64,000 nt of DNA, taken from assembly GCA_014323865.1 (NCBI GenBank), contig JACONG010000016.1, forward strand, positions 480,523-544,522, written 5' to 3'. This DNA is from Rhodospirillales bacterium (GTDB taxonomy: Bacteria; Pseudomonadota; Alphaproteobacteria; SP197). Position numbers and translations under genes: made by a program. The notes under the pieces were generated by a model, which worked only from the letters and a program-made list of their open reading frames with translations, ran no database searches and had not been told where the DNA came from. The stretch's first letter is position 1, and the number at the start of each line of letters is the position of its first letter. Below are positions 1-64,000 of the stretch, one piece after another.

Positions 1-707
1 GCGACGTAGTAGGCCGCCTGCGCCATGACTCGCGCCCAGTTGATCGAGTTGACCGCCGCCATGTTGATCCGCTCACGGAATGCCTGATCGTTGAACATGG
101 CCTTCACGAGCGCCTGACAGTCGTCGAAGGTTCCCTGGACGGCGATGCAGTGGACATTGGGCGCATCGACCGTGGTCATCTGGCGACGCTGGACCTCGCT
201 GACCCGGCCTTCGGGAAACAGGATGAAGACGTCCATGTTGTCGCGCCCGGCACAGCCCGCGATCGCCGCCGATCCGGTATCGCCCGAAGTCGCGCCGACG
301 ATCGTGATGCGCTGGCCGCGGCGGTCGAGCGCACGGTCGAACAGGCGACCGAGAAGCTGCAGCGCGAGGTCCTTGAAGGCGAAGGTGGGACCGTGGAAGA
401 GTTCCAGAAGCCAGTCGTTGTCGCCGGTCTGGATCATCGGAACGACGGCCGGGTGATCGAACACGGCGTAGGTCTCGGACGTCATCGCCTCGAGCGCGTC
501 GAGTTCGATCCAGCCCTCAACGAAGGGGTGGATCACACGCGCGGCGATCCCGGCGTAAGGCATGCCCTGCATGGCGCGGAAGGCGTCTGCGTCCAGGCGG
601 GGCCAGGTCTCGGGCAGGTAGAGCCCACCGTCCGAGGCGAGCCCCACCAGAAGCGCGTCTTCGAAGTCCAGGACGGGTGCTGTGCCCCTGGTGCTGAGAT
701 AACGCAT
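1..707 (-). CDS. thrC: Threonine synthase (3' end cut by window edge)
   Basis: PLP enzyme that converts O-phosphohomoserine to threonine in the last step of threonine synthesis, in the cytosol. The ATG at 705-707 opens a protein beginning MRYLSTRGTAPVLDFEDALL, and about 235 codons are visible before the window ends. The family hallmarks are the N-terminal YLSTRG block and the FHGPTFAFKDLALQ block, which carries the PLP-binding lysine. The GATSGDTGSAAI phosphate-binding loop follows. The C-terminal half lies outside the window. It is the last gene of the minus-strand block that contains the cytochrome oxidase genes, and a carboxypeptidase remnant separates it from SURF1. The identification is firm. 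Confidence 0.95.
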   Translation of the reverse strand, partial: MRYLSTRGTAPVLDFEDALLVGLASDGGLYLPETWPRLDADAFRAMQGMPYAGIAARVIHPFVEGWIELDALEAMTSETYAVFDHPAVVPMIQTGDNDWLLELFHGPTFAFKDLALQLLGRLFDRALDRRGQRITIVGATSGDTGSAAIAGCAGRDNMDVFILFPEGRVSEVQRRQMTTVDAPNVHCIAVQGTFDDCQALVKAMFNDQAFRERINMAAVNSINWARVMAQAAYYV

Positions 708-740
708 GGTCAGCCGGGATAACGCTCTTCGAGATGGGAT

Positions 741-1058
741 TCAAACGCCGAGGTCGGGAGCGGGGCGCCGGTCGCCTGTTCGCATGGCACCCCTCGCGGC
801 ACATATCATTTCGAGGTTTTTGGACTGCCACGGCGCATGCGGATATACGGCCTCGGCTTCGTCGAGAAGATCGGATGGCGACGAATCCGTCTTGTGCTCG
901 CGGGCGAGCAGCTCCAGCACCACGAGCTTATCGACGCGCGGTTCCGCACCTCCCGACGGCAGGATCGTCTCGCGGTCCCAGTGCAGGACGCCGTGAATCT
1001 GGCTGAGCGCCATGATCCGGGCGAAGCGGTCTTCGAGCGCCTCCCGGACTGCGCTCAT
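741..1058 (-). pseudogene. Remnant of M32 (Taq-type) carboxypeptidase, N-terminal ~90 residues only
   Basis: The frame starts MSAVREALEDRFARIMALSQ, and its LHWDRETILPSGGAEPR and APWQSKNLEM blocks match the extreme N-terminus of M32 metallocarboxypeptidases. Those enzymes are normally about 490-500 residues and carry HExxH near the middle. Here the similarity stops after roughly 92 residues and the frame ends after 105, just upstream of thrC, so the catalytic domain is absent. The start ATG overlaps the SURF1 stop (ATGA), as in an intact operon, which suggests a later internal deletion. It might yield a short peptide, but no enzyme function is possible. The family assignment is by motif memory, not by search. 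Confidence 0.65.
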
Positions 1059-1759
1059 GCACTGTCTCCGTTGTCGTCCCGGCGGCGAAGGCGCAGGAAC
1101 GCCACGACCGCGGCGGCACCGGCGAGCAGATACCAGGTGATGGCGTATTCGAGATGCCGGTTGGGTGGATCGAAACGGGCCTGACCACCCTCCAAAGCGG
1201 CATCGGTCGGGTCCTCATCGGCGTGGATCACGACAGGCAGCAGCGCGACCCCTGCTGTTTCGCCGGCCGCATCAAGGTCGATCCAGTACCAGGCCTCACC
1301 GGCCGGATCGTTATCATTGGTGAAGAGCGTCGGCGTTTCACCGGGGCGCATCACGCCCGTCACCGTAACGACCTCATCGGGTGCCGAGGAAACGGCCTCG
1401 AGCGCAAGCTTGAACGAATCGGCCCTCAGGGCACCGCGGTTGACGAGCACATAGTGGCCGTCGTCAAGCAGGAGCGGGGTGAGGATGTGATACCCGGGAT
1501 TGCTGTCGGCCTTGATCCTGTAAAGCGCGAAGTTGCGCGGCATGAACCGGCCTTCCGCCACCACAGGGGTCCACTCCTGCTCCCCGGCGGGCAGCAGAAG
1601 GGCGTCTCCGAGCGCCATTGGCTCGCCCGCAAGGCGGGCCTCCATGGTCTCGATCAGGCCGGACTTCCAGGACAGCCGATAGAGCTGCCAAGTGCCCAGA
1701 GACAGCAACAGCGCGACGACAACGGCGGCGACGACAACAGCAACGGTCCGGCGGGCCAT
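1055..1759 (-). CDS. SURF1 family cytochrome c oxidase assembly protein
   Basis: Inner-membrane assembly factor that helps insert heme a into subunit I of aa3 oxidase. The 234-residue protein has the SURF1 layout. An N-terminal membrane helix (about residues 5-28) runs into the GTWQLYRL motif. A periplasmic domain follows with the YHILTPLLL and VLVNRGALR blocks, and a C-terminal helix (about 205-228) follows NRHLEYAITWYLLA. It sits four bases downstream of the DUF983 gene in the oxidase operon. Its stop overlaps the start of the carboxypeptidase remnant. Confidence 0.93.
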   Translation of the reverse strand: MARRTVAVVVAAVVVALLLSLGTWQLYRLSWKSGLIETMEARLAGEPMALGDALLLPAGEQEWTPVVAEGRFMPRNFALYRIKADSNPGYHILTPLLLDDGHYVLVNRGALRADSFKLALEAVSSAPDEVVTVTGVMRPGETPTLFTNDNDPAGEAWYWIDLDAAGETAGVALLPVVIHADEDPTDAALEGGQARFDPPNRHLEYAITWYLLAGAAAVVAFLRLRRRDDNGDSA

Positions 1760-1762
1760 CGT

Positions 1763-2143
1763 TCAGTGATCCCCCGGCTCGTTCTCGAAGCCGGCGACAC
1801 GGTGTTTGTATTGGAGTGCGATCGTCACAGCCTTGAAGGGACGCAGGAGCAACAACGACCCGCCGAGGATCAGAGGCACAAGGATCAGGGCATGGACCCG
1901 GAACGGCGGCTCGTAACTCAGTTCGATGCAGGCAGCGAAGACCGCCGTGAGGAGCCCGTAGATCGGGATGACGAAAACGGCCGGCCCGTCGCCGGCATCT
2001 TCATGGGCGAGCTTGAGACTGCAGACATCGCAGCCCTTCGCCACACTGGGATAGCCGCGACACAGCCTGCCCTCGCCGCAACGCGGGCAGCGGCAACCTG
2101 GCCCAGCGGAAAACGGGGACACGTAGCAGTCGTGGCCTGTCAT
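1763..2143 (-). CDS. DUF983 family zinc-ribbon membrane protein
   Basis: A 126-residue protein starting at the ATG at 2141-2143. The N-terminus holds paired cysteines in CPRCGEGRLCRGY and CDVC, a likely zinc ribbon. Two hydrophobic segments follow (about residues 54-75 and 84-101). DUF983 proteins usually lie between ctaE and SURF1 in alphaproteobacterial oxidase operons, exactly as here, and are presumed oxidase assembly factors, but their biochemical role is not established. An upstream extension of the frame overlaps ctaE and was rejected in favour of this start. Confidence 0.88.
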   Translation of the reverse strand: MTGHDCYVSPFSAGPGCRCPRCGEGRLCRGYPSVAKGCDVCSLKLAHEDAGDGPAVFVIPIYGLLTAVFAACIELSYEPPFRVHALILVPLILGGSLLLLRPFKAVTIALQYKHRVAGFENEPGDH

Positions 2144-2213
2144 GACCTGCCCTCTCAAGCAATGCCGGCCCGTTCGATCGAACGGGCCGGCATCGCAACG
2201 ATAACAGCGGGGG

Positions 2214-3038
2214 TCAGTGGTGGGCGATCTCGCCCACGCCCCACCAGTAGATGCAGCAGAAAAGGAACAGCCAGACGACGTCGACGAAGTGCCAGTACCA
2301 GGCGGCCGCCTCGAAGCCGAAGTGCTGCTCGGGCGTGAAGTGGCCCTTGTAGGCACGCACCAGGCAGATCGCCAGGAAGATGGTTCCGACAATGACATGG
2401 AAGCCGTGGAAGCCGGTCGCCATGTAGAACGTCGAGCCGTAGATGTTGGCTCCGCCCGGATCGCCCCAGCCGAACGGCGAGATGGCGTACTCATAGGCCT
2501 GGAAGCTGGTGAAGGTCAGACCCAGCACGACGGTGACCCACAAGCCGGCGATCAGTTGATCCCGGTTGCCTTCCTTGAGCGCATGGTGCGCCCAGGTCAC
2601 CGTCGTGCCCGAGGTCAGAAGGATCAGCGTGTTGATGAACGGCAGATCCCAGGGATCGAAGGTCATGATGCCTTCGGGTGGCCAGATCTTGCCCATCTGC
2701 TCGGTCGGGAACAGCGCGGCGTTGAAGTAGGCCCAGAACCAGGCGACGAAGAACATGACCTCCGACGCGATGAAGAGCGCCATGCCGTACCGCATGCCGA
2801 GCTGGACCACGGGGCTGTACGCCTTGTCGTGGTGCGCCTCGCGGATCACGTCGCGCCACCAGAAGAACATCGTGGTGAGCACGAGAACGACACCGGGCAG
2901 GAGCATCCACCAGCGCGATTCGTCGGCGAACATCATGATCGCGCCAAGCGCCAGCACGAGCGCGGAGAACGCACCCAGCGCCGGCCAGGGGCCCGGTTCG
3001 ACCAGATAGTAGGGATGCTTCGGTGCGTGATCGGCCAT
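2214..3038 (-). CDS. ctaE: Cytochrome c oxidase subunit III
   Basis: Core membrane subunit of aa3-type cytochrome c oxidase, 274 residues, the usual length for alphaproteobacteria. It begins MADHAPKHPYYLVEPGPWP and has seven hydrophobic segments, with the typical SEVMFFVAWFWAYF, TGFHGFHVIVG and WYWHFVDVVWLFLF blocks. The conserved glutamate in helix 3 lies in SEVMFF. It follows ctaG and precedes the DUF983 gene in the oxidase operon. Confidence 0.97.
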   Translation of the reverse strand: MADHAPKHPYYLVEPGPWPALGAFSALVLALGAIMMFADESRWWMLLPGVVLVLTTMFFWWRDVIREAHHDKAYSPVVQLGMRYGMALFIASEVMFFVAWFWAYFNAALFPTEQMGKIWPPEGIMTFDPWDLPFINTLILLTSGTTVTWAHHALKEGNRDQLIAGLWVTVVLGLTFTSFQAYEYAISPFGWGDPGGANIYGSTFYMATGFHGFHVIVGTIFLAICLVRAYKGHFTPEQHFGFEAAAWYWHFVDVVWLFLFCCIYWWGVGEIAHH

Positions 3039-3060
3039 GGGCCTCTCCCCCTCGTGTCAA

Positions 3061-3657
3061 CTAGTTGGCGACCGCGCCGGTCCCATCGTCCAGCGCAGCG
3101 TTGGTTGTGGTTTCGGCGTCCTCAACCTGGAAGAAGGTATAGGACAGCGTGATGGTACGGACCTCGGAAGTCAGCGGATCGACGAACAGCTCCGGGTCGA
3201 CGAAGAACGTCACCGGCATGGCCACGCTCTGACCGGGCTGAAGCGTCTGCTCGATGAAGCAGAAGCAGTCGATCTTGGCGAAATAGCCGCCGACCTTCTG
3301 CGGCGTCACGTTGTAGGTCGAGGTTCCCGCAACCGGTCGGGCGGTCGGGTTCGAGGCCTCGTAAAACGCGGTGATCTGCTTGCCGACGGGTGCGGTAATC
3401 TCCAGTTGCATGGGCTGGAAGTCCCACGGCATCCCGCGGGCGGTGTCGGCGTTGAAGCGGACGGTGACCAGCGGCGCATCGTCGGCGGCGCCCGGCGCCA
3501 CGTCGGCCGTCGTGGTCGTTCCGCCGTAGCCGGTGACCCGGCAGAAAAGGTCATAGAGCGGCACGGCACCGGCTGTCAGCGCCGTCATGCAGGTCAGCAC
3601 AAAAATGACGGACAGCACGGTCGTGCGGTTGCGTTCGTTGAGAGGACGCTTGCTCAT
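3061..3657 (-). CDS. ctaG: Cytochrome c oxidase assembly protein CtaG/Cox11
   Basis: Copper chaperone that delivers copper to the CuB site of oxidase subunit I. The 198-residue protein has one N-terminal membrane anchor (about residues 13-33) ending at the conserved PLYDLFCRVTGYGGT segment, then a periplasmic beta-domain. The copper-binding CFCF motif is present in KIDCFCFIEQ, followed by the typical MPVTFFVDPE segment. It lies three bases after the small membrane protein gene and upstream of ctaE, so it is probably co-transcribed with both. Confidence 0.96.
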   Translation of the reverse strand: MSKRPLNERNRTTVLSVIFVLTCMTALTAGAVPLYDLFCRVTGYGGTTTTADVAPGAADDAPLVTVRFNADTARGMPWDFQPMQLEITAPVGKQITAFYEASNPTARPVAGTSTYNVTPQKVGGYFAKIDCFCFIEQTLQPGQSVAMPVTFFVDPELFVDPLTSEVRTITLSYTFFQVEDAETTTNAALDDGTGAVAN

Positions 3658-3660
3658 CGC

Positions 3661-3780
3661 TCAGCCGCCCAGCTTGACGACCGTGATGATGTAGAACAGC
3701 ACGACGCACCCCGCCAGAGCAAGACCCAGCGCGATGTTGCGCTTGCGCTTCTTCTGGCTGCCGGTGTCGTCATCAGCCAT
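3661..3780 (-). CDS. Small single-pass membrane protein of the oxidase operon (CoxF-like)
   Basis: A 39-residue frame that starts at the ATG at 3778-3780, one base from the ctaB stop, and ends three bases before ctaG. It has an acidic and lysine/arginine-rich N-terminus (MADDDTGSQKKRKRN) and one hydrophobic helix (about residues 16-35). Small proteins of this kind are common between ctaB and ctaG in alphaproteobacteria and are often labelled CoxF or oxidase-assembly related. The assignment rests on position and topology, since there is little sequence to compare. Confidence 0.75.
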   Translation of the reverse strand: MADDDTGSQKKRKRNIALGLALAGCVVLFYIITVVKLGG

Positions 3781-3781
3781 C

Positions 3782-4690
3782 TCACAACAATCCTGCCACG
3801 GCTTGATCGACCATGAGCAGCGCGAAGAGCAGAGCCAGATAGAGGATCGAGTACTTGAACATCCAGCGGGCCGCCTCGTCCGTCCGATGCCGGACGATCC
3901 GAACCGCGCCGCCGATGAAGACAAGCGACAAGAAACCCGCGCCAAGTGCGTAGACGAAGCCGGCCGCGCCGAGCAGCGAGGGCATCATCGACAACGGCAG
4001 CATCAGGAGACTGTAGATCAGAATCTGGCGGCGCGTCGTTTCCGCACCGGCCACAACCGGCAGCATCGGAATGCCCGCCGCCTGATAGTCGCCCGAACGA
4101 TAGAGCGCCAGCGACCAGAAGTGCGGCGGCGTCCAGAAGAAGATGATGGCAAAAAGCGACAGCGAGGCCAGTGAGACGTCCCCCGTCACCGCAGCCCAGC
4201 CGATCATCGGCGGAAAGGCGCCCGCCGCACCGCCGATGACGATGTTCTGCGGCGTCCGGCGCTTGAGCCAGATCGTGTAGACGAAGACGTAGAACGCGAT
4301 GGCCGTGGCCAGCAACGCGGCGGCGACCCAGTTGATCGCGAGGCCCATGACCATGACCGAGGCTGCGGCGAGAACGACACCGAACTGCAGCGCACTCTCA
4401 GGCTCGACACGACCGGCCGGGATCGGGCGATGGCGCGTGCGGCGCATGATCGAGTCGACATCACGCTCGTACCACATGTTGATGCAACCCGAAGCGCCTG
4501 CGCCCACGGCGATGCAGAACACAGCCACAATCGCGAGCACCGGATGCAGCGAGCCCGGCGCGACCATTAGGCCAACCGCGCCTGTGAACACGACAAGCGA
4601 CATCACGCGCGGCTTGAGCAGCGCGAAGAAGTCGGACGGCGTTGCCGAAAGCGACGGCGCCGTTGCCGTGATGCCGGTGTCAGTTGTCAC
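3782..4690 (-). CDS. ctaB: Heme o synthase (protoheme IX farnesyltransferase)
   Basis: Adds a farnesyl group to heme b to make heme o, the precursor of heme a, in the inner membrane. The 302-residue UbiA-superfamily protein has about nine hydrophobic segments. The aspartate-rich prenyl-diphosphate site is in NMWYERDVDSIMRRT, followed by RPIPAGR. The YTIWLKRRTPQNIVIGG loop is typical of CtaB/Cox10. It lies 23 bases downstream of ctaD in the oxidase operon. Confidence 0.96.
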   Translation of the reverse strand: MTTDTGITATAPSLSATPSDFFALLKPRVMSLVVFTGAVGLMVAPGSLHPVLAIVAVFCIAVGAGASGCINMWYERDVDSIMRRTRHRPIPAGRVEPESALQFGVVLAAASVMVMGLAINWVAAALLATAIAFYVFVYTIWLKRRTPQNIVIGGAAGAFPPMIGWAAVTGDVSLASLSLFAIIFFWTPPHFWSLALYRSGDYQAAGIPMLPVVAGAETTRRQILIYSLLMLPLSMMPSLLGAAGFVYALGAGFLSLVFIGGAVRIVRHRTDEAARWMFKYSILYLALLFALLMVDQAVAGLL

Positions 4691-4713
4691 GTTGCCGGAA
4701 CCTCAGCCCTGGC

Positions 4714-6324
4714 TCAGTGCGCCGAGGGACCCTTGGCGCCCATGTAGGGCGGATCCTCAAAGGTGTGGAACGGCGGCGGCGAATCGACCGTCCACTCCAG
4801 CGTCGTCGCACCCTCACCCCAGGGGTTGGCCGCACAGCGCTGTCTCTTCGAGACGTAGATCTCCCAGAGCACATAGAAGAAGACCAGCATGCCGAAGGCT
4901 GTGATGTAGGAGCCGATCGACGACACCATGTTCCAGCCGGCATATGCCTCCGGATAGTCCGGAATACGGCGCGGCATGCCCGCCATGCCCAGGAAGTGCT
5001 GCGGGAAGAACGTGACGTTCACACCGATCAGCGTGATCCAGAAGTGCAGCTTGCCGGCCCATTCCGGATACTGGTAGCCCGACATCTTGCCGATCCAGTA
5101 GTAGAAGCCGCCGAACAGCGCGAACACCGCGCCCAGCGACAGCACGTAGTGGAAGTGCGCGACAACGAAGTAGGTGTCGTGCATGGCATGGTCGATGCCG
5201 GCATTCGCCAGAAGCACACCCGTGACGCCACCCACCGTGAACAGGAAGATGAAGCCCAGGGCCCACAGAATCGGCGTCGTGAACTCTATCGATCCGCCCC
5301 ACATCGTTGCGAGCCAGCTGAAGATCTTCACGCCCGTCGGCACTGCGATCACCATGGTGGCGACCACGAAATAGGCCTTGGTGTCGACGTTCATGCCGAC
5401 CGTGTACATGTGGTGCGCCCACACGACGAAGCCGACGAAGCCGATCGCGACCATGGCGTAGGCCATGCCGAGATAACCGAAGATCGGCTTGCGCGAGAAG
5501 GTCGAGATGATGTGGCTGACGATACCGAAGGCCGGCAGGATCAGGATGTAGACCTCCGGGTGACCGAAGAACCAGAACAGGTGCTGGTAGAGGATCGGGT
5601 CACCGCCGAGCGCCGGATCGAAGAAGCCGGTATCGAAGTTGCGATCGGTCAGCAGCATGGTGATCGCGCCCGCCAGAACCGGCAGCGAAAGCACCAGAAG
5701 GAAGGCGGTCACCAGGACCGACCACGCAAAGAGCGGCATGCGATGGAGCGTCATGCCCGGTGCCCGCATGTTGAAGATCGTCGTGATGAAGTTGATCGCG
5801 CCCAGGATCGAGGACGCACCTGCGAGATGAATCGCGAGGATCAGACAGTCGACCGCCAGACCCGTGCTGTATGTTGTCGAGAGTGGCGCGTAGATTGTCC
5901 AACCGGCGCCGGTACCGCCGTCGATGAAGACTGATGCGACGACCAGGATGCCCGCGGGAACCAGCAGCCAGAAGCTGATGTTGTTCATGCGCGGGAATGC
6001 CATGTCGGGCGCGCCGATCATGAGCGGCACCATCCAGTTGCCGAAGCCGCCGATGAACACCGGCATGATCATGAAGAAGATCATGATCAGGCCGTGGCTG
6101 GTCATCAGAACGTTGTAGAGTTGATGGTCGCCACCGAGGATGCCCTCACCCGGCGATGCCAACTCCATGCGGAGCAGGATCGACATGGCGAACCCGACGA
6201 GACCGAAGACGAACCCGTAGATCAGGTACATCGTTCCGATGTCCTTGTGGTTCGTCGAATAGAGGTATCGCAGGAAACCCGTGGGATGGTGATCGTCGTG
6301 GGCGTGGACGTGGCTCTCGCTCAT
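4714..6324 (-). CDS. ctaD: Cytochrome c oxidase subunit I (aa3 type)
   Basis: Catalytic subunit of aa3 cytochrome c oxidase, 536 residues with about twelve membrane helices. Metal ligands are visible: His77 (TSHGLIM) and His392 for heme a, His390 for heme a3, and His255, His304 and His305 for CuB. Tyr259 in FGHPEVY forms the His-Tyr pair of the active site. A histidine-rich N-terminus ([12 protein letters not shown]) precedes the first helix, which is common in this family. It lies between ctaC and ctaB. Confidence 0.98.
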
Positions 6325-6365
6325 CTTGTCTCTCTCTTCCGCGTTGACGCTATCGCGTTACCGGT

Positions 6366-7211
6366 TCAGTTCTGGTCGTTGGCGGCCAACTCGACCTTGT
6401 CGGCCGGCACCTTGCCCTGGGCAACCTGTTGCTCGTTCACCCATGCTTCGAATTCTTCGGGCGACACGGCTTCGACCATGATGGGCATGAAACCATGGAG
6501 CTGACCGCAAAGCTCGGAGCATTGGCCGTAGTACATGCCCTCGGTGTTGAGCTCGATCCAGAACTCGTTGAGGCGGCCCGGCACCGCATCCATCTTCGCG
6601 CCAGCCGCTGGGAGCGCCCAGGCGTGGATGACGTCTTCGGAGGTCAACTGCACACGTATGACCTGACCGACCGGCAGCACGACGGCCTCGGCGGTGGTCA
6701 GCAGGCGCAGTTGCCCGGGCTCAAGCTGGTCTTCGGGCACATACGACCCATCGACCTCAATGCCGCCGTGATCGGGATACTCGTAATACCAGCTCCACTG
6801 GTAGCCGACGGCCTTGATGGTGATGTCGGCCTCGGGGATCGTTTCCTCGTAATAGAGCAGGCGCAGGGACGGAATGGCGATGCCGACCAGAATGAGGATC
6901 GGCACGACCGTCCATACCACCTCGAGCGTGGTGTTGTGTGTGTTGGTCGATGCTTCCGGATTGCTGCTCCGTTTGAAGCGGAACAAGATGTAGGCCATCA
7001 GTGCCAGAACGAACGCCGAAATGACGATCATCATCGGGAAGAGGGCCCAGTCGTAGAACGAGTAGATGCGTTCCATGATGGGAGACTGGGCTTCCTGGAA
7101 GCCCCATTGCCATTCTACCGGGGCGCCGATCGTTTCCTGCGCCAGCGCCGAAGATACGCCCACCAGAACGGCACCAGCCGCTGCCACGAAACCCAGGAGC
7201 GATGTTTTCAC
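6366..7211 (-). CDS. ctaC: Cytochrome c oxidase subunit II
   Basis: CuA-carrying subunit that accepts electrons from cytochrome c. A GTG start at 7209-7211 is preferred because it follows an AAGGAG ribosome site and begins a clear signal peptide (cleavage near ALA-QETIG); the more upstream ATG adds residues that do not look like a signal. The mature protein has two membrane helices (about 58-78 and 98-120). The CuA ligands His196, Cys231, Cys235, His239 and Met242 lie in VIHAW and GQCSELCGQLHGFM. It is 281 residues and the first gene of the oxidase operon. Confidence 0.96.
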   Translation of the reverse strand: MKTSLLGFVAAAGAVLVGVSSALAQETIGAPVEWQWGFQEAQSPIMERIYSFYDWALFPMMIVISAFVLALMAYILFRFKRSSNPEASTNTHNTTLEVVWTVVPILILVGIAIPSLRLLYYEETIPEADITIKAVGYQWSWYYEYPDHGGIEVDGSYVPEDQLEPGQLRLLTTAEAVVLPVGQVIRVQLTSEDVIHAWALPAAGAKMDAVPGRLNEFWIELNTEGMYYGQCSELCGQLHGFMPIMVEAVSPEEFEAWVNEQQVAQGKVPADKVELAANDQN

Positions 7212-7487
7212 CGCGTCTCTCCTTATATTTTGCTGCGGACACCACCGGGTACGTATCCGCAAGCCGAGCGTACCATCCCGGTGAGCCGGATTTCAGGCCC
7301 GCCGCCCCCTTATCCGGGTCGCCAAGGGATGGTCTTTACATGCGGACAATACACGAGCCGGAGCGCGTTTCACAAGCCCGTGACAACGTGAAAAACTGCC
7401 CGAAAATGTGAGGAATTCTCACTTTCAGGATGATGGTCTTTGCTGCGACAGGGGCCATATCGAGAAGTCGAACCGAGGAGAGTTGCC
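7212..7487. promoter_or_regulatory. Divergent promoter region of the oxidase operon and tldD, with an inverted repeat at 7408-7422
   Basis: This 276-bp gap separates the minus-strand oxidase operon from plus-strand tldD and must hold both promoters. A GTGAG-GAATT-CTCAC inverted repeat lies at 7408-7422, flanked by A- and T-rich bases, about 65 bases before tldD. It could be an operator or a small hairpin. No convincing -35/-10 pair was assigned. Confidence 0.4.
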
Positions 7488-8918
<1,431 letters not shown>

Positions 8919-9262
8919 CCTGCATCGGCCTCGGCCGACAGCTGCGCAATCAGATCGGGCACGATGTCGATGCCGACGTAGTCGACATCGAGACTCAGAC
9001 GCCGGATCCAGCTGGCGTCGCCGCATGGCGCATCAAGCAGCACGCGGGTCTGCAGTCGCGCCAGCAGGACCGGAAGCGCGGCCCGCAAGGTATCGGTTTC
9101 GGCGTCTTCGGAGCCCAGGCCGGAGGTCGACGTCGCGGCCCCCCAGAGGTTGGTCCGATGAATCCTGACGAAACGTTGCCTGAGATCGAGACCGCGGAAC
9201 TGCACACGATCCGCATCGAACCGGCGATGTGCAAGAACAGGAGGCCGGTCTGCGTCGTTCAC
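8919..9262 (-). pseudogene. Truncated class I SAM-dependent methyltransferase (N-terminal part only)
   Basis: A frame with a GTG start at 9260-9262, five bases after gshA. It encodes about 115 residues that end in methyltransferase motif I (VLLDAPCGDASW) and a motif II-like segment (VDYVGIDIVPDLI). The preceding TNLWGAATSTSGLGSE block is typical of the N-terminus of small alphaproteobacterial methyltransferases that normally run to about 200-220 residues. Downstream of 8919 the frame runs on only as antisense of tldD (to 8699) and no longer resembles a methyltransferase. I interpret this as a deletion that joined the gene to the tldD 3' end. Confidence 0.65.
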
Positions 9263-9267
9263 TGTAT

Positions 9268-10629
9268 CTAGAACGCTAACTCCGTGAAGACCCGCTCGAT
9301 GTCACCCTTCCAGGCGTTCTCGTAGCGATCGAGCAGGTCATCAGCGGGCGTGCGGCCGGAGACGACGATCTCCATCAGCGAGTCGAGGAAGTGCACTTCG
9401 TCGAGGCTGCCATCGTACTCGCGCCGCAGCCGCAGGCCCTCGCACGAGATCGCCAGCATCTTCTGGGCGACGTCCTGGACGGTGCCGTCGCGGAAGGGCG
9501 CCTTCAGGCCCATCGACGGGACGTCGTCCTTCATCTTGACCTGCTCGTTCCAGGTCCAGTCCTTCACCAGGTCCCAGGCGGCATCAAGCGCCGTCTGCTC
9601 GTAGAACAGGCCGGTCCACAGCGCGGGCAGCGCGCAGATGCGGCGCCAGCTTGCGCCGTCGGCACCGCGCACCTCCATATAGCGCTTGATGCGGACGTCG
9701 GGGAACAGCGTGGTCAGGTGGTCTTCCCAGTCCGTCACGGTCGGGATTTCGCCGGGCAGCGCGGGCAGCTTGCCCTCAAGGAAGTCGCGGAACGACATGC
9801 CCGAGGCGTCGATGTACTGGCTGTCGCGCATCACGAAGTACATCGGAACGTCGAGCGCATAGTCGACGTAACGCTCAAAGCCGAAGCCGTCCTCGGTGGC
9901 GAACCTCAGGAGCCCGGAGCGGTCGTTGTCGACGTCGGTCCAGACATGGGCGCGCTTGGAGACGTAGCCGTTTGGCTTACCTTCGGTGAAGGGCGAGTTG
10001 GCAAAGAGTGCGGTGGCGACCGACTGCAGCGCCTGGGCGACCCGGAACTTCTGCACCATGTCGGCCTCGGAGCCGAAGTCGAGGTTCGCCTGGATCGTGC
10101 AGGTCCGGATCATCATGTCGAGGCCCATGGTGCCGACCCTGGGCATGTACTCGCGCATGATCTTGTAGCGGCCCTTGGGCATCCACGGCACATCCTCACG
10201 CGTGTCGCGCGGACGGAAGCCAAGGCCGAGGAAGATGATGCCGAGTTCCTCGGCGATCTCCTTGCACTGGTCGAGATGGGCGTTCACCTCCCGGCATGTC
10301 TCGTGCAGCGTCCTGAGCGGTGCGCCCGAAAGCTCGACCTGACCGCCCGGCTCAAGCGAGACGTGCTGACCGTCCTTCCTCAGGCCGATCACGTTCTCGC
10401 CCTCGTTCATCGGCTCCCAGCCGAAGCGCTGCAGTTCCTCCAGGATGGCCCGGATGCCGTTCTGCGCATCGTAGGTCAGCGGCGCGAAGGTCGTGGCGTC
10501 GTATGCGAACTTCTCGTGTTCGGTACCGATCAGCCAGGTTTGCTTGGGCTTGCACCCGGTTTCCAAGCGCTCGATGAGCTGCGCCTTGCTGGTGATCGGT
10601 GTCGTGTTCTGCGTGGAAGGAATGGACAC
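9268..10629 (-). CDS. gshA: Glutamate-cysteine ligase, plant/alphaproteobacterial type
   Basis: Catalyses ATP-dependent joining of glutamate and cysteine, the first step of glutathione synthesis. The 453-residue protein contains GTEHEKFAYD near residue 36, SLEPGGQVELSGAP, the RYKIMREYMPRVGTMG block and the KRAHVWTDVD block, all characteristic of the GCS2-like family shared by plants and alphaproteobacteria. The second enzyme, GshB, is encoded at 47564-48505. The gene starts 30 bases after the rsmE stop on the same strand. Confidence 0.95.
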   Translation of the reverse strand: MSIPSTQNTTPITSKAQLIERLETGCKPKQTWLIGTEHEKFAYDATTFAPLTYDAQNGIRAILEELQRFGWEPMNEGENVIGLRKDGQHVSLEPGGQVELSGAPLRTLHETCREVNAHLDQCKEIAEELGIIFLGLGFRPRDTREDVPWMPKGRYKIMREYMPRVGTMGLDMMIRTCTIQANLDFGSEADMVQKFRVAQALQSVATALFANSPFTEGKPNGYVSKRAHVWTDVDNDRSGLLRFATEDGFGFERYVDYALDVPMYFVMRDSQYIDASGMSFRDFLEGKLPALPGEIPTVTDWEDHLTTLFPDVRIKRYMEVRGADGASWRRICALPALWTGLFYEQTALDAAWDLVKDWTWNEQVKMKDDVPSMGLKAPFRDGTVQDVAQKMLAISCEGLRLRREYDGSLDEVHFLDSLMEIVVSGRTPADDLLDRYENAWKGDIERVFTELAF

Positions 10630-10659
10630 GGCCGGTCGCCCCCTATGCCGTGGAATGGG

Positions 10660-11406
10660 TCACGGAGCGGACGCCCCGTCCCGATCAGTCGCGATGGGTG
10701 CCACAGCCCGCGTACTTTGCCAAGCGGCAAGCGCAGCCACGGCGGCCGTCTCGACCCGAAGGATGTTGGGCCCCAGAGAGACCGGCACGACCGCGGGCCG
10801 GGCCTTGAGGCGTTCCAGCTCCTCGGGCGCAAAGCCGCCTTCGGGGCCGACCAGAAAGGCGGCGGGGCCATCGGGCCAATCGGCTGCGGGTCTGCCGCTG
10901 CCGGTTTCGTCACAAACCATAAGGGGTCTGACCTCGGGCCAGCCGTTCAAAAGATCGTCAAGCGACTGCTGATCGGCGCAGTCAGGCAGGTCCAGTCGGC
11001 CGCATTGCTCGGCAGCCTCGAGCGCCCAGCCTTCCATTCTGTCCCGCCGCGCGAGCGGTGGTTCCGTCCGGGCCAGCGTCACAGGCTGCAGGCGTGTGGC
11101 ACCGAGTTCGGTGACCTTCTCGACGAGGAAGCGCAGGCGATTCTTCTTCGGCGGCGAGAACAACAACCAGGGACCGTCGGCCAGAACCTGCGGACGCAGC
11201 CGTTCCGAACAGATAGCACCGTCGCCGTCGAACAAGGCCAGCCACTCGCCGTCCACGCCGTTGAACAGGCGCAGCGCATCGCCTTGCCCGAGCCGCATGA
11301 CACGTGCGAGATAGTGACGCTGTTCGGATGGCAGCGCAACTGGCGCGTCCGCCGACAGCGGAGACGAGACATGGAGGCGCGGCATGGGCCGCCCGTCACG
11401 GCGCAT
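10660..11406 (-). CDS. rsmE: 16S rRNA (uracil1498-N3)-methyltransferase RsmE
   Basis: SPOUT-fold methyltransferase that modifies U1498 of 16S rRNA. The protein shows an N-terminal PUA-like part (RHYLARVMRLGQGD), FLVEKVTELG and the trefoil-knot motifs VGPEGGFAPEE and LGPNILRVETA. I chose the ATG at 11404-11406 (248 residues) because GAGAGGG lies just upstream; an ATG at 11383-11385 would start at MPRLHVSS, which is also plausible. It is divergent from ubiA with only 15 bases between the starts. Confidence 0.93.
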   Translation of the reverse strand: MRRDGRPMPRLHVSSPLSADAPVALPSEQRHYLARVMRLGQGDALRLFNGVDGEWLALFDGDGAICSERLRPQVLADGPWLLFSPPKKNRLRFLVEKVTELGATRLQPVTLARTEPPLARRDRMEGWALEAAEQCGRLDLPDCADQQSLDDLLNGWPEVRPLMVCDETGSGRPAADWPDGPAAFLVGPEGGFAPEELERLKARPAVVPVSLGPNILRVETAAVAALAAWQSTRAVAPIATDRDGASAP

Positions 11407-11421
11407 GGACCCTCTCAGGCG

Positions 11422-12327
11422 ATGATCGCTTCCAGCGATAGCCCGAAGCCCGCCGCACCGGCAAGCTGGGTCGACGCCCGCGCGCCCGGGCCGTTGCGGC
11501 CGTGGCTCCACCTGGCGCGTGCCGGCGGCCCGATCGGCTACTGGCTCCTGATGTGGCCGTGCTGGTGGTCGGTGGCTCTGGCCGGTGGCGGCTTGCTCCA
11601 CGTCGACCTCTTCGTGCTGTTCCTCATCGGCGCGATCGTCATGCGCGCGGCAGGCTGCGTGATCAACGACATCCTCGACCGCGACATCGACGCCCAGGTC
11701 GAACGCACCAGGACCCGTCCGCTCGCCAGCGGCGCGGTGACGCTGCGCGGTGCCCTGATCTATCTCGCACTCCTGCTCCTGCTCGGTTTGGCCGTCCTTC
11801 TGCAGCTGAACAAGGCCGCTATCATCATCGGCGCCGCATCGCTCGGGCTGGTCGCGCTCTATCCCCTGATGAAGCGCCTGACCTATTGGCCCCAGCTCTT
11901 CCTGGGTCTGACCTTCAACTGGGGGGCGCTGGTCGGCTGGACAGCCATGGAGGGAAGCCTCTCGCTCGCCCCGCTGATGCTTTATGCCGGCTGCATCTGC
12001 TGGACCATCGGCTACGACACAATCTATGCTCACCAGGACAAGGCCGACGACATCAAGATCGGTGTGAAATCGACCGCGCTGCGCTTCGGCAACAGGACCA
12101 AACCCATCGTGTCCGTCTTCTACGTTCTGTTCGTGGTGGGACTGGTCGCTGCCGGCATCGAGACCGATCGGGCCTGGTACTACTACCCCTTCCTGCTGGT
12201 GATCCTCGCTCAGCTCAATTGGCAGGTCAGGACGGTCATCCTGGACGATCCGAACTCCTGCAAGCAGCGCTTCGCGTCGAACGGCCAGATCGGTATCTAC
12301 TACTTCCTGGTTCTTCTGGTGACCTAG
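11422..12327 (+). CDS. ubiA: 4-hydroxybenzoate polyprenyltransferase
   Basis: Integral membrane prenyltransferase of ubiquinone synthesis that attaches the polyprenyl chain to 4-hydroxybenzoate. The ATG at 11422 gives 301 residues, normal for UbiA; the frame is open far upstream but that part is antisense of rsmE and gshA. Both aspartate-rich sites are visible: NDILDRDIDAQVERT near residue 75 and DTIYAHQDKADD near residue 200. About eight hydrophobic helices surround them. Confidence 0.95.
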   Translation: MIASSDSPKPAAPASWVDARAPGPLRPWLHLARAGGPIGYWLLMWPCWWSVALAGGGLLHVDLFVLFLIGAIVMRAAGCVINDILDRDIDAQVERTRTRPLASGAVTLRGALIYLALLLLLGLAVLLQLNKAAIIIGAASLGLVALYPLMKRLTYWPQLFLGLTFNWGALVGWTAMEGSLSLAPLMLYAGCICWTIGYDTIYAHQDKADDIKIGVKSTALRFGNRTKPIVSVFYVLFVVGLVAAGIETDRAWYYYPFLLVILAQLNWQVRTVILDDPNSCKQRFASNGQIGIYYFLVLLVT

Positions 12328-12593
12328 GCAGGAGCGTCGACTGACTGCGGGGTACCGTCTGCAGGCGTGTGCGTCTTTGTTCAAGGCGGTTCCCATCGCT
12401 CGAAACGGGATGAGGCCAGCAGCAGAAACCCTAAGGCTGCAGTTTCGGGGGCTGTTGACAGTGAAATTCTGATCAATAATTCTGATTGCGAGGCAGAATG
12501 GAGTGGTGGAATACTGCTCTCACATTTTCACGACATGTTGAGCCTGTTATCAGCGACAACGAACCGGCCTGGGCGGCCTAGAGGGAGGACACG
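12328..12593 (+). promoter_or_regulatory. Intergenic region with candidate promoter (TTGACA at 12455, TAATTC at 12477)
   Basis: The gap between ubiA and the binding-protein gene becomes A+T-richer after about 12450. TTGACA at 12455-12460 is a perfect -35 hexamer, and TAATTC at 12477-12482 is a weak -10 at 16-base spacing. A strong ribosome site, GAGGGAGGA, lies just before the ATG at 12594. No gene or repeat is seen in the rest of the gap. Confidence 0.45.
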
Positions 12594-14198
12594 ATGCCGA
12601 CATCAACAAACCATGACGACCTGAGAGCACTTGCCGTGACGCGCGGCCTGAACCGCCGCGAGTTCATGAACGCCGCTGCAGCGTCCGGCCTGACCGTGGC
12701 TGCGGCCAGCACGCTCTGGTCCGAGGTTGCCGTGGCCGAACCGATGCACGGCGGACATGTCACGATCGGCTGCGACGGCGGTGCGGCGGTCGACAGCTTC
12801 GATCCACTCAAGGCGCAAGGTGCCGACCACATCACGCAGGCGGCCTTCTGCCGATTCGACACGCTGACCGAACCGGGCCCGGACGGCTCGCCCATGGGCA
12901 GCCTGGCCGAAAGCTGGGATGTCTCGGATGACGGCGCGACCTGGACCTTCAAGCTGCGCGAGGCGGAGTTCCACAACGGCAAGACCGTAACCGCCGCCGA
13001 CGTTGTTTACTCGCTCAATCTGCATCGCAGCGAAGATAACCTCTTCGCTGAAGGCAAGAACATCATCGGCGCGCTCGGCGAGATTCGTGCCGACGGACCC
13101 GACACCGTCGTGATGGTGCAGAACGAGGTGAACTTCGACCTGCCCACCCATCTGACCGCGTTCGGACTGCTGATCGGCCCGGAAGGCACGACAGACTGGG
13201 AGACGGCGCCGGGGACCGGCCCCTACGCGCTGGAGGAGTTCGAGCCCGGCATCAACTTCATCGGTGCGAAGTATGCCAACTTTTACCGCGACGATCAGGG
13301 CTACTTCGACTCCGTTGAGATTCTCAACATTGATGACCCGGCGTCACGCTCGAGCGCGTTGCTCGGTGGCTCGGCCGATGTCATCGGCCAGCCCGACGCG
13401 CGTACTGCCGGCCTGCTGGGCCAGACCTCCGGTTACTCGCTGCTCGAGGTGCCGGGCACCCAGCACTACACGACGGCGATGCGGACCGATTTGGATCCGC
13501 TCACCGACAACAATCTCCGGCTCGCCGTGAAGTACGGTATCAAGCGGCAGGAGATCGTCGACAAGATCTTCGGCGGCTACGGCTATGTCGGCAATGACCA
13601 TCCGATCGGCCGCAACACGCAGTTCTTCAACACCGATCTGCCGCAGCGCGAATACGATCCCGAGAAGGCTGCCTATCACCTCAAGCAGGCCGGCTTCGAC
13701 AGCATCGACCTGACGCTGTCGGCGAGCGATGGCGCCTTCGCGGGGTCGGTCGACATGAGCGTGCTGATGGCCGAGTCGATGAAGGAGGCCGGTATCAACG
13801 TGACCGTCGACCGCGCGCCGGGTGATGGCTACTGGTCCGAGGTCTGGCGCGTGGCACCGTGGTGCTGCGTCTACTGGAGCGGCCGCCCGACGGTCGACTG
13901 GATGCTGACCTCGACCTACGTCTCGTCCTCATCGTGGAATGACACGTACTTCAAGAACGAGCACTTTGACTCGGTCTTGGCTGCCGCCCGCGGGGAACCG
14001 GACGAGACTCTACGTCGCGAGATGTACTTCGAGCTTCAGGAAATCCTGAACATGGACGGTGGGACGACGGTGGTTGCCTTCGCCAGCTCGCTCATCGGCG
14101 CATCCGACCGCTTGGCCCACGGTGCGGTCGGCGGCACTCGCCGTCTCGACGACTCGCGGCTTGCCCGCCGATGGTGGGCCGCCGACGGAGAGGCCTGA
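12594..14198 (+). CDS. Tat-exported ABC transporter substrate-binding protein, family 5 (peptide type)
   Basis: Periplasmic solute receptor of the DppA/OppA-like family, 534 residues. The N-terminus has a twin-arginine signal (LNRREFMNAAAAS) with cleavage near VAVAEP. The SBP5 core includes LAESWDVSDDGATWTFKLR, the ADVVYSLNLHR segment, GTGPYALEEFEPG and the C-terminal RWWAADGEA. The pattern is common for oligopeptide or opine receptors in alphaproteobacteria. No permease or ATPase gene is adjacent; the next gene is a CocE/NonD hydrolase 65 bases on. The substrate is unknown. Confidence 0.9.
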   Translation: MPTSTNHDDLRALAVTRGLNRREFMNAAAASGLTVAAASTLWSEVAVAEPMHGGHVTIGCDGGAAVDSFDPLKAQGADHITQAAFCRFDTLTEPGPDGSPMGSLAESWDVSDDGATWTFKLREAEFHNGKTVTAADVVYSLNLHRSEDNLFAEGKNIIGALGEIRADGPDTVVMVQNEVNFDLPTHLTAFGLLIGPEGTTDWETAPGTGPYALEEFEPGINFIGAKYANFYRDDQGYFDSVEILNIDDPASRSSALLGGSADVIGQPDARTAGLLGQTSGYSLLEVPGTQHYTTAMRTDLDPLTDNNLRLAVKYGIKRQEIVDKIFGGYGYVGNDHPIGRNTQFFNTDLPQREYDPEKAAYHLKQAGFDSIDLTLSASDGAFAGSVDMSVLMAESMKEAGINVTVDRAPGDGYWSEVWRVAPWCCVYWSGRPTVDWMLTSTYVSSSSWNDTYFKNEHFDSVLAAARGEPDETLRREMYFELQEILNMDGGTTVVAFASSLIGASDRLAHGAVGGTRRLDDSRLARRWWAADGEA

Positions 14199-14263
14199 CG
14201 GTCTGCACGGACTGTGAGAGGGGCGGCGTATCTGGCGCCGACCCATCTCCTGTGTGAGCCGCC

Positions 14264-16282
14264 ATGACATCGCGTGATGACGGAACCGTCGCCTTCTGCG
14301 AGGTCGAGCATCTCTGGATTCCCATGCCGGACGGCACGCGTCTCGCCGCGCGTCTGTGGCTGCCGGAGGGTGCCGAACGCGCGCCGGTCCCGGCCGTCCT
14401 TGAGTACATTCCCTATCGCAAGCGCGACCTGACCCGATTGCGCGATGAGCGCAATCACAGGGTCTTTGCAGCCGCGGGTTATGCGTCGATGCGTGTCGAC
14501 ATGCGTGGCTCGGGCGACTCCGAAGGCCTGATGGTTGACATGTACGGCGCTGACGAACTTGATGACGCCATCGCCGTGATCACCTGGCTTAGCGAACAGC
14601 CTTGGTGCGACGGCAACGTCGGCATGTTCGGGCAGTCCTGGGGCGGCACGGCCAGCCTGCAGGCGGCGCAGCGGCGGCATCCCGCCCTGAAAGCGGTGCT
14701 GGCCTGCTGCGGCACCAACAACCGGTTCGATGATGATATCCACCATATGGGCGGCTGCCTGCTGACCGACACGGTCGAGTGGGGTGCCCAGCTTCCGGCA
14801 ATCATTGCCTCCCCACCGGATCCGCAGTCGGTCGGCGACGGCTGGCGGGCGCAGTGGATGACCCGCCTCGAGGCCCAGACGTTCCCTCTGGAGAACTGGA
14901 TCCGCCACGAATGGCGCGACGACTACTGGCGTCATGGTGCGGTCAACGAAGACCCAGACGCGATCGCTTGTCCCGTCCTGGCCGTCGGCGGTTGGGCCGA
15001 CCGCTACAGCAACACGGTCATGACCCTGCTCGAACAGCTCGGCGACCGGGCATGGGGCATTGTCGGGCCTTGGGGCCATCACTACGCCTTCTCTGGCAAC
15101 CCGGGTCCGATCATCGGTTTCCAGCAGGAAGCGCTGCGCTGGTGGGATCGCTGGCTCAAAGGGATCGACACCGGCATCGACCGGGAGCCTCACTTGCGCG
15201 TCTGGCGCATGGAGTACCAGCAGCCGGCCGACTGGGTCGCCGAGCGCACGGGATGCTGGATCGCCGAGATATTCTGGCCCTCGCCCCGTGTGACGCCCCA
15301 GACGTTCCATCTTGCCGATGGTCGCCTCAACGGGTCCGGTGAGCCACCGACAGGAACGGCCGCGGTGCCTGTCTCGGGCGTCGTCGGTCTCAAGGCCGGC
15401 GACACCGGCTACTTCGGTCGGGTGGGCGGTCTGCCGCTGGCCCAGCAGGACGACGACGTGGGCGCACTGGTGTTCGAGTCCGCGCCGCTTGAGGCGCCCT
15501 TCGACGTCTTGGGCCAGCCGGTGCTCGAGCTCAAGGTGCTGTCCGACCAGCCGGTGGCGACACTGCACGTGCGCCTCAACGACGTGCCGCCCGAGGGCGA
15601 CGTCGGACGCGTCAGCTATGTCATCCGCAACCTGGCGCTCGACGACGGCGGCAGCCCCGATGACACACTTGCCGAGAGCGGTCGTCGCCGCTGCCGCATC
15701 GTCTTCCCCAACACCGCCTATCGTTTCGAGGCGGGCCACCGCATCCGGCTGGTGCTCGCCGATTCATGCTGGCCGCAGATCTGGCCCGCCCCGGACCTGG
15801 CGCATCTCAGCATCGAGCAGGCCTCCGCACGGCTCCATCTGCCGCGGCGCAACGGCGATGATGCGGCCGATCGTCATGTCACCTTCGCAAGACCGCTGCC
15901 TGCGCATGACGCCCAGAACGAAGTGCTGCGCAACGCGATCGTCGACCGCACGGTGCAACACGACTCGGAGACCGGCCGCATCACCGCCGCCTGGCACAAC
16001 ACGCCATCGCTGGTCCGCTTCGGCGCAACCGGCCTGGAATTCGGTTCGGAGACGCGCTGCGAGCACACGGTCCTGCCGGGCAGTCCCCAGAGCGCAACAT
16101 GCCGCGTCGAACACAGCCTGAGCTATCGACGCGACGACTGGTTCGTCGAGGTGCGCTGCGTGGCGGAGCTTTCGTCGACCCCGACGACCTTTCAGCCGCG
16201 CGGCCGTCTCACGGTTCGCGAAAACGGAGAGACCCTGTTCGAGCGCGACTGGTCGCCCAACATCCCCCGTACCTGCTCCTGA
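14264..16282 (+). CDS. CocE/NonD family alpha/beta hydrolase
   Basis: Serine hydrolase of the X-Pro dipeptidyl-peptidase (S15)/cocaine-esterase group, 672 residues. The N-terminal hydrolase domain has PMPDGTRLAARLWLP, the RGSGDSEG block and the nucleophile elbow GQSWGG (Ser125). A candidate acid is in GGWADRYSN and a candidate histidine in WGHHYAF. The C-terminal half is the jelly-roll domain typical of this family. Substrates can be acyl esters, amides or proline-containing peptides; the sequence does not decide. Its position after a peptide-type binding protein suggests the two act on the same imported compound (inference). Confidence 0.88.
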   Translation: MTSRDDGTVAFCEVEHLWIPMPDGTRLAARLWLPEGAERAPVPAVLEYIPYRKRDLTRLRDERNHRVFAAAGYASMRVDMRGSGDSEGLMVDMYGADELDDAIAVITWLSEQPWCDGNVGMFGQSWGGTASLQAAQRRHPALKAVLACCGTNNRFDDDIHHMGGCLLTDTVEWGAQLPAIIASPPDPQSVGDGWRAQWMTRLEAQTFPLENWIRHEWRDDYWRHGAVNEDPDAIACPVLAVGGWADRYSNTVMTLLEQLGDRAWGIVGPWGHHYAFSGNPGPIIGFQQEALRWWDRWLKGIDTGIDREPHLRVWRMEYQQPADWVAERTGCWIAEIFWPSPRVTPQTFHLADGRLNGSGEPPTGTAAVPVSGVVGLKAGDTGYFGRVGGLPLAQQDDDVGALVFESAPLEAPFDVLGQPVLELKVLSDQPVATLHVRLNDVPPEGDVGRVSYVIRNLALDDGGSPDDTLAESGRRRCRIVFPNTAYRFEAGHRIRLVLADSCWPQIWPAPDLAHLSIEQASARLHLPRRNGDDAADRHVTFARPLPAHDAQNEVLRNAIVDRTVQHDSETGRITAAWHNTPSLVRFGATGLEFGSETRCEHTVLPGSPQSATCRVEHSLSYRRDDWFVEVRCVAELSSTPTTFQPRGRLTVRENGETLFERDWSPNIPRTCS

Positions 16283-16291
16283 CCCACGCGG

Positions 16292-16572
16292 TCAGTAGAT
16301 CGTCTGACGAACGCGCTCCGGATACGCGGCCTCGTCGGCGTCGTGATCGGCCTCGGCCTCGACAAGGAAGTGGGCTAGCTCGCCGAGATGACGGCTGCGG
16401 ATCTCCGCGCCGATCGCGTTGACGCCTCCGGGGAAAAGCGATAAATCGCGCTTGGTGCGTATTTCAGCCGTTTGCACAGCTTGCGCACAGTTCAGTCCGT
16501 CGACCCGCTGTCGCGGATCAACGCTTCGACGGTCCCAACGATACGTTCGGCCGAAAGTGTGGCGCGGGCCAC
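16292..16572 (-). pseudogene. Remnant of TetR-family regulator with in-frame stop and frame change
   Basis: Reading the minus strand from a GTG at 16570-16572 gives MARATLSAERIVGTVEALIR..STD, then a TGA, then TVRKLCKRLKYAPSAIYRF in the same frame. Together these match the helix-turn-helix of TetR regulators, in which a leucine would stand at the TGA. After YRF the frame loses meaning, and a different frame carries a plausible C-terminal tail (GVNAIGAEIRSRHLGELAHF to the stop at 16292). The ligand-binding domain is mostly missing. I read this as a deleted, dead regulator; the tail's membership in the same gene is inferred. Confidence 0.55.
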
Positions 16573-16753
16573 GGCATGTCCCCCCAACTCGTCGGATCGG
16601 GGCTTGTTGACGTCCCGTTCCTCCGCCGCGCATTCCAGTGAACCGCGTTCATCGTTCAATTGCTGTGGATGAAACGAGCCTTGTCGGTGTCCGTAACGCA
16701 CGGAATTTGTTGAACGAATCACCGTGTAACCAGAACGGGAGACCTTTGAAGCC
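16573..16753 (+). promoter_or_regulatory. Upstream region of modA, no clear promoter
   Basis: This gap holds the modA 5' region. No gene is seen on either strand. A TTGAAC lies near 16709 but has no good -10 partner, and no recognisable molybdate-regulator palindrome was found. Confidence 0.3.
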
Positions 16754-17554
16754 ATGCCGTCGCGCAGCATCCCCAGAACAATCCACAGATTGGGACGAGT
16801 CGTTTTCGGCCTCGTTCTCAGCCTGTCGATGGCGGTGCACGCCGACGAGGACTCACCCATCGTGGTGTTCGGCGCGGCAAGCACGACCGATGCGATGACT
16901 GCCCTGGCCGATCGCTTCACCCAGGACACCGGCATCCCGGTTCTGACCGCCTTCGCGTCGAGCTCCTCGCTCGCGCGCCAGATCGAACATGGAGCACCAG
17001 CTGCCGTGTTCGTTGCCGCAAACCCGGCCTGGATGAACTACTTGGATGATCAGGGGTTGCTGGCTGAGGGCACAAGGCGACCGGTCGCCGGTAATCGCCT
17101 GGTTCTGATCGGTCTGGCCGATTCCGGACAACGACTCGGGGGTGCCGGACTGACGGAAACACTGTACATCGGTCTCGGTAAGGATGGCAGGCTAGCCGTG
17201 GGCGATCCGCTTCATGTCCCGGCAGGCATTTATGCCCTGCAGGCGATCGACGCTCTGGGCCTGCGTGCGGACCTGGAACCGCGCCTGGCGCGCGCCGCGG
17301 ATGTGCGCGGTGCGCTGGCGCTGGTCGAACGCGGCGAGACGCCGCTCGGCATCGTCTATGCCACCGACGCCGCCGTGACAGACCGGGTGGTGGTGGTCGC
17401 CGGCGTACCGAGTACCTTGCACGATTCCGTTCTCTACCCCGCCGCCGTGGTGGCGGCCGGCGACGGCGAGGCGGCCCGCCGGTTCTTGGATTTTCTCTCG
17501 GGTCCCGAGGGGATCGCGGCCTTCTCCGAAGCGGGTTTCACAGCCCCGCCCTGA
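16754..17554 (+). CDS. modA: Molybdate ABC transporter substrate-binding protein
   Basis: Periplasmic molybdate or tungstate receptor, 266 residues. It has a signal peptide (hydrophobic stretch about 15-30, cleavage near VHA-DED). The ModA signature blocks are VVFGAASTTDAMTALADRF, FASSSSLARQIEHGAPAAVFVAAN, NRLVLIG and the LGIVYATDA segment. The genes modB and modC, which usually follow, are absent; a minus-strand YkuD gene converges two bases after the stop. It could be an orphan serving a transporter encoded elsewhere. Confidence 0.92.
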   Translation: MPSRSIPRTIHRLGRVVFGLVLSLSMAVHADEDSPIVVFGAASTTDAMTALADRFTQDTGIPVLTAFASSSSLARQIEHGAPAAVFVAANPAWMNYLDDQGLLAEGTRRPVAGNRLVLIGLADSGQRLGGAGLTETLYIGLGKDGRLAVGDPLHVPAGIYALQAIDALGLRADLEPRLARAADVRGALALVERGETPLGIVYATDAAVTDRVVVVAGVPSTLHDSVLYPAAVVAAGDGEAARRFLDFLSGPEGIAAFSEAGFTAPP

Positions 17555-17556
17555 CG

Positions 17557-18057
17557 TCAGCTCTCGACGATCAAGCGGCTCTCGGTTGTCAGTCCTGCGA
17601 GAATCTCTTCGAAATCGTCGCGCGTGAAGGCAACGCACCCGGCCGTCGGACCCCAGTCATGGCGTGCGAGGTGCAGGAAGATGGCGCTGCCCGCGCCCGC
17701 AACCGGCGGATCATCGTTGTGCCCAACCACAACGACGAGGTCGTAGAGATGGTCGTCGCGCCACATCTCCTCGTGGCTGGCGTCGAAGGGCAGGCGGACC
17801 GGGTGGTTGTAGTCGGTATGATCGGGCGCATCGCACCAGCCGTCGTCCGGCGCGATGGGTGCGGATGGCAGGATACATCGAGGTGGTTCACCCTTGTCCG
17901 GGCGGTAGAGCAGGTGGCGCAGCGGCCAGGTGCCGACTGGCGTACCGCCGTCGCCCTCGCGCTTGTTGGCGACGATGCCGCCGGACCCCAGGGCGCAGCG
18001 GTAATCCTTGCCGCCGAACCGGCAGACCCCGTCGGCGCTGACGACGAGATCGCTCAC
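17557..18057 (-). CDS. YkuD (L,D-transpeptidase catalytic domain) family protein
   Basis: A 166-residue protein consisting almost only of a YkuD domain. These domains use a catalytic cysteine within an HxxxxxxxxS/TxGC-type site to cross-link peptidoglycan or attach lipoproteins. Here HLARHDWGPTAGCVAF provides the histidine and the cysteine. There is no obvious signal peptide or peptidoglycan-binding domain, which is usual for this short subgroup. Its start overlaps the stop of the Lon-like protease gene by four bases, so the two are probably co-transcribed. Confidence 0.85.
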   Translation of the reverse strand: MSDLVVSADGVCRFGGKDYRCALGSGGIVANKREGDGGTPVGTWPLRHLLYRPDKGEPPRCILPSAPIAPDDGWCDAPDHTDYNHPVRLPFDASHEEMWRDDHLYDLVVVVGHNDDPPVAGAGSAIFLHLARHDWGPTAGCVAFTRDDFEEILAGLTTESRLIVES

Positions 18058-20501
18058 GGTTTCTCGGTGGCGCGGCGGTCGACGCCGCGCTCGGTCAGGA
18101 CGGTGTCGAACCGTTCGAGCTGTGCCATGGCGCGACCCAGCACGGTGTCGGGCGGGTAAACGCCGTTCGCGTCGGGTTCGCCGGCGGGAACGCCAGTCAG
18201 GAGTTCGATCGCCTCGGCTGCGGTCGTCACCGACCAGACATGGAAACGGTCCTCGCGCATGGCCTCGACTACCTCGTTCTTGAGTATGAGGTTGCGTTCG
18301 TTGCTGACCGGGATGATCGCCCCCTGCTTGCCGGTCAGGCCGGCCTCGGCGCAGGAGCGGAAGAAGCCCTCAATCTTGTGGTTGGCCCCACCGATCGCCT
18401 GGACCTCGCCAGCCTGGTTGAGCGAGCCGGTCATGGCGATGTCCTGGCGCACGGTCAGGCCGGCGAGCGAGGACAGGATGGCGCAGGTCTCGGCCAGCGA
18501 GGCCGAATCGCCTTCGACCCCGCCGTAGGACTGCTCGAAGGTGATCGAACACGAGAACGACAGCGGGAAGCGCCGGGCGAAAAGACCGTTGAGATAACCC
18601 TCGACGATCATCGCGCCCTTCTGCTGGATCGGACCGCCCATGGCGACGCGTCGTTCAATGTTCATGATGCCGTAGGCCCCGGCATAGGTCCGTGCGGTGA
18701 TCCGGCTGGGCAGGCCGAAGCTGTGGTCGCCCAAGCCCAGGTAGACCATGCCATTGACCTGGCCGATCTTGCTACCGTCGGTGTCGATCATCACCGTGCC
18801 ATCGGTGATGCGCTCTTGGCTGTGCGCCTCGGGTCGGCCGTTGCGTCTCCGCCGCTCGATGATAGCGCGCTCGATGCAGTCACCGCTGATCTCGTCCTTG
18901 CCGGAGAGCTTGCCGGCCTCGGACAGAAGGTCGGCGATGAGCTCGAAACGCGACGAGAGCTTCTCCCGGTTGTCGGCCCAGCGCGAGGCGTGGCCCATCA
19001 GGCTGTCGATCGCGCCGCCGTCGCAGCGCCGGCCTTGGGCGACGGCCTGTTTCTGGATCAGCCGGGCGAAGAGGGCGACATCGTCGTCGTTGGCCGGGAC
19101 CTGCGGATTGATCTCGGCCTTCACCTTGAAGTTCGTGCGGAACTCCGGATCGGTGCCGAGCAGCCGGTGATACCAGACCGGCGCGCCAACCAGCACGACC
19201 TTGACGTCGAGCGGGATGGGTTTCGGCTTCGGCGTGCCCGTCAGCGGCACGCTGCCGTAGCGGTGCAGCTCCTCAATGCGGATCTCGTGATCCCGCAGCG
19301 CACCCTTCAGGAAATGCCAGGTGACCTGCTGGGCGGCGATGGCGTCGGCGCGCAGAACCAGGATGCCGCCGTTGGCGCGGTGCAGCGCGCCGCCGCGAAT
19401 CATCGTGAAGTCGGTATGCAGCGTACCCGTGACCGGCAGGTACTCGATGGCCCCGAAGACATTCTCATAGGTCGGGTTCGGCTCCAGCACCACGTTGGGA
19501 TGCGCGGTGTCGCCGTTGTCGACCAGCAGATTCACCGCATAGCGGCGGTTGAGTTCGCCGGTCCCCCGGGTCGACTGCTCGCCGTCCGGAACCGGCTTGG
19601 CTTGCGGCGGCTGCCGCTGGGCGGCCTGGCCGTCCTGCTGCTGCATGTGCTGCTGGAAGAGATGCAGGTTGTCGAGGATGTCGGCGCGCAGCTCGGCCAG
19701 CCAGCGGGTCAGACCCTGGTGTCCGCTGTAGTTCGCCTCCAACTCCGAAAGAAGCGTGCCGGTGGTCTCGTCGGCGGTGTTGCGATTGATCTTGCGGATG
19801 TCGCGCATCAGGTCCAGCTCGGCTCGGCGTGCGTTGGCGCGCAATTCCATCATCGCCGGGTCGAGCGTCTCGACCGCCGATTCGAGCACCGCCCGGCGAT
19901 CGTCCGGCAGCGCCATCAGCTCTTCCTGACTCAGCGGTTTGCCATCGTCGCCGATGATGACGAGCGAGAGCCCCTGCGGTCCCGACCAGACATCGAGCCC
20001 CTGGGCGTGCGCCATCTGGCGCAACTCGCCATAGGCCGAATCGAGCTGCGCCTTGGTGTCCTCCTGAGCGGTGCGGATCCTATCGGCATAGGCGTCCGAG
20101 GTGAAAGCCTTCTTGAGCGCGTCGGTCAGGGCGGGCAAGAGCTCCGCCATGCCGTCGCGAAACTGGCGCCCCTTGCCGGCGGGCAGGCGCACTGGTCGCG
20201 GCTTGTGGGGACGGCGGAAGTTGTTGAGATAGACCCAGTCGCTCGCTGGCTCCCCGCCCTCGACATGGTCCTCGAGATACTCGAGCGTCGCATCCATCCG
20301 GCCCGACCGGTCTTCGCCCAGCACAAAGACATTGTAGCCGGGGTCCGACATCGAAAGCGCGAAGTCGAGCGCATCCCGCGCCAGCGCGTGTGACGACAAG
20401 TCGAACAGCTGAATGTCGTCAAGCCCGTCCGTACTGGCATCGAACCGGCCGGCAAAGCTGGGCCGGCAGACAACATCATGGGAAAGCTTCCTGGCGGGCA
20501 T
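18054..20501 (-). CDS. Lon-related ATP-dependent protease (LonB/YcbZ-like)
   Basis: Cytosolic AAA+ serine protease, 815 residues from the ATG at 20499-20501, which follows an AGGGA ribosome site. The N-terminal part has VFVLGEDRSGRMDATLEYLE, a modified Walker A with GR in place of GK as usual in this subgroup. The middle has helical segments rich in glutamine. The Lon proteolytic domain carries the catalytic serine in EGDSASLAE and the lysine in GANHKIEGFF. The family differs from classical Lon by lacking the long N-terminal LAN domain. Downstream it overlaps the YkuD gene. Confidence 0.92.
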   Translation of the reverse strand: MPARKLSHDVVCRPSFAGRFDASTDGLDDIQLFDLSSHALARDALDFALSMSDPGYNVFVLGEDRSGRMDATLEYLEDHVEGGEPASDWVYLNNFRRPHKPRPVRLPAGKGRQFRDGMAELLPALTDALKKAFTSDAYADRIRTAQEDTKAQLDSAYGELRQMAHAQGLDVWSGPQGLSLVIIGDDGKPLSQEELMALPDDRRAVLESAVETLDPAMMELRANARRAELDLMRDIRKINRNTADETTGTLLSELEANYSGHQGLTRWLAELRADILDNLHLFQQHMQQQDGQAAQRQPPQAKPVPDGEQSTRGTGELNRRYAVNLLVDNGDTAHPNVVLEPNPTYENVFGAIEYLPVTGTLHTDFTMIRGGALHRANGGILVLRADAIAAQQVTWHFLKGALRDHEIRIEELHRYGSVPLTGTPKPKPIPLDVKVVLVGAPVWYHRLLGTDPEFRTNFKVKAEINPQVPANDDDVALFARLIQKQAVAQGRRCDGGAIDSLMGHASRWADNREKLSSRFELIADLLSEAGKLSGKDEISGDCIERAIIERRRRNGRPEAHSQERITDGTVMIDTDGSKIGQVNGMVYLGLGDHSFGLPSRITARTYAGAYGIMNIERRVAMGGPIQQKGAMIVEGYLNGLFARRFPLSFSCSITFEQSYGGVEGDSASLAETCAILSSLAGLTVRQDIAMTGSLNQAGEVQAIGGANHKIEGFFRSCAEAGLTGKQGAIIPVSNERNLILKNEVVEAMREDRFHVWSVTTAAEAIELLTGVPAGEPDANGVYPPDTVLGRAMAQLERFDTVLTERGVDRRATEKP

Positions 20502-20778
20502 AGGCGGGTCCCTGGACTGGTGTTGTCGACAGCCTCCCACGCTCCCAGTGACCGCTGCAAGACCGAGCGAACCGTTGTAACCTGGAGTGCGGCCATGGCG
20601 ATGTCCTTTCTCAACCATTCTTCCTTGCTGGCCGAGTTGGCGAACCCATCAAGTCCTATCACAAATAAGTTGATGAATGTGGTAGGGTGTGCTGCACCGG
20701 ACCGAACGGTCTCTGTATAGCTGCCTGTGGACAGGAGTTCCCGCCCCTGCGTGACGATTAACTGAACGGGGTTCAAAC
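20502..20778. promoter_or_regulatory. Divergent region between the Lon-like protease and the response regulator; inverted repeat at 20724-20735
   Basis: A 277-bp gap that must contain the promoters of both divergent genes. CCTGT-GG-ACAGG at 20724-20735 is a short perfect inverted repeat about 44 bases before the regulator ATG. The stretch 20650-20720 is A+T-richer than its surroundings, as expected for promoters, but no hexamer pair was convincing. Confidence 0.4.
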
Positions 20779-21465
20779 ATGTCGGGTCGAACCATTCTGA
20801 TTGTCGATGACGACGAAGCGCTGCGCCATTCGCTGGCCGAGCAGCTCCATCTGCATGAGGAGTTCGACGTCGAGGAGGCCGGGACCGGCACCGAGGCACT
20901 CGAGATCACCAAGGACGACCGCTTCGACCTGATCCTGCTCGATGTCGGCCTGCCCGACATGGACGGCCGCGAGCTCTGCCGCCTGATGCGCCGTGGCGGC
21001 CAGAAGATGCCGATCATCATGCTGACGGCGGCCGCCGGCGAGGCTGACACGATCCTGGGCCTGGAATCGGGTGCGAACGACTATGTCACCAAGCCGTTCC
21101 GCCTCGGTGTGCTGCTCGCCCGCGTGCGCGCCCAGCTGCGACAGCACGAGCAGAGCGAGAATGCGGTCTTCAACATCGGCCCCTACACCTTCCGGCCCGC
21201 CGCCAAGCTGCTGGTCCACGATGAGACCAGCCAGAAGGTGCGCCTGACCGAGAAGGAAGCCTCGATCCTCAAGTTCCTCTACCGTGCGGGCAACAAGGCG
21301 GTTGGCCGCGATGTGCTGCTCGACCAGGTCTGGGGCTACAACGCGGGTGTCGCGACCCACACGCTCGAGACCCACATCTACCGGCTGCGCCAGAAGATCG
21401 AGGACGACCCCTCGAGCGCTCGTTTCCTGCTCACTGAGCCCGGCGGTTACCGTCTGAATCCATGA
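20779..21465 (+). CDS. OmpR-family response regulator
   Basis: Two-component regulator of 228 residues. The receiver domain (about 5-115) has the acidic pair DDD, the phosphorylatable aspartate in LILLDVGLPDMDG, the threonine in MLTAA and the lysine in VTKPF. The C-terminal winged helix (about 135-228) has LTEKEASILKFLYRAG, VATHTLETHIYRLRQKIE and LTEPGGYRL. No histidine kinase gene is next to it, so the partner is unknown. It is divergent from the Lon-like protease and may regulate it (inference). Confidence 0.93.
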   Translation: MSGRTILIVDDDEALRHSLAEQLHLHEEFDVEEAGTGTEALEITKDDRFDLILLDVGLPDMDGRELCRLMRRGGQKMPIIMLTAAAGEADTILGLESGANDYVTKPFRLGVLLARVRAQLRQHEQSENAVFNIGPYTFRPAAKLLVHDETSQKVRLTEKEASILKFLYRAGNKAVGRDVLLDQVWGYNAGVATHTLETHIYRLRQKIEDDPSSARFLLTEPGGYRLNP

Positions 21466-21553
21466 GCGGGCAGGACGCGCCGGCGGCATCCTGGACCGCT
21501 CGTTGCCAGAAACACGTCAGGGCAATGTGATGGTCTTGGCCCGTATCCTCCCG

Positions 21554-21720
21554 ATCCCTCTCCCCTGTGGGCAAAGGGCAGCGGAGGCTTGGTGAAGCGG
21601 GGCCGAACCCAGCCGGAGCAGGGTGAGGGTTGCTGATCTCTGATGGTATCGCCTGACCATGGGCCTGCGCCGGTCAACCCTCACTGCGGTCCTCTCCCAG
21701 TCTTGGGAGAGGGGGGGCCA
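21554..21720. repeat. Compound palindromic intergenic repeat
   Basis: Two nested inverted repeats lie in non-coding DNA. GTGAGGGTTG (21623-21632) pairs with CAACCCTCAC (21675-21684), and CCTCTCCCA (21691-21699) pairs with TGGGAGAGG (21704-21712) around a GTCT loop. A further CCTCTCCCC block lies near 21555. This composition is typical of REP- or MITE-like repeats scattered in high-GC proteobacterial genomes. Only one copy is in the window, so dispersal is not proven. The last hairpin could also end transcription of the response regulator gene. Confidence 0.6.
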
Positions 21721-21765
21721 GAGACCCACTCAGGAGACGAGTTGATTCGGGGGCGGCAGCGTTTC

Positions 21766-22374
21766 TAACGATTCCAGCGCCCAGGGGCTTCCTCTTCGCG
21801 GTCGCTGCGGGCCCGCGCGATCGTGATTGTCGTGAGCAGCATGCCGAGTGGGATGCCCCCCGCGCAGCAGCCGGCCGGTGATGAGCGCGCTGACCAGCAC
21901 GGCGACGACACAAAGCGCGTTGGCGGCGGGATCGACGGCGAAGTCCTCGACCATGTACTGCGGCAGCCAGGTCATGAAGGCGATGTACTGGCCGCTCCAG
22001 ATCGCGAAGGTGCCGCCCGAGAGCCAAAGGGTGCTCTGCTCCGTCCGGTTCGGGCAGTCACTGGCCGACGAACCGGCAAGGCCTATCAGCACGCCGCGTA
22101 CGGTCTTACGACGCAGCCAGATCCAGCAGGCCACCAGGGCGGTGAAGCCGAGCGAGAGCCATCACAGCGGACGCCAGCCTATGCTTTCGAAGAACAAGAG
22201 GCCCGCACCGAGCGCAAGCAACTGCCCGACCGACACCCGGATCGCCACGATGCCGGCCACGAACGGCAGATCGCGCGCCACTGCGCTGCGGTTGGCGATG
22301 GCAGGCCCGGCAACGGCGAAAACAGCATAGTCCAGCTCCTCGACCGCGCCGTGCGGGGCGGGCGTTGCGGTCAC
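21766..22374 (-). pseudogene. MFS transporter pseudogene (truncated, in-frame stop, frameshift)
   Basis: The minus strand encodes membrane segments of a major facilitator transporter in pieces: LPFVAGIVAIRVSVGQLLAL..FESIGWRPL, then an in-frame TGA near 22160, then WLSLGFTALVACWIWLRRK. The frame continues through GGTFAIWSGQYIAFMTWLPQ to GRLLRGG. At a run of six G/C bases (21855-21860) the frame shifts, and the expected continuation IPLGMLLTTITIARARS is in another frame ending at 21766. The first several helices are missing. Either point lesion alone might be an error, but with the truncation a dead gene is most likely. Confidence 0.75.
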
Positions 22375-22378
22375 AAGT

Positions 22379-22933
22379 CTAGCCGCCCGTGATGTCGGTC
22401 AGTGTGACCAGCGCGTCGAAGGAAATGTTCTCGGCGGCATAGAGCTCACGGCCGCCCTGCTGACGGTCGACCACGGTGATCACCCGGTCGACGATGCCGC
22501 CCTCGGCGCGTACGGCCTCGACCGCGGTCATAGTCGAGCGGCCGCTGGTTATGGTGTCCTCAAGCAGCGCGATCCGATCGCCCTGCTGCATCTGGCCTTC
22601 GATCTGGCGCTGGGTGCCACGCGTCTTGGCCCTCTCGCGTACGTAGAACCCGCGTAGCGGTGCGTCCGCGCTGTGGCTCGCGATGACCACCGAGGTGACC
22701 ACCGGGATCGCCGCGGTCGCCATGCCGCCGACCGCGGCGATCGAGGAATCGACCAGGCGCGCCAGCAGCATCGTGCCGATCAGCGCAGCGCCCTCTGGAT
22801 GCATGATCACGCGTCGGAGGTCGATATAGGTCGTCACGCGGCTGCCCTGGGCGAGTTCGAAATCGCCGCCTTCGAGCAGGGCATGGTCGCGGATCAGGGT
22901 GAGCAGGCGCTCCTTGTCATGGGTATCGTTCAT
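22379..22933 (-). CDS. pyrE: Orotate phosphoribosyltransferase
   Basis: Transfers phosphoribose from PRPP to orotate in pyrimidine synthesis. The 184-residue protein has YIDLRRVIMHPEGA, VGGMATAAIPVV, RGFYVRERAKTRGTQRQIEG and the PRPP loop LLEDTITSGRST. The acidic pair is Glu-Asp rather than Asp-Asp, and GRS replaces the common GGS, but the fold signature is intact. It lies alone between the MFS pseudogene and a divergent hydrolase gene. Confidence 0.92.
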   Translation of the reverse strand: MNDTHDKERLLTLIRDHALLEGGDFELAQGSRVTTYIDLRRVIMHPEGAALIGTMLLARLVDSSIAAVGGMATAAIPVVTSVVIASHSADAPLRGFYVRERAKTRGTQRQIEGQMQQGDRIALLEDTITSGRSTMTAVEAVRAEGGIVDRVITVVDRQQGGRELYAAENISFDALVTLTDITGG

Positions 22934-23070
22934 GGGGAAATCCGTTGGTATTCAACAATGGCGCAGGCGGGATGGTTCCGCGCCATGCGCCGGTATACCC
23001 TCTGATGACGGTATGGTGCGAGCGTGTTTCGCGTTCGCAAGGCGGGCAATTCGGGACAAGGAAGCCTTGG

Positions 23071-23901
23071 GTGACGTCTGACGGGGACTTTTTCGTCCGG
23101 TTCTGGGGTGTCAGGGGCAGCATTCCCTGTCCCGGGCCGGCCACGGTGCGCTACGGCGGCAACACCTCGTGCCTTGAGGTGCGCTGCGGCGAGCGTCTGT
23201 TGATCCTTGATGCTGGCACTGGCCTGCGGGGTTTGAGCGGCTCGCTGCCGCCCGGCCCGCTCGATGCCGATCTCTTCATGACCCATACCCACCTCGATCA
23301 CGTCTGCGGCTGGCCCTATCTGGAGGCGCTAGGCGATCCGGGCACGCGGCTGACCGCCTGGTCGGGCCATCTCAAGCCGCCCCATACGCTCGAAAGCGTG
23401 CTGGAGCGGTTCCTCAAGGATCCCGTCACGCCGGTTCACGAGGACACGCTGAGGGCCGAGATCGACTGGCGGGCCTTCATGATCGGCGACATTCTGGAAC
23501 CGCGCCCGGGCATCACGGTGCGCACCGCCAAACTGAACCATTCCAACGATGCCTGCGGCTATCGCGTCGAATATGCGGGAAAAGCGATCTGCTACATCAC
23601 CGACACCGAACACGTGATCGACGAGCCCGACGAGAATGTCCTGGGTCTGATCGAAGGTGCGGATATCGTCATTTACGACGCGACCTACACCGACGAGGAG
23701 TTCCCGAAGTTCATCACCTGGGGGCACTCGACCTGGGAGGAGGGTGTGCGCCTGAGCGACGCCGCTGGCGTCAAGACCTTTGTCGCCTTTCACCACGATC
23801 CCAGCCACGACGACGACCGCATGGACCAGATCGCCGCTGATCTCCATGCCGCACGCCCGGGCTCTGTCGTCGCCTGTGAAGGCATGGTGCTGCGGCCGTG
23901 A
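23071..23901 (+). CDS. Metallo-beta-lactamase-fold hydrolase
   Basis: Soluble 276-residue hydrolase with the metal motif THTHLDH and the family opening FFVRFWGVRGSIPCPGPAT. Later metal ligands are in LNHSNDACGYRV, CYITDTEH and AFHHDPSHDD. A GTG start at 23071 is chosen because AAGGAAG lies eight bases upstream and relatives begin just before the RFWGVRGS block; longer in-frame starts at 22945 or 23005 are possible. This subgroup resembles RNase Z/PhnP-like phosphodiesterases, but the substrate is unknown. It overlaps the next gene by four bases (GTGA). Confidence 0.85.
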   Translation: MTSDGDFFVRFWGVRGSIPCPGPATVRYGGNTSCLEVRCGERLLILDAGTGLRGLSGSLPPGPLDADLFMTHTHLDHVCGWPYLEALGDPGTRLTAWSGHLKPPHTLESVLERFLKDPVTPVHEDTLRAEIDWRAFMIGDILEPRPGITVRTAKLNHSNDACGYRVEYAGKAICYITDTEHVIDEPDENVLGLIEGADIVIYDATYTDEEFPKFITWGHSTWEEGVRLSDAAGVKTFVAFHHDPSHDDDRMDQIAADLHAARPGSVVACEGMVLRP

Positions 23902-24752
23902 CGGGGATCAGCCGGTGCCTGCGCGGGTTGCGACTGGGACTCTCGACGCTCACCGGTCTGAAGCGCCAGGGCTTCTGGATTCCCTACCGCTATGCCCACA
24001 CCCTGCCCGACGCCGGCCAGCGCGAGGCCTATGAACCCATCGAGCGGCTGTTCGCCGATCACCGCGCCATCTTCGAGGCGATGCTTGCCAAGGCCGAAGA
24101 GTTTGCCGCCGATCTCCAGGCGATCGGGACCAACGATGCGGCACTCGGTCCACGCTGGAATCAGGACTGGTTCCCGAGGCTCGATGCGGTGGTGGCCTAC
24201 GCCATGATCCGGTTGGCCGAACCGGCGCGCGTGATCGAGGTCGGCTCGGGCCACAGCACGCGCTTCATGGTGCGCGCCATCATGGACGGCGGGCTCGTCA
24301 CGCGGCTGAGGTCGATCGATCCTGCACCGCGGGCGGCGATCGACGGGCTCGGGATCGAGGTCGTGCGTCGGCCGCTTCATCGCGCCGACAGCGACATCTT
24401 CCGCACCCTGGCATCGGGCGACGTGCTGTTCATCGACTCCAGCCACATCGCCATGCCCGGAAGCGACGTCGACCAGCTCTTCAATCGGGTGCTGCCGCTC
24501 CTGCCGCCGGGTGTCCTGGTCCACATCCACGACATCTTCCTGCCCGACGACTATCCCGAGACCTGGGGCTGGCGTGGCTATAACGAACAGCTCGCCGTGG
24601 TGCCGCTTCTGACGTCCGGCGCCTGGCAGCCGCTGTTCTCCAGCCGCTACATGACGACCCGTGCACCCGAACGGATCGACGCCTCGGTGGCCGGGCGCCT
24701 GCCGCTCCCCAAGGGGGCATTCGAGACCAGCCTTTGGCTCGTCCGACGATGA
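23898..24752 (+). CDS. Class I SAM-dependent methyltransferase-like protein
   Basis: A 284-residue protein with a GTG start overlapping the preceding stop, so it is translationally coupled to the hydrolase. The Rossmann core shows VIEVGSGHSTRFMVRA (motif I), LRSIDPAP, DVLFIDSSH and GVLVHIHDIF, as in the Methyltransf_24 group. The N-terminal hundred residues (HTLPDAGQREAYEPIERLF) appear helical. The substrate is unknown; similar proteins occur in glycan or lipid modification clusters. Confidence 0.8.
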   Translation: MTGISRCLRGLRLGLSTLTGLKRQGFWIPYRYAHTLPDAGQREAYEPIERLFADHRAIFEAMLAKAEEFAADLQAIGTNDAALGPRWNQDWFPRLDAVVAYAMIRLAEPARVIEVGSGHSTRFMVRAIMDGGLVTRLRSIDPAPRAAIDGLGIEVVRRPLHRADSDIFRTLASGDVLFIDSSHIAMPGSDVDQLFNRVLPLLPPGVLVHIHDIFLPDDYPETWGWRGYNEQLAVVPLLTSGAWQPLFSSRYMTTRAPERIDASVAGRLPLPKGAFETSLWLVRR

Positions 24753-24850
24753 GGCAGCACGCAGGCCATGGCCTCACGCGTGTCCCACGGGCAAATGAAG
24801 GGGCGTGTGCACGTCGCCTGCTAGACTGCGGGCATGCGGAGGACTGAACC
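24753..24850 (+). other. Short intergenic gap before the cyclase gene
   Basis: 98 bases with no gene seen. A GGAGGA ribosome site directly precedes the ATG at 24851, supporting that start. Confidence 0.5.
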
Positions 24851-26209
24851 ATGAAGGCGCTGCTGCAGAAGATCAGCACGCTGCTGTTCGGGCCGCCGGT
24901 GACCGGCGACCTGTCCGATCGCGTGCGCCAGCAGATCGCCGCCGACCAGGCCTCCAGCGAGATCCTGATCGGCTGGGTGCAGATGGCGGGCATCGTGCTG
25001 TTCGCAGTGCTCTACACGGCCACACGCAAGACCTTCCCGGCCGATGCCATGCTCGAGCCGGTGCCCTGGGCGCTGGGCGCCTACTTCATCTTCACCGTGA
25101 TCCGGCTCTTGCTGGCACACGCCAGGTGCTTGCCGGCGTGGATGATCGCGATCTCCATCGTGGTCGACATCACCGTGCTGCTGGTGACGATCTGGAGCTT
25201 CCACATCCAGTACATGCAGCCGCCGGGGTTCTCGCTGAAGGGCCCGACGATGCTCTATCTCTTCGGCCTGATCGCGCTGAGGGCGCTCCGGTTCGATCCG
25301 CTCTACGTGGCCATGGCGGGCGCGGTCTCGATCATCGGCTGGCTTGCGCTGGTGTTCTACGCGGTTAGGGCGTCGAACGAGCCAAGCGCCATCACCCGGG
25401 ACTACATCCACTATCTCCATTCGTCGGACGTTCTGATTGGCGGCGAGATAGACAAGATCGTTTCAATCACGTTGGTTACTGTCGTTCTGGTCATCGCGCT
25501 GACCCGCGCGCGCAAGCAGCTTGTGCGGTCGGTCGCCGAAAGCCAGGCCGCCCAGGACCTTTCGCGGTTCTTCTCGCCCGAAATCGCCCAGCAGATCACC
25601 AACGCCGAGGATGCCGTGAAACCGGGCCAAGGCGTCTTGCGCGAGGCGGCGATCCTGTTTGTCGACCTCCGAGGCTTCACGGCACTCTCGGCACGGATCG
25701 GGCCTGATGCCACGGTCGACATGCTGTCGCGCTATCAGAAGGTCGTAGTGCCGACGGTACAGGCCCACGGAGGCACGATCGACAAGTTCATGGGCGATGG
25801 CGTGATGATCACCTTCGGTGCCGCCACCGCGACCGAGACCTACGCCGCCGATGCACTCAAGGCCGCGCTCGAACTCGACGCCAAGATGATGGCCTGGAAC
25901 GAACGGCGCGCGGCGCGCAGCCAGCGCCTGCTCGCCTGGGGCATGGGGCTTGCCACGGGCACGGTGGTGTTCGGTGCGGTCGGTGACGAATCACGTCTGG
26001 AGTACACCGTCATCGGCGAAGCGGTGAACATGGCCGCCAAGCTTGAGAAACACTGCAAGGACTGCGGTGCCCGCATCTCGGTCACCGGCACGGCCCTGCT
26101 CCTGGCGCAGCGCCAGGGTGCGGACACCACCGCGCTGGAGGTCGAGGAACTCGCCACTGTCGAGGGTGTAGCCCTTGATCTCGACATCGGAATGCTGGGT
26201 CGGGTGTAG
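24851..26209 (+). CDS. Membrane-bound class III adenylate/guanylate cyclase
   Basis: A 452-residue protein with about six hydrophobic helices in residues 40-220, then a class III nucleotide cyclase domain (about 260-440). Metal-binding Asp272 (FVDLRGFT) and Asp316 (FMGDGVMITFG) are present, as is the transition-state region EYTVIGEAVNMAAKLE with Asn and a following basic residue. It probably makes cAMP in response to a membrane signal; purine specificity was not established. A free cyclic-nucleotide-binding domain is encoded at 46124-46579, but any link is speculative. Confidence 0.9.
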   Translation: MKALLQKISTLLFGPPVTGDLSDRVRQQIAADQASSEILIGWVQMAGIVLFAVLYTATRKTFPADAMLEPVPWALGAYFIFTVIRLLLAHARCLPAWMIAISIVVDITVLLVTIWSFHIQYMQPPGFSLKGPTMLYLFGLIALRALRFDPLYVAMAGAVSIIGWLALVFYAVRASNEPSAITRDYIHYLHSSDVLIGGEIDKIVSITLVTVVLVIALTRARKQLVRSVAESQAAQDLSRFFSPEIAQQITNAEDAVKPGQGVLREAAILFVDLRGFTALSARIGPDATVDMLSRYQKVVVPTVQAHGGTIDKFMGDGVMITFGAATATETYAADALKAALELDAKMMAWNERRAARSQRLLAWGMGLATGTVVFGAVGDESRLEYTVIGEAVNMAAKLEKHCKDCGARISVTGTALLLAQRQGADTTALEVEELATVEGVALDLDIGMLGRV

Positions 26210-26289
26210 CCAAACAGCTTCCGGCCCTGTCGGCCTCGTGAACCCGTCCGGACTTGCCACAAGTGCGGCGAGTGCCCATAGAGGCCGCC

Positions 26290-26622
26290 ATGGAAGGCGA
26301 TGCACTGACGGCAAGCTCGGGGCTTCGGGGCGATGCCCTGATCATCTTCATCGGCTCGGTCGTCGCGATCGCGACCAGCCTCTGGGTACTGGCGTTCCGA
26401 CCGCTGATTCCTGTCTCGGACCGCCTGCCGCGCGGTTTCACGCGGCTGATGCTCGAGCTCTGCAATGACTGGATCCGGCTGTTCGGCGGCTGGATGGCCG
26501 CGGCTGTCTTTCCCGTCGGCCTGATGCTGGCGCTCGGTACGCTGCAGGGCGGCATGCAATTCTGGCACTGGCCCGTCGCCATCGTCATCTTCGCCGTCGT
26601 CGCGGTCTGGCGGCTGCGGTAG
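26290..26622 (+). CDS. Small membrane protein of unknown function
   Basis: A 110-residue protein from the ATG at 26290 (a TTG at 26254 in frame is possible). It has two or three hydrophobic segments (about 17-38, 60-82 and 90-106), separated by a charged loop containing SDRLPRGFTRLMLELCNDWIR as a mixed segment. I do not recognise the family. It follows the cyclase gene by 80 bases on the same strand and could be co-transcribed. Confidence 0.55.
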   Translation: MEGDALTASSGLRGDALIIFIGSVVAIATSLWVLAFRPLIPVSDRLPRGFTRLMLELCNDWIRLFGGWMAAAVFPVGLMLALGTLQGGMQFWHWPVAIVIFAVVAVWRLR

Positions 26623-26645
26623 CGCTTCCTGCTGCGACGCTTCCT

Positions 26646-26686
26646 GTCATCCTGGACAAGCGCCGGAGGCGCGCCGATCCGGGATC
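26646..26686. repeat. Short intergenic repeat-like element with GC palindrome
   Basis: The segment has the form GTCATCCTGGACAAGCGCC..GGCGC..GATCCGGGATCT, with GCGCC-GGA-GGCGC as its core inverted repeat. It closely resembles a dispersed intergenic element I know from many alphaproteobacterial genomes. One copy is visible here, so the assignment relies on recall. Confidence 0.5.
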
Positions 26687-26731
26687 TCGAGAGGTCCGAG
26701 CGCCCCGCTCGAACTCCAGCGTCTTTTCCTC

Positions 26732-26752
26732 ACTCGATACGTCGAGTTTCTT
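26732..26752 (+). terminator. Possible terminator hairpin with UACG tetraloop
   Basis: ACTCGA-TACG-TCGAGT forms a perfect six-pair stem closed by a stable UNCG-class tetraloop, followed by TTTCTT on the plus strand. It lies 110 bases after the small membrane protein gene and just before the low-GC island. The U-tract is short, so strength is uncertain. Confidence 0.45.
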
Positions 26753-26843
26753 GAGGTTCCGCTCGCCCTTCACCCCGATTAGGGGCTCAGGCGGTAGTGG
26801 GACACTGGAGAGTCCCTCCTACACTCAGCCGGAACAGCCTCCT

Positions 26844-27878
26844 TCAAAGTTTAGTGACGAACTCGCGCAGGCGTGAGTGATGGACCATCTCTGGCATAGT
26901 TTGCAGTGTGAATACCTTACCCCGAGTTGCTTCGAGAAGCTTCTTCATATCTTGGCGGCGCTGTTTGAAACCGCGCCCGGCAATACATGCGATCACTTCG
27001 TAGCGCGGGCCTTCTTCTGGTGATCGATCACGCATGCTCATTGTGTGAAGGTGCTGAATGCGCGTAACCTTATCCCGTGCCGTGCCATCATCCTCGGCAA
27101 GTTTGGCCTCGATAATGACCTGTGGGTTGAATTCATTCGGAATAATGAAATCTGGGACTTGCTCGAAGCCCTCTATTCGTTCAGCACGCTTGGTTTTACG
27201 GAAACTGATACCATGCTTGTTCAGTAGTTTCTCGATAGCTGTTTCGACAAGATCACCAACAAGCTCACTAACCGAATCTCGATGTCCCGCAAAAGGTCTG
27301 CCAAGGAAGCGTTCATATAAAAGCAGTGCATAAGGTATGCCTATATCGGCAAGTGGCGCGACACTGGAAAATCCAGAGCGTGTATCTGCCTTGTCGAGGC
27401 GATGGATCATCGCAGGATTATCGTTGTTCGGGCCATCGGTTAGGAGTTGGCAGGCAGAAACCACAAGCGCCTTCACTCGTTCTCCGGTCACACCGGTTGG
27501 TTTGAGAGGCTTGTCCGGTGAAAGCCGGACATTACGATCAATGCTCCGCGCCGCACCTTGGGTGACCTTGGTGTCAGTGAGTTCACTAGCAGCTTCAGCC
27601 CATTCGGAGGGGGTGAAGCCAAGTACAGCGCGCAGCACGATAAGCGTGATAGGCTGCTGAAAGGCGAGTAGGACAATCCGATCTGTGTTCAGATCAGAGA
27701 AGCCGTTTGTGGTCTTCTTAAGAATTTCGTAGCCATTCTCAAAGACCGGGTAGTCGATAAAACCGTCCCCTTTTGGTAAGGTCATGAACCCTGACTTCAG
27801 AGTTGCGAAAACCACATCAACATAGGCCTCAATGTCGGCTTCAATAACGCCATAGGATGCTTCAAAAGGTGATGGCAT
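26844..27878 (-). CDS. PD-(D/E)xK nuclease, putative restriction endonuclease
   Basis: A 344-residue protein whose C-terminal third carries a PD-(D/E)xK nuclease site: Glu212 in a helix, Pro242-Asp243, and Glu257-Ala-Lys259 in VIIEAKLAEDDGTARDK. The N-terminal 200 residues are not recognised and may recognise DNA. Codon use is far more A+T-rich than in neighbouring genes. The gene overlaps the methyltransferase gene upstream by 17 bases, which argues for a nuclease/methyltransferase pair. The nuclease fold is well supported; the restriction role is inferred from context. Confidence 0.75.
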   Translation of the reverse strand: MPSPFEASYGVIEADIEAYVDVVFATLKSGFMTLPKGDGFIDYPVFENGYEILKKTTNGFSDLNTDRIVLLAFQQPITLIVLRAVLGFTPSEWAEAASELTDTKVTQGAARSIDRNVRLSPDKPLKPTGVTGERVKALVVSACQLLTDGPNNDNPAMIHRLDKADTRSGFSSVAPLADIGIPYALLLYERFLGRPFAGHRDSVSELVGDLVETAIEKLLNKHGISFRKTKRAERIEGFEQVPDFIIPNEFNPQVIIEAKLAEDDGTARDKVTRIQHLHTMSMRDRSPEEGPRYEVIACIAGRGFKQRRQDMKKLLEATRGKVFTLQTMPEMVHHSRLREFVTKL

Positions 27879-30057
27879 CTCGCTTACTTTCGTCTTTGAT
27901 CACATGCTCGAAGAGTGTCCCAAACAGTGGTTGCGGCTTGTCCAACATCTCGGCAGCTGTGGCGATTTCTTCAGGATCGCCGAGCGCTCTGTGTTGTTCT
28001 GCAACCAGTGTCAGCTTAGCCTCAGTTGGCAAGCTTGCATCCCAGTTGCTGCGCAAGTTCCAGATTGCCAGCCGAGTCAGATGTCCAAAAGTGATGCAGC
28101 GAATATCGCCTTTTCGAGGCTTCATTCCTGCTTCTATGAGCTGCGAGAGCTCACCTGCAATCAGTTTTGCTAACTCACTGCTACTCGTGCAGATAGTGTC
28201 TTTTGGCGCACTACCAGAAGTCCGGTTAACGAAAACCGTATCGACGATAGACGAGCCAGTACCGTTTATGTGGATCGAGCCGCTCATTTCTGCAGGGCAG
28301 GGAATGGCAGCCGCACAGGTTAGACCTGCGTCGAGGATCGCCACACCGATTGCCTCATAAGACTCAAGCCTATTATGGTGATATGTGAAGGCGAGAGGCG
28401 CACCAGGTTTGAGTGCTGTCGCCATCTTCGAATATACTGACGCTAGTCCTTCAGTGAAATGTTTGATGGTTCGGCCTTCGGTCTGGTTGCCGGTTAGTTC
28501 TCCAGGGTCACGACTCGAAACACGTTCAAAACCCTGTTCATCATTTCCAACCAAAGCTCGTAGCCAGACGTAGCAAAAATCCATCAGTTCGCCGTACTGA
28601 ATGTTCCCAAAATAGGGCGGGTCGGTAAACACAGCATCAAGGCTGGCCGGTTTGATTTCGATTTCTGTTGAGCTGACACAATGAATTGCTACATCGCGTT
28701 TGCGGCAGCCATTCAGCCGCTCACCAATCCATTCACCTGGTATAGGTACCTGGATCTTTTTTTGACCGTCACGGCGAGTTTCAAATGGCGCATCGCAGTA
28801 GCGTTTGGCCTTAGTATACTTCTCAATGATGTTTGACCAGCCACCAGAGCCTACATTGACTCCCTTCTCATTCATGATGCCTAGCAGGTTGGATTCAACC
28901 TGCATTAACCCTACGGGAAAACCGTGAACTGAGAAAACATCAAGAGATTTAAGTGCCATTGTGTCGTATCGGCAAAGCATATTCTGATATCGGAGTAGAT
29001 CAGACAGATTTGTTGCGAGCGCACGGCGCACACGCTCATCTTCGATCTCTGCAATCAGTGAAGCACTTTTCTCAAGGCCATAGAGTTGGCGTTCATTGAA
29101 TAGATCACGATAACGCTGATAGCCCCATCGATGCAACCTCTCTGTTTCGTCGCCTGGGAGGATTTCCTGTGAAGGCACAAACCGTTTTTTCTGCCTGCTC
29201 CAAAGCTCTTCAATTTCTATGAAGAGCGCGAAGTCTTTTTCATCCGGTGATTTGAAGAAGCGGCCCTTGTGGTGCTTCTTGCGAACAGGGTTGAAGTACT
29301 CAATCGCGACTAGCCGATGGCGTAGCGGGTTTTCCTCGGAACGAGGATACCTATTAACGTGTCCGCATGACGGGCAAGCGCACTGATTACGTTTGGCAGG
29401 GCCTTCAAGAACCAGATCAGCATCGCAAGTGGAGCAAGTACCGAGGTCTGTGATTGAAGAGCATTCATTGACCGTATGGCATTTGCTGCACACAACTACG
29501 TGGGCCGGATGGCGCACGTCGTTAGCGATGCGATAGCTAGGAAAGAGCGGGATGTGATTTCCGCATTCGCTACAGTCCGTTTCCTTTACCCAGATGAAGT
29601 ACTTCACTGGAACATTTGTATCGCCGTAGACCGGGCAGTCTGTTCGATAAAAGCGATCAAGTTCTGTGCGGAGAGCGTCAAGAAGACTATCGGCAGTTTC
29701 CCTGTAAGTTTCCAGGTTTAGGCGTTCAATTTCTTCTTTGACGATCCATGCCGCCATCGGGTTTATGTCGTAGCCCTGTATATCGCAGCCGACGCGGTTG
29801 GCCTCTAGAAGGGGTGTGCCGCCACCCATGAATGGGTCAGCTACCTTCTTTCCGGGGAAATCATTTGACTTGTAGAATGTCTCGGCAACTGGTCGGTCCG
29901 AGAACTCTGAGAGCGTTAGAGCACGAAACAGCGTCCCAGGCCGACGAGCAAACCACTTATGAACCGCGATGATGGGCCGGTAGTTCTGCTGGATTTGCTT
30001 CTCTTTGAGGGCAAGTTCAGCAACGAAGGGGATGCTATAGTTCTGCTCTATCGACAA
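27862..30057 (-). CDS. DUF1156-like DNA methyltransferase with zinc-knuckle insert
   Basis: A 731-residue protein. An N-terminal HKWFARRP block (about 34-40) resembles the DUF1156 signature. SAM-binding motif DPFMGGGT is at 74-81, and the catalytic motif DPPYFG is at about 479-484, as in N6-adenine or N4-cytosine DNA methyltransferases. Between them lie four CxxC knuckles (162/165, 190/193, 208/211, 228/231), a double zinc ribbon probably used in target recognition. The motif order (SAM site, then insert, then catalytic site) is alpha-like. DUF1156 proteins are often found in defence loci. GC content is well below that of the window. Confidence 0.82.
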   Translation of the reverse strand: MSIEQNYSIPFVAELALKEKQIQQNYRPIIAVHKWFARRPGTLFRALTLSEFSDRPVAETFYKSNDFPGKKVADPFMGGGTPLLEANRVGCDIQGYDINPMAAWIVKEEIERLNLETYRETADSLLDALRTELDRFYRTDCPVYGDTNVPVKYFIWVKETDCSECGNHIPLFPSYRIANDVRHPAHVVVCSKCHTVNECSSITDLGTCSTCDADLVLEGPAKRNQCACPSCGHVNRYPRSEENPLRHRLVAIEYFNPVRKKHHKGRFFKSPDEKDFALFIEIEELWSRQKKRFVPSQEILPGDETERLHRWGYQRYRDLFNERQLYGLEKSASLIAEIEDERVRRALATNLSDLLRYQNMLCRYDTMALKSLDVFSVHGFPVGLMQVESNLLGIMNEKGVNVGSGGWSNIIEKYTKAKRYCDAPFETRRDGQKKIQVPIPGEWIGERLNGCRKRDVAIHCVSSTEIEIKPASLDAVFTDPPYFGNIQYGELMDFCYVWLRALVGNDEQGFERVSSRDPGELTGNQTEGRTIKHFTEGLASVYSKMATALKPGAPLAFTYHHNRLESYEAIGVAILDAGLTCAAAIPCPAEMSGSIHINGTGSSIVDTVFVNRTSGSAPKDTICTSSSELAKLIAGELSQLIEAGMKPRKGDIRCITFGHLTRLAIWNLRSNWDASLPTEAKLTLVAEQHRALGDPEEIATAAEMLDKPQPLFGTLFEHVIKDESKRDAITF

Positions 30058-30392
30058 CGTAAGGCCACTTCAGAGTATCAAACACGAGATGTTGTAGGAG
30101 AGAGCATCTTGCTCTTTAACTATCTATAGCGATGAAGCCAAGTAATTTCTAGTGCCTAATCGTGCAACGGTTCAAAAATTCCGACTCGATGCGTTTGCTT
30201 GCGCCCGGTCCGGTCCGTCCTATCCTCGCCGAGAGCTTTAGCTCCATCCACGACGAAGAGGTCGCAGCCTGCCGAAGCACAGAATATCATCACCTTAAAC
30301 TAGGAGATTCCGTTGTCAAGAACAGCGAATGCGGTGCGGTCGAGTCAGTTCAGAATCCGGGATGGCACACGGAGGAAATCGGAACAGGGTGG
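30058..30392 (-). other. Non-coding flank of the nuclease/methyltransferase island
   Basis: 335 bases without a supported gene. The part next to the methyltransferase start (30058-30180) is A+T-rich and presumably holds its promoter. The rest returns gradually to higher GC and ends at the stop of the ABC permease gene. No direct repeat matching the other island edge (26740-26850) was found by eye, and no integrase or tRNA is present. Confidence 0.45.
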
Positions 30393-31565
30393 CTACTTGT
30401 ATGGGTCCGCTGCGTCCCGCAGGCCGTCGCCGAGGAAGTTGAAGGCCAGGACGACGACGATGACGGGGGCGACCGGCAGCATGAGCCAGGGGTAGAGCGC
30501 GACAACGTTGATGTTCTGGGCTTCGTTGAGCAGGACACCCCAGCTTGTGATCGGCGGACGCAGGCCAAGGCCCAGGAAGGAGAGCGCGGTCTCGCCCAGG
30601 ATCATCGCGGGGATGGAGAGCGTGGCGGACGCGATCAGGTGGCTCGTGAAGCTGGGCAGCAGGTGGCGGAAGATGACGCGTTTGGGTTTCGCGCCCATGA
30701 GTACGGCGGCGGTCGCGAAGTCCTCCTCGCGCAGGGCCAGAAGCTTCGATCTCACCGCGCGGGCGAGGCCGGTCCAGTCGAACAGGCCCAGGATGATGGT
30801 GATGCCGAAGTAGACCAGGATCGGGCTCCAGGTCACCGGCAGGGCCGCTGAAAGCGCCATCCAGAGTGGCAGTTCGGGGAAGCTGCGGATGATCTCGATC
30901 AGGCGCTGCACGGCGTTGTCGATCCAGCCGCCGTAGTAGCCCGAGAGGCCGCCCAGAATGATGCCCAAAAGGAAGCTGATGGTGATGCCGATCAGGCCGA
31001 CAGTGAGAGAGACGCGCGCACCATAGAGGATACGCGAGAACATGTCGCGACCCAGCCGGTCGGTGCCGAAGAGATAGAGCGTGCCGTCCTCGGCCGGGCA
31101 GAAGATGTGGAAGCGGCCCTTGATCATGCTCCAGAACTCGTAAGCGTCGCCAAGGCAGAGGAAGCGGATCGGCTGCACCTTCGAGGTGTCCTCGACATAG
31201 ACGCGCCGGAGCGTCGACATGTCGAGCTCGGACTTGAAGCCGTAGACGAACGGCCCGACGAACGAGCCTTCGTGGAACAGATGGATCTGCTGCTGCGGCG
31301 CATAGATGTGCTGCACGTCGCGGGTGTGCAGATTGTAGGGTGCCAGGATCTCGGAGATCAGGATGGAGCCGAATGTCAGCAGCAGCAGGATGCCCGACCA
31401 CACCGCGAGCTTGTGGCGGCGGAACTTCCACCACATCAGCGTCCACTGGTTGGCGAGGTAGAACTTCTCCTGTTCCGGCGTCAGCTGTTCGACGGAATGG
31501 GGGTCCCAGGGCTCCGTGTCGACGTGGTGTTCGATGTGACCGCTGTCGCGTGTGCTGTCGACCAT
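30393..31565 (-). CDS. ABC transporter permease, OppC/DppC type
   Basis: Inner-membrane subunit of a family-5 ABC importer, 390 residues, longer than the usual ~300. The extra length comes from an N-terminal cytoplasmic extension and a periplasmic loop (about 85-165) between helix 1 and the FGTDRLGRDMFSRILYGARVSL block. The coupling segment is EEDFATAAVLMGAKPKRVIFRHLLP, and LGLRPPITSWGVLL is typical. It shares one base with the OppB-type gene and is the last gene of the long minus-strand operon. Confidence 0.93.
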   Translation of the reverse strand: MVDSTRDSGHIEHHVDTEPWDPHSVEQLTPEQEKFYLANQWTLMWWKFRRHKLAVWSGILLLLTFGSILISEILAPYNLHTRDVQHIYAPQQQIHLFHEGSFVGPFVYGFKSELDMSTLRRVYVEDTSKVQPIRFLCLGDAYEFWSMIKGRFHIFCPAEDGTLYLFGTDRLGRDMFSRILYGARVSLTVGLIGITISFLLGIILGGLSGYYGGWIDNAVQRLIEIIRSFPELPLWMALSAALPVTWSPILVYFGITIILGLFDWTGLARAVRSKLLALREEDFATAAVLMGAKPKRVIFRHLLPSFTSHLIASATLSIPAMILGETALSFLGLGLRPPITSWGVLLNEAQNINVVALYPWLMLPVAPVIVVVLAFNFLGDGLRDAADPYK

Positions 31566-32563
31566 CAGTGCGAGGCCTCCTGGCCGAGGCGAATGCGCGG
31601 GTCGAGCACGGCGAGCAGCATGTCGGAGACAAGCACGCCGATCACGGTCAAGAGCGCCAGCGCCATCAGGAAGGACCCGGCGAGATACATGTCCTGGGTC
31701 TGGAGCGCACGCAGCAGGATCGGGCCCGTAGTCGGCAGTGAGAGCACGACCGAGACGATGACGGCGCCCGAGATGACTTGGGGAAGCAGATTGCCGATGT
31801 CGGCGATGAACGGGTTGAGCGCCATGCGCAGCGGATACTTCACCAACGCGCGCCCGGGCGGCAGGCCCTTGGCGCGGGCGGTGACGACGTACTGCTTCTG
31901 CAGCTCGTCAAGCAGGTTGGCCCGCAGGCGGCGGATCAGGCCCGCTGTGCCCGAGGTGCCAATCACGACGACTGGAATCCAGAGGTGCTCGAGGATCGAG
32001 ACGAACTTGCCCCAGCTCCAGGGCGCGTCGATGTATTCGGGGTCCATCAGGCCGCCGATCGAGGTGCCGAACCAGACGTTGGCGAGGAACAGCAGGACTA
32101 GCGCCAGCAGGAAGTTCGGCGTGGCAAGCCCGAGGAAACCGATCAAGGTCAGCCCGTGGTCGCCCCATGAGTACTGGTGAGTCGCGGAATAGACGCCGAT
32201 CGGGAAGGAGACGACCCAAGTGAAGATGATCGTGGCGCCCGAGACGATGATGGTGAGCCACAGGCTTGGCCCGATCACCTCTGAGACCGGTTTCTCGTAT
32301 TCGAAGCTGATCCCCATCTTGCCCTGCATGAGGTCGGTGACCCAGATCAGGTACTGATGCCAGATCGGCTTATCGAGGCCGAACTCCTGACGATAGAGAT
32401 CAATCTGCTCGGCGCAGCCCTTCTGGCCCGATGCCTCGCACTCTGCGATCAGCGTCGAGAGGAAGTCGCCCGGCGGCAGCTGGATGATGATGAACGTGAT
32501 CAGGCTGATGCCGATCAGCGTCGGCACCATGATCACGAGGCGATAGGCGACGTACTGGATCAT
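31565..32563 (-). CDS. ABC transporter permease, OppB/DppB type
   Basis: Inner-membrane partner of the OppC-type permease, 332 residues with six helices. It begins MIQYVAYRLVIMVPTLIGISLITF, the standard OppB opening. The EAA-like loop reads YVVTARAKGLPPGRALVKYPLRMA. A periplasmic segment with two cysteines (CEASGQKGC) lies between helices 1 and 2. It lies 170 bases downstream of the binding-protein gene. Confidence 0.94.
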   Translation of the reverse strand: MIQYVAYRLVIMVPTLIGISLITFIIIQLPPGDFLSTLIAECEASGQKGCAEQIDLYRQEFGLDKPIWHQYLIWVTDLMQGKMGISFEYEKPVSEVIGPSLWLTIIVSGATIIFTWVVSFPIGVYSATHQYSWGDHGLTLIGFLGLATPNFLLALVLLFLANVWFGTSIGGLMDPEYIDAPWSWGKFVSILEHLWIPVVVIGTSGTAGLIRRLRANLLDELQKQYVVTARAKGLPPGRALVKYPLRMALNPFIADIGNLLPQVISGAVIVSVVLSLPTTGPILLRALQTQDMYLAGSFLMALALLTVIGVLVSDMLLAVLDPRIRLGQEASH

Positions 32564-32617
32564 GACCCGCTACCTTACCCATCCATCGTCGATTTGAGCC
32601 GTCCCAAACACAAAGAC

Positions 32618-32633
32618 TTCCGTTGTCACGGAA
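32618..32633 (-). other. Hairpin between binding-protein and permease genes
   Basis: TTCCGT-TGTC-ACGGAA gives a perfect six-pair stem in the 170-bp gap after the binding-protein stop. It has no U-tract. Hairpins at this place often protect the binding-protein mRNA and lower downstream expression, which fits the stoichiometry needed here (inference). A second weaker stem GATCC..GGATC lies near 32680. Confidence 0.4.
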
Positions 32634-32733
32634 TGGTGGGAGGTGCTCGGAGGCGAAATCAGGTCAAGGCAGGTCACGCTGATCCCGATAAGGATCGGAA
32701 CCGTCCGCAGGAGCCTATTGAGTGCATAGCGGA

Positions 32734-34638
32734 TCACGGGCGGCCGTCGTCACCGTTGGTGAAGAAGAAGGTGTCGGGCTGGTACATGCCGAGCTGAGCG
32801 CCGGGATCCCAGTTGTAGAGGCCTTCTGTGGGCACGTTGTGGAGCCGGTTCGAGGTCACGATCGGCTGCAGCGTGCCGGCCACAAGACCGATGGAATAGA
32901 CGCCGTCGGAATAGATCGTAAGGATTTCCTTCCAGATCGCCTCGCGCTCCTCGCCCGAGGTGGCGGCACGCCAGGCGAGGTAGAGCTCCATCAGGCGCTG
33001 GGGTCCGTCCATGTCGATCGGGCGGCCGGCCTCGCCGCCGGTCTCGTAGTACTGACCCCAGGTCGGCCACATGAAGAGCTGCTGGGAAGTCGGGGCGAAC
33101 TCCGACGGGCTCATGGCGGCGCTGGGGATGCCGTTTTCGTTGCCGAACCAGATCGATATCAGCGTTTCGCAGGCAAAGATTCGGTTGCGCAGAACCTCGC
33201 GCTGCAGCGGCTTGGAAAACATCTTCACACCGACCTGCAGCCAGTGATCGTGAACCAGCTCCAGAATGTCGGTTTCCTCGGTGTTCTCGCCGGCGGTCTC
33301 GACGATGATCTCCATCGGCCGCCCGTCGGGCAGCAGGCGAATGCCCTTGCTGTTGCGTTCGGTCAGACCCATGTCATCAAGAAGGCGGTTAGCCTCGTCG
33401 ATGTCGAAGCTGGCGTAGACCTCACGGTAGTGCGGATCGAAAAGAGGTGAGGCCGGCAGCACCGTGTTCTGCCCTTCGATGCCCAGGCCGTAGTAGATCA
33501 CCTGATTGAGCTCGGTGCGGTCGATGGCCTGCGACAGTGCGCGACGGAAGCGCACGTCGCGCACCACCTTGTTCCACACGGGGTTGTTGACGCACAGGTT
33601 GGGGTAAAGCGCGAGCTGGCTGCCCCGAGCGGTCTGCCACAGGTTGACCGTGTAGTCGCTGTGGGTCTCGCCTTCCTTGAGGAAGGTGAAGTCGCTGAAC
33701 GACAGGGCGCGGGCCTGCAGGTCCGATTCGCCCGACCAAGTCTTGAGCGGCACGAGCTTGCTGTCGACCACGTTCATCAGCACTTGGTCCATGTAGGGCA
33801 ACTGCTGCCCGGCGGCATCGACCTTATAGTAGTATGGGTTACGCTCGCCGACAAAACGTTGTGCCGGGGCCTCATTGGTGATGGTCCAAGGCTGGAGGGT
33901 CGGCAGGCTGTCGCTATCGAACTTGTACATATCGTCTTCGGCGTTGTGCAGCGACGCCCAGCTCGTCTTCTCGGCTTCTTCGACCCATTGCGCGATCTGA
34001 TCGGTGTCGCCGTAGTCGGCATGGTACTGCTTCATGAAATGCGCGGGCCTGTATAGGAAGATCGGCGAGGCCGAGGCCAGCGCGGGCAGGAAGTCGGGGT
34101 TCGGCTTGTCCCAGGTATAACGAATGGTCGTTTCGTCGATCACCTCGAACGCGGGCGCTTGGCCGTCGACCAGCAGGATCGAGGGCGGGCCCGACGGTGC
34201 GAGCTCCTCGTTGTTGGCGACGTCCTCCCACCAGTAGCGGAAGTCCTCGGCGGTTAAGGGATGGCCGTCGGACCACCTGTGGCCCTCGCGCAAGTGGAAG
34301 GTGAAGATACGGCCTTCCTTGACCTCATAGGACTCGAGGATGTCGGGCACGATCTCGAGCGCGGTGTTGTAGCCGACCAGCCGAGCGTAGCCGAACACGA
34401 CCAGGAGCCGGGTGTCCTTGCTGCGCGTGATCAGCATGGTCCAGTCGCCGCCGTAGGTGCCGATCTCGCGTCCATCGTCGACCACGAGCGGTTCGCTCGG
34501 CAGGCGCTCGGCCATGGGCGGCAGCTCGCCCGACGCGACCATCTCTTCCCAGTACGGGACCTCGTCCGCTGCTGCCGGCGAAAGCGTGAGGGATGCGAAC
34601 ACATGGGCGCAGAGCGTCAGGGCGAGAAAGCGGATCAT
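32734..34638 (-). CDS. ABC transporter substrate-binding protein, family 5, oligosaccharide/peptide type
   Basis: Periplasmic receptor of 634 residues from the ATG at 34636-34638, which overlaps the ATPase stop (ATGA) and begins a clear Sec signal (cleavage near AAA-DEVPYW). The start of the mature protein, GELPPMAERLPSEPLVV, belongs to the long SBP5 subgroup that includes receptors for oligosaccharides as well as peptides. Core blocks are FHLREGHRWSDGHPLTAEDF, the RFRRALSQAIDR segment and GLYNWDPGAQLGMYQPD. Its genetic link to glycosyltransferases makes a glycan fragment or muropeptide ligand attractive, but this is inference. Confidence 0.9.
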   Translation of the reverse strand: MIRFLALTLCAHVFASLTLSPAAADEVPYWEEMVASGELPPMAERLPSEPLVVDDGREIGTYGGDWTMLITRSKDTRLLVVFGYARLVGYNTALEIVPDILESYEVKEGRIFTFHLREGHRWSDGHPLTAEDFRYWWEDVANNEELAPSGPPSILLVDGQAPAFEVIDETTIRYTWDKPNPDFLPALASASPIFLYRPAHFMKQYHADYGDTDQIAQWVEEAEKTSWASLHNAEDDMYKFDSDSLPTLQPWTITNEAPAQRFVGERNPYYYKVDAAGQQLPYMDQVLMNVVDSKLVPLKTWSGESDLQARALSFSDFTFLKEGETHSDYTVNLWQTARGSQLALYPNLCVNNPVWNKVVRDVRFRRALSQAIDRTELNQVIYYGLGIEGQNTVLPASPLFDPHYREVYASFDIDEANRLLDDMGLTERNSKGIRLLPDGRPMEIIVETAGENTEETDILELVHDHWLQVGVKMFSKPLQREVLRNRIFACETLISIWFGNENGIPSAAMSPSEFAPTSQQLFMWPTWGQYYETGGEAGRPIDMDGPQRLMELYLAWRAATSGEEREAIWKEILTIYSDGVYSIGLVAGTLQPIVTSNRLHNVPTEGLYNWDPGAQLGMYQPDTFFFTNGDDGRP

Positions 34639-36515
34639 GCGGCTAGTCTTTCCGGCATTTTGCTGGCGCGGACGAAGTGACCCCCGCCGATGTCGATCAT
34701 GTCGATAGTCTCGCCTTGGCGTACGGTGAAGGGTTCGGGCCACTGCGCCGGAACCGAGGCGCGCCCTTCCATGAGGCGGGTGAGGTCGAGCTTGCGGTCC
34801 GGATTGGGCTCCGGCACGGCGGCCAGCAACGCCTGCGTGTAGGGGTGGACCGGATTCTTGAAGATCTCCTCGCGGCTTGCCTGCTCGACCAGCCGGCCGG
34901 CGCACATCACGGCGATGCGGTCGGCCATGTAGTCGACCACGGCGAGGTTGTGGGAGATGAAGAGGTAGGTCAGCCCCAACTCCTTCTGGAGATCCTTCAG
35001 GAGGTTGAGGATCTGGGCCTGGATCGACACGTCGAGCGCAGAGACGGGCTCGTCGCAGATCAGCAGCTCGGGTTCGAGCGCCAGCGCACGCGCGATGCCG
35101 ATCCTCTGGCGCTGTCCACCGGAGAAGCTGTGCGGGTAGCGGCGCAGATGGCGCACGTCCAACCCGACCAGCCGCATCAGTTCCATCACCCGTTGCTCGC
35201 GCTCTTTCGCCGATCCCACCTTATGGATCACAAGCGGCTCGGAAATGATATCGAACACTGTCATGCGTGGATTCAGCGATCCGAACGGGTCCTGGAAGAT
35301 GAACTGCACCTTGCGGCGGTAGTCGAAGAGCTCGCCACCCCGAAGCGTGGCGATGTCGACGGTCTTGCCCCGGTCATTGAAGGTTACGAGCCCCGAATCG
35401 GGTGTGAGCGCCTTCATGATCATCTTGCTGGTCGTCGTCTTGCCGCAGCCTGATTCGCCGACCAGGCCGAGGCACTCGCCGCGCAGGACGTCGAAGCTGA
35501 CGTTGTCGACCGCCAGGTTGCTCACTGTGCCGCGCTCGAACATACCCTTCTTGCGCGTGGTAAAGGTCTTGGTCAGGTGCTGGGCCGAGAGCAGGCGATT
35601 GTCGCCACCCTCGGGCCAGGGCTCGCGCTCGGGGCGCTTCAGCGAACTCCGGTCCTGCTTGATCTCGCGCAGGGGGATCAGACGCTCCCCGGGTTTCATG
35701 TCGAAGCGCGGCACCGCGGCCAGAAGGCCTTTGAGATAGGGATGCTGCGGGTTACCGAAGATATCCTCCAAGCTGCCCTGCTCCATGATTCGGCCGTGGT
35801 ACATGACGACCACGTCCTTCGCGACATTGGCGACGACGCCGAGATCGTGGGTGATCATCAGGATCGCCATGCCGAGCTCGGACTGGAGGTCGGCGATCAG
35901 CTTGAGGATCTGGGCCTGAATCGTCACGTCGAGCGCGGTGGTCGGCTCGTCGGCGATCAGGAGGCTGGGGCGGCAGACCAGCGCCATCGAAATCATGGCG
36001 CGCTGGCGCAGACCGCCCGAGAGTTCAAAGGGGTAGCTCGCGTAGGCACGCTCGGGATTGGGGAAGCCGACCAATCGCAACATGTCGACGGTCAGTTCCT
36101 TGCCTTCCTGCTTGGAGCAGTTGCGGTGCAGGAAGAGCGCCTCGCTGACCTGGTCGCCGACCGTGTGCAGTGGCGACAGCGAGGTCATCGGTTCCTGGAA
36201 GATGATCGAGATGCGGCCGCCACGAATCTGACGCATCTTCTTTCCGTCGGCGTGCAGGCTGCCGATGTTCATTGGCTCGGTGCCTGGATTGGCGGGATCG
36301 TGGAGCAGGATCTGCCCTCCGGTGATCTCGGCGGCTTGGGGCAGGATGCGCATGATCGACTGCGATATAACGGTCTTGCCGGAGCCCGATTCGCCGACCA
36401 AAGCGATCGTGCGGGCCGCGGGAATGGTGAAGCTGACACCCTTCACGGCTTCGACCGTGCCGTCGCCGATCAGAAACTGGATTCTGAGGTCCTTGATGTC
36501 GACAAGTGGGGTCAC
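34635..36515 (-). CDS. Fused dual ABC transporter ATP-binding protein (DppD-DppF type)
   Basis: Cytosolic energy subunit of the importer, 626 residues holding two complete nucleotide-binding domains. The first has Walker A GESGSGKT and Walker [13 protein letters not shown]. The second has GESGCGKTT, the [15 protein letters not shown] signature and [12 protein letters not shown]. In domain 1 the signature is [11 protein letters not shown]. The linker around 290-320 is basic and proline-rich. Both domains keep all key residues, so hydrolysis should be normal. It overlaps the genes on both sides by four bases. Confidence 0.96.
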
Positions 36516-37057
36516 AAGTGATCGTCCGGCAGCTGGCCTGTGTCGGTCACGAAGCCCAATGCGTCGAGATTGGCGCGTGTGACGTCGTTGAGTTTCAGAT
36601 TGCGATCCTGCGCGGCCAGGTAGGCGACATCGACGATGGCCTCGAACCCGTCGATCGACGAGTCGAGCGCGATGGATTGCGTCGAGCTTTTCAGCTTCAG
36701 CTCCATCCAGTCCTTCGCTCTGTTCATGTCCAAACCGGTGTCATCACGCCGCCGCCGGCGCGTTGTATAGTACGCAAGTTTCATTCCGGAGAGGTCTTTC
36801 CAGCGAATCGCACGTGCAACAGGCCCGGTCGCGCGGATTCCCATGGCCGACAACTCGATCGTCGTCATGTGCCGCAGCAACGTGCGCAAACCGAACGCCG
36901 TGAAGATCGCCCCGACAGTCCCGAGGATGTAAACCATCACCGGCACGACCTCAATCAACAGTAACGGCAGAAAGCAGATCACCGCCCCGGCGCCTGCGCG
37001 GACGTAGTCGCCCACTAGGGCCTTGGGTTTGTATCCATGCGTGCTGGTGTCGATCAC
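36512..37057 (-). CDS. Membrane protein with PH-like cytosolic domain, unknown function
   Basis: A 181-residue protein with two hydrophobic segments (about 18-38 and 42-58). A soluble domain follows whose pattern TTIELSAMGIRATGPVARAIRWKDL resembles bacterial PH-like domains (YcxB/PH_2 style). An RRRRR cluster lies near residue 102. No enzyme motif is seen. It overlaps by four bases both the deacetylase gene upstream and the ATPase gene downstream, and therefore physically links the glycan genes to the importer genes. Confidence 0.7.
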   Translation of the reverse strand: MIDTSTHGYKPKALVGDYVRAGAGAVICFLPLLLIEVVPVMVYILGTVGAIFTAFGLRTLLRHMTTIELSAMGIRATGPVARAIRWKDLSGMKLAYYTTRRRRRDDTGLDMNRAKDWMELKLKSSTQSIALDSSIDGFEAIVDVAYLAAQDRNLKLNDVTRANLDALGFVTDTGQLPDDHL

Positions 37058-37824
37058 GAAGTGGGTCCAGAACGAAAGAAAATCTGTGACGCGTCGAGCC
37101 AGCGCGCCGCCGGATGATCGCGCACCAAACTGACAAAACTGTCAACAAAGCGCCAGCAATCGACGTCCTGAACCCGATGATGGGTCATCAGCCCGGTCGG
37201 TTCCTCGGAATCGACGGTTCCCGCCCGACGGGCCCGAAGGTGGCCCAGCGTCGCCGCAAGGCAGCGCTCGTGGCTGGCGAACCGGCCTCCCTGCTTCCAA
37301 TCGATGATGTCGACATGGACGTTGGCGACGGTGAGGTCATGGAGCACGGCGTCATCGCGTGGCCCGAGCATGGAGAGACCCTCGAAGCCGAGATCGGCCA
37401 AGAGCCGTATCACGACGTCATCGGCCCTGTTCCAGGGAGGGACCATCACCGGGAGCATGCGCTTGGCAAGGCGCGTCTCGAGCACGCATAGTCCGTCGGC
37501 CAGCACGCCGGTCAGGCCCGCTTCGAGACCCTCCAGCGCCAGCTCGGTCTTGCGGCGGTCGGCGGACGCGCGGTTGGTATGGTGCGCGCCATGCTGCAAG
37601 GCATGGCAGCCGTCATCGTCGAGTGCGGCGCAGGCAGCGTCCTCCAACCAATGGGGCACCACGGCCAACGCCAACGGCACGCCGAGGCCGCGGCGCTGGT
37701 CGAGCAGAACCGGCAGCTTTCCGTCGTCGGGTCCGGCGTCATCGTCGCGCCACCAGAATGTGGCGGTACGGCCCGCATCGGACCAGCGATCCAGCTCGTC
37801 GCTCAGTTCGGTCCATTCAGCCAT
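37054..37824 (-). CDS. Polysaccharide deacetylase family protein
   Basis: A 256-residue protein from the ATG at 37822-37824. The NodB-like fold is shown by TFWWRDDDAG (catalytic and metal aspartates, about 23-32), PLALAVVPHWL, the LQHGAHHTNRA metal-histidine segment and the C-terminal LMTHHRVQDVDCWRF. There is no signal peptide, so it probably acts in the cytosol on a nucleotide- or lipid-linked sugar. The substrate is unknown. It overlaps its neighbours by eight and four bases. Confidence 0.85.
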   Translation of the reverse strand: MAEWTELSDELDRWSDAGRTATFWWRDDDAGPDDGKLPVLLDQRRGLGVPLALAVVPHWLEDAACAALDDDGCHALQHGAHHTNRASADRRKTELALEGLEAGLTGVLADGLCVLETRLAKRMLPVMVPPWNRADDVVIRLLADLGFEGLSMLGPRDDAVLHDLTVANVHVDIIDWKQGGRFASHERCLAATLGHLRARRAGTVDSEEPTGLMTHHRVQDVDCWRFVDSFVSLVRDHPAARWLDASQIFFRSGPTS

Positions 37825-38956
37825 TGCGGCTCCAGGAACACAGCAAGTCCGCGCTGCGCTCGGCACCATCCAGATCGATCGTGTCGGGATCAAGCCGCGG
37901 CAGGGCGGCGGCCCGATCGATCGCTTTGGCCAAAGTGGCGGGCGACAGCGCAGCCTCTGACAACATCACGATCATGCCGCGCCCGGCAAGCCGTGCGGCT
38001 CGATCGGACTGTTCGGTCTCGCCGCCCTCGGCAAAGGGCACGACCACTGCACGGGCACGGGCACGGAAAAGATCGGTCGCCGTGTTGTAGCCGCCTTGGG
38101 AGACCGACACGCGGCAACGCGCCAAGAGGTCGGGGAAGTCGGCGCGGTTCGGTTCGACAACCATGCCGCCGCCTGCACCGCGCACCGCTGCTGCGGTTGA
38201 CCGGTCGCCGGTCAGGATGCGCCATACAAGATGGCCCGTGACCGTGGCATGCCTTTGCGCTGCAATCGCGGTTTCGAGCAGGCGTTCTCCGACCGCGCCA
38301 CCGCCGGCTGAGACGATCACCTCGTCAGCCCCGTCGCCCGCTTGCGCGATGGTGCGGGGCGTATCGGCGATATAGCCCGTATGGATGACCCGTTCTCCGA
38401 GATCGTCAGCGCAGGGGAAGGAGTCGCCGAATCGCACCAGGCCGGGATCGCCATGCACCAGGACGTGATCGTAACGTGCGAGCGCGATGTCGCGCATGGT
38501 CATGGCTTTCTCGGGGCACGATGTTCGCTGCAGGATGTCGCGCACCGACGCGACGATACGGGGCGCAGGGCTGAGGGTCGCAGCGGCATCGAGCAGAGTC
38601 ATTGCCTCGTGGTGCAGGACGCGGCGGCCGAAGGGAAAGGTCTCGGTCACCACGACCGAAGGGTGGGTCTCGGCGACCAGGTCTGTCAGGATCGCCCGTC
38701 GGCTTGCCAGCAGCGTCTCGTCCACGGGGCACCCGTCTCCATCGACCAGCCTGGAGAACGTCACGTCGGCCGTGCGGACCGGCGGCAGCTGCACGAGGTG
38801 GGCATCACCGATGTCGAGATGGGCGATCGGCAGGCCGCCCGAAGCGACCACGGCCTCGACCTCGCGGGCGGCCAAGGCTCTGGCGATCGACGCGATCCGG
38901 CGCAGATGGCCGCTGCCCAGAAGATGCTGGACCCAAAAGAGCACGGGACCGTTCAT
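37817..38956 (-). CDS. MurG-like GT-B glycosyltransferase
   Basis: A 379-residue protein starting MNGPVLFWVQHLLGSGHLRR. The GxGHLRR N-terminal loop and the C-terminal CRVSVSQGGYNTATDLFRARARAVVVPF block match family-28-type (MurG-like) GT-B glycosyltransferases that use UDP-sugars. The sugar donor and acceptor are unknown. It shares its GxGHLRR architecture with the gene at 41896-43161, suggesting paralogues. It overlaps the deacetylase and phosphatase genes. Confidence 0.82.
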   Translation of the reverse strand: MNGPVLFWVQHLLGSGHLRRIASIARALAAREVEAVVASGGLPIAHLDIGDAHLVQLPPVRTADVTFSRLVDGDGCPVDETLLASRRAILTDLVAETHPSVVVTETFPFGRRVLHHEAMTLLDAAATLSPAPRIVASVRDILQRTSCPEKAMTMRDIALARYDHVLVHGDPGLVRFGDSFPCADDLGERVIHTGYIADTPRTIAQAGDGADEVIVSAGGGAVGERLLETAIAAQRHATVTGHLVWRILTGDRSTAAAVRGAGGGMVVEPNRADFPDLLARCRVSVSQGGYNTATDLFRARARAVVVPFAEGGETEQSDRAARLAGRGMIVMLSEAALSPATLAKAIDRAAALPRLDPDTIDLDGAERSADLLCSWSRNG

Positions 38957-39546
38957 TGTTCGGCGTCCAGCGACAGGGGACCGCAGGGATCGAGCCGGCA
39001 ACCGCCGTCGTCATCAAGCGCCAGCACCAGAATGCTGGAGCGCGTGAGCTTCAGCGGCGGGCGCGAGAGGAAGTCCCAGCCGGTCGCCATCCCGAGGGCG
39101 GCACGCATCACGCCACGATGGCTGACGGCGATGGTGTTTTCGCCGCCGGCCCGTTCGCGGAACAGATCGCCGAGACGGGCCTGAACATCGCGCGGGCTCT
39201 CGCCGCCTACGGGTCGGAAGTCGAGTCCGCGCGCTTCGTTCTCGGCCATGGCATCGCCGAGTTCATCGCGCAGCTCCTCGAGCGTTCGTCCGGCCCAAAG
39301 GCCCCAGTCCATTTCGATCAGGCGCTCGTCGGCCGTGGCGTTCGCCAGGCCCAGCATGGCCGCCGTGTCACGGGTACGCGCGAGCGGACTGGTGAGCGCC
39401 AGCCAGCCCCTGAGCGTCTCCGGCAGACTCCAGCCGGCCGCGAGCGCCGTTCCCGCCGCCGAGAGTGGGGTATCGGTACGGCCCTGAATGCGCCCGTCTT
39501 CGTTCCAGTCGGTCGGCGCATGGCGGATCATGCCGAGATGTGTCAT
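38953..39546 (-). CDS. Histidine phosphatase family protein
   Basis: A 197-residue phosphoglycerate-mutase-like phosphatase. The catalytic RHG motif is present as MIRHAPTDWNEDGRIQG, with RHA in place of RHG, a common variant. Other conserved parts are TSPLARTRDTAAML, the DWGLWAGRTLEEL segment and the second histidine in VSHRGVMRA. It may remove phosphate from a sugar-phosphate intermediate made by the neighbouring glycosyltransferases (inference). It overlaps both neighbours by four bases. Confidence 0.9.
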   Translation of the reverse strand: MTHLGMIRHAPTDWNEDGRIQGRTDTPLSAAGTALAAGWSLPETLRGWLALTSPLARTRDTAAMLGLANATADERLIEMDWGLWAGRTLEELRDELGDAMAENEARGLDFRPVGGESPRDVQARLGDLFRERAGGENTIAVSHRGVMRAALGMATGWDFLSRPPLKLTRSSILVLALDDDGGCRLDPCGPLSLDAEQ

Positions 39547-40658
39547 CGGGCGGCCCGTGCGGTTGCGATGGCGCGGTCGAGCGTCGCCGCTGCGGCCTCA
39601 ACGCTGTGTCGCCGCAAGACGTTGTCGGCCGCTGCCACACCCATCGCTGCACGCCGCCTGGGCTCGTCGGCCAGCCGTGCTACGGCTGCGGCAAACGCAT
39701 CAGCATCATCCTCCGGGGTGAGGAATCCCGTACGCTCGTCGTCAACGATCTCGGGCACGCCGCGCGCACGCCCCGCGACCACCGGCAGGCCCGCCGCCTG
39801 CGCCGCGAGCAACGCCATGCCGTAGGCCTCGTTGATCGCCGGCCAGACAAAGAGATCGCATGCCGCCAGCACGCCCGGCAGCGAGCGTGGCGCGATCCTG
39901 CCCGCGAAGAGGGCGCGCCCGTCGAACATGGCCTCGATCTCCGCACGGCAGGGGCCGTCTCCCACGACCAGTAGATCGATATCGTAGCGGTCGAGCGACC
40001 GGAACGCCTCTGCGAGAACGCGGTAGGACGCGAGCTTGTCGCCCGGCCGCATCATGCCCACGGCCACGGCAAGGAGACGTCCGTGCGCCAGACCGTGGGT
40101 CTTCGCTAGGGTCTCGCGCGCCTTCGGCCGGGGGCGGCGATATGGCGCGAGATCGACAAAGGGCGCCAAGGTCACGATACGCGTGTCCGGAATTCCCGCC
40201 GCTCGGAGTCCCGCCGCGTCATCGCCGGTGATCGGAAGCAGCGCATCGGCCCGTGCGAGGCAGGCGAGCGACTGTGCATAACCGGCTGCCCATGGCCCGT
40301 GACGCTGCTTGGGCGCAACCGACGGCTCGGCCACGACATAGGGCAGGCCGAAGGCCTCGGCGACACGGGGCCCCAGATGGTCGGGCGCCTTGTGATAGAG
40401 ATGATAGGTGAACCAGAGGTCGGGCGGCGCCGCCTGCCAGCCGTCGATCAGGGCCGCGGCTTCGGCCCTGCCGCGCGCGGCGAGCAGCTTCTGTCGTTCG
40501 CTGTCGCCGCCGTCCCAGACGCGCAGACTCGACGCCAGCGTCACCGTGTGGCCGAGGCTTTCCAGCGTCTTCACCAGCAGGCGTGCGACGGTGCGGTCGC
40601 CCGATGGCACCCGGTGGGTCGGCGCTTTCATGGGCGCGTAGAATGCAATGGTCGACAC
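39543..40658 (-). CDS. Family 4 glycosyltransferase (first of two)
   Basis: A 371-residue GT-B enzyme. The N-terminal acceptor domain starts STIAFYAPMKAPTHRVPSGDRTVARLL. The C-terminal GT4 domain shows VGMMRPGDKLASYRVLAEAF, VGDGPCRAEIEAMF and EAYGMALLAAQAAGLPVVAG, including the EX7E-type signature. Donor and acceptor are unknown. It starts three bases after the second GT4 gene and overlaps the phosphatase gene by four bases. Confidence 0.88.
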   Translation of the reverse strand: MSTIAFYAPMKAPTHRVPSGDRTVARLLVKTLESLGHTVTLASSLRVWDGGDSERQKLLAARGRAEAAALIDGWQAAPPDLWFTYHLYHKAPDHLGPRVAEAFGLPYVVAEPSVAPKQRHGPWAAGYAQSLACLARADALLPITGDDAAGLRAAGIPDTRIVTLAPFVDLAPYRRPRPKARETLAKTHGLAHGRLLAVAVGMMRPGDKLASYRVLAEAFRSLDRYDIDLLVVGDGPCRAEIEAMFDGRALFAGRIAPRSLPGVLAACDLFVWPAINEAYGMALLAAQAAGLPVVAGRARGVPEIVDDERTGFLTPEDDADAFAAAVARLADEPRRRAAMGVAAADNVLRRHSVEAAAATLDRAIATARAAR

Positions 40659-40661
40659 GGG

Positions 40662-41915
40662 TCAGAGACCGAAGCGTATTGCCAGATCTTCTATGCCCGT
40701 TTCCATGGAGAACGTCGAACGCACCCGGTCGCTGCCCGCCGTGCCGAGGGTATGGCGCAGGGCCGGGTCGGCGATGACCTTCTCGAGTGCTGACGCGAGC
40801 GTGGCAGGATCGCCGGGTTCGACGAGCAGTCCGGTGTCGCCGTCCACGATCAGCTCGGGCACCGCCGAGACACGCGTGGCAACGATCGCGAGATTCTGGC
40901 TCTGCGCCTCCATCAGCACGTTGGGCAGGCCGTCGCGATTACCGTCGCCAGCGATCCGCGAGGCGAGGACGAAGGCATCCGCGGCGCGATAGGCCGCGAG
41001 CACATCGCTCTGGGGTTTGGCGCCGTGCCAAGTGATTCGGTCGGCGATACCGCTTTGTTCACCCTGTGCCTTGAGTGCTGTGCCGAGCGGTCCGCCCCCA
41101 ATGTGATTGAGCCGCCAGTGGAGTCCGGGCGACAGGCGCGCCAGGGCCGCCAGTAGGTCGTCGTAACCCTTTTTCTCGACCAGCCGCCCGACCGAGACCA
41201 GACGCACGGGATCGTCCGCGTCGCTGCCGTCGGCTGTGCGGTTCCGTTCCGGGGCGGCGGGCCAGCGGGCAAGATCGAGACCGTGATAGACGAGGTCGAC
41301 CCGGCCTTCAGGCGCAAGGTGCCCCAGGTGCTCGCAATTGGCAGCGGTGCAGGTCACAAGCCAGCCGCAATCGGCCAGCTTCTCCCTGAGCTCCCAGTCG
41401 GGCGAGGTGTAGATGTCCTTGGCGTGGGCCGACCCGGTCCAGGCAAGCCCCGTCATCATCGCGGCATACCGGGCCACCGATGCCGGGGTATGAAGAAAAT
41501 GGGCATGAAGATGCCGAACGCGGGGCGCGACCTCAGCTGCCAGAACACAGGCCTGACCGAACCGCCGGAGCCTGTTGCGTGTCATGTCGCGCCGGAGGTC
41601 CGCTAGCCATTGCCGCCTGGCTGCCGGATAGCCCGGCAGTCGCCGCGCGGTGCGCCATGCGCTTATGACCCGGGCGGGCTCCTGGTGGATGTATTCGGGC
41701 AGATAGGTCACCGGCGCGACGATCTCGTCGTGCACCGGATGGGTTGCCGTGTCGGTCGGATGGCGCAGGGACACGATCTCGATCGCCAGACCGCGCGCTT
41801 CAAGCGCCCGGATCTCCTGGGCGATGAAGGTCTCCGACAGACGGGGATAACCCTTCAGGACAAAGGCGACACGATCCGTGCCGATCATGGCATGGTCAGC
41901 CGGTCCGGCGGTCAT
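40662..41915 (-). CDS. Family 4 glycosyltransferase (second, colanic-acid type)
   Basis: A 417-residue GT-B enzyme with the N-terminal FVLKGYPRLSETFIAQEI segment typical of GT4 enzymes in exopolysaccharide clusters. Its C-terminal domain has VGRLVEKKGYDDLLAAL, AADAFVLASRI and EAQSQNLAIVATRVSAVPELI. The ATG at 41913-41915 overlaps the upstream gene by 20 bases; an internal ATG at 41886-41888 is an alternative. Sugar specificity is unknown. Confidence 0.88.
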   Translation of the reverse strand: MTAGPADHAMIGTDRVAFVLKGYPRLSETFIAQEIRALEARGLAIEIVSLRHPTDTATHPVHDEIVAPVTYLPEYIHQEPARVISAWRTARRLPGYPAARRQWLADLRRDMTRNRLRRFGQACVLAAEVAPRVRHLHAHFLHTPASVARYAAMMTGLAWTGSAHAKDIYTSPDWELREKLADCGWLVTCTAANCEHLGHLAPEGRVDLVYHGLDLARWPAAPERNRTADGSDADDPVRLVSVGRLVEKKGYDDLLAALARLSPGLHWRLNHIGGGPLGTALKAQGEQSGIADRITWHGAKPQSDVLAAYRAADAFVLASRIAGDGNRDGLPNVLMEAQSQNLAIVATRVSAVPELIVDGDTGLLVEPGDPATLASALEKVIADPALRHTLGTAGSDRVRSTFSMETGIEDLAIRFGL

Positions 41916-43161
41916 CGTTGCGCGCCACCGTCAGGCGCTCCTGACGGGTTCCGTGCGGCAGCTTGAACGCGGTCCGACCCTCGGCGAGATGCATGGCAAC
42001 CAGCCGGTTGACGTTCTCGAGCCCGTCGAGCAGGCCCGGCACGACCACCTGGCTGGGACGGCGCTGCTGGGTGAGCTGGCGGATCGCCGTCGCCATGGCC
42101 GCTGCGTTCTCGGCCATGTCCTCGGTCAGCATTGTGACAAGCCCGAGCTCCTGGGCACGGCTGGCGCGGATCAGTTGCTCGCGACGCGGCACCTGGCGGG
42201 GCACGATCAGTGCCGGTTTGTCGAACGACAGGATCTCGCAAAACGTGTTGTAACCGCCCATGGCGACGACACCAGCAGCGCGTTCCATCAGCGTTTCCAG
42301 ATGGGCGTCGAAGGTGATGGCGGTGACCCGCTCGAGCAGGTCGACGCGCTCCTGGAACTCGGCCTTGACCTCGGGCTGCATGAACGGCCCGAAGACCACC
42401 AAGGCCGGGATCTCCGGTGAGCGCGGGCTCTCATAGGCCTTCAGCACCCAGTCGACCAGAAGGTCGCCGTCGCCACCGCCGCCCGTGGTCACCAGGACAA
42501 AGGGCTCCTTGATGCCGTCTGGCAGGCCTATCTCGGGCAGGCTCTGGGGCACGGACCGTTCGAGATACCCAGTGTAGATCATCTTGCGCCGCACCGACTG
42601 CGGCACATTGATCTCTTCCAGCGGGTCGTGCACCTGCGGCAGGCCATAGACCCAGATCTCGTCATAGAGGTCGCGCAGGGCGGGAATCGCCTTCTTGCGT
42701 CGCCATTCGGCCTTGAGCGCGGTGGGGTCGTCCATCACGTCGCGCAGGCCGAGAATGATTCGGGTGCCGCGCGGTTTCAGCATTTCGATTGTCTCGCGCA
42801 CCTCGCCGCGCAGGCCGAGCGGTTCCTTGTCGACGAGGAAGATGTCGGGATCGAAAATGTTGGCGGTGTGCGTGATGATCGACGAGCGCATCGCCATCGT
42901 CTGCTCGGTGTCGAGCATCAGATTGAGCGAGGTGTATTCGCCGTTCCTGAGCTTGATGACGCCCGGCACGCGGACGAAGTCGACGCGCGCACGGAAATCG
43001 AAGCTACCGATGATCGGGGATCCCGACAGGATCAGGACCGTCAGGTTGTCGGTCTCGCCGACCATCGAATGAGCGATCGCCCGGCACCGTCTGAGGTGGC
43101 CGAGTCCGAAGCTGTCGTGACTGTAGATCAGGACACGTGGACGCGCCGTCGCTGCATTCAT
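41896..43161 (-). CDS. MurG-like glycosyltransferase, first gene of the long operon
   Basis: A 421-residue protein opening VLIYSHDSFGLGHLRRCRAIA, with the same GxGHLRR loop as the protein at 37817-38956. The C-terminal half has LVTTGGGGDGDLLVDW and AAGVVAMGGYNTFCEILSFDKPALIVPR, as in UDP-sugar-using GT-B enzymes. There is no membrane segment. Its start lies 28 bases from a perfect 17-bp palindrome in the divergent promoter region, so it is probably controlled there. Confidence 0.82.
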   Translation of the reverse strand: MNAATARPRVLIYSHDSFGLGHLRRCRAIAHSMVGETDNLTVLILSGSPIIGSFDFRARVDFVRVPGVIKLRNGEYTSLNLMLDTEQTMAMRSSIITHTANIFDPDIFLVDKEPLGLRGEVRETIEMLKPRGTRIILGLRDVMDDPTALKAEWRRKKAIPALRDLYDEIWVYGLPQVHDPLEEINVPQSVRRKMIYTGYLERSVPQSLPEIGLPDGIKEPFVLVTTGGGGDGDLLVDWVLKAYESPRSPEIPALVVFGPFMQPEVKAEFQERVDLLERVTAITFDAHLETLMERAAGVVAMGGYNTFCEILSFDKPALIVPRQVPRREQLIRASRAQELGLVTMLTEDMAENAAAMATAIRQLTQQRRPSQVVVPGLLDGLENVNRLVAMHLAEGRTAFKLPHGTRQERLTVARNDDRRTG

Positions 43162-43189
43162 TTGAGCTCCGATGGTCCCTCAGTTGAGC

Positions 43190-43206
43190 GAGCTATGCCA
43201 TAGCTC
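43190..43206. promoter_or_regulatory. 17-bp perfect palindrome, candidate operator, in divergent promoter region
   Basis: GAGCTATG-C-CATAGCTC reads the same on both strands around a central base. It lies in the 220-bp region between the glycosyltransferase operon (start at 43161, minus) and the aberrant ABC gene (start at 43382, plus). Eight-base arms and the place of the element suggest a dimeric regulator site controlling the minus-strand operon and perhaps both. No regulator is encoded beside it, and promoter hexamers were not assigned. Confidence 0.55.
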
Positions 43207-43381
43207 AGAGCCGGGAGAAAGTTGCGACCATACAACAGCTTTCACAGCCAAACTATGGTCAAACCCACGGTTCCGAGAATCAAACTTGATCGCTTCGAGC
43301 TCTGGGCGATTCCCCTGAAGCGTAGGAACGACTATTCTCCCCCGTTTCAGGCGTCGTCGCAGGAGTCGCTGATCGTCCATC

Positions 43382-46099
43382 ATGGAACGCACCATTTACG
43401 GCTTTATCTTTCGCTATTCGAAGCGAGAGCAGATTTTCATTCTGCTCTTCACACTGCTTTCGCTGCCGTTCTATTACGTTTCCCTCGATATCCCGAAGCT
43501 GATCGTCAACAACGTTCTGAGCGAGCCGGAAACCACGGTTGAGCCTTTGGTTCCCGGCGTCTCGTCCGCGATTGCCGGCGCAGAGATGGTCGATGAACGC
43601 ATGTTGGTTCTGCTGGGCATCGACATCGTCGAGTTGGAGCGGCTGACCCTGCTCGCGGTCTACAGCGGCGTGTTCCTGCTGCTCGTCGGCATCAACGGTG
43701 GCTTCAAATATTTTATCAATGTTTACAAGGGCTTGCTCGGCGAGCGCATGCTCAGGCGGCTGCGCTATCAGCTCTACAGCCGAATCATGCGGTTCCCGCT
43801 GCCTTATTTCCGGCGGGTCAGTTCGGGCGAGTTGATTCCAATGGTGACCCAGGAGGTCGAGCCGCTCGGCGGTTTCATTGGCGATGCGCTCGCGCTGCCG
43901 ATGTATCAGGGCGGCCTGCTGATCACCGCGCTGGTCTTCATCTTCATGCAGGACGTATGGATGGGGCTCGCGTCGATTTCGCTCTATCCCATGCAGGGCT
44001 GGATCATTCCCAAGCTCCAGCGGCGCGTGAACCTGCTCGGCAAGGAGCGGGTCAAGGAGGTGCGCAAGGTCTCCGAGCGAATCGCCGAAACGGTCCAGGG
44101 CGTCGAGGAGATGCACGCCAACGGCATGGTGCGCTGGGAGATGGCCGAGTTCACCTCGCGCATGAGCCGGATCTTCGAGATCCGCTACGCGATCTACCGC
44201 AAGAAGTTTTTCATCAAGTTCCTGAACAACTTTCTGGCCCAGCTCACGCCGTTCTTCTTCTACGCCATCGGCGGTTACTTCGTGATCGACGGGTCGCTTT
44301 CGCTCGGCGGTCTCGTGGCCGTGCTCGCGGCCTACAAGGACCTGCCGCCGCCCTGGAAAGAACTGCTGAACCACTACCAGATCCGCGAAGACGCCAAGAT
44401 CAAGTACGACCAGGTGGTGACGCAGTTTGCCCCGGCCGGGATGCGCGAGGACGAGGTCGTCGCCGGCGATGCCGAGGTTCCGAGGTTCGAGGGCGATCTC
44501 GTGGCGACCAACGTCAAGTACGAGGAAGACGGTGACACCCTGATCGACGGCTTTAACCTGGAGGTTCCGCTCGACAGCCACGTCGCAATCGTGGGTGATG
44601 CCAGCAGCGGCAAGGACCGGGCCGCCATGCTCATCGCCAGACTGGTCAATACCTCCGGAGGCAAGATCAGTTACGGCGGTGTCGAGGGTGACACCATGCC
44701 CGAGATCATCTCGGGCCGCCGGATCGGCTACGTCGGGCCGGCGACGAGCCTGTTCTCGGCCTCGCTCAAGGACAACCTGCTTTACAGCCTGCGCCAGACG
44801 CCCCAGCACGAACGCGAGCCCGAAGGCTCCGACGAGCGGCAAAAGCTTGCGCGAACCCGAAGCGAATCGATCAAGACTGCCAACAGCCCCGACGACGTCT
44901 TCGCCGACTGGGTCGACCGGTTACAAGCAGGTGCAACCGACGACGAGAGTCTGGTTGAGGCCGCGCGTCGGGCCCTGGATATCGCTGACATGGAAGAGGA
45001 TGTCTACCAGCTCGGCCTGCGCGGCAGGCTCGATCCTGAAAAGAGGCCCAAGGCGGCCGAACGCCTGCTCAAGGCGCGCAAGCTGCTCGAGGAACGGCTG
45101 AAAGAGGACGTCTATCTCGGCCTGGTCGAACCCTTCGACCGGACGGCCTACAACTCGAACGCCACGGTCGGCGAGAACCTCCTGTTCGGCACGCCGGTGG
45201 GTGACGCGTTCGATCTCGAGCGTCTGCCCGAGAACGAATACGTCATGAAGATCCTGGGCGAGGTCGACCTGGTCGACGACTTCCTCAAGATCGGCCACGA
45301 AGTCGCCCAGACCATGATCGAGCTGTTTGCCGATTTGCCGCCCGACCATGAGTACTTCGCCCAGTTCTCGTTCATCTCGCTCGACGACCTGCCGGACTAC
45401 CAGGCGATCCTGCGCAAGGTCGAACGCGACAGCCTTGAGGGCCTGAACGACGAGCAACGCCTGCTTCTGCTCTCGCTGCCGTTCAAGCTCGCGCCGGCCC
45501 GCCATCGCCTCGGCCTGATCGACGACGCCACCCAGGACCGCATCCTGGAGGCGCGACGCCTGTTCGCCGAGGAGTTGCCCGAAGACCTCGCCGGCGCGGT
45601 CGAGTTCTTCGACCGAGACAGCTACAACGCCGCCTCCTCGCTTCAGGACAACATCCTGTTCGGCAAGCTGGTCTACGGCCGGGCGCAGGCCCAAGCCAAG
45701 ATCGGCCAGCTCATCTCTGAGGTCGTGGAATCGCTCGAACTGCGCTCGACTGTTGTGGTCGTGGGTATCGACTTCGAGGTCGGCATCGGCGGTTCGCGCC
45801 TCTCGCTGGCACAGCGCCAGAAGACGGCCATTGCGCGCGCGGTGCTCAAGCAACCTCAGGTGATCGTGCTTTCGGAAGCCACCGCTGCGCTGGATGGCTC
45901 GTCGCAAAGCACCATATTGAACAAGATACGCGAAGAGTTCCGCGGCAGGGCCGTCATCTGGATCATGCACAGGCCGAGCCAAGCCGAAGCCTTCGATCAG
46001 GTCGTGGTCATGAAGGGCGGCAAGGTGGCCGAGAAAGGGTCATACGACGAACTGATCGCCAAAAAGGCGATCTTGGCTGATCTGGTCGCTGCGGAATAG
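43382..46099 (+). CDS. Aberrant ABC-exporter-like protein with altered ATP site and large insertion
   Basis: A 905-residue fused membrane/nucleotide-binding protein. Residues 15-330 resemble a type IV exporter membrane domain with about six helices. The nucleotide-binding domain starts near 370, but its Walker A (405-412) reads GDASSGKD, with Asp for Ser/Thr. The signature (807-811) reads LSLAQ instead of LSGGQ, and Walker B reads VIVLSEATAALD with Ser831 for Asp (Glu832 kept); the H-loop His863 is present. About 270 extra residues lie between Q-loop and signature, with repeats of FDR..YN..x5..NLLFG type. Normal hydrolysis seems doubtful. The gene leads a plus-strand operon with a cNMP-binding protein. 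Confidence 0.85.
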   Translation: MERTIYGFIFRYSKREQIFILLFTLLSLPFYYVSLDIPKLIVNNVLSEPETTVEPLVPGVSSAIAGAEMVDERMLVLLGIDIVELERLTLLAVYSGVFLLLVGINGGFKYFINVYKGLLGERMLRRLRYQLYSRIMRFPLPYFRRVSSGELIPMVTQEVEPLGGFIGDALALPMYQGGLLITALVFIFMQDVWMGLASISLYPMQGWIIPKLQRRVNLLGKERVKEVRKVSERIAETVQGVEEMHANGMVRWEMAEFTSRMSRIFEIRYAIYRKKFFIKFLNNFLAQLTPFFFYAIGGYFVIDGSLSLGGLVAVLAAYKDLPPPWKELLNHYQIREDAKIKYDQVVTQFAPAGMREDEVVAGDAEVPRFEGDLVATNVKYEEDGDTLIDGFNLEVPLDSHVAIVGDASSGKDRAAMLIARLVNTSGGKISYGGVEGDTMPEIISGRRIGYVGPATSLFSASLKDNLLYSLRQTPQHEREPEGSDERQKLARTRSESIKTANSPDDVFADWVDRLQAGATDDESLVEAARRALDIADMEEDVYQLGLRGRLDPEKRPKAAERLLKARKLLEERLKEDVYLGLVEPFDRTAYNSNATVGENLLFGTPVGDAFDLERLPENEYVMKILGEVDLVDDFLKIGHEVAQTMIELFADLPPDHEYFAQFSFISLDDLPDYQAILRKVERDSLEGLNDEQRLLLLSLPFKLAPARHRLGLIDDATQDRILEARRLFAEELPEDLAGAVEFFDRDSYNAASSLQDNILFGKLVYGRAQAQAKIGQLISEVVESLELRSTVVVVGIDFEVGIGGSRLSLAQRQKTAIARAVLKQPQVIVLSEATAALDGSSQSTILNKIREEFRGRAVIWIMHRPSQAEAFDQVVVMKGGKVAEKGSYDELIAKKAILADLVAAE

Positions 46100-46123
46100 G
46101 CGGACGGCAAGGGAGAAAGCATC

Positions 46124-46579
46124 ATGAGCCTGCAACAGGATGTCGAGCTGCTGCGCAAGATTCCCCTGTTCGCCAAGATCGAACCGAGCAAGCTGAAGCT
46201 CCTGGCTTTCACGGCCGAGCGCCTGACCTTCGGTCAGGGCGACGTGCTCTTCCGTCAGGGCGACGAAGGCGATTCGGCCTACATCATCATCGACGGTGAA
46301 GCCGACGTTCTGGTCGCCACCGACACCGGGCAGGTCACGGTTGCGACGCTCAAGACGAACGACTTCCTGGGCGAGACCGCTATCCTGTGCGACGTGCCGC
46401 GAACCGCGACGGTGCAGGCCAAGACCGACCTCGTGACGTTGATGATCTCGAAGGACCTGTTCTTCCAGCTCGTCAGCCAGTTCCCCTCCATGTCGATCGA
46501 GATCATGCGCGAACTGGCGCGCCGCGTGGAGCGCACGACGGCACAGCTGCGCGAAGTTGTCTCGCAGCGTCTGGCCTGA
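46124..46579 (+). CDS. Free cyclic-nucleotide-binding domain protein
   Basis: A 151-residue protein made of one Crp-type cNMP-binding domain with a short helical tail and no DNA-binding domain. The beta-roll has GDVLFRQGDEGDSAYIIIDGEA. The phosphate-binding cassette is FLGETAILCDVPRTATV, retaining the Gly-Glu and Arg that bind the cyclic phosphate. It begins 24 bases after the ABC gene, so it is probably co-transcribed. A likely role is to report cyclic nucleotide to a partner, possibly the ABC protein (inference). Confidence 0.9.
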   Translation: MSLQQDVELLRKIPLFAKIEPSKLKLLAFTAERLTFGQGDVLFRQGDEGDSAYIIIDGEADVLVATDTGQVTVATLKTNDFLGETAILCDVPRTATVQAKTDLVTLMISKDLFFQLVSQFPSMSIEIMRELARRVERTTAQLREVVSQRLA

Positions 46580-46614
46580 CGTTTCGCGATGTCCGATCGT
46601 TTCCGGGGTGAGTC

Positions 46615-47100
46615 GTGAGCCGTCTCGACAGTGTGATCCGTCGTCTGGAGGCCCAGCGCGACTGCCTCGGTGCTGCAGCGTCGCTGATCGACGGTCGCGG
46701 CGGACCCGTTCTGGAGATCGGACTCGGCAACGGCCGGACCTACGACCATCTGCGCGAGCTGATGCCCGATCGCACGATCTACTGCTTCGACCGACAGATT
46801 GCTGCTCATCCCGACTGCATCCCCGACGATGAACACATGTTCCTGGGCGATCTCAGCGAGACCATGCCGCTGGCCGCCCAGCGCCTGGGCGCAACCACCG
46901 TGCTGGCGCATGTTGACATCGGCTCGGGCGACAAGGGTACCTCGCTGGCGCTCGGGCGTTGGCTGGCCGGTGCGCTTTTGCCGCTGCTGACCTCCGGTGC
47001 GATCGTCGTCAGCGACCAGCCGGTGCCAGGCGACGGCTGGCAGATGATCGATCTCCCAGAAGGCGTGGTGCCTGGCCGCTACCACATACAGAAGGTGTGA
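46615..47100 (+). CDS. Small class I SAM-dependent methyltransferase
   Basis: A 161-residue protein with a GTG start at 46615. It has a compact Rossmann core: VLEIGLGNGRTYDHLRE (motif I), TIYCFDRQIAAHP (motif II), VLAHVDIGSGD and SGAIVVSDQP. There is no added substrate domain, and the substrate is unknown. The gene lies 35 bases after the cNMP-binding gene, so it belongs to the same transcription unit. Confidence 0.82.
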   Translation: MSRLDSVIRRLEAQRDCLGAAASLIDGRGGPVLEIGLGNGRTYDHLRELMPDRTIYCFDRQIAAHPDCIPDDEHMFLGDLSETMPLAAQRLGATTVLAHVDIGSGDKGTSLALGRWLAGALLPLLTSGAIVVSDQPVPGDGWQMIDLPEGVVPGRYHIQKV

Positions 47101-47162
47101 CGGCTGTCATCGGCTCGGCGCGGACCGAGGCGGACAATGGCCTGAGATTTCGGCGGGAACCG

Positions 47163-47553
47163 ATGTCAGGCGAGTCCACCAGTGGGCAGACAGCGCCGCC
47201 ACGAATCAACCGGGCCACGCTTGATGCCCTAATCGAGATGCTGGGCACCGACAGCGTGCGCAGCGTCGTCGCGGAGTTTCTTGCCCAGGCCGCCGAGCAA
47301 CGCGCATCGATTGCCGACGCCTTTGCGACGGGGGATCAAGACACGCTCTATCAATCATCACGCCCACAATCTGGTTTCGACCGCCGGCAACCTCGGTGTG
47401 AAGCGCGCCTCCCGTCTGGCCGATGCGGTGCAGAAAGCGGTTCGCGACGACGATGCCGAGGGCCTGGGCCCCGCCGTGACGGACCTGCTCGACGCGCTGG
47501 ACGGCGCACTCGCGGAGTTGCCGAAGCTGGACGACGAGGCGTCGGCCGCCTGA
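47163..47553 (+). pseudogene. Hpt-domain gene broken by a 4-bp tandem duplication
   Basis: The first frame (ATG at 47163) encodes INRATLDALIEMLGTDSVR..FATGDQDTLYQ, the start of a histidine phosphotransfer domain. The matching continuation, HHAHNLVSTAGNLGVKRASR with the phosphorylatable histidine, is in another frame and ends at 47553. At the junction the sequence is CTCT-ATCA-ATCA-TCACGCC; removing one ATCA restores a continuous frame (TLYHHAHNLVSTAGN). A 4-bp duplication is therefore the likely lesion. The intact protein would be about 128 residues. It lies 62 bases after the methyltransferase gene. Confidence 0.8.
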
Positions 47554-47563
47554 GTCGCACGCG

Positions 47564-48505
47564 TCAGCCCAGGCGTTTTTCGATCGCGTTCCAGACCAGC
47601 GCCTCGAGCTTCACGCCGTCGAAACGATTGACCTCCTGAATCCCCGTCGGCGAGGTCACGTTGATCTCGGTCAGCCAGCCGCCGATCACGTCGATGCCGA
47701 CGAAGACCATGCCGCGGCGGGCAAGTTCGGGGCCGATGATGTCGCAGATCTCGCACTCGCGCCGGGTCAGGGCCGAAGCGACCGGTCGTCCGCCGACATG
47801 CATGTTCGAGCGCGATTCCCCGGCTGCGGGAATCCGGTTGATGGCGCCCACCGGCTTGCCTTCGACCAAGATGATGCGCTTGTCGCCGTCGCGCACCTCG
47901 GTCAGGTACTTCTGAACAATGAGCGGCTCGCGGAACATCTGCTCGAACATCTCGAGTAGCGAGGCCAGGTTTTCATCGCTGGGCGTGATGTGGAACACGC
48001 CCGCACCGCCGTTGCCGTAGAGCGGCTTGACGATGATGTCCTCGTGTTCGTCGCGGAAGTCCCGGATGGCCTGCACCGACGAGGTGATCAGCGTGGGCGG
48101 CATGACACCCTCGAAGTGCGTGACGAAGATCTTCTCGGGCGCGTTGCGCACCTCGGCGGGATCATTCACGACCAGCGTCCTAGGCTGCAGCTTCTCGAGC
48201 AGATGCGTCGCGGTGATGTAGGACATGTCGAACGGCGGGTCCTGGCGCATCAGGACGACGTCCATTTCGGCGAGGTCCATCAGGGCGACGTTGCCGAGCG
48301 TGACGTGATCGCCCGCCTTGCGCCGCAGATGCATCGGCCGAGCGTAGGCCATCACCTTGCCGTCGCGAAAGATCAGGTCCTGGGGCAGGTAGAAGTAGAC
48401 GTCATGACCCCGTTCCTGCGCCTCAAGCGCCAGCACGAAAGTGGTGTCGGCATCAATGTCGATCGCCTCGACCGGGTCCATCTGGACGGCGACGGAAAGG
48501 GTCAT
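47564..48505 (-). CDS. gshB: Glutathione synthetase
   Basis: ATP-grasp enzyme that adds glycine to gamma-glutamylcysteine. The 313-residue protein has [24 protein letters not shown] at its start in broken form, with [51 protein letters not shown] and the C-terminal [16 protein letters not shown]. All are diagnostic of bacterial GshB. GshA is encoded at 9268-10629. The gene converges on the broken hpt with ten bases between them. Confidence 0.96.
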
Positions 48506-48584
48506 CTCGCAATGCCCTCGCTGGGGAAATAGAGGCCCTGCTTAGAGTGGAACAGAGCCGTTGGGAAGTCGGCGCACGCCTGCG

Positions 48585-49169
48585 TCAGGTCGACTTCACA
48601 CGGACGTGGCTGACGACTTCCTTCACGCCCGAGATCGTGCGTGCATGGTTGACCACGCGCTGCAACTCGGACTGATCCTCGGCGATGCCGGTCAGATAGA
48701 CGACGGCGCCGACGGTATCGACGTTGAAGTTGATCGAGTTGACCTCACTGTCGAACAGCAGATTGGTGCGCAGCTCAATGGAGATTCTGATGTCGTTGAG
48801 ATAGCTCCCGACGCTGCCGCTGTCTGTCACCTGGAGTTCGTTGATGACCTCGACCACGCCTTCGGGCTGCCAGGCGATCCGCACTGCGTCGACGCGGTCT
48901 TCAGGCGTCGCGACTTTGCCGGTCAGCATCACGCGGCCTTCGGTGACGTTGATCGAGACGTCCTGATAGAGCTGCTCGTTGTGCATGAAGAGCTCTTCGT
49001 TGATGGCGAGCTTGATCGTGAGGTCGTCGACCTGATCGCCGAGGGTTCGTTCCTCTGCGATGGCGACACCGCCTGTCGCAGCGGACCCCACGACCAGGGC
49101 GGCGCAACCGGACAGGATCGGTGTTGCAAGGGCGGGAAAGGCAAGTATGGCGAGAATCCTAGGCGTCAT
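48585..49169 (-). CDS. BON-domain lipoprotein
   Basis: A 194-residue envelope lipoprotein from the ATG at 49167-49169. The signal peptide ends in a lipobox ILSGC (cysteine about residue 22). Two BON domains follow, at about 45-115 (NVTEGRVMLTGKVATPEDR) and 120-190 (NFNVDTVGAVVYLTGIAEDQSE), like OsmY/DolP proteins that bind phospholipid and maintain outer-membrane integrity. The position between yraN and gshB is usual for Rhodospirillales relatives. Confidence 0.9.
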   Translation of the reverse strand: MTPRILAILAFPALATPILSGCAALVVGSAATGGVAIAEERTLGDQVDDLTIKLAINEELFMHNEQLYQDVSINVTEGRVMLTGKVATPEDRVDAVRIAWQPEGVVEVINELQVTDSGSVGSYLNDIRISIELRTNLLFDSEVNSINFNVDTVGAVVYLTGIAEDQSELQRVVNHARTISGVKEVVSHVRVKST

Positions 49170-49248
49170 GCGTCGGGTCTCCGAACTGTGCTTCAGGCCG
49201 TATACATTGGTAGTTCGTCTGGGAACAATACCACAAAAAGCGGCGGAT

Positions 49249-49605
49249 TTATGGTCGCCATGCGTCGGGCGTATGGCGCGGCCAGCGCCAGGGGGCGACC
49301 ACGACAAGGTCGTAGCGGCGGTCGAGCTGGGACAACGCTGGGTTGTGCGCGATGTAGGCTTCGAGCGCCTTGGCGATCCGGAGCCACTGGCGCAGCGTAA
49401 CCGGATGTTCGTCGCCCCCGCGCCGCGCCTTGACCTCGACCGCCACGAGAAGCCGCCCCTTGCGGGCAACCAGATCGATTTCTCCCGAAGGTGCCCGCCA
49501 GCGGCGCGCGACGATGCGGTAGCCCTTGCAGGCGAGTGCGAAAATCGCCAGACGTTCGGCGCTGCGGCCCCATGCTTCTGCGATCTGCCGGTCGGATCGG
49601 TTCAT
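49249..49605 (-). CDS. yraN: YraN/UPF0102 family nuclease-fold protein
   Basis: A 118-residue protein from the ATG at 49603-49605; a TTG at 49626 would add seven residues. It has the UPF0102 pattern AEAWGRSAERLAIFALACKGYRIVARR in broken form, then GEIDLVARKG and VAVEVKARRG, which form a PD-(D/E)xK-like nuclease site. The biological role is unsettled. In many alphaproteobacteria rsmI lies directly upstream; here only a 72-bp gap separates yraN from the divergent LpoA-like gene. Confidence 0.9.
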   Translation of the reverse strand: MNRSDRQIAEAWGRSAERLAIFALACKGYRIVARRWRAPSGEIDLVARKGRLLVAVEVKARRGGDEHPVTLRQWLRIAKALEAYIAHNPALSQLDRRYDLVVVAPWRWPRHTPDAWRP

Positions 49606-49677
49606 GCGGCTTCTCAATTCTGCCAAGTTTGCCGATCATAGTTGTCACCGTCTTGCGCGACCAAGCGGAGAACAACA

Positions 49678-51084
49678 ATGCATTCCAGTCCCCGTTTCCC
49701 TCGCGGCGCGTACGTCGCCCTGCCAGCCGTCCTGGCCGTCGCGATGTTCGCGCTTGCGTCCTGCATGACTTCGCCGAAACAGGATCACGGTGAGCAGGCC
49801 GCCGCTGCGGGCGCCGCACTCGTCGTTTCCGGGGAAGCGGTCGAGTCGGCCTTCAACGAGGATCCCGACAGCATCGTTATCGATCCTGTTACGGGCATCT
49901 CCGAGCCGGCCTACGGTCCGGCTGCAGGTCAGACCAGCCGTGTCGCTCTTCTACTCCCGTTGTCGGGCACGCATGCCGAGCTCGGCCATGACCTGCTGGA
50001 CGCGGCGACGCTGGCCTTGTTCGACATCAACAACGGCCGCATCGATCTGATCGTCGCCGACACCCAGGGAACCGCCGAGGGTGCCGCGACGGCTGCGCGC
50101 CAGGTCCTGGCGGGTCAGCCTGATCTCATCGTCGGTCCTCTGTTTTCCCATGCGGTGAGCGCTGCTGCGCCTGTCGCCCAGCAGGCCGGCATCAACATGA
50201 TCGCGCTGTCGTCGGACCTGCGGGTTGCCGAGCCAGGCGTCTATGTTCTCGGCATCGCGCCTGAGAACCAGGTCGAGCGGGTCGTCACCTATGCCGCCAA
50301 TCAGGGCCATCTGCGCTTCGCCGTTCTGGCGCCCCAGAGCAACTTCGGCCAGCGCATGGCCTCGGCCCTCGAAGAGGCGGCCGCCCGCTACGGCGGTACG
50401 GTGACGGCGCGCGCCTTTTATAACATTGACGGCATCGGTATCGACGAATCGGTGCAGCAGCTGACTGCCTTCCCGGCCCGCCAGGCGGACCTGCAGGCTC
50501 AGATCTTCGAGCTGCAGCAGCGTGGCGACGAGGTTTCCATGGCGGCGATCGAACGCCTGCGGGAGACCGACGCAATCGGCGGTATCGCCTTCGATGCGCT
50601 TCTCGTACCCGAGGCTGGCTCCCTGCTGCGCCAGATCGCAGCTTATCTCGGCTACTACGATGTGAACCCCGACCAGACCCGGCTGCTGGGTCTTGAGAGT
50701 TGGAACGACGCGACGCTGATCCGCGAGCCGGTTATGAAGGGCGCCTGGTTCGCCACCACGCCCGAGACGAGCCGCGTCTGGTTCGCCGATCATTTTCTCG
50801 CAGCCTACGACGGCAACCCGCCGCGCCTGGCGACGCTCGCCTACGACGCCATGGCTCTGGCCGCGGCCCTTACCAGCAGTGGTGATGACGGCGATTTCAG
50901 CGAGCGGGCTATCACCGACTGGCGCGGTTTCGCCGGTGTTGATGGGCTGTTCCGCTTCGAGGCCGACGGGCTGCCAGAGCGCGCTCTGGCGGTCATGGAG
51001 ATCTCGTCGGGCGGCGTTGTCGAGGTCTCGCCAGCGCCGACCTCCTTCGAACCGCCCACGGTGTCGCTGCTGATGCCTAACTGA
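49678..51084 (+). CDS. LpoA-like penicillin-binding protein activator lipoprotein
   Basis: A 468-residue lipoprotein from the ATG at 49678, after a GCGGAG ribosome site. The signal ends in a lipobox ALASC (cysteine near residue 21). The mature part is a periplasmic-binding-protein fold (about 85-465) with RVALLLPLSGTHAELG, LIVGPLFSHAVSAAAPVA and RLATLAYDAMALA. Relatives of this type are annotated as penicillin-binding protein activators (LppC/LpoA). It overlaps the hemW 3' end by eight bases, tail to tail. Confidence 0.88.
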   Translation: MHSSPRFPRGAYVALPAVLAVAMFALASCMTSPKQDHGEQAAAAGAALVVSGEAVESAFNEDPDSIVIDPVTGISEPAYGPAAGQTSRVALLLPLSGTHAELGHDLLDAATLALFDINNGRIDLIVADTQGTAEGAATAARQVLAGQPDLIVGPLFSHAVSAAAPVAQQAGINMIALSSDLRVAEPGVYVLGIAPENQVERVVTYAANQGHLRFAVLAPQSNFGQRMASALEEAAARYGGTVTARAFYNIDGIGIDESVQQLTAFPARQADLQAQIFELQQRGDEVSMAAIERLRETDAIGGIAFDALLVPEAGSLLRQIAAYLGYYDVNPDQTRLLGLESWNDATLIREPVMKGAWFATTPETSRVWFADHFLAAYDGNPPRLATLAYDAMALAAALTSSGDDGDFSERAITDWRGFAGVDGLFRFEADGLPERALAVMEISSGGVVEVSPAPTSFEPPTVSLLMPN

Positions 51085-52240
51085 GCAGGCGGGCCAGTAC
51101 GGCGTTGAGGACGGGACGGCCTTTGGCCGTTGCACGAAGGCCGTCTGCGGGTCGGTCCAAATAGCCGTCGTTCACCAAACCGTCGAGCCGATCGTGATCG
51201 AGGTCGTCCTGCCAGGCAGGACCGCAGGCGCGCTCGAGATCATGCGCGCCGAGGCCGTTGGAGAGCCGGAGCCCCATCATGAGAACCTCGGCGAGGCGAT
51301 CGGGCCCTTCGATCGTCTCGATCTCGGCCGTACCGTGGCCGTTGTGCCCGACCTCCTTGAGCCAGATCTCAGGGGCACGCTGCTGGCACCGGTGGACGCT
51401 CCTGCCGCCGGGCTGGTTGAGTCGTCCGTGGGCGCCGGGTCCGACGCCAGCCCATTCGCCCGACCGCCAGTAGACGGTGTTGTGGCGGCTCTCCTGACCG
51501 GGCCGCGCATGGTTCGAGATCTCGTAGGCCGGCAGTCCTGCCTTCTCGGTGCGCTCCTGGGTCAGCTCGTACATCGCGGCTTGGTCGTCTTCACACGGCA
51601 GGTCGAGCGCACCGCGACGGGCCAGGGTGTGGAACTGTGTACCCTGTTCGATGGTGAGCTGATAAAGCGACAGATGGTCGGTCTCATAGGCTAGGGTACG
51701 GTCGAGTTCCGCCTGCCAATCAGCCGGCGTCTGACCCATGCGCGCATAGATCAAGTCGAACGACAGGCGTTCGAAGACAGCGCGCGCGACCATCAGCGCC
51801 TGCTCGGCCTCGGCGAGGTCGTGGCGGCGGCCCAGCGCCCGCAGCGCATTGTCATCAAGGGCCTGCACGCCGAGCGAGACACGGTTCACGCCCGCTACGC
51901 GATAGCCCACGAAACGGTTGACCTCGACGCTGCCAGGATTGGCCTCGAGCGTGATCTCGACATCAGGGTCGACGGACCAGTGTGCAGCGATGGCGTCGAG
52001 TACGGCCTCGACCGTGGCCGGTTCCATCAGCGACGGCGTGCCGCCGCCGAAGAATACGCTGGTGACTGTGCGGCCCGGCATCTGTTCGGCCATGTGAGCC
52101 GTCTCGCGGACCAGCGCCGCGCGCCAGGCGTTGTGGTCGACCGCCTCACGGACATGGCTGTTGAAGTTGCAGTAGGGGCACTTCGACTGGCAGAACGGCC
52201 AGTGGACATAGACACCGAAGCCGGGATCGGTCGCCGCCAT
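51077..52240 (-). CDS. hemW: Radical SAM heme chaperone HemW
   Basis: Radical SAM protein related to HemN that binds heme and delivers it to respiratory enzymes. The 387-residue protein starts at the ATG at 52238-52240. The FeS-SAM motif is PFCQSKCPYC (CxxxCxxC, about residues 16-24), followed by FFGGGTPSLM, SLGVQALDD and the HemW tail block SRHNTVYWRSGEWAGVGPGA. The extra N-terminal residues of true HemN are missing. It overlaps rdgB by one base. Confidence 0.94.
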   Translation of the reverse strand: MAATDPGFGVYVHWPFCQSKCPYCNFNSHVREAVDHNAWRAALVRETAHMAEQMPGRTVTSVFFGGGTPSLMEPATVEAVLDAIAAHWSVDPDVEITLEANPGSVEVNRFVGYRVAGVNRVSLGVQALDDNALRALGRRHDLAEAEQALMVARAVFERLSFDLIYARMGQTPADWQAELDRTLAYETDHLSLYQLTIEQGTQFHTLARRGALDLPCEDDQAAMYELTQERTEKAGLPAYEISNHARPGQESRHNTVYWRSGEWAGVGPGAHGRLNQPGGRSVHRCQQRAPEIWLKEVGHNGHGTAEIETIEGPDRLAEVLMMGLRLSNGLGAHDLERACGPAWQDDLDHDRLDGLVNDGYLDRPADGLRATAKGRPVLNAVLARLLS

Positions 52241-52842
52241 CAATGGAAGCCCGCAGCTCCGATCAGCTTGGCGAAGGCCCGGGCGCGATGGTTGAAGGCC
52301 TTCTTCTCCTCCATCGCCATTTCGCCGAACGTGCGGCTGTCGCCTTCGGGCACGAAGCAGGAGTCGTAACCGAATCCGTTTTCGCCGCGCGGCGGGAATT
52401 CGAGATGGCCGTCGATCCGGCCCTCGAAGGTTCGCGTCCGGCCGTCCGGCCAAGCTAGGCCTAGAACGCAATGGAAGCTTGCACGGCGGTCCGGGTTGTC
52501 ACCGAGCTCACGTTCCACCCGCGCCATGGCAAGAGCGAAATCCTTGTCGGGTCCGCCCCAGCGTGCCGAGTAGATGCCCGGTTCACCGCTCAGACCGGAG
52601 ACCGCGAGACCGGAGTCGTCTGACAGCGCAGGCAGCCCCGAACCGTCTGCCGCCGCGACCGCCTTAATCAGTGCGTTGTCTTTAAAGGTGTCGCCGGTTT
52701 CCTCGGGCTCGGGCAGGCCGAGTGTGTCGGCGCCGACGACATCCACCGAGAACGGCTGCAACAGATCGTCGATTTCGCGCACCTTGCCGAGATTGTGGCT
52801 GGCGATCACAAGCTTCGGTGGCAGGTCGAGCCGCTCGCTCAT
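52240..52842 (-). CDS. rdgB: XTP/dITP diphosphatase (RdgB/HAM1)
   Basis: House-cleaning pyrophosphatase that removes deaminated purine nucleotides. The 200-residue protein has [12 protein letters not shown] near the N-terminus, the [20 protein letters not shown] block as metal/substrate site in shortened form, and the C-terminal [12 protein letters not shown]. It shares one base with rph upstream and one with hemW downstream, so the three genes form one translationally linked operon. Confidence 0.96.
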
Positions 52843-53567
52843 CAGGCCAGTCCCAAGGCCGCTTTCTGGTGGCCCACGAGTTCATCGATGCCCGCGACAG
52901 CGAGGTCGAGCAGCCGGTCGAACTCCGTGCGGCGAAAGACTGCGCCCTCGGCGGTCGCCTGGACTTCGACCAGGTTGCCCAGGCCCGTCATGACGAAGTT
53001 GGCGTCGGCACCGGCTGTCGAATCCTCGGCATAGTCGAGGTCGGCGACCGGCACGCCGTCGATGATGCCGCAGGAGATCGCCGCGACATGATCGCTCAGC
53101 GGCAGAGATGCGATGAGGCCTTCGTCGACCAGGTGCTGAAGCGCGATGTGGAGGGCGACGAAACCGCCGGTGATCGCTGCCGTGCGTGTGCCGCCGTCGG
53201 CCTGGATGACGTCGCAATCGACTTTGATCTGACGTTCGCCCAGCACCTCCAGATCGGCCACGGCGCGCAGGCTGCGACCGATCAGGCGCTGAATCTCCTG
53301 TGTCCGGCCCGACTGCTTGCCGCGGGCGGCTTCGCGATCGGTACGGGTGTTGGTCGCACGCGGCAGCATGCCATATTCGGCCGTGACCCAGCCGCGCCCC
53401 CGGTTGCGCAGCCATGGCGGTACCCGTTCCTCAACACTGGCGGTACAGAGCACATGGGTGTCACCGAATCGGGTCATGCACGATCCCTCGGCGTGTTTGG
53501 AAAAGCCTGGCTCGAGCCGGATGGTACGCAAGGCCTCGGGCGTGCGGCCGCTGGGTCGTGTCATCAT
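52842..53567 (-). CDS. rph: Ribonuclease PH
   Basis: Phosphate-dependent 3'-5' exoribonuclease that trims tRNA 3' ends. The 241-residue protein has [54 protein letters not shown] and RSLRAVADL, plus the catalytic [17 protein letters not shown] region. Two adjacent ATGs are possible starts (53565-53567 or the next codon). It is divergent from hrcA, with 121 bases between the starts. Confidence 0.96.
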
Positions 53568-53637
53568 GGGTCCTGTCTGGTGGCGGGGCGGACCCTACCG
53601 TTGTTTGACGGTTGCCGGAACCACCGATCGTTCGCCG

Positions 53638-53666
53638 TTGACCCCGACCGGGACAGCGCTTACATG
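53638..53666 (+). promoter_or_regulatory. Candidate promoter of hrcA-grpE
   Basis: TTGACC at 53638-53643 and TACATG at 53661-53666 are spaced by 17 bases, a reasonable sigma-70-type pair, 23 bases before the hrcA ATG. No CIRCE inverted repeat (TTAGCACTC..GAGTGCTAA) was seen here or elsewhere in the window. Confidence 0.4.
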
Positions 53667-53688
53667 CAGCCCCGTGCGGGGCGCGCCA

Positions 53689-54750
53689 ATGTCTCGGAAA
53701 GAGGGGATGATTCAGGAACTTAACGAACGTAGCCGAGAGATCTTCCGCGTCCTGGTGGACGAATACGTCCGCACCGGCGAGCCGGTAGGGTCGCGCACGA
53801 TCGCCAGGCAGCTGCCGGGATCGCTGTCGCCCGCCAGCGTGCGCAACGTCATGTCCGATCTTGAGGATGCCGGGCTGATCTTTGCGCCGCACACCAGCGC
53901 CGGTCGCCAGCCGACCGATCTCGGCCTGCGTCTGTTTGTCGACGGCCTTCTGCAGCTTGGTGATCTTGCCGCCGACGAACGCGCCGCCATCAAGGCAGCC
54001 TGCGAGGACTCGGGCCGCGCCTTCGAAGAGGTGCTGGCGTCGGCCACGGGCCTGCTCTCGGGCCTGTCGCATCATGCCGGTGTCGTCGTCGCACCCAAGC
54101 AGGAGTCGGCCTTCCGCCACGTCGAGTTCGTTTCGCTCGCCCCGGATCGGGCCCTAGTCATCGTCGTCCAGGAAAATGGCGCGGTCGAAAACCGGATCAT
54201 CGAACTGCCGCCCGGTGTCACGCCCCAAGCCCTGATCCGTGCGGGCAACTATCTCTCCTCGCGGCTGGGCGGCCGCACGCTGGACGAGGCGCGCAGCCAG
54301 ATCCTGGCGGAACTGGCACATCACGAAGCCGAACTCGACGCGCTTTCCGAGCGGGTCGTGACGGCCGGGCTTGCGACTTGGTCAGGTGCCAACACACCCG
54401 AGGAGCGCGCGACCCTGATGGTCAAAGGGCAGGCCAACCTGCTCGACGACGTCCGGGCACTGGCCGATCTGGAGCGCATTCGCGAGCTGTTCGACAAGCT
54501 CGACGAGGCGCACCACATGTCTCAGCTCATTGACCTGACGCAGGAGGCCGAGGGCGTCAGCATCTTCATCGGGGCCGACAACGAACTGTTCCAGCTCTCG
54601 GGTTGTTCGACGATTGTGGCACCTGTCTCCGATGAAGGCGGCCGCTTTATCGGCGCATTGGGCGTGATTGGCCCGACCCGCATGAACTACGCCCGCATCA
54701 TTCCCATAGTGGACTATACTGCCAAAATCGTGGGCCGCCTGCTGAGCTGA
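53689..54750 (+). CDS. hrcA: Heat-inducible transcription repressor HrcA
   Basis: Repressor of class I heat-shock genes that binds CIRCE. The ATG at 53689 gives 353 residues. The N-terminal winged helix has LNERSREIFRVLVDEYVRTGEPVGSR in broken form and SPASVRNVMSDLEDAGLI. The C-terminal GAF-like part ends GPTRMNYARIIPIVDY, the HrcA signature. The frame is open upstream, but that DNA is antisense of rph. It is followed by grpE after 36 bases, the usual order. Confidence 0.96.
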   Translation: MSRKEGMIQELNERSREIFRVLVDEYVRTGEPVGSRTIARQLPGSLSPASVRNVMSDLEDAGLIFAPHTSAGRQPTDLGLRLFVDGLLQLGDLAADERAAIKAACEDSGRAFEEVLASATGLLSGLSHHAGVVVAPKQESAFRHVEFVSLAPDRALVIVVQENGAVENRIIELPPGVTPQALIRAGNYLSSRLGGRTLDEARSQILAELAHHEAELDALSERVVTAGLATWSGANTPEERATLMVKGQANLLDDVRALADLERIRELFDKLDEAHHMSQLIDLTQEAEGVSIFIGADNELFQLSGCSTIVAPVSDEGGRFIGALGVIGPTRMNYARIIPIVDYTAKIVGRLLS

Positions 54751-54786
54751 CATATGACACCACCGAACGACCCGAACAGGACCGAG

Positions 54787-55479
54787 ATGAGTGACGAAAC
54801 GAAGAAAAACCCGGAGGCCGACGAGACGGTCACGCCTCAGCCCGCCAACGACGACACCACCGTCGAGGAGGTCGTCGAGTTCGGCGGGTCGGCGTCGGAC
54901 ATCGCCGAGGATGGCCTGGATGCCGACGACGGTCTGGTGATCGACGAGATCGCTACGGATGACGATGATTCTTCGGACGACAACGATGCCGGGCGCATTG
55001 CCGAGCTCGAGGGCCAGGTCGCCGATCTGACCGACCGCCTGCTGCGTGCCGCCGCCGAGATGGAAAACGTGCGCAAGCGGGCTCAGAAGGATCGCGAGGA
55101 TGCCAGCAAGTTTGCGACCTCGAAGTTCGCCGAGGACATGCTTGCGGTGGCCGACAACCTCAACCGGGCGCTCGAAGCCGTGTCCGGCGAAGACCGCCAG
55201 GGCGGCTCCGCCAAGGGTCTGGTCGAGGGTGTCGACCTGACCATGCGCGCGCTCAACGGCGCCTTGAGCCGTCACGGCATTGAGATGATTGAAACCGCCG
55301 GTGCGCGTTTCGATCCCAACCTGCATCAGGCCATGTTCGAGACCGAAACGAACGACTTCGAGCCCGGCACGGTGATGCAGGTGCTGCGTTCGGGCTACAT
55401 GATTCACGGCCGCCTGCTGCGCCCGGTCATGGTCGGTGTTGCCAAGGCGCCGAAGGAGGATGCCTCCTCAGAGGCGTAG
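54787..55479 (+). CDS. grpE: Nucleotide exchange factor GrpE
   Basis: Co-chaperone that exchanges ADP for ATP on DnaK. I chose the ATG at 54787 (230 residues), preceded by AGGA; an ATG at 54754 would add eleven residues. The N-terminal 75 residues are acidic and low-complexity. The coiled coil (about 78-130) has LRAAAEMENVRKRAQKDRED, and the C-terminal beta domain has DPNLHQAMF-type and LRSGYMIHGRLLRPVMVGV motifs. A GGAGG-ATG-CCTCC hairpin lies inside the end of the gene (55455-55467). Confidence 0.95.
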   Translation: MSDETKKNPEADETVTPQPANDDTTVEEVVEFGGSASDIAEDGLDADDGLVIDEIATDDDDSSDDNDAGRIAELEGQVADLTDRLLRAAAEMENVRKRAQKDREDASKFATSKFAEDMLAVADNLNRALEAVSGEDRQGGSAKGLVEGVDLTMRALNGALSRHGIEMIETAGARFDPNLHQAMFETETNDFEPGTVMQVLRSGYMIHGRLLRPVMVGVAKAPKEDASSEA

Positions 55480-56106
55480 CGCGAACAGGTTGGCGAGCGC
55501 CCGACGTCGGTGACATCGAGGCCGTCTGGCCGCGCTTTGAGCCAGCGGCGTTCGCTCATGTGACGGGCCAATGCGGCGTCGAGATGGGAGCGCTCCGATC
55601 CGTCCTCTGCGCATCGTGCGATCAGGCCGCCGCCAGCATCGCCGCCCAGCCCCAGCGTGGTGCCCCTTGTCGGTCTGCAGGTAACCCGCGTCGGTCGCGA
55701 TCAGGTGGCCGAGGGCGACCCGGCTGCCCGCAATGTCGCCGCCCGGATGGTTGCCGCAAAGCGTGATTGCGACCTGCAGTGGCGTCAGAAGATCGGTGAC
55801 CCGGGCGTTAGCGAGCCTGTGGGCGATCTCTATGAGATCCTCGACGACGAACAGCGCGTCACGCTGAACGAACTGGTCAAGGACTTCCGTCATATGCGCG
55901 GGTAACCCCAAGCCTACGTGCATCACTTTTCCTGGTTTTGGTCTTGAGCCATTGATGACTGCGGCCGAGAGGAACACAGTTTTTGAGAAGAGGTTCCCTT
56001 TCGCCCACCCGCATAGGGCCGGAGCGAGCCAGAGGCACAAAGAGTTACGCGGTTACAGGATCCCCCTTTGCAGACACCGCGTACGTGCCCCGCCTGTTTT
56101 CGAGGC
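55480..56106. other. 627-bp gap after grpE, no supported gene
   Basis: Both strands are open in places but none gives a recognised protein. On the plus strand a frame ending at 55905 codes GDLYEILDDEQRVTLNELVKDF with normal codon use, without a good start. On the minus strand frames near 55560-55900 look vaguely like winged-helix regulators but switch frame. The likeliest reading is decayed coding DNA up to about 55905, then a true spacer. Nothing is seen in 55906-56106. Confidence 0.4.
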
Positions 56107-56943
56107 TCAGCTTCGGCCCGAAGCGAGGCGCATCATCTTGCCGTCCGGCATCGCGCGCTCTAGATGGGGGAACATGCCCTCGTCGGCCATGGCCTTACCG
56201 AACGCCATCAGGGTGCCGTAGACGCCGCGGAACAGGCTGCCGCCGGTGCTGATGCGAGTGATGCCGAGTTCTGCCATATGGGCAACGGTCGCCCCGCCGC
56301 CCATGCCCACCACCACGTTGAGCGGTCCGTCGACCTCGGCAACGAAGGTCTTGAGTGTCGCATCGTCGGTCGGACCGGGCGCATAGAGGCAGTCGGCGCC
56401 CGCTTCGCGAAACCGGTTGAGCCGCCTGATGGACTCGGGCAGCGGGTCGTCGTGGCCATAGAGGAAACACTCGGCACGGGCCGTCAGGGTGAAGGCGGTT
56501 CCGCTGTTGTCGGCGGCCTCCCGCGCCGCTGCAATGCGATCTGCGGCGAGGTCGATGTCGTAGTACGGCTTCGCCGGATTGCCGGTGTAGTCCTCGATAC
56601 CGCAGCCCGCCATGCCGCGCCCTATGGCATCGCCGATGCAGGACGCGACCGCCTCCGGGCTGTGACCGTAGCCGTTCTCGAGGTCGCCGTTGACCGGCAC
56701 CTTCACGGCCTTGGCAATCGCCTCGTGACGCGCCATGGTCAGGTCATAGGGTGCGGCGTCGGGTCCGTCGGGCAGCCCGTTGGCGTAGTTGATGCCCGCG
56801 CTGGTCGTTGCCAGGGCCTCGAAGCCCAGCGACTCCAGAAGTCGGGCACTACCGGGATCCCACGCATTGGGCATCACGAAGGTCTTACCTTTCGCGTGCA
56901 GGGCCCGGAATCGGGCGGCTTTTTCGGCGAGGGTGACGGGCAT
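56107..56943 (-). CDS. Isocitrate lyase/PEP mutase family protein
   Basis: A 278-residue alpha/beta-barrel enzyme with the PEP-mutase layout: KTFVMPNAWDPGSARLLESLGF, ATTSAGINYANGLPDG, VNGDLENGYG and GCGIEDYTG, with metal-binding aspartate and glutamates. The catalytic KKCGH motif of isocitrate lyase is absent, so it belongs to the oxaloacetate decarboxylase/2-methylisocitrate-lyase-like group. Many members cleave or form C-C or C-P bonds on 2-oxo acids; the exact reaction is unknown. Confidence 0.85.
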   Translation of the reverse strand: MPVTLAEKAARFRALHAKGKTFVMPNAWDPGSARLLESLGFEALATTSAGINYANGLPDGPDAAPYDLTMARHEAIAKAVKVPVNGDLENGYGHSPEAVASCIGDAIGRGMAGCGIEDYTGNPAKPYYDIDLAADRIAAAREAADNSGTAFTLTARAECFLYGHDDPLPESIRRLNRFREAGADCLYAPGPTDDATLKTFVAEVDGPLNVVVGMGGGATVAHMAELGITRISTGGSLFRGVYGTLMAFGKAMADEGMFPHLERAMPDGKMMRLASGRS

Positions 56944-57052
56944 GGCGATCGGCTCCGGATGAGTCCCAAAGACCTAGAACAAAATGCAACATCTGGCAAG
57001 ACAGCGATCTTGTCCCGAGTCCAAAAGCGCTTGTTTTTCGCTGTGTTGCGCC

Positions 57053-57080
57053 CTTGCACCGCTTGGTGTCACACCCATAT
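57053..57080 (+). promoter_or_regulatory. Probable sigma-32 (RpoH) heat-shock promoter of dnaK
   Basis: CTTGCAC at 57053-57059 and CCCATAT at 57074-57080, with 14 bases between them, match the sigma-32 consensus (CTTGAAA, 13-17 bases, CCCATNT). The element lies 92 bases before the dnaK ATG, as expected for a heat-shock operon not controlled by CIRCE. Confidence 0.6.
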
Positions 57081-57131
57081 CACACATGGCCCGAAAGAAA
57101 TTTTCTTGGGTCCACCCTGAGGCGCCGCGCC

Positions 57132-57153
57132 GCGGGCCTTGCACAGGGCCCGC
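57132..57153 (+). promoter_or_regulatory. GC-rich hairpin just upstream of the dnaK ribosome site
   Basis: GCGGGCC (57132-57138) pairs with GGCCCGC (57147-57153) around an eight-base loop, ending four bases before AAGGAG. It could affect mRNA stability or translation. It does not cover the ribosome site itself, so a classical RNA thermometer is not indicated. Confidence 0.4.
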
Positions 57154-57171
57154 CAAAAGGAGAACGAACAC

Positions 57172-59094
<1,923 letters not shown>

Positions 59095-59116
59095 TCAAGG
59101 CGCGAACACGATGACA

Positions 59117-59140
59117 GGCCGTACCGCGACCGGTGCGGCC
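59117..59140 (+). other. Stem-loop in the dnaK-dnaJ gap
   Basis: GGCCGTACC (59117-59125) can pair with GGTGCGGCC (59132-59140) over nine base pairs, one of them G-U, around a GCGACC loop. It could lower dnaJ expression relative to dnaK, by processing or partial termination (inference). There is no U-tract. Confidence 0.45.
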
Positions 59141-59176
59141 CGTGTCGGTTCCATTTCGGCGGGATAGATACGAACA

Positions 59177-60313
59177 ATGGCCAAACGCGATTACTATGAC
59201 GTGCTTGGCGTCGAGCGCGGCGCGGACGAGAAGGCGATCAAGAGCGCCTATCGCAAACTCGCCATGCAGTATCACCCCGACCGCAACCAGGACAACGCCG
59301 AGGCCGAGCAGAAGTTCAAGGAAGCCAACGAGGCTTACGAGGTTCTGAAGGACGAGCAGAAGCGCGCCGCCTACGACCAGTTCGGCCATGCCGCCTTCGA
59401 GAACGGCATGGGTGGCGGCGGGGCCCAGGCGCATGATTTTGCTTCGAGCTTCGCCGACGTGTTCGACGATCTGTTCGGCGAGTTCATGGGCGGCAACCGT
59501 CGTCGTGGCCAGGGCAACGGCCAGCGCGGCGCCGATCTGCGTTACAACATGGGGATCACGCTCGAGGAGGCCTTCGCCGGCAAGCAGGCGAAGGTCCGCG
59601 TGCCGACCGCCGTCATCTGCGAAGCCTGTGGCGGTAGCGGTGCCGACGATCCCGAAGCAACGTCTATCTGCGGCACCTGCGCCGGCTACGGCAAGGCGCG
59701 GGCCCAGCAGGGCTTCTTCTCTATCGAGCGGACCTGCCCGACCTGCGGCGGTACGGGCAAGGTGATCGGCGATTCCTGCAAGGTTTGCGGTGGCGCGGGC
59801 CGGGTGCAGAAGGAAAAGTCGCTCAACGTCACGATCCCTGCCGGCGTCGACGACGGCATGCGCATTCGCCTCTCGGGCGAGGGCGAGGCGGGCGGGCGCG
59901 GCGGGCCCGCGGGCGATCTCTACATCGTTCTGACCGTCCGCCCGCATCCGATCTTCCAGCGCGACGGCGGCACGATCTACTGCCCGGTGCCGATCACGCT
60001 CGTGACCGCGGCTCTCGGCGGTACGATCGAGGTCCCCACGATCGACGGCAAGCGCGCCAAGGTTTCGATTCCCGCCGGAACGCAGACCGGACGTCAGTTC
60101 CGCTTACGCGGCAAGGGTATGACCGGTGTCCGCAGCTCGGCCCGCGGTGACATGATCATCGAAACCTTGGTCGAAACCCCGGTCGCCCTGACTGCCCGCC
60201 AGAAAGAGCTCCTCAAGAAGTTCGATGAGGCCGGTGGCGGCAAGGGCCAGAACCCGGAATCGGAAGGCTTCTTCACCAAGGTGAAGGACCTCTGGCAGGA
60301 CCTGACCGACTAG
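59177..60313 (+). CDS. dnaJ: Chaperone DnaJ (Hsp40)
   Basis: Co-chaperone that stimulates the ATPase of DnaK. The 378-residue protein has the J domain with HPD in YHPDRNQ (about residue 33), a short glycine-rich linker, four zinc motifs ([32 protein letters not shown]) and the C-terminal substrate-binding domains. All features of class A DnaJ are present. It follows dnaK after 82 bases that contain a stem-loop. Confidence 0.97.
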
Positions 60314-60403
60314 ATCGGGTTCGACCGAATTCACCTGCCGTTCGCCCTCAGTTTGCCACACCCCGGGTGAATGATTTCCGGTTGCCGCGAAGGAACTGTT
60401 TAT

Positions 60404-60758
60404 ATGCGCCTGACTGCTTCCTCTGGTTCTCGCCGCCGTACTGTCGTCGCCCGCACTCGCTCAATCCAGCGTGATGCGGGAAGAAGATCTGATGGCCTGT
60501 GCCGACGGTCTAAGCGCGGCCAATGCCAACGACGATGGCAGGATGACGCACGACGAGGCGATGGCTGCGAACTTCAGCCTGCTCGACGGCGATGCCGACG
60601 GTGTCGTGACCGAAAAGGAGTTCGCGGCCTGCCGCACAGGTGTGACCCTCGAGGAGTACCTAGCCTTCGGGATGGTACGCTACGAACGCGCCGCCGAAGA
60701 GGCGCTGTCCGATCCCGATGTCGGCATTCCCGTCAAGGTGCTCACACGTGTGCGCTGA
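60404..60758 (+). pseudogene. EF-hand protein with frameshift at the signal peptide (or mis-called base)
   Basis: A start codon (ATG at 60404, after AAGGAA) reads MRL and then goes out of frame. One base later the correct frame codes LLPLVLAAVLSSPALAQSSV, a clear signal peptide, and two paired EF-hand loops: NANDDGRMTHDE and DGDADGVVTEKE, each with full calcium-ligand pattern. Removing one base at about 60413 gives an intact secreted protein of about 118 residues. A GTG at 60471 could start a form without signal. Whether the lesion is real or an error cannot be decided here. Confidence 0.65.
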
Positions 60759-60804
60759 GCGCACACTGTTTCCATCTCGGCGCGTTCCGTTCTATGGATG
60801 CGCT

Positions 60805-61614
60805 ATGACTGTCAGGATCGGCATATGCGGAGCCGCCGGGCGCATGGGCCGCATGCTCGCCCGGACGGCGTTTGTGCGCGAAGGCGCGATCGTGGCCGCG
60901 GGTTCGGAACAGCCGGGTAGCGATTCGCTCGGCAAGGACCTTGGTGTCCTTGCCGGCCTCAAGCCCCTGGAGGTCGCGATCGGCGACGATCGCTCTGCGC
61001 TGTTTGCTGCGAGCGACGTGGTGGTCGATTTCACCGCACCGGTCTCGACGCTCGCCAACGCACGCGAAGCTGCGGCGACCCGCAAGGGCCTCGTGGTTGG
61101 CACCACTGGTCTCTCGGCCGACGACAAGGCCGCGCTCGCCACCTGTGCTGCCTCCGCACCCATCGTCTTCGCCGCCAACATGAGCCTGTGCGTCAACCTC
61201 CTGCTCAGCGTCACGCGCAAGGTTGCCGCGACGCTCGACGACGAGTTCGACATTGAGATCGTCGAGATGCATCACCGCCACAAGGTCGATGCGCCGTCGG
61301 GTACGGCGCTCGCCCTGGCCGAAGCCGTGGCCGAGGGACGTGGGGTCGTCCTCGACGATGTCGCCGACCGGGGTCGTGACGGCATAACCGGTGCGCGCGA
61401 GCGTGGCGCGATCGGGATGGCTGCACTGCGCGGTGGCGATGTCGTGGGCGAACACATGGTCGTCTTCGCCGCCGATGGCGAGCGTATTGAGATCGGACAT
61501 CGCGCCACCGACCGCGGCATCTTCGCCCGCGGTGCGATCACCGCGGCGCTCTGGCTCCATGGCCGGGATCCCGGGTTCTACGATATGCAGGATGTGCTCG
61601 GCCTGAGCGATTGA
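60805..61614 (+). CDS. dapB: 4-hydroxy-tetrahydrodipicolinate reductase
   Basis: NAD(P)H-dependent enzyme of lysine and diaminopimelate synthesis. The ATG at 60805 gives 269 residues. The Rossmann motif is GICGAAGRMGRML, and the VVGTTGLSADD, APIVFAANMSLCVNLL and catalytic EMHHRHKVDAPSGTAL blocks are intact. An in-frame start 87 bases upstream overlaps the EF-hand gene and is less likely. Confidence 0.96.
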   Translation: MTVRIGICGAAGRMGRMLARTAFVREGAIVAAGSEQPGSDSLGKDLGVLAGLKPLEVAIGDDRSALFAASDVVVDFTAPVSTLANAREAAATRKGLVVGTTGLSADDKAALATCAASAPIVFAANMSLCVNLLLSVTRKVAATLDDEFDIEIVEMHHRHKVDAPSGTALALAEAVAEGRGVVLDDVADRGRDGITGARERGAIGMAALRGGDVVGEHMVVFAADGERIEIGHRATDRGIFARGAITAALWLHGRDPGFYDMQDVLGLSD

Positions 61615-61621
61615 CGTCGTG

Positions 61622-62080
61622 TCAGGGTTCCAGCCACTCACCTTCGAGTCTTGGCCGTCCGCGCCGGTTCACCAGCCAGGCTACAAACACGATCAGGGTC
61701 ATGCCGAAGAGCGCTTCCCAAGACAGCCGCTCGCCGAGGAAGACGGCGCCGATCAAGACCGCGACGGTGGGCACGAGATACGCCACCATTGAAGCAGGGG
61801 TCGCGCCGGTGCGTGCCGGCAGGTGGGTAGAAGATCAGGCCGGGAATGGCGCTGCCGACGGTGCCGAGCACCAAGAGTGCGCCGATGCTCGTCCAGCCAA
61901 TCTCCAGGGTCCATGGCTGGTCGAAGCCAAGCGACAGCGGCACCAGCGCAAGGACCGCCGCGACCTGCGACCCGAGGGCCAAGGCAATCGGCGCGACCGG
62001 CCTGGCGCTGCGCGCCAGCACGTTGGTACCCGCGATGCTGATCGCCGCACCAAGCACGGCGAGTCGGTAACCAAGTAGAC
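61622..62080 (-). pseudogene. EamA/DMT transporter pseudogene (C-terminal half, frameshifted)
   Basis: The minus strand codes the second EamA repeat: AVLGAAISIAGTNVLARSARPVAPIALALG, then ALLVLGTVGSAIPGLIFY. At a GGG run (plus-strand 61825-61827) the frame shifts, and the continuation LPARTGATPASMVAYLVPTV..LIVFVAWLVNRR is in another frame, ending at 61622. One base fewer restores the frame (FYHLPARTGA). The first repeat (about five helices) is missing, so even the corrected gene would not be functional. It is a drug/metabolite-type exporter remnant. Confidence 0.75.
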
Positions 62081-62151
62081 ATCGGCATCATACAGCGCGC
62101 CACGGCCGATGGTGGGACGATCTGCTGTGTGGGGCGCGAGCGCGATTTGCC
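62081..62151. other. Short spacer, nothing seen
   Basis: 71 bases between the EamA remnant and the DUF2244 gene with no recognisable feature. Confidence 0.5.
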
Positions 62152-62652
62152 CTATCCGGCATCGGGAACACGCCGCCAGCGTGCCAAGGCATCGTTGATG
62201 GCGCTGGCCAGTTCGCTGCGTTCCTCATCGGTCAGGAACGCGCCGATCAGGAGGCGGCGGCCGTGAGATGTCACCACGAGCTCTGTGCTCTCGTTTCGGC
62301 GCGTTTCGATCCCGACACGGACCCATCCGGGCTCGAAAGTCCAGTAGAGCCTTCTGCCCGATGGTGTGTGGCGGTCGATTCGCAAGACCCGGTTATCGAG
62401 CCGCACGGTTTCGACCGTGCGTCCGGACCGGTAGTTGAGTTCGAACGCGCCCCACACCAGAAGCACCTCCAGGCCGCAGAATCCCGCGACCGGCCAAGCG
62501 CCCAGACTCCAGAAGGCAAGTCCGACGGATCCCAGGGCCAGAGCTAGGCTGCCGATCAGTACGGCAAAGCCCCAGCGCGGGAGGGACCGATGCGGCACGA
62601 GCATCGCATCGAACAAGATTCCGTCAGGTTTGGCGTCGCCGTGTTCGTTCAT
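62152..62652 (-). CDS. DUF2244 family membrane protein
   Basis: A 166-residue protein from the ATG at 62650-62652. Two hydrophobic helices (about 30-50 and 55-75) follow the conserved LVPHRSLPRWGF opening, and a soluble beta-rich domain follows (VRLDNRVLRIDR, FEPGWVRVGI). It matches DUF2244, a family of integral membrane proteins of unknown role found mostly in alphaproteobacteria. In several relatives it sits between oxidase genes and nth; here it is divergent from nth. Confidence 0.85.
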   Translation of the reverse strand: MNEHGDAKPDGILFDAMLVPHRSLPRWGFAVLIGSLALALGSVGLAFWSLGAWPVAGFCGLEVLLVWGAFELNYRSGRTVETVRLDNRVLRIDRHTPSGRRLYWTFEPGWVRVGIETRRNESTELVVTSHGRRLLIGAFLTDEERSELASAINDALARWRRVPDAG

Positions 62653-62768
62653 GGTCACGGTGATAGCGCGTCCGGCACAACGCGTCATCTTGCGCTAAAG
62701 CGTGTCAGGCTGGATCCTGAAACAGGACCCGGACTGTGAGACGGGCCACAGACAAATACGGAGGCCGC

Positions 62769-63533
62769 GTGAAGAAGGATGACATCGACCGCCTGTTTGC
62801 ATCGCTCGCGGCGGTGATTCCCGAGCCGGAAACCGAGCTCGAGTACACCAATGTCTTCACCCTGCTGGTCTCAGTCGTGCTTTCGGCCCAGGCGACTGAC
62901 AAGAGCGTGAACGAGGCGACTCCGGCCCTCTTCGCCCTGGCCGACACGCCTGAGAAGATGATCGCGCTGGGCGAAGACGGCGTGCGCGAGAAGATCAAGA
63001 CGATCGGCCTCTTCAATTCGAAGGCCAAGAACGTCATCAAACTCTCAGGGATGCTGCTCGCCGAGCATGGCGGTGCGGTGCCGCAGAGCCGGGAGGAACT
63101 CCAGAAGCTGCCGGGCGTGGGCCGCAAGACTGCCAGCGTGGTGATGAACGAGGCCTTCGGCGAGGCCACGATCGCGGTCGATACCCATGTCTTTCGTGTC
63201 TCGAATCGCACCGGCCTGGCGCGCGCCAAGACACCGGACAAGGTCGAGCAGAAGCTCGAGAGGATCGTCCCGGCACAATGGAAGAAGGGCGCGCACCACT
63301 GGTTGATCCTGCACGGGCGCTACACCTGTCTTGCGCGCAAACCGAAATGCTGGACGTGTGTGATCTCGGACATCTGTCCGCACAAACCCAAGACTCCCGA
63401 TCCCGAGATCGAGGCTGCCACCAAGGCCGAGAAAAAGGCTACTGGTGCCCGTAAACTGGCGCCGCCGAAACCCGAGAAGGCCACGGCAAAAAAGGCCGCG
63501 AAGACCAAGGTGGCGAAGCGCCGCTCATCCTGA
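62769..63533 (+). CDS. nth: Endonuclease III
   Basis: DNA glycosylase/AP lyase of base-excision repair. A GTG at 62769 with GGAGG upstream is chosen (254 residues). The helix-hairpin-helix is LQKLPGVGRKTASVV with the catalytic lysine, and the catalytic aspartate is in VDTHVFRVSNR. The FeS cluster ligands follow as CLARKPKCWTCVISDIC (spacing 6, 2, 5). An unusual tail of about 45 residues rich in lysine, alanine and proline extends beyond the normal ~210. Confidence 0.95.
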   Translation: MKKDDIDRLFASLAAVIPEPETELEYTNVFTLLVSVVLSAQATDKSVNEATPALFALADTPEKMIALGEDGVREKIKTIGLFNSKAKNVIKLSGMLLAEHGGAVPQSREELQKLPGVGRKTASVVMNEAFGEATIAVDTHVFRVSNRTGLARAKTPDKVEQKLERIVPAQWKKGAHHWLILHGRYTCLARKPKCWTCVISDICPHKPKTPDPEIEAATKAEKKATGARKLAPPKPEKATAKKAAKTKVAKRRSS

Positions 63534-63547
63534 CAGCACGCTGTCAG
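63530..63547 (+). other. Inverted repeat overlapping the nth stop codon
   Basis: CTGACAGC-AC-GCTGTCAG is a perfect 8-bp-armed inverted repeat that includes the nth TGA at 63531-63533. It has no U-tract. It could be part of a terminator or a 3' mRNA-stabilising hairpin. Confidence 0.45.
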
Positions 63548-63586
63548 CAGAGGTGTGAGACGGTGTTTGCCAAACAGGAGACCACC

Positions 63587-64000
63587 ATGCCTGATTTCAC
63601 CGACTATCGGGCCGTATCCGGCCGTTTCGAACCTGTCTGGATCCTCGAGATCCAGACCCTGCCCGACGACACCGACCGCATCCTCGATGCGGTCATGCAG
63701 GTCCATCCACTCGGCTACGGGCGCTATCAGCGCAATGCCAGCATCTCGGCGCTGGGCAAGGAGACGGCGCACACGCATGTCGCCGGGTTCGAGCCCGGCT
63801 CGACCGAGACCTATCCCATGGTCGAACTGAAGATATCCTTCGAACGCGATCTCGATGTGCTGGCGCGCATCATGGATGCGGTGATCGCAGTGCACCACTA
63901 CGAGGAACCGGTGATCTTTCTGCGCGAGGACTGGACCAGCCGAGCCGCCTACGACCCCAATCGCGACAACCCGCACCGCTGGTGGAACAACGGCCGCGGC
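63587..64000 (+). CDS. CutA-like protein of unknown function (3' end cut by window)
   Basis: At least 138 residues from the ATG at 63587, which follows CAGGAG. It starts MPDFTDYRAVSGRFEPVWIL, and the segments YGRYQRNASISALG and AVIAVHHYEEPVIFL recall the CutA-like inserted domain of NIF3/YbgI proteins, which form trimers. No catalytic motif is seen. The C-terminal DNPHRWWNNGRG is still within the frame at the window end. Confidence 0.65.
   Translation, partial: MPDFTDYRAVSGRFEPVWILEIQTLPDDTDRILDAVMQVHPLGYGRYQRNASISALGKETAHTHVAGFEPGSTETYPMVELKISFERDLDVLARIMDAVIAVHHYEEPVIFLREDWTSRAAYDPNRDNPHRWWNNGRG

Follow-up and report, generated by a model that had tools for sequence, protein, structure and literature searches.

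The locus and the domains of P0001

The window, a stretch of 64,000 nucleotides from a Rhodospirillales bacterium, carries a gene for an ABC-exporter-fold protein, here called P0001. The genes for a stand-alone predicted cyclic nucleotide (cNMP)-binding protein and a methyltransferase follow on the same strand, the latter being the probable third gene of the operon. Glycosyltransferase genes, an Opp/Dpp-type importer and a class III cyclase-domain gene lie on the other side (Table 1).

Table 1. Positions of the genes and features at the P0001 locus within the window
Feature	Position	Strand	Basis or remark
P0001, degenerate ABC-exporter-fold protein, 905 aa	43382..46099	+	ATG-to-stop ORF
Transmembrane domain (TMD) core, residues 91-350	43652..44431	+	Best conserved large region; PF00664
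Walker A variant GDASSGKD, residues 405-412	44594..44617	+	Mg-ligand Ser/Thr replaced by Asp; translation
Unit 1, residues 446-579	44717..45118	+	Q-loop strand, post-Q-loop helix DNLLYS, helical segment
Q-loop position 453, Gln to Pro	44738..44740	+	Translation
Unit 2, residues 578-738	45113..45595	+	VEPFDRTAYNSNATVGENLLFG and helices; hhalign, predicted structure
Unit 3, residues 736-826	45587..45859	+	VEFFDRDSYNAASSLQDNILFGK, helices, signature helix; hhalign, predicted structure
Signature variant LSLAQ (LSGGQ), residues 807-811	45800..45814	+	Translation
Walker B variant VIVLSE, residues 827-832	45860..45877	+	S831 for Asp; catalytic E832 retained
H-loop His863	45968..45970	+	Retained in P0001
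Stand-alone predicted cNMP-binding protein, 151 aa	46124..46579	+	PF00027, 75.7 bits
Phosphate-binding cassette GETAILCDVPRTAT, residues 83-96	46370..46411	+	Predicted ligand site
Methyltransf_17 SAM methyltransferase	46615..47100	+	PF12692, 173 bits; 50/80 loci
MurG-like glycosyltransferase GT28a, divergently transcribed	41896..43161	-	PF04101; 68/80 loci
GT4 glycosyltransferase a	40662..41915	-	PF00534; 70/80 loci
GT4 glycosyltransferase b	39543..40658	-	PF13692; 64/80 loci
Histidine phosphatase superfamily protein	38953..39546	-	PF00300; 62/80 loci
Second MurG-like glycosyltransferase GT28b	37817..39001	-	PF04101; 60/80 loci
Opp/Dpp-type importer double ATPase	34635..36515	-	PF00005 in two stretches, PF08352
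Family 5 solute-binding protein of Opp/Dpp-type importer	32734..34680	-	PF00496; start approximate
Importer permeases OppC (30393-31565) and OppB (31565-32563)	30393..32563	-	PF00528
Class III adenylate/guanylate cyclase domain protein, 452 aa	24851..26209	+	PF00211, 57.7 bits (cut-off 21.9)

P0001 matched PF00664 (78.4 bits against a cut-off of 28, residues 91-315) and, in two stretches, PF00005 (42.3 bits). At an E value of 0.01 or below, Pfam gave only these two families, and neither a C39 peptidase nor a cNMP domain was found. Together with the fold of the nucleotide-binding domain (NBD), these matches place P0001 in the ABC exporter superfamily. The motif set of an ATP-driven exporter was absent: GKD, LSLAQ and S-E stood at Walker A, the signature and Walker B, and Pro at the Q-loop. 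The original prediction had described the first three changes along with the retained Lys (Lys411), Glu and His, all of which was confirmed in the translation; the loss at the Q-loop had escaped it. The predicted structure was confident over the NBD and the insert (pLDDT of about 90) and less certain in the membrane part (41-57 at residues 161-190 and 47 at residues 321-330).

The altered ATP site across the family

The long form, detected by a match to the insert, was present in 131 of 385 alphaproteobacterial genomes, about a third, with an internal stop in one place among the matches listed. A search at an E value of 1e-20 or below returned 6902 proteins. The best 120 of these, query included, were 817-981 aa long and 52-81% identical to P0001; the remainder may include ordinary exporters. 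Azospirillum, Rhizobium and Sinorhizobium are among the genera with family members. The orthologue of Sinorhizobium meliloti 1021, on pSymB at 841.7 kb, is split across two frames, and this split, like the altered motifs, would suit a decaying pseudogene or a sequencing artefact. Such decay is at odds with the uniform length and identity of the best 120 proteins and with an insert so widely matched and so rarely interrupted; family-wide conservation ruled it out, leaving it a negligible probability. The msbA2 gene of S. meliloti was also considered as the orthologue and rejected: in the part of PMC3687685 consulted, msbA2 is SMb21191, in an operon fragment near 938 kb that is bound by ChvI, compared with 841.7 kb for our match. 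The consulted part of another paper calls SMb20813 an msbA homologue (PMC10945364). Among open-licence papers, no title or abstract pointed to the P0001 family, a search in which synonyms and locus tags may have been missed.

The family alignment comprised 195 rows, with a non-redundant set of 105 and a close set of 85. Neither the pair of signature Gly residues nor the full ATP-site motif set occurred in any of the 195 rows, and both Mg2+ ligands were missing in 170; in the non-redundant set, the corresponding counts were 0, 0 and 88. The Walker B Asp was found in none of the 85 close rows and in 16 of the 195 wider ones, and the Q-loop position was Gln in 56 of 195. The substitutions are therefore a trait of the family. 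The original prediction had named as the case that would speak against it homologues whose motifs are intact and which lack the insertion; among the 195 rows, there was no such homologue of this kind. In two rows (L095 and L096), Lys, Ser, Asp, Glu and the aligned His were found all together.

Three catalytic positions were kept more often, with Lys411 in 145, Glu832 in 155 and His863 in 129 of the 195 rows; the H-loop position was other than His in 66, 4 of these being gaps. In a tree covering about 105 rows, the three residues change 16-20 times. Because retention is incomplete and changes are this frequent, selection for nucleotide binding is not evident, and the earlier suggestion that the protein may bind nucleotide is now less well supported. 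The same residues, mostly retained as they are, bear on whether P0001 continues to export at the expense of ATP, its Walker A hydroxyl and Walker B carboxylate being swapped, Mg2+ perhaps held and hydrolysis slow. Such a rewired metal site would account for an acidic residue at position 412 (155 of 195 rows), which was combined with S, T, N, A or C at 831 in 145 rows and was reconstructed at the base of the family with midpoint and outgroup rooting alike. It is harder to reconcile with the lack of the complete pair of signature Gly residues in all 195 rows, the minority of rows with a Q-loop Gln, the repeated changes of Lys, Glu and His, and the relatives (L100-L103) that have no recognizable Walker A yet keep the insert. 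We consider it unlikely.

The outgroup tree was built with 12 of 30 control exporters over 260 TMD columns, with one row (L106) dropped as too partial. At position 831, the base state was "not Asp" with the midpoint root and either Asp or not with the outgroup root, because an early pair keeps Asp. Position 832 had the odd base state "not Glu" under both rootings. The trees therefore support no single order of the losses, and an early loss of both Mg2+ ligands in one step was dropped as a model since the base state at 831 is ambiguous under the outgroup root.

Conservation, taken as the mean majority residue over the 105 non-redundant rows, was 0.725 in the TMD, 0.537 in the N-terminal core of the NBD, 0.53-0.63 in the units and 0.532 from Walker B to the end. 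In 30 alphaproteobacterial MsbA-like controls, it was 0.594 in the TMD and 0.727 in the NBD, and each motif residue was retained in 27-30 of the 30. The two sets were alike in mean identity (0.49 for the family and 0.47 for the controls). Thus, the conservation pattern is inverted relative to that of MsbA-like exporters, the membrane part standing above the ATP-binding core.

Three related units between the Q-loop and the signature

The Q-loop (453) and the signature (807) are separated by 353 residues in P0001 and by 55 in one MsbA-like control (L118), a surplus of about 298. The predicted insertion is thus present and is larger than the size of about 270 residues given for it. The repeats FDR..YN...ENLLFG and FDR..YN...DNILFG were located at residues 585-603 and 743-761. 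Units 2 and 3 were aligned by hhalign with a probability of 98.9%, at a score that none of 60 column shuffles reached. The FDR..YN repeats noticed earlier are real, and their likeness is more than chance.

In hhalign, unit 1 matched the NBD profile of the MsbA-like proteins as well as units 2 and 3. Its comparison with unit 2 gave 92%, with 1 of 60 shuffles scoring higher, an unexplained outlier near 133. With the original borders, every unit 1 shuffle set contained one shuffle at about 131-134, above the observed score; with the borders re-cut, this outlier was absent and the score was exceeded by 0 of 30 shuffles. The proposed relationship between the insertion and the post-Q-loop segment was thereby upheld, and, judging from the profile comparisons, the surplus holds additional copies of the Q-loop/helical segment.

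The AR-containing helices of units 1 and 2 are also alike, at a score that none of 30 shuffles reached. A copy of the signature helix in each unit was considered and rejected, as these helices were unlike both the real signature helix (5 of 30 shuffles reached the score for unit 1 and 6 of 30 for unit 2) and the MsbA-like profile (6 of 30 and 15 of 30).

The downstream cNMP gene and the gene neighbourhood

The protein encoded downstream of P0001 has a cNMP-binding domain, as judged by PF00027 and a G-E...R-x-A cassette. In 80 aligned rows, window included, G83, R93 and A95 were invariant and E84 was kept in 76. In 77 of 80 loci, this gene follows the ABC gene in the same orientation at a distance of up to 1.1 kb. 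Of the two PF00027 matches that the genome has in all, one is at the ABC locus. The original prediction had linked the ABC protein to this neighbour, and the link is strengthened by the synteny together with a nearby cyclase in some genomes. The same synteny, seen across the class, makes it distinctly improbable that P0001 exports a glycan or lipid passively or in the manner of a channel, with a merely structural head, beside a cNMP protein that acts elsewhere and with no role for cyclic nucleotides, although the conservation of the TMD and the surrounding glycosyltransferases would fit such an exporter.

A match to the solute-binding protein of the importer was found in 42 of 45 genomes; in 26 of the 45, it lay no more than 31 kb from the ABC gene. 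The cyclase-domain protein belongs to class III by PF00211, of which the genome has two matches in all, one being in the ABC neighbourhood. At 1e-40, 21 of the 45 genomes had a match to this cyclase and 24 had none; in 13, the match and the ABC gene were no more than 20 kb apart, and in 8 they were not near each other. For one of the 21 genomes (G203), the distance was judged from match positions to be far. Genes with a PF00211 domain were present somewhere in all 45 genomes, so nearness to the ABC gene is not required. On a plasmid of Rhizobium leguminosarum, a cyclase-domain gene, the importer, glycosyltransferases, the ABC gene and the cNMP gene stand in one row.

A proposed function for P0001

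We regard the anatomy of P0001 as firm, and we infer how it is switched. Our best explanation, held with moderate confidence, is that P0001 combines an ATP site replaced family-wide with three related units, that it likely does not hydrolyze ATP, and that it is switched, as predicted from the locus, by the downstream cNMP protein. P0001 is likely a pseudo-ATPase exporter scaffold that works for a surface-glycan system and is switched by a cyclic nucleotide. A cyclase of the neighbourhood would make the signal, and the 151-aa protein is predicted to bind it through its intact phosphate cassette. Once loaded, that protein may dock on the enlarged cytosolic head of repeated helical segments, which would move the coupling helices and open or close the conserved membrane part; alternatively, docking might keep the glycosyltransferases encoded nearby at the membrane. 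Instead of powering a pump stroke with ATP, P0001 would in this way regulate how surface glycan is assembled or released.

Some observations were counted against the pseudo-ATPase reading: the residue set of L095 and L096, the base states at positions 831 and 832, the absence or distance of the cyclase in many genomes, and a match of only 26% between the R. leguminosarum cyclase and that of the window. Likewise, a pure scaffold would not demand Lys411, Glu832 and His863, which are kept in P0001 and most rows.

More tentatively, and as a reading less likely than not, the family could be a class-wide group of exporters that abandoned ATP hydrolysis at both composite sites, built a docking head of three units by copying a helical segment of their ATPase, and had their membrane part placed under the switch of a dedicated cNMP protein. 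It would then be the first case of the ABC exporter fold being gated by a cyclic nucleotide and having no ATPase function. As none of the 195 rows has an intact site, the family makes drive or gating of the exporter fold without ATP hydrolysis directly testable, and P0001 is an example of an NBD segment that has multiplied inside a single chain. In Alphaproteobacteria, the family also offers a shared candidate target to stand-alone cNMP proteins, to cyclases and to a glycan cluster that is uncharacterised.

Comparison with known ABC systems

Among the 50 Foldseek matches and the 50 VIA matches listed, all were ABC proteins. The best NCBIfam match of P0001 was MsbA_lipidA (TIGR02203), with 197.5 bits, far below the curated cut-off of 602. 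Of 58 genomes from the class, however, just 2 have any protein above that cut-off, and the genome's own MsbA-like exporter scored 563 bits. P0001 shares the TMD-NBD order and the fold with MsbA-type homodimeric exporters and differs from them in the altered ATP site, the extra residues and the inverted conservation. Ordinary exporters form a group apart from the P0001 family.

In SUR- and CFTR-like proteins, the ABC exporter fold serves regulation or gating, not pumping. P0001 can be likened to them in its proposed use of the fold for a non-pump role, and SUR structures were among the VIA matches; SUR and CFTR are two-half proteins that keep at least one competent ATP site.

In known exporter pairs, some motifs of the degenerate subunit are intact and contribute to the composite site that is active. 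P0001 might be such a half, pairing with an ordinary exporter half encoded elsewhere in the manner of TM287/288 or TmrAB, with one ATP site active, and ordinary halves do exist elsewhere in the genome. However, Walker A, Walker B and the signature are all altered in this one chain, unlike in known degenerate subunits, and a strict pattern that required one Walker A and a signature of the LSGGQ[R/K]QR type, applied mostly to 7-kb flanks, found no ORF of 480-760 aa. In the part of a review consulted, degenerate sites of type I exporters are described beside a canonical one, which favours pairing, and TM287/288, TmrAB, TAP and Pdr5 show the same kinds of altered Walker B, signature and H-loop as P0001 (PMC7756269). 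In those four, one site is degenerate and the other canonical, whereas P0001 has all the alterations in one half-size gene, so a P0001 homodimer would have no canonical site. We judge a heterodimer quite unlikely.

HetC, as described in the part of PMC10986499 consulted, is an exporter with an essential ATPase residue, a C39 peptidase and a fused cNMP-binding domain needed for function. The cNMP domain that is fused in HetC is encoded by a separate gene beside P0001, whose own ATP site is altered.

The ATP site is altered across the P0001 family

The ORF encoding P0001, a protein with the ABC exporter fold, comprises 905 codons with its sole stop at the end, and Pfam recognized in its product an ABC transmembrane region and an ABC ATPase domain, the latter split. 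All of the changes that the original prediction had listed for the Walker A, signature, and Walker B motifs were found in the translation, and the Q-loop glutamine was also lost. The Q-loop and the signature are separated by 353 residues in P0001 versus 55 in one MsbA-like exporter (L118).

Features of the window and of one related locus
Feature	Position	Strand	Remarks
ABC protein (P0001)	43382-46099	+	
cNMP gene	46124-46579	+	151 aa
Class III cyclase	24851-26209	+	
ORF pair between cyclase and importer genes	26844-30057	-	one DNA-methylase-like (N6_N4_Mtase, DUF1156, both below Pfam cut-offs), one without Pfam match; possibly a modification or defence pair that was inserted later
Opp-like importer	30393-36515	-	32734-36515: in many genomes, the solute-binding protein has a match next to the cluster
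ORF overlapping GT28b	37054-37893	-	no Pfam or NCBIfam match; by eye, putative likeness to polysaccharide deacetylase-type proteins
ABC orthologue, S. meliloti 1021 pSymB (L115)	13944-16713		broken over two overlapping frames

A protein search with P0001 scored 7997 candidates, 6902 of them at an E value of ≤1e-20. The best 120 of the 6902 (query included) were 52 to 81% identical to P0001; the remaining matches may contain ordinary exporters. In a first alignment of 85 of these 120 proteins, the Walker B aspartate site (position 831) held S in 70 rows, A in 9, N in 5, and C in 1, while the Walker A Ser/Thr site (position 412) held E in 54, D in 17, S or T in 4, and other residues in 10. The alignment was then widened to 195 rows, of which 84 came from the database and 111 were full-length ORFs taken from fetched loci; rows shorter than 820 aa were left out. 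It contains duplicates (L092 and L113) and many close relatives, and 105 rows were left at <80% identity. Coverage of units 2 and 3 and of the middle piece of the insertion (see below) exceeded 60% in all 195 rows; unit 1 reached that level in 194.

Rows retaining ATP-site residues and numbers of state changes on the two trees
Residue or state	195 rows	105 nonredundant rows	Changes, tree 1/tree 2
Walker A Lys	145	73	18/18
Walker A Ser/Thr	15	7	6/6
Q-loop Gln	56	29	
Both signature Gly	0	0	
Walker B Asp	16	14	9/9
Catalytic Glu	155	72	17/16
H-loop His	129	56	17/20
Full motif set	0	0	
Neither Mg2+ ligand	170	88	

Relatives of 1018 to 1065 aa at loci L100 to L103 (family f23), present in two copies in some genomes, have no recognizable Walker A and have lost most motifs, with the insert and the exporter part retained. 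The orthologue that is broken in Sinorhizobium meliloti 1021 is a single open frame in strain R14, in which two cluster glycosyltransferase genes each match across two frames.

Two of the 195 rows (L095 and L096) have Lys, Ser, Asp, Glu, and the aligned His together, which counts against reading the family as a pseudo-ATPase. An alternative is that the metal site has been rewired and still works. Its best argument is that the two Mg2+ ligands, Asp and Ser, look "swapped": in 145 of the 195 rows, an acid at 412 was paired with a residue at 831 that is small or an amide. Conservation was weighed against 30 MsbA-like controls of the same class, only two genomes of which exceed TIGR02203's own cut-off. 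Every motif residue was kept in 27 to 30 of the 30 controls, whose ORFs were picked partly by the G..G.GK pattern, the other motifs playing no part. Conservation in the controls was higher in the NBD (0.727) than in the TMD (0.594). This order was reversed in the family, with 0.725 for the TMD versus 0.537 for the N-terminal core of the NBD, 0.527, 0.628, and 0.615 for units 1, 2, and 3, and 0.532 from Walker B to the end; the signature helix (0.746) was the sole highly conserved part of the NBD. Mean pairwise identity was nearly equal (0.489 in the family and 0.471 in the controls). Selection therefore maintains the membrane part and, within the NBD, the signature helix rather than the ATP site. 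Such a pattern is what a nonhydrolyzing relative predicts, without amounting to proof of one.

The order of losses was reconstructed on two trees. Tree 1 (FastTree, 105 rows, midpoint-rooted parsimony) used residues 91-350 and 553-800, thereby excluding the ATP motifs, and gave "not Asp" as the base state of 831 and "acid" as that of 412. Tree 2 used 260 TMD columns and was rooted with 12 control exporters; the 104 remaining family rows formed one clade, with an acid again at the base of 412 and an ambiguous state (Asp or not) at 831, because an early pair keeps Asp. Both trees gave an odd "not Glu" base at 832, which shows how limited the present reconstruction is. The two trees agree that an acid replaced the Walker A hydroxyl at the family's base and that Lys, Glu, and His varied frequently later.

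The insertion contains related copies of the post-Q-loop segment

The family alignment was cut into units 1, 2, and 3 (residues 446-579, 578-738, and 736-826), and their profiles were compared pairwise with column shuffles as the null. Unit 2 matched unit 3 with 98.9% probability over 83 columns (score reached by 0/60 shuffles), and unit 1 matched unit 2 with 92% (1/60). The match of unit 1 to unit 3, at 74%, spanned the Q-loop strand and the post-Q-loop helix (1/60). With recut borders, 0/30 shuffles reached the score for each of the three pairs. An MsbA-like profile matched unit 1 with 93% (1/60 shuffles), unit 3 with 38% (0/60), and unit 2 with 16% (0/60). All three aligned to one place in it, the segment directly after the Q-loop ending ..TV..NI.(Y/F)G; the unit 3 alignment also took in the preceding strand. 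The simplest reading is therefore that the protein has three copies of the post-Q-loop segment, in agreement with the earlier suspicion that it had been copied into the insertion. The middle piece (about 650-714) matched neither the units' shared segment nor the MsbA-like segment in the profile comparison.

The predicted structure of whole P0001 had a mean pLDDT of 83.9 (about 90 over the NBD and insert), and residues 553-806 predicted alone reached 91.4. In both predictions, the elements of units 2 and 3 followed one another in the same order and at the same spacing (strand 30-32, helix 44-49, and strand 51-53 versus 188-190, 202-207, and 209-211). In P0010, a 944-aa relative, residues 570-674 hold two adjacent, fully identical copies of 52 residues of unit 2. 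Either the stretch was duplicated recently or the assembly is wrong here; unless the latter applies, the segment seems prone to copying.

Distribution and gene neighborhood

An insert-only query matched 131 of 385 alphaproteobacterial genomes at an E value of ≤1e-8, mostly in single copy. A whole-family profile at ≤1e-150, a strict limit that misses divergent members such as genome G283, found 27 of 398 genomes of the phylum, every one in the Alphaproteobacteria. The genome of P0001 has one full-length family copy and encodes ordinary MsbA-like exporters separately. Matches to the ABC protein were found in 262 plasmid records, mostly from Rhizobium (144) and Sinorhizobium (80). From named genome records, 80 loci were retained out of 570 confirmed candidates; two are labeled as Gammaproteobacteria MAGs and one as Anaerolineae, origins that are putative.

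Glycan-related genes are linked to the ABC gene. Among the 80 loci, in which counts are lowered by flanks ending at contig ends, GT28a was found in 68, GT4a in 70, GT4b in 64, the histidine phosphatase in 62, GT28b in 60, and a methyltransferase gene in 50. The glycosyltransferase cluster was mostly divergent from the ABC gene, with the same direction in a few loci. The cNMP gene was present on the same strand in 77/80 loci, its end lying 464 to 1077 bases (median, 492) beyond that of the ABC gene.

Farther away, the window holds the importer and the cyclase. In 45 well-assembled genomes, hand-picked among the 131 that carry the ABC gene, the importer's solute-binding protein had a match in 42. 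The match lay no more than 31 kb from the ABC gene in 26 of the 45, and in 24 of these 26 it was within 22 kb. The cyclase had a match at ≤1e-40 in 21 genomes, within 20 kb in 13; by our estimate, chance would place a single-copy gene of a 4-Mb genome within 20 kb in roughly 1% of cases. In the whole genome of P0001, cyclase domains and cNMP domains were each matched twice, and one match of each kind is at this locus. A Rhizobium leguminosarum plasmid carries in one row a cyclase-domain gene, the importer, the glycosyltransferases, the degenerate ABC gene, and the cNMP gene; its cyclase matches that of the window weakly (26%).

The cNMP protein keeps its ligand cassette

In 80 aligned cNMP proteins (the window and 79 loci), the cassette residues were kept as G in 80, E in 76, R in 80, and A in 80. 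Thr followed the cassette Arg in 75 rows, a feature of cGMP-selective domains in eukaryotic kinases, from which no ligand is deduced here. The intact cassette, set against the drifting nucleotide site of the ABC protein, is our main reason to infer that control lies with a cyclic nucleotide rather than with ATP. The ABC protein would not hydrolyze ATP; the cNMP partner would dock on its repeated head, the membrane part would move, and the substance handled would be a glycan or glycolipid.

Comparison with known systems

P0001 is an ABC exporter in fold and domain families and differs from ATP-driven ones in the residues tested. It scores below the MsbA cut-off, as do most MsbA relatives in Alphaproteobacteria. 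A review of degenerate sites (PMC7756269) describes exporters in which one site is degenerate and the other canonical. HetC, as described in PMC10986499, is an exporter that requires a cNMP-type domain, which recalls P0001 and its partner, but its ATPase residue is required too, whereas the ATP site of P0001 is altered.
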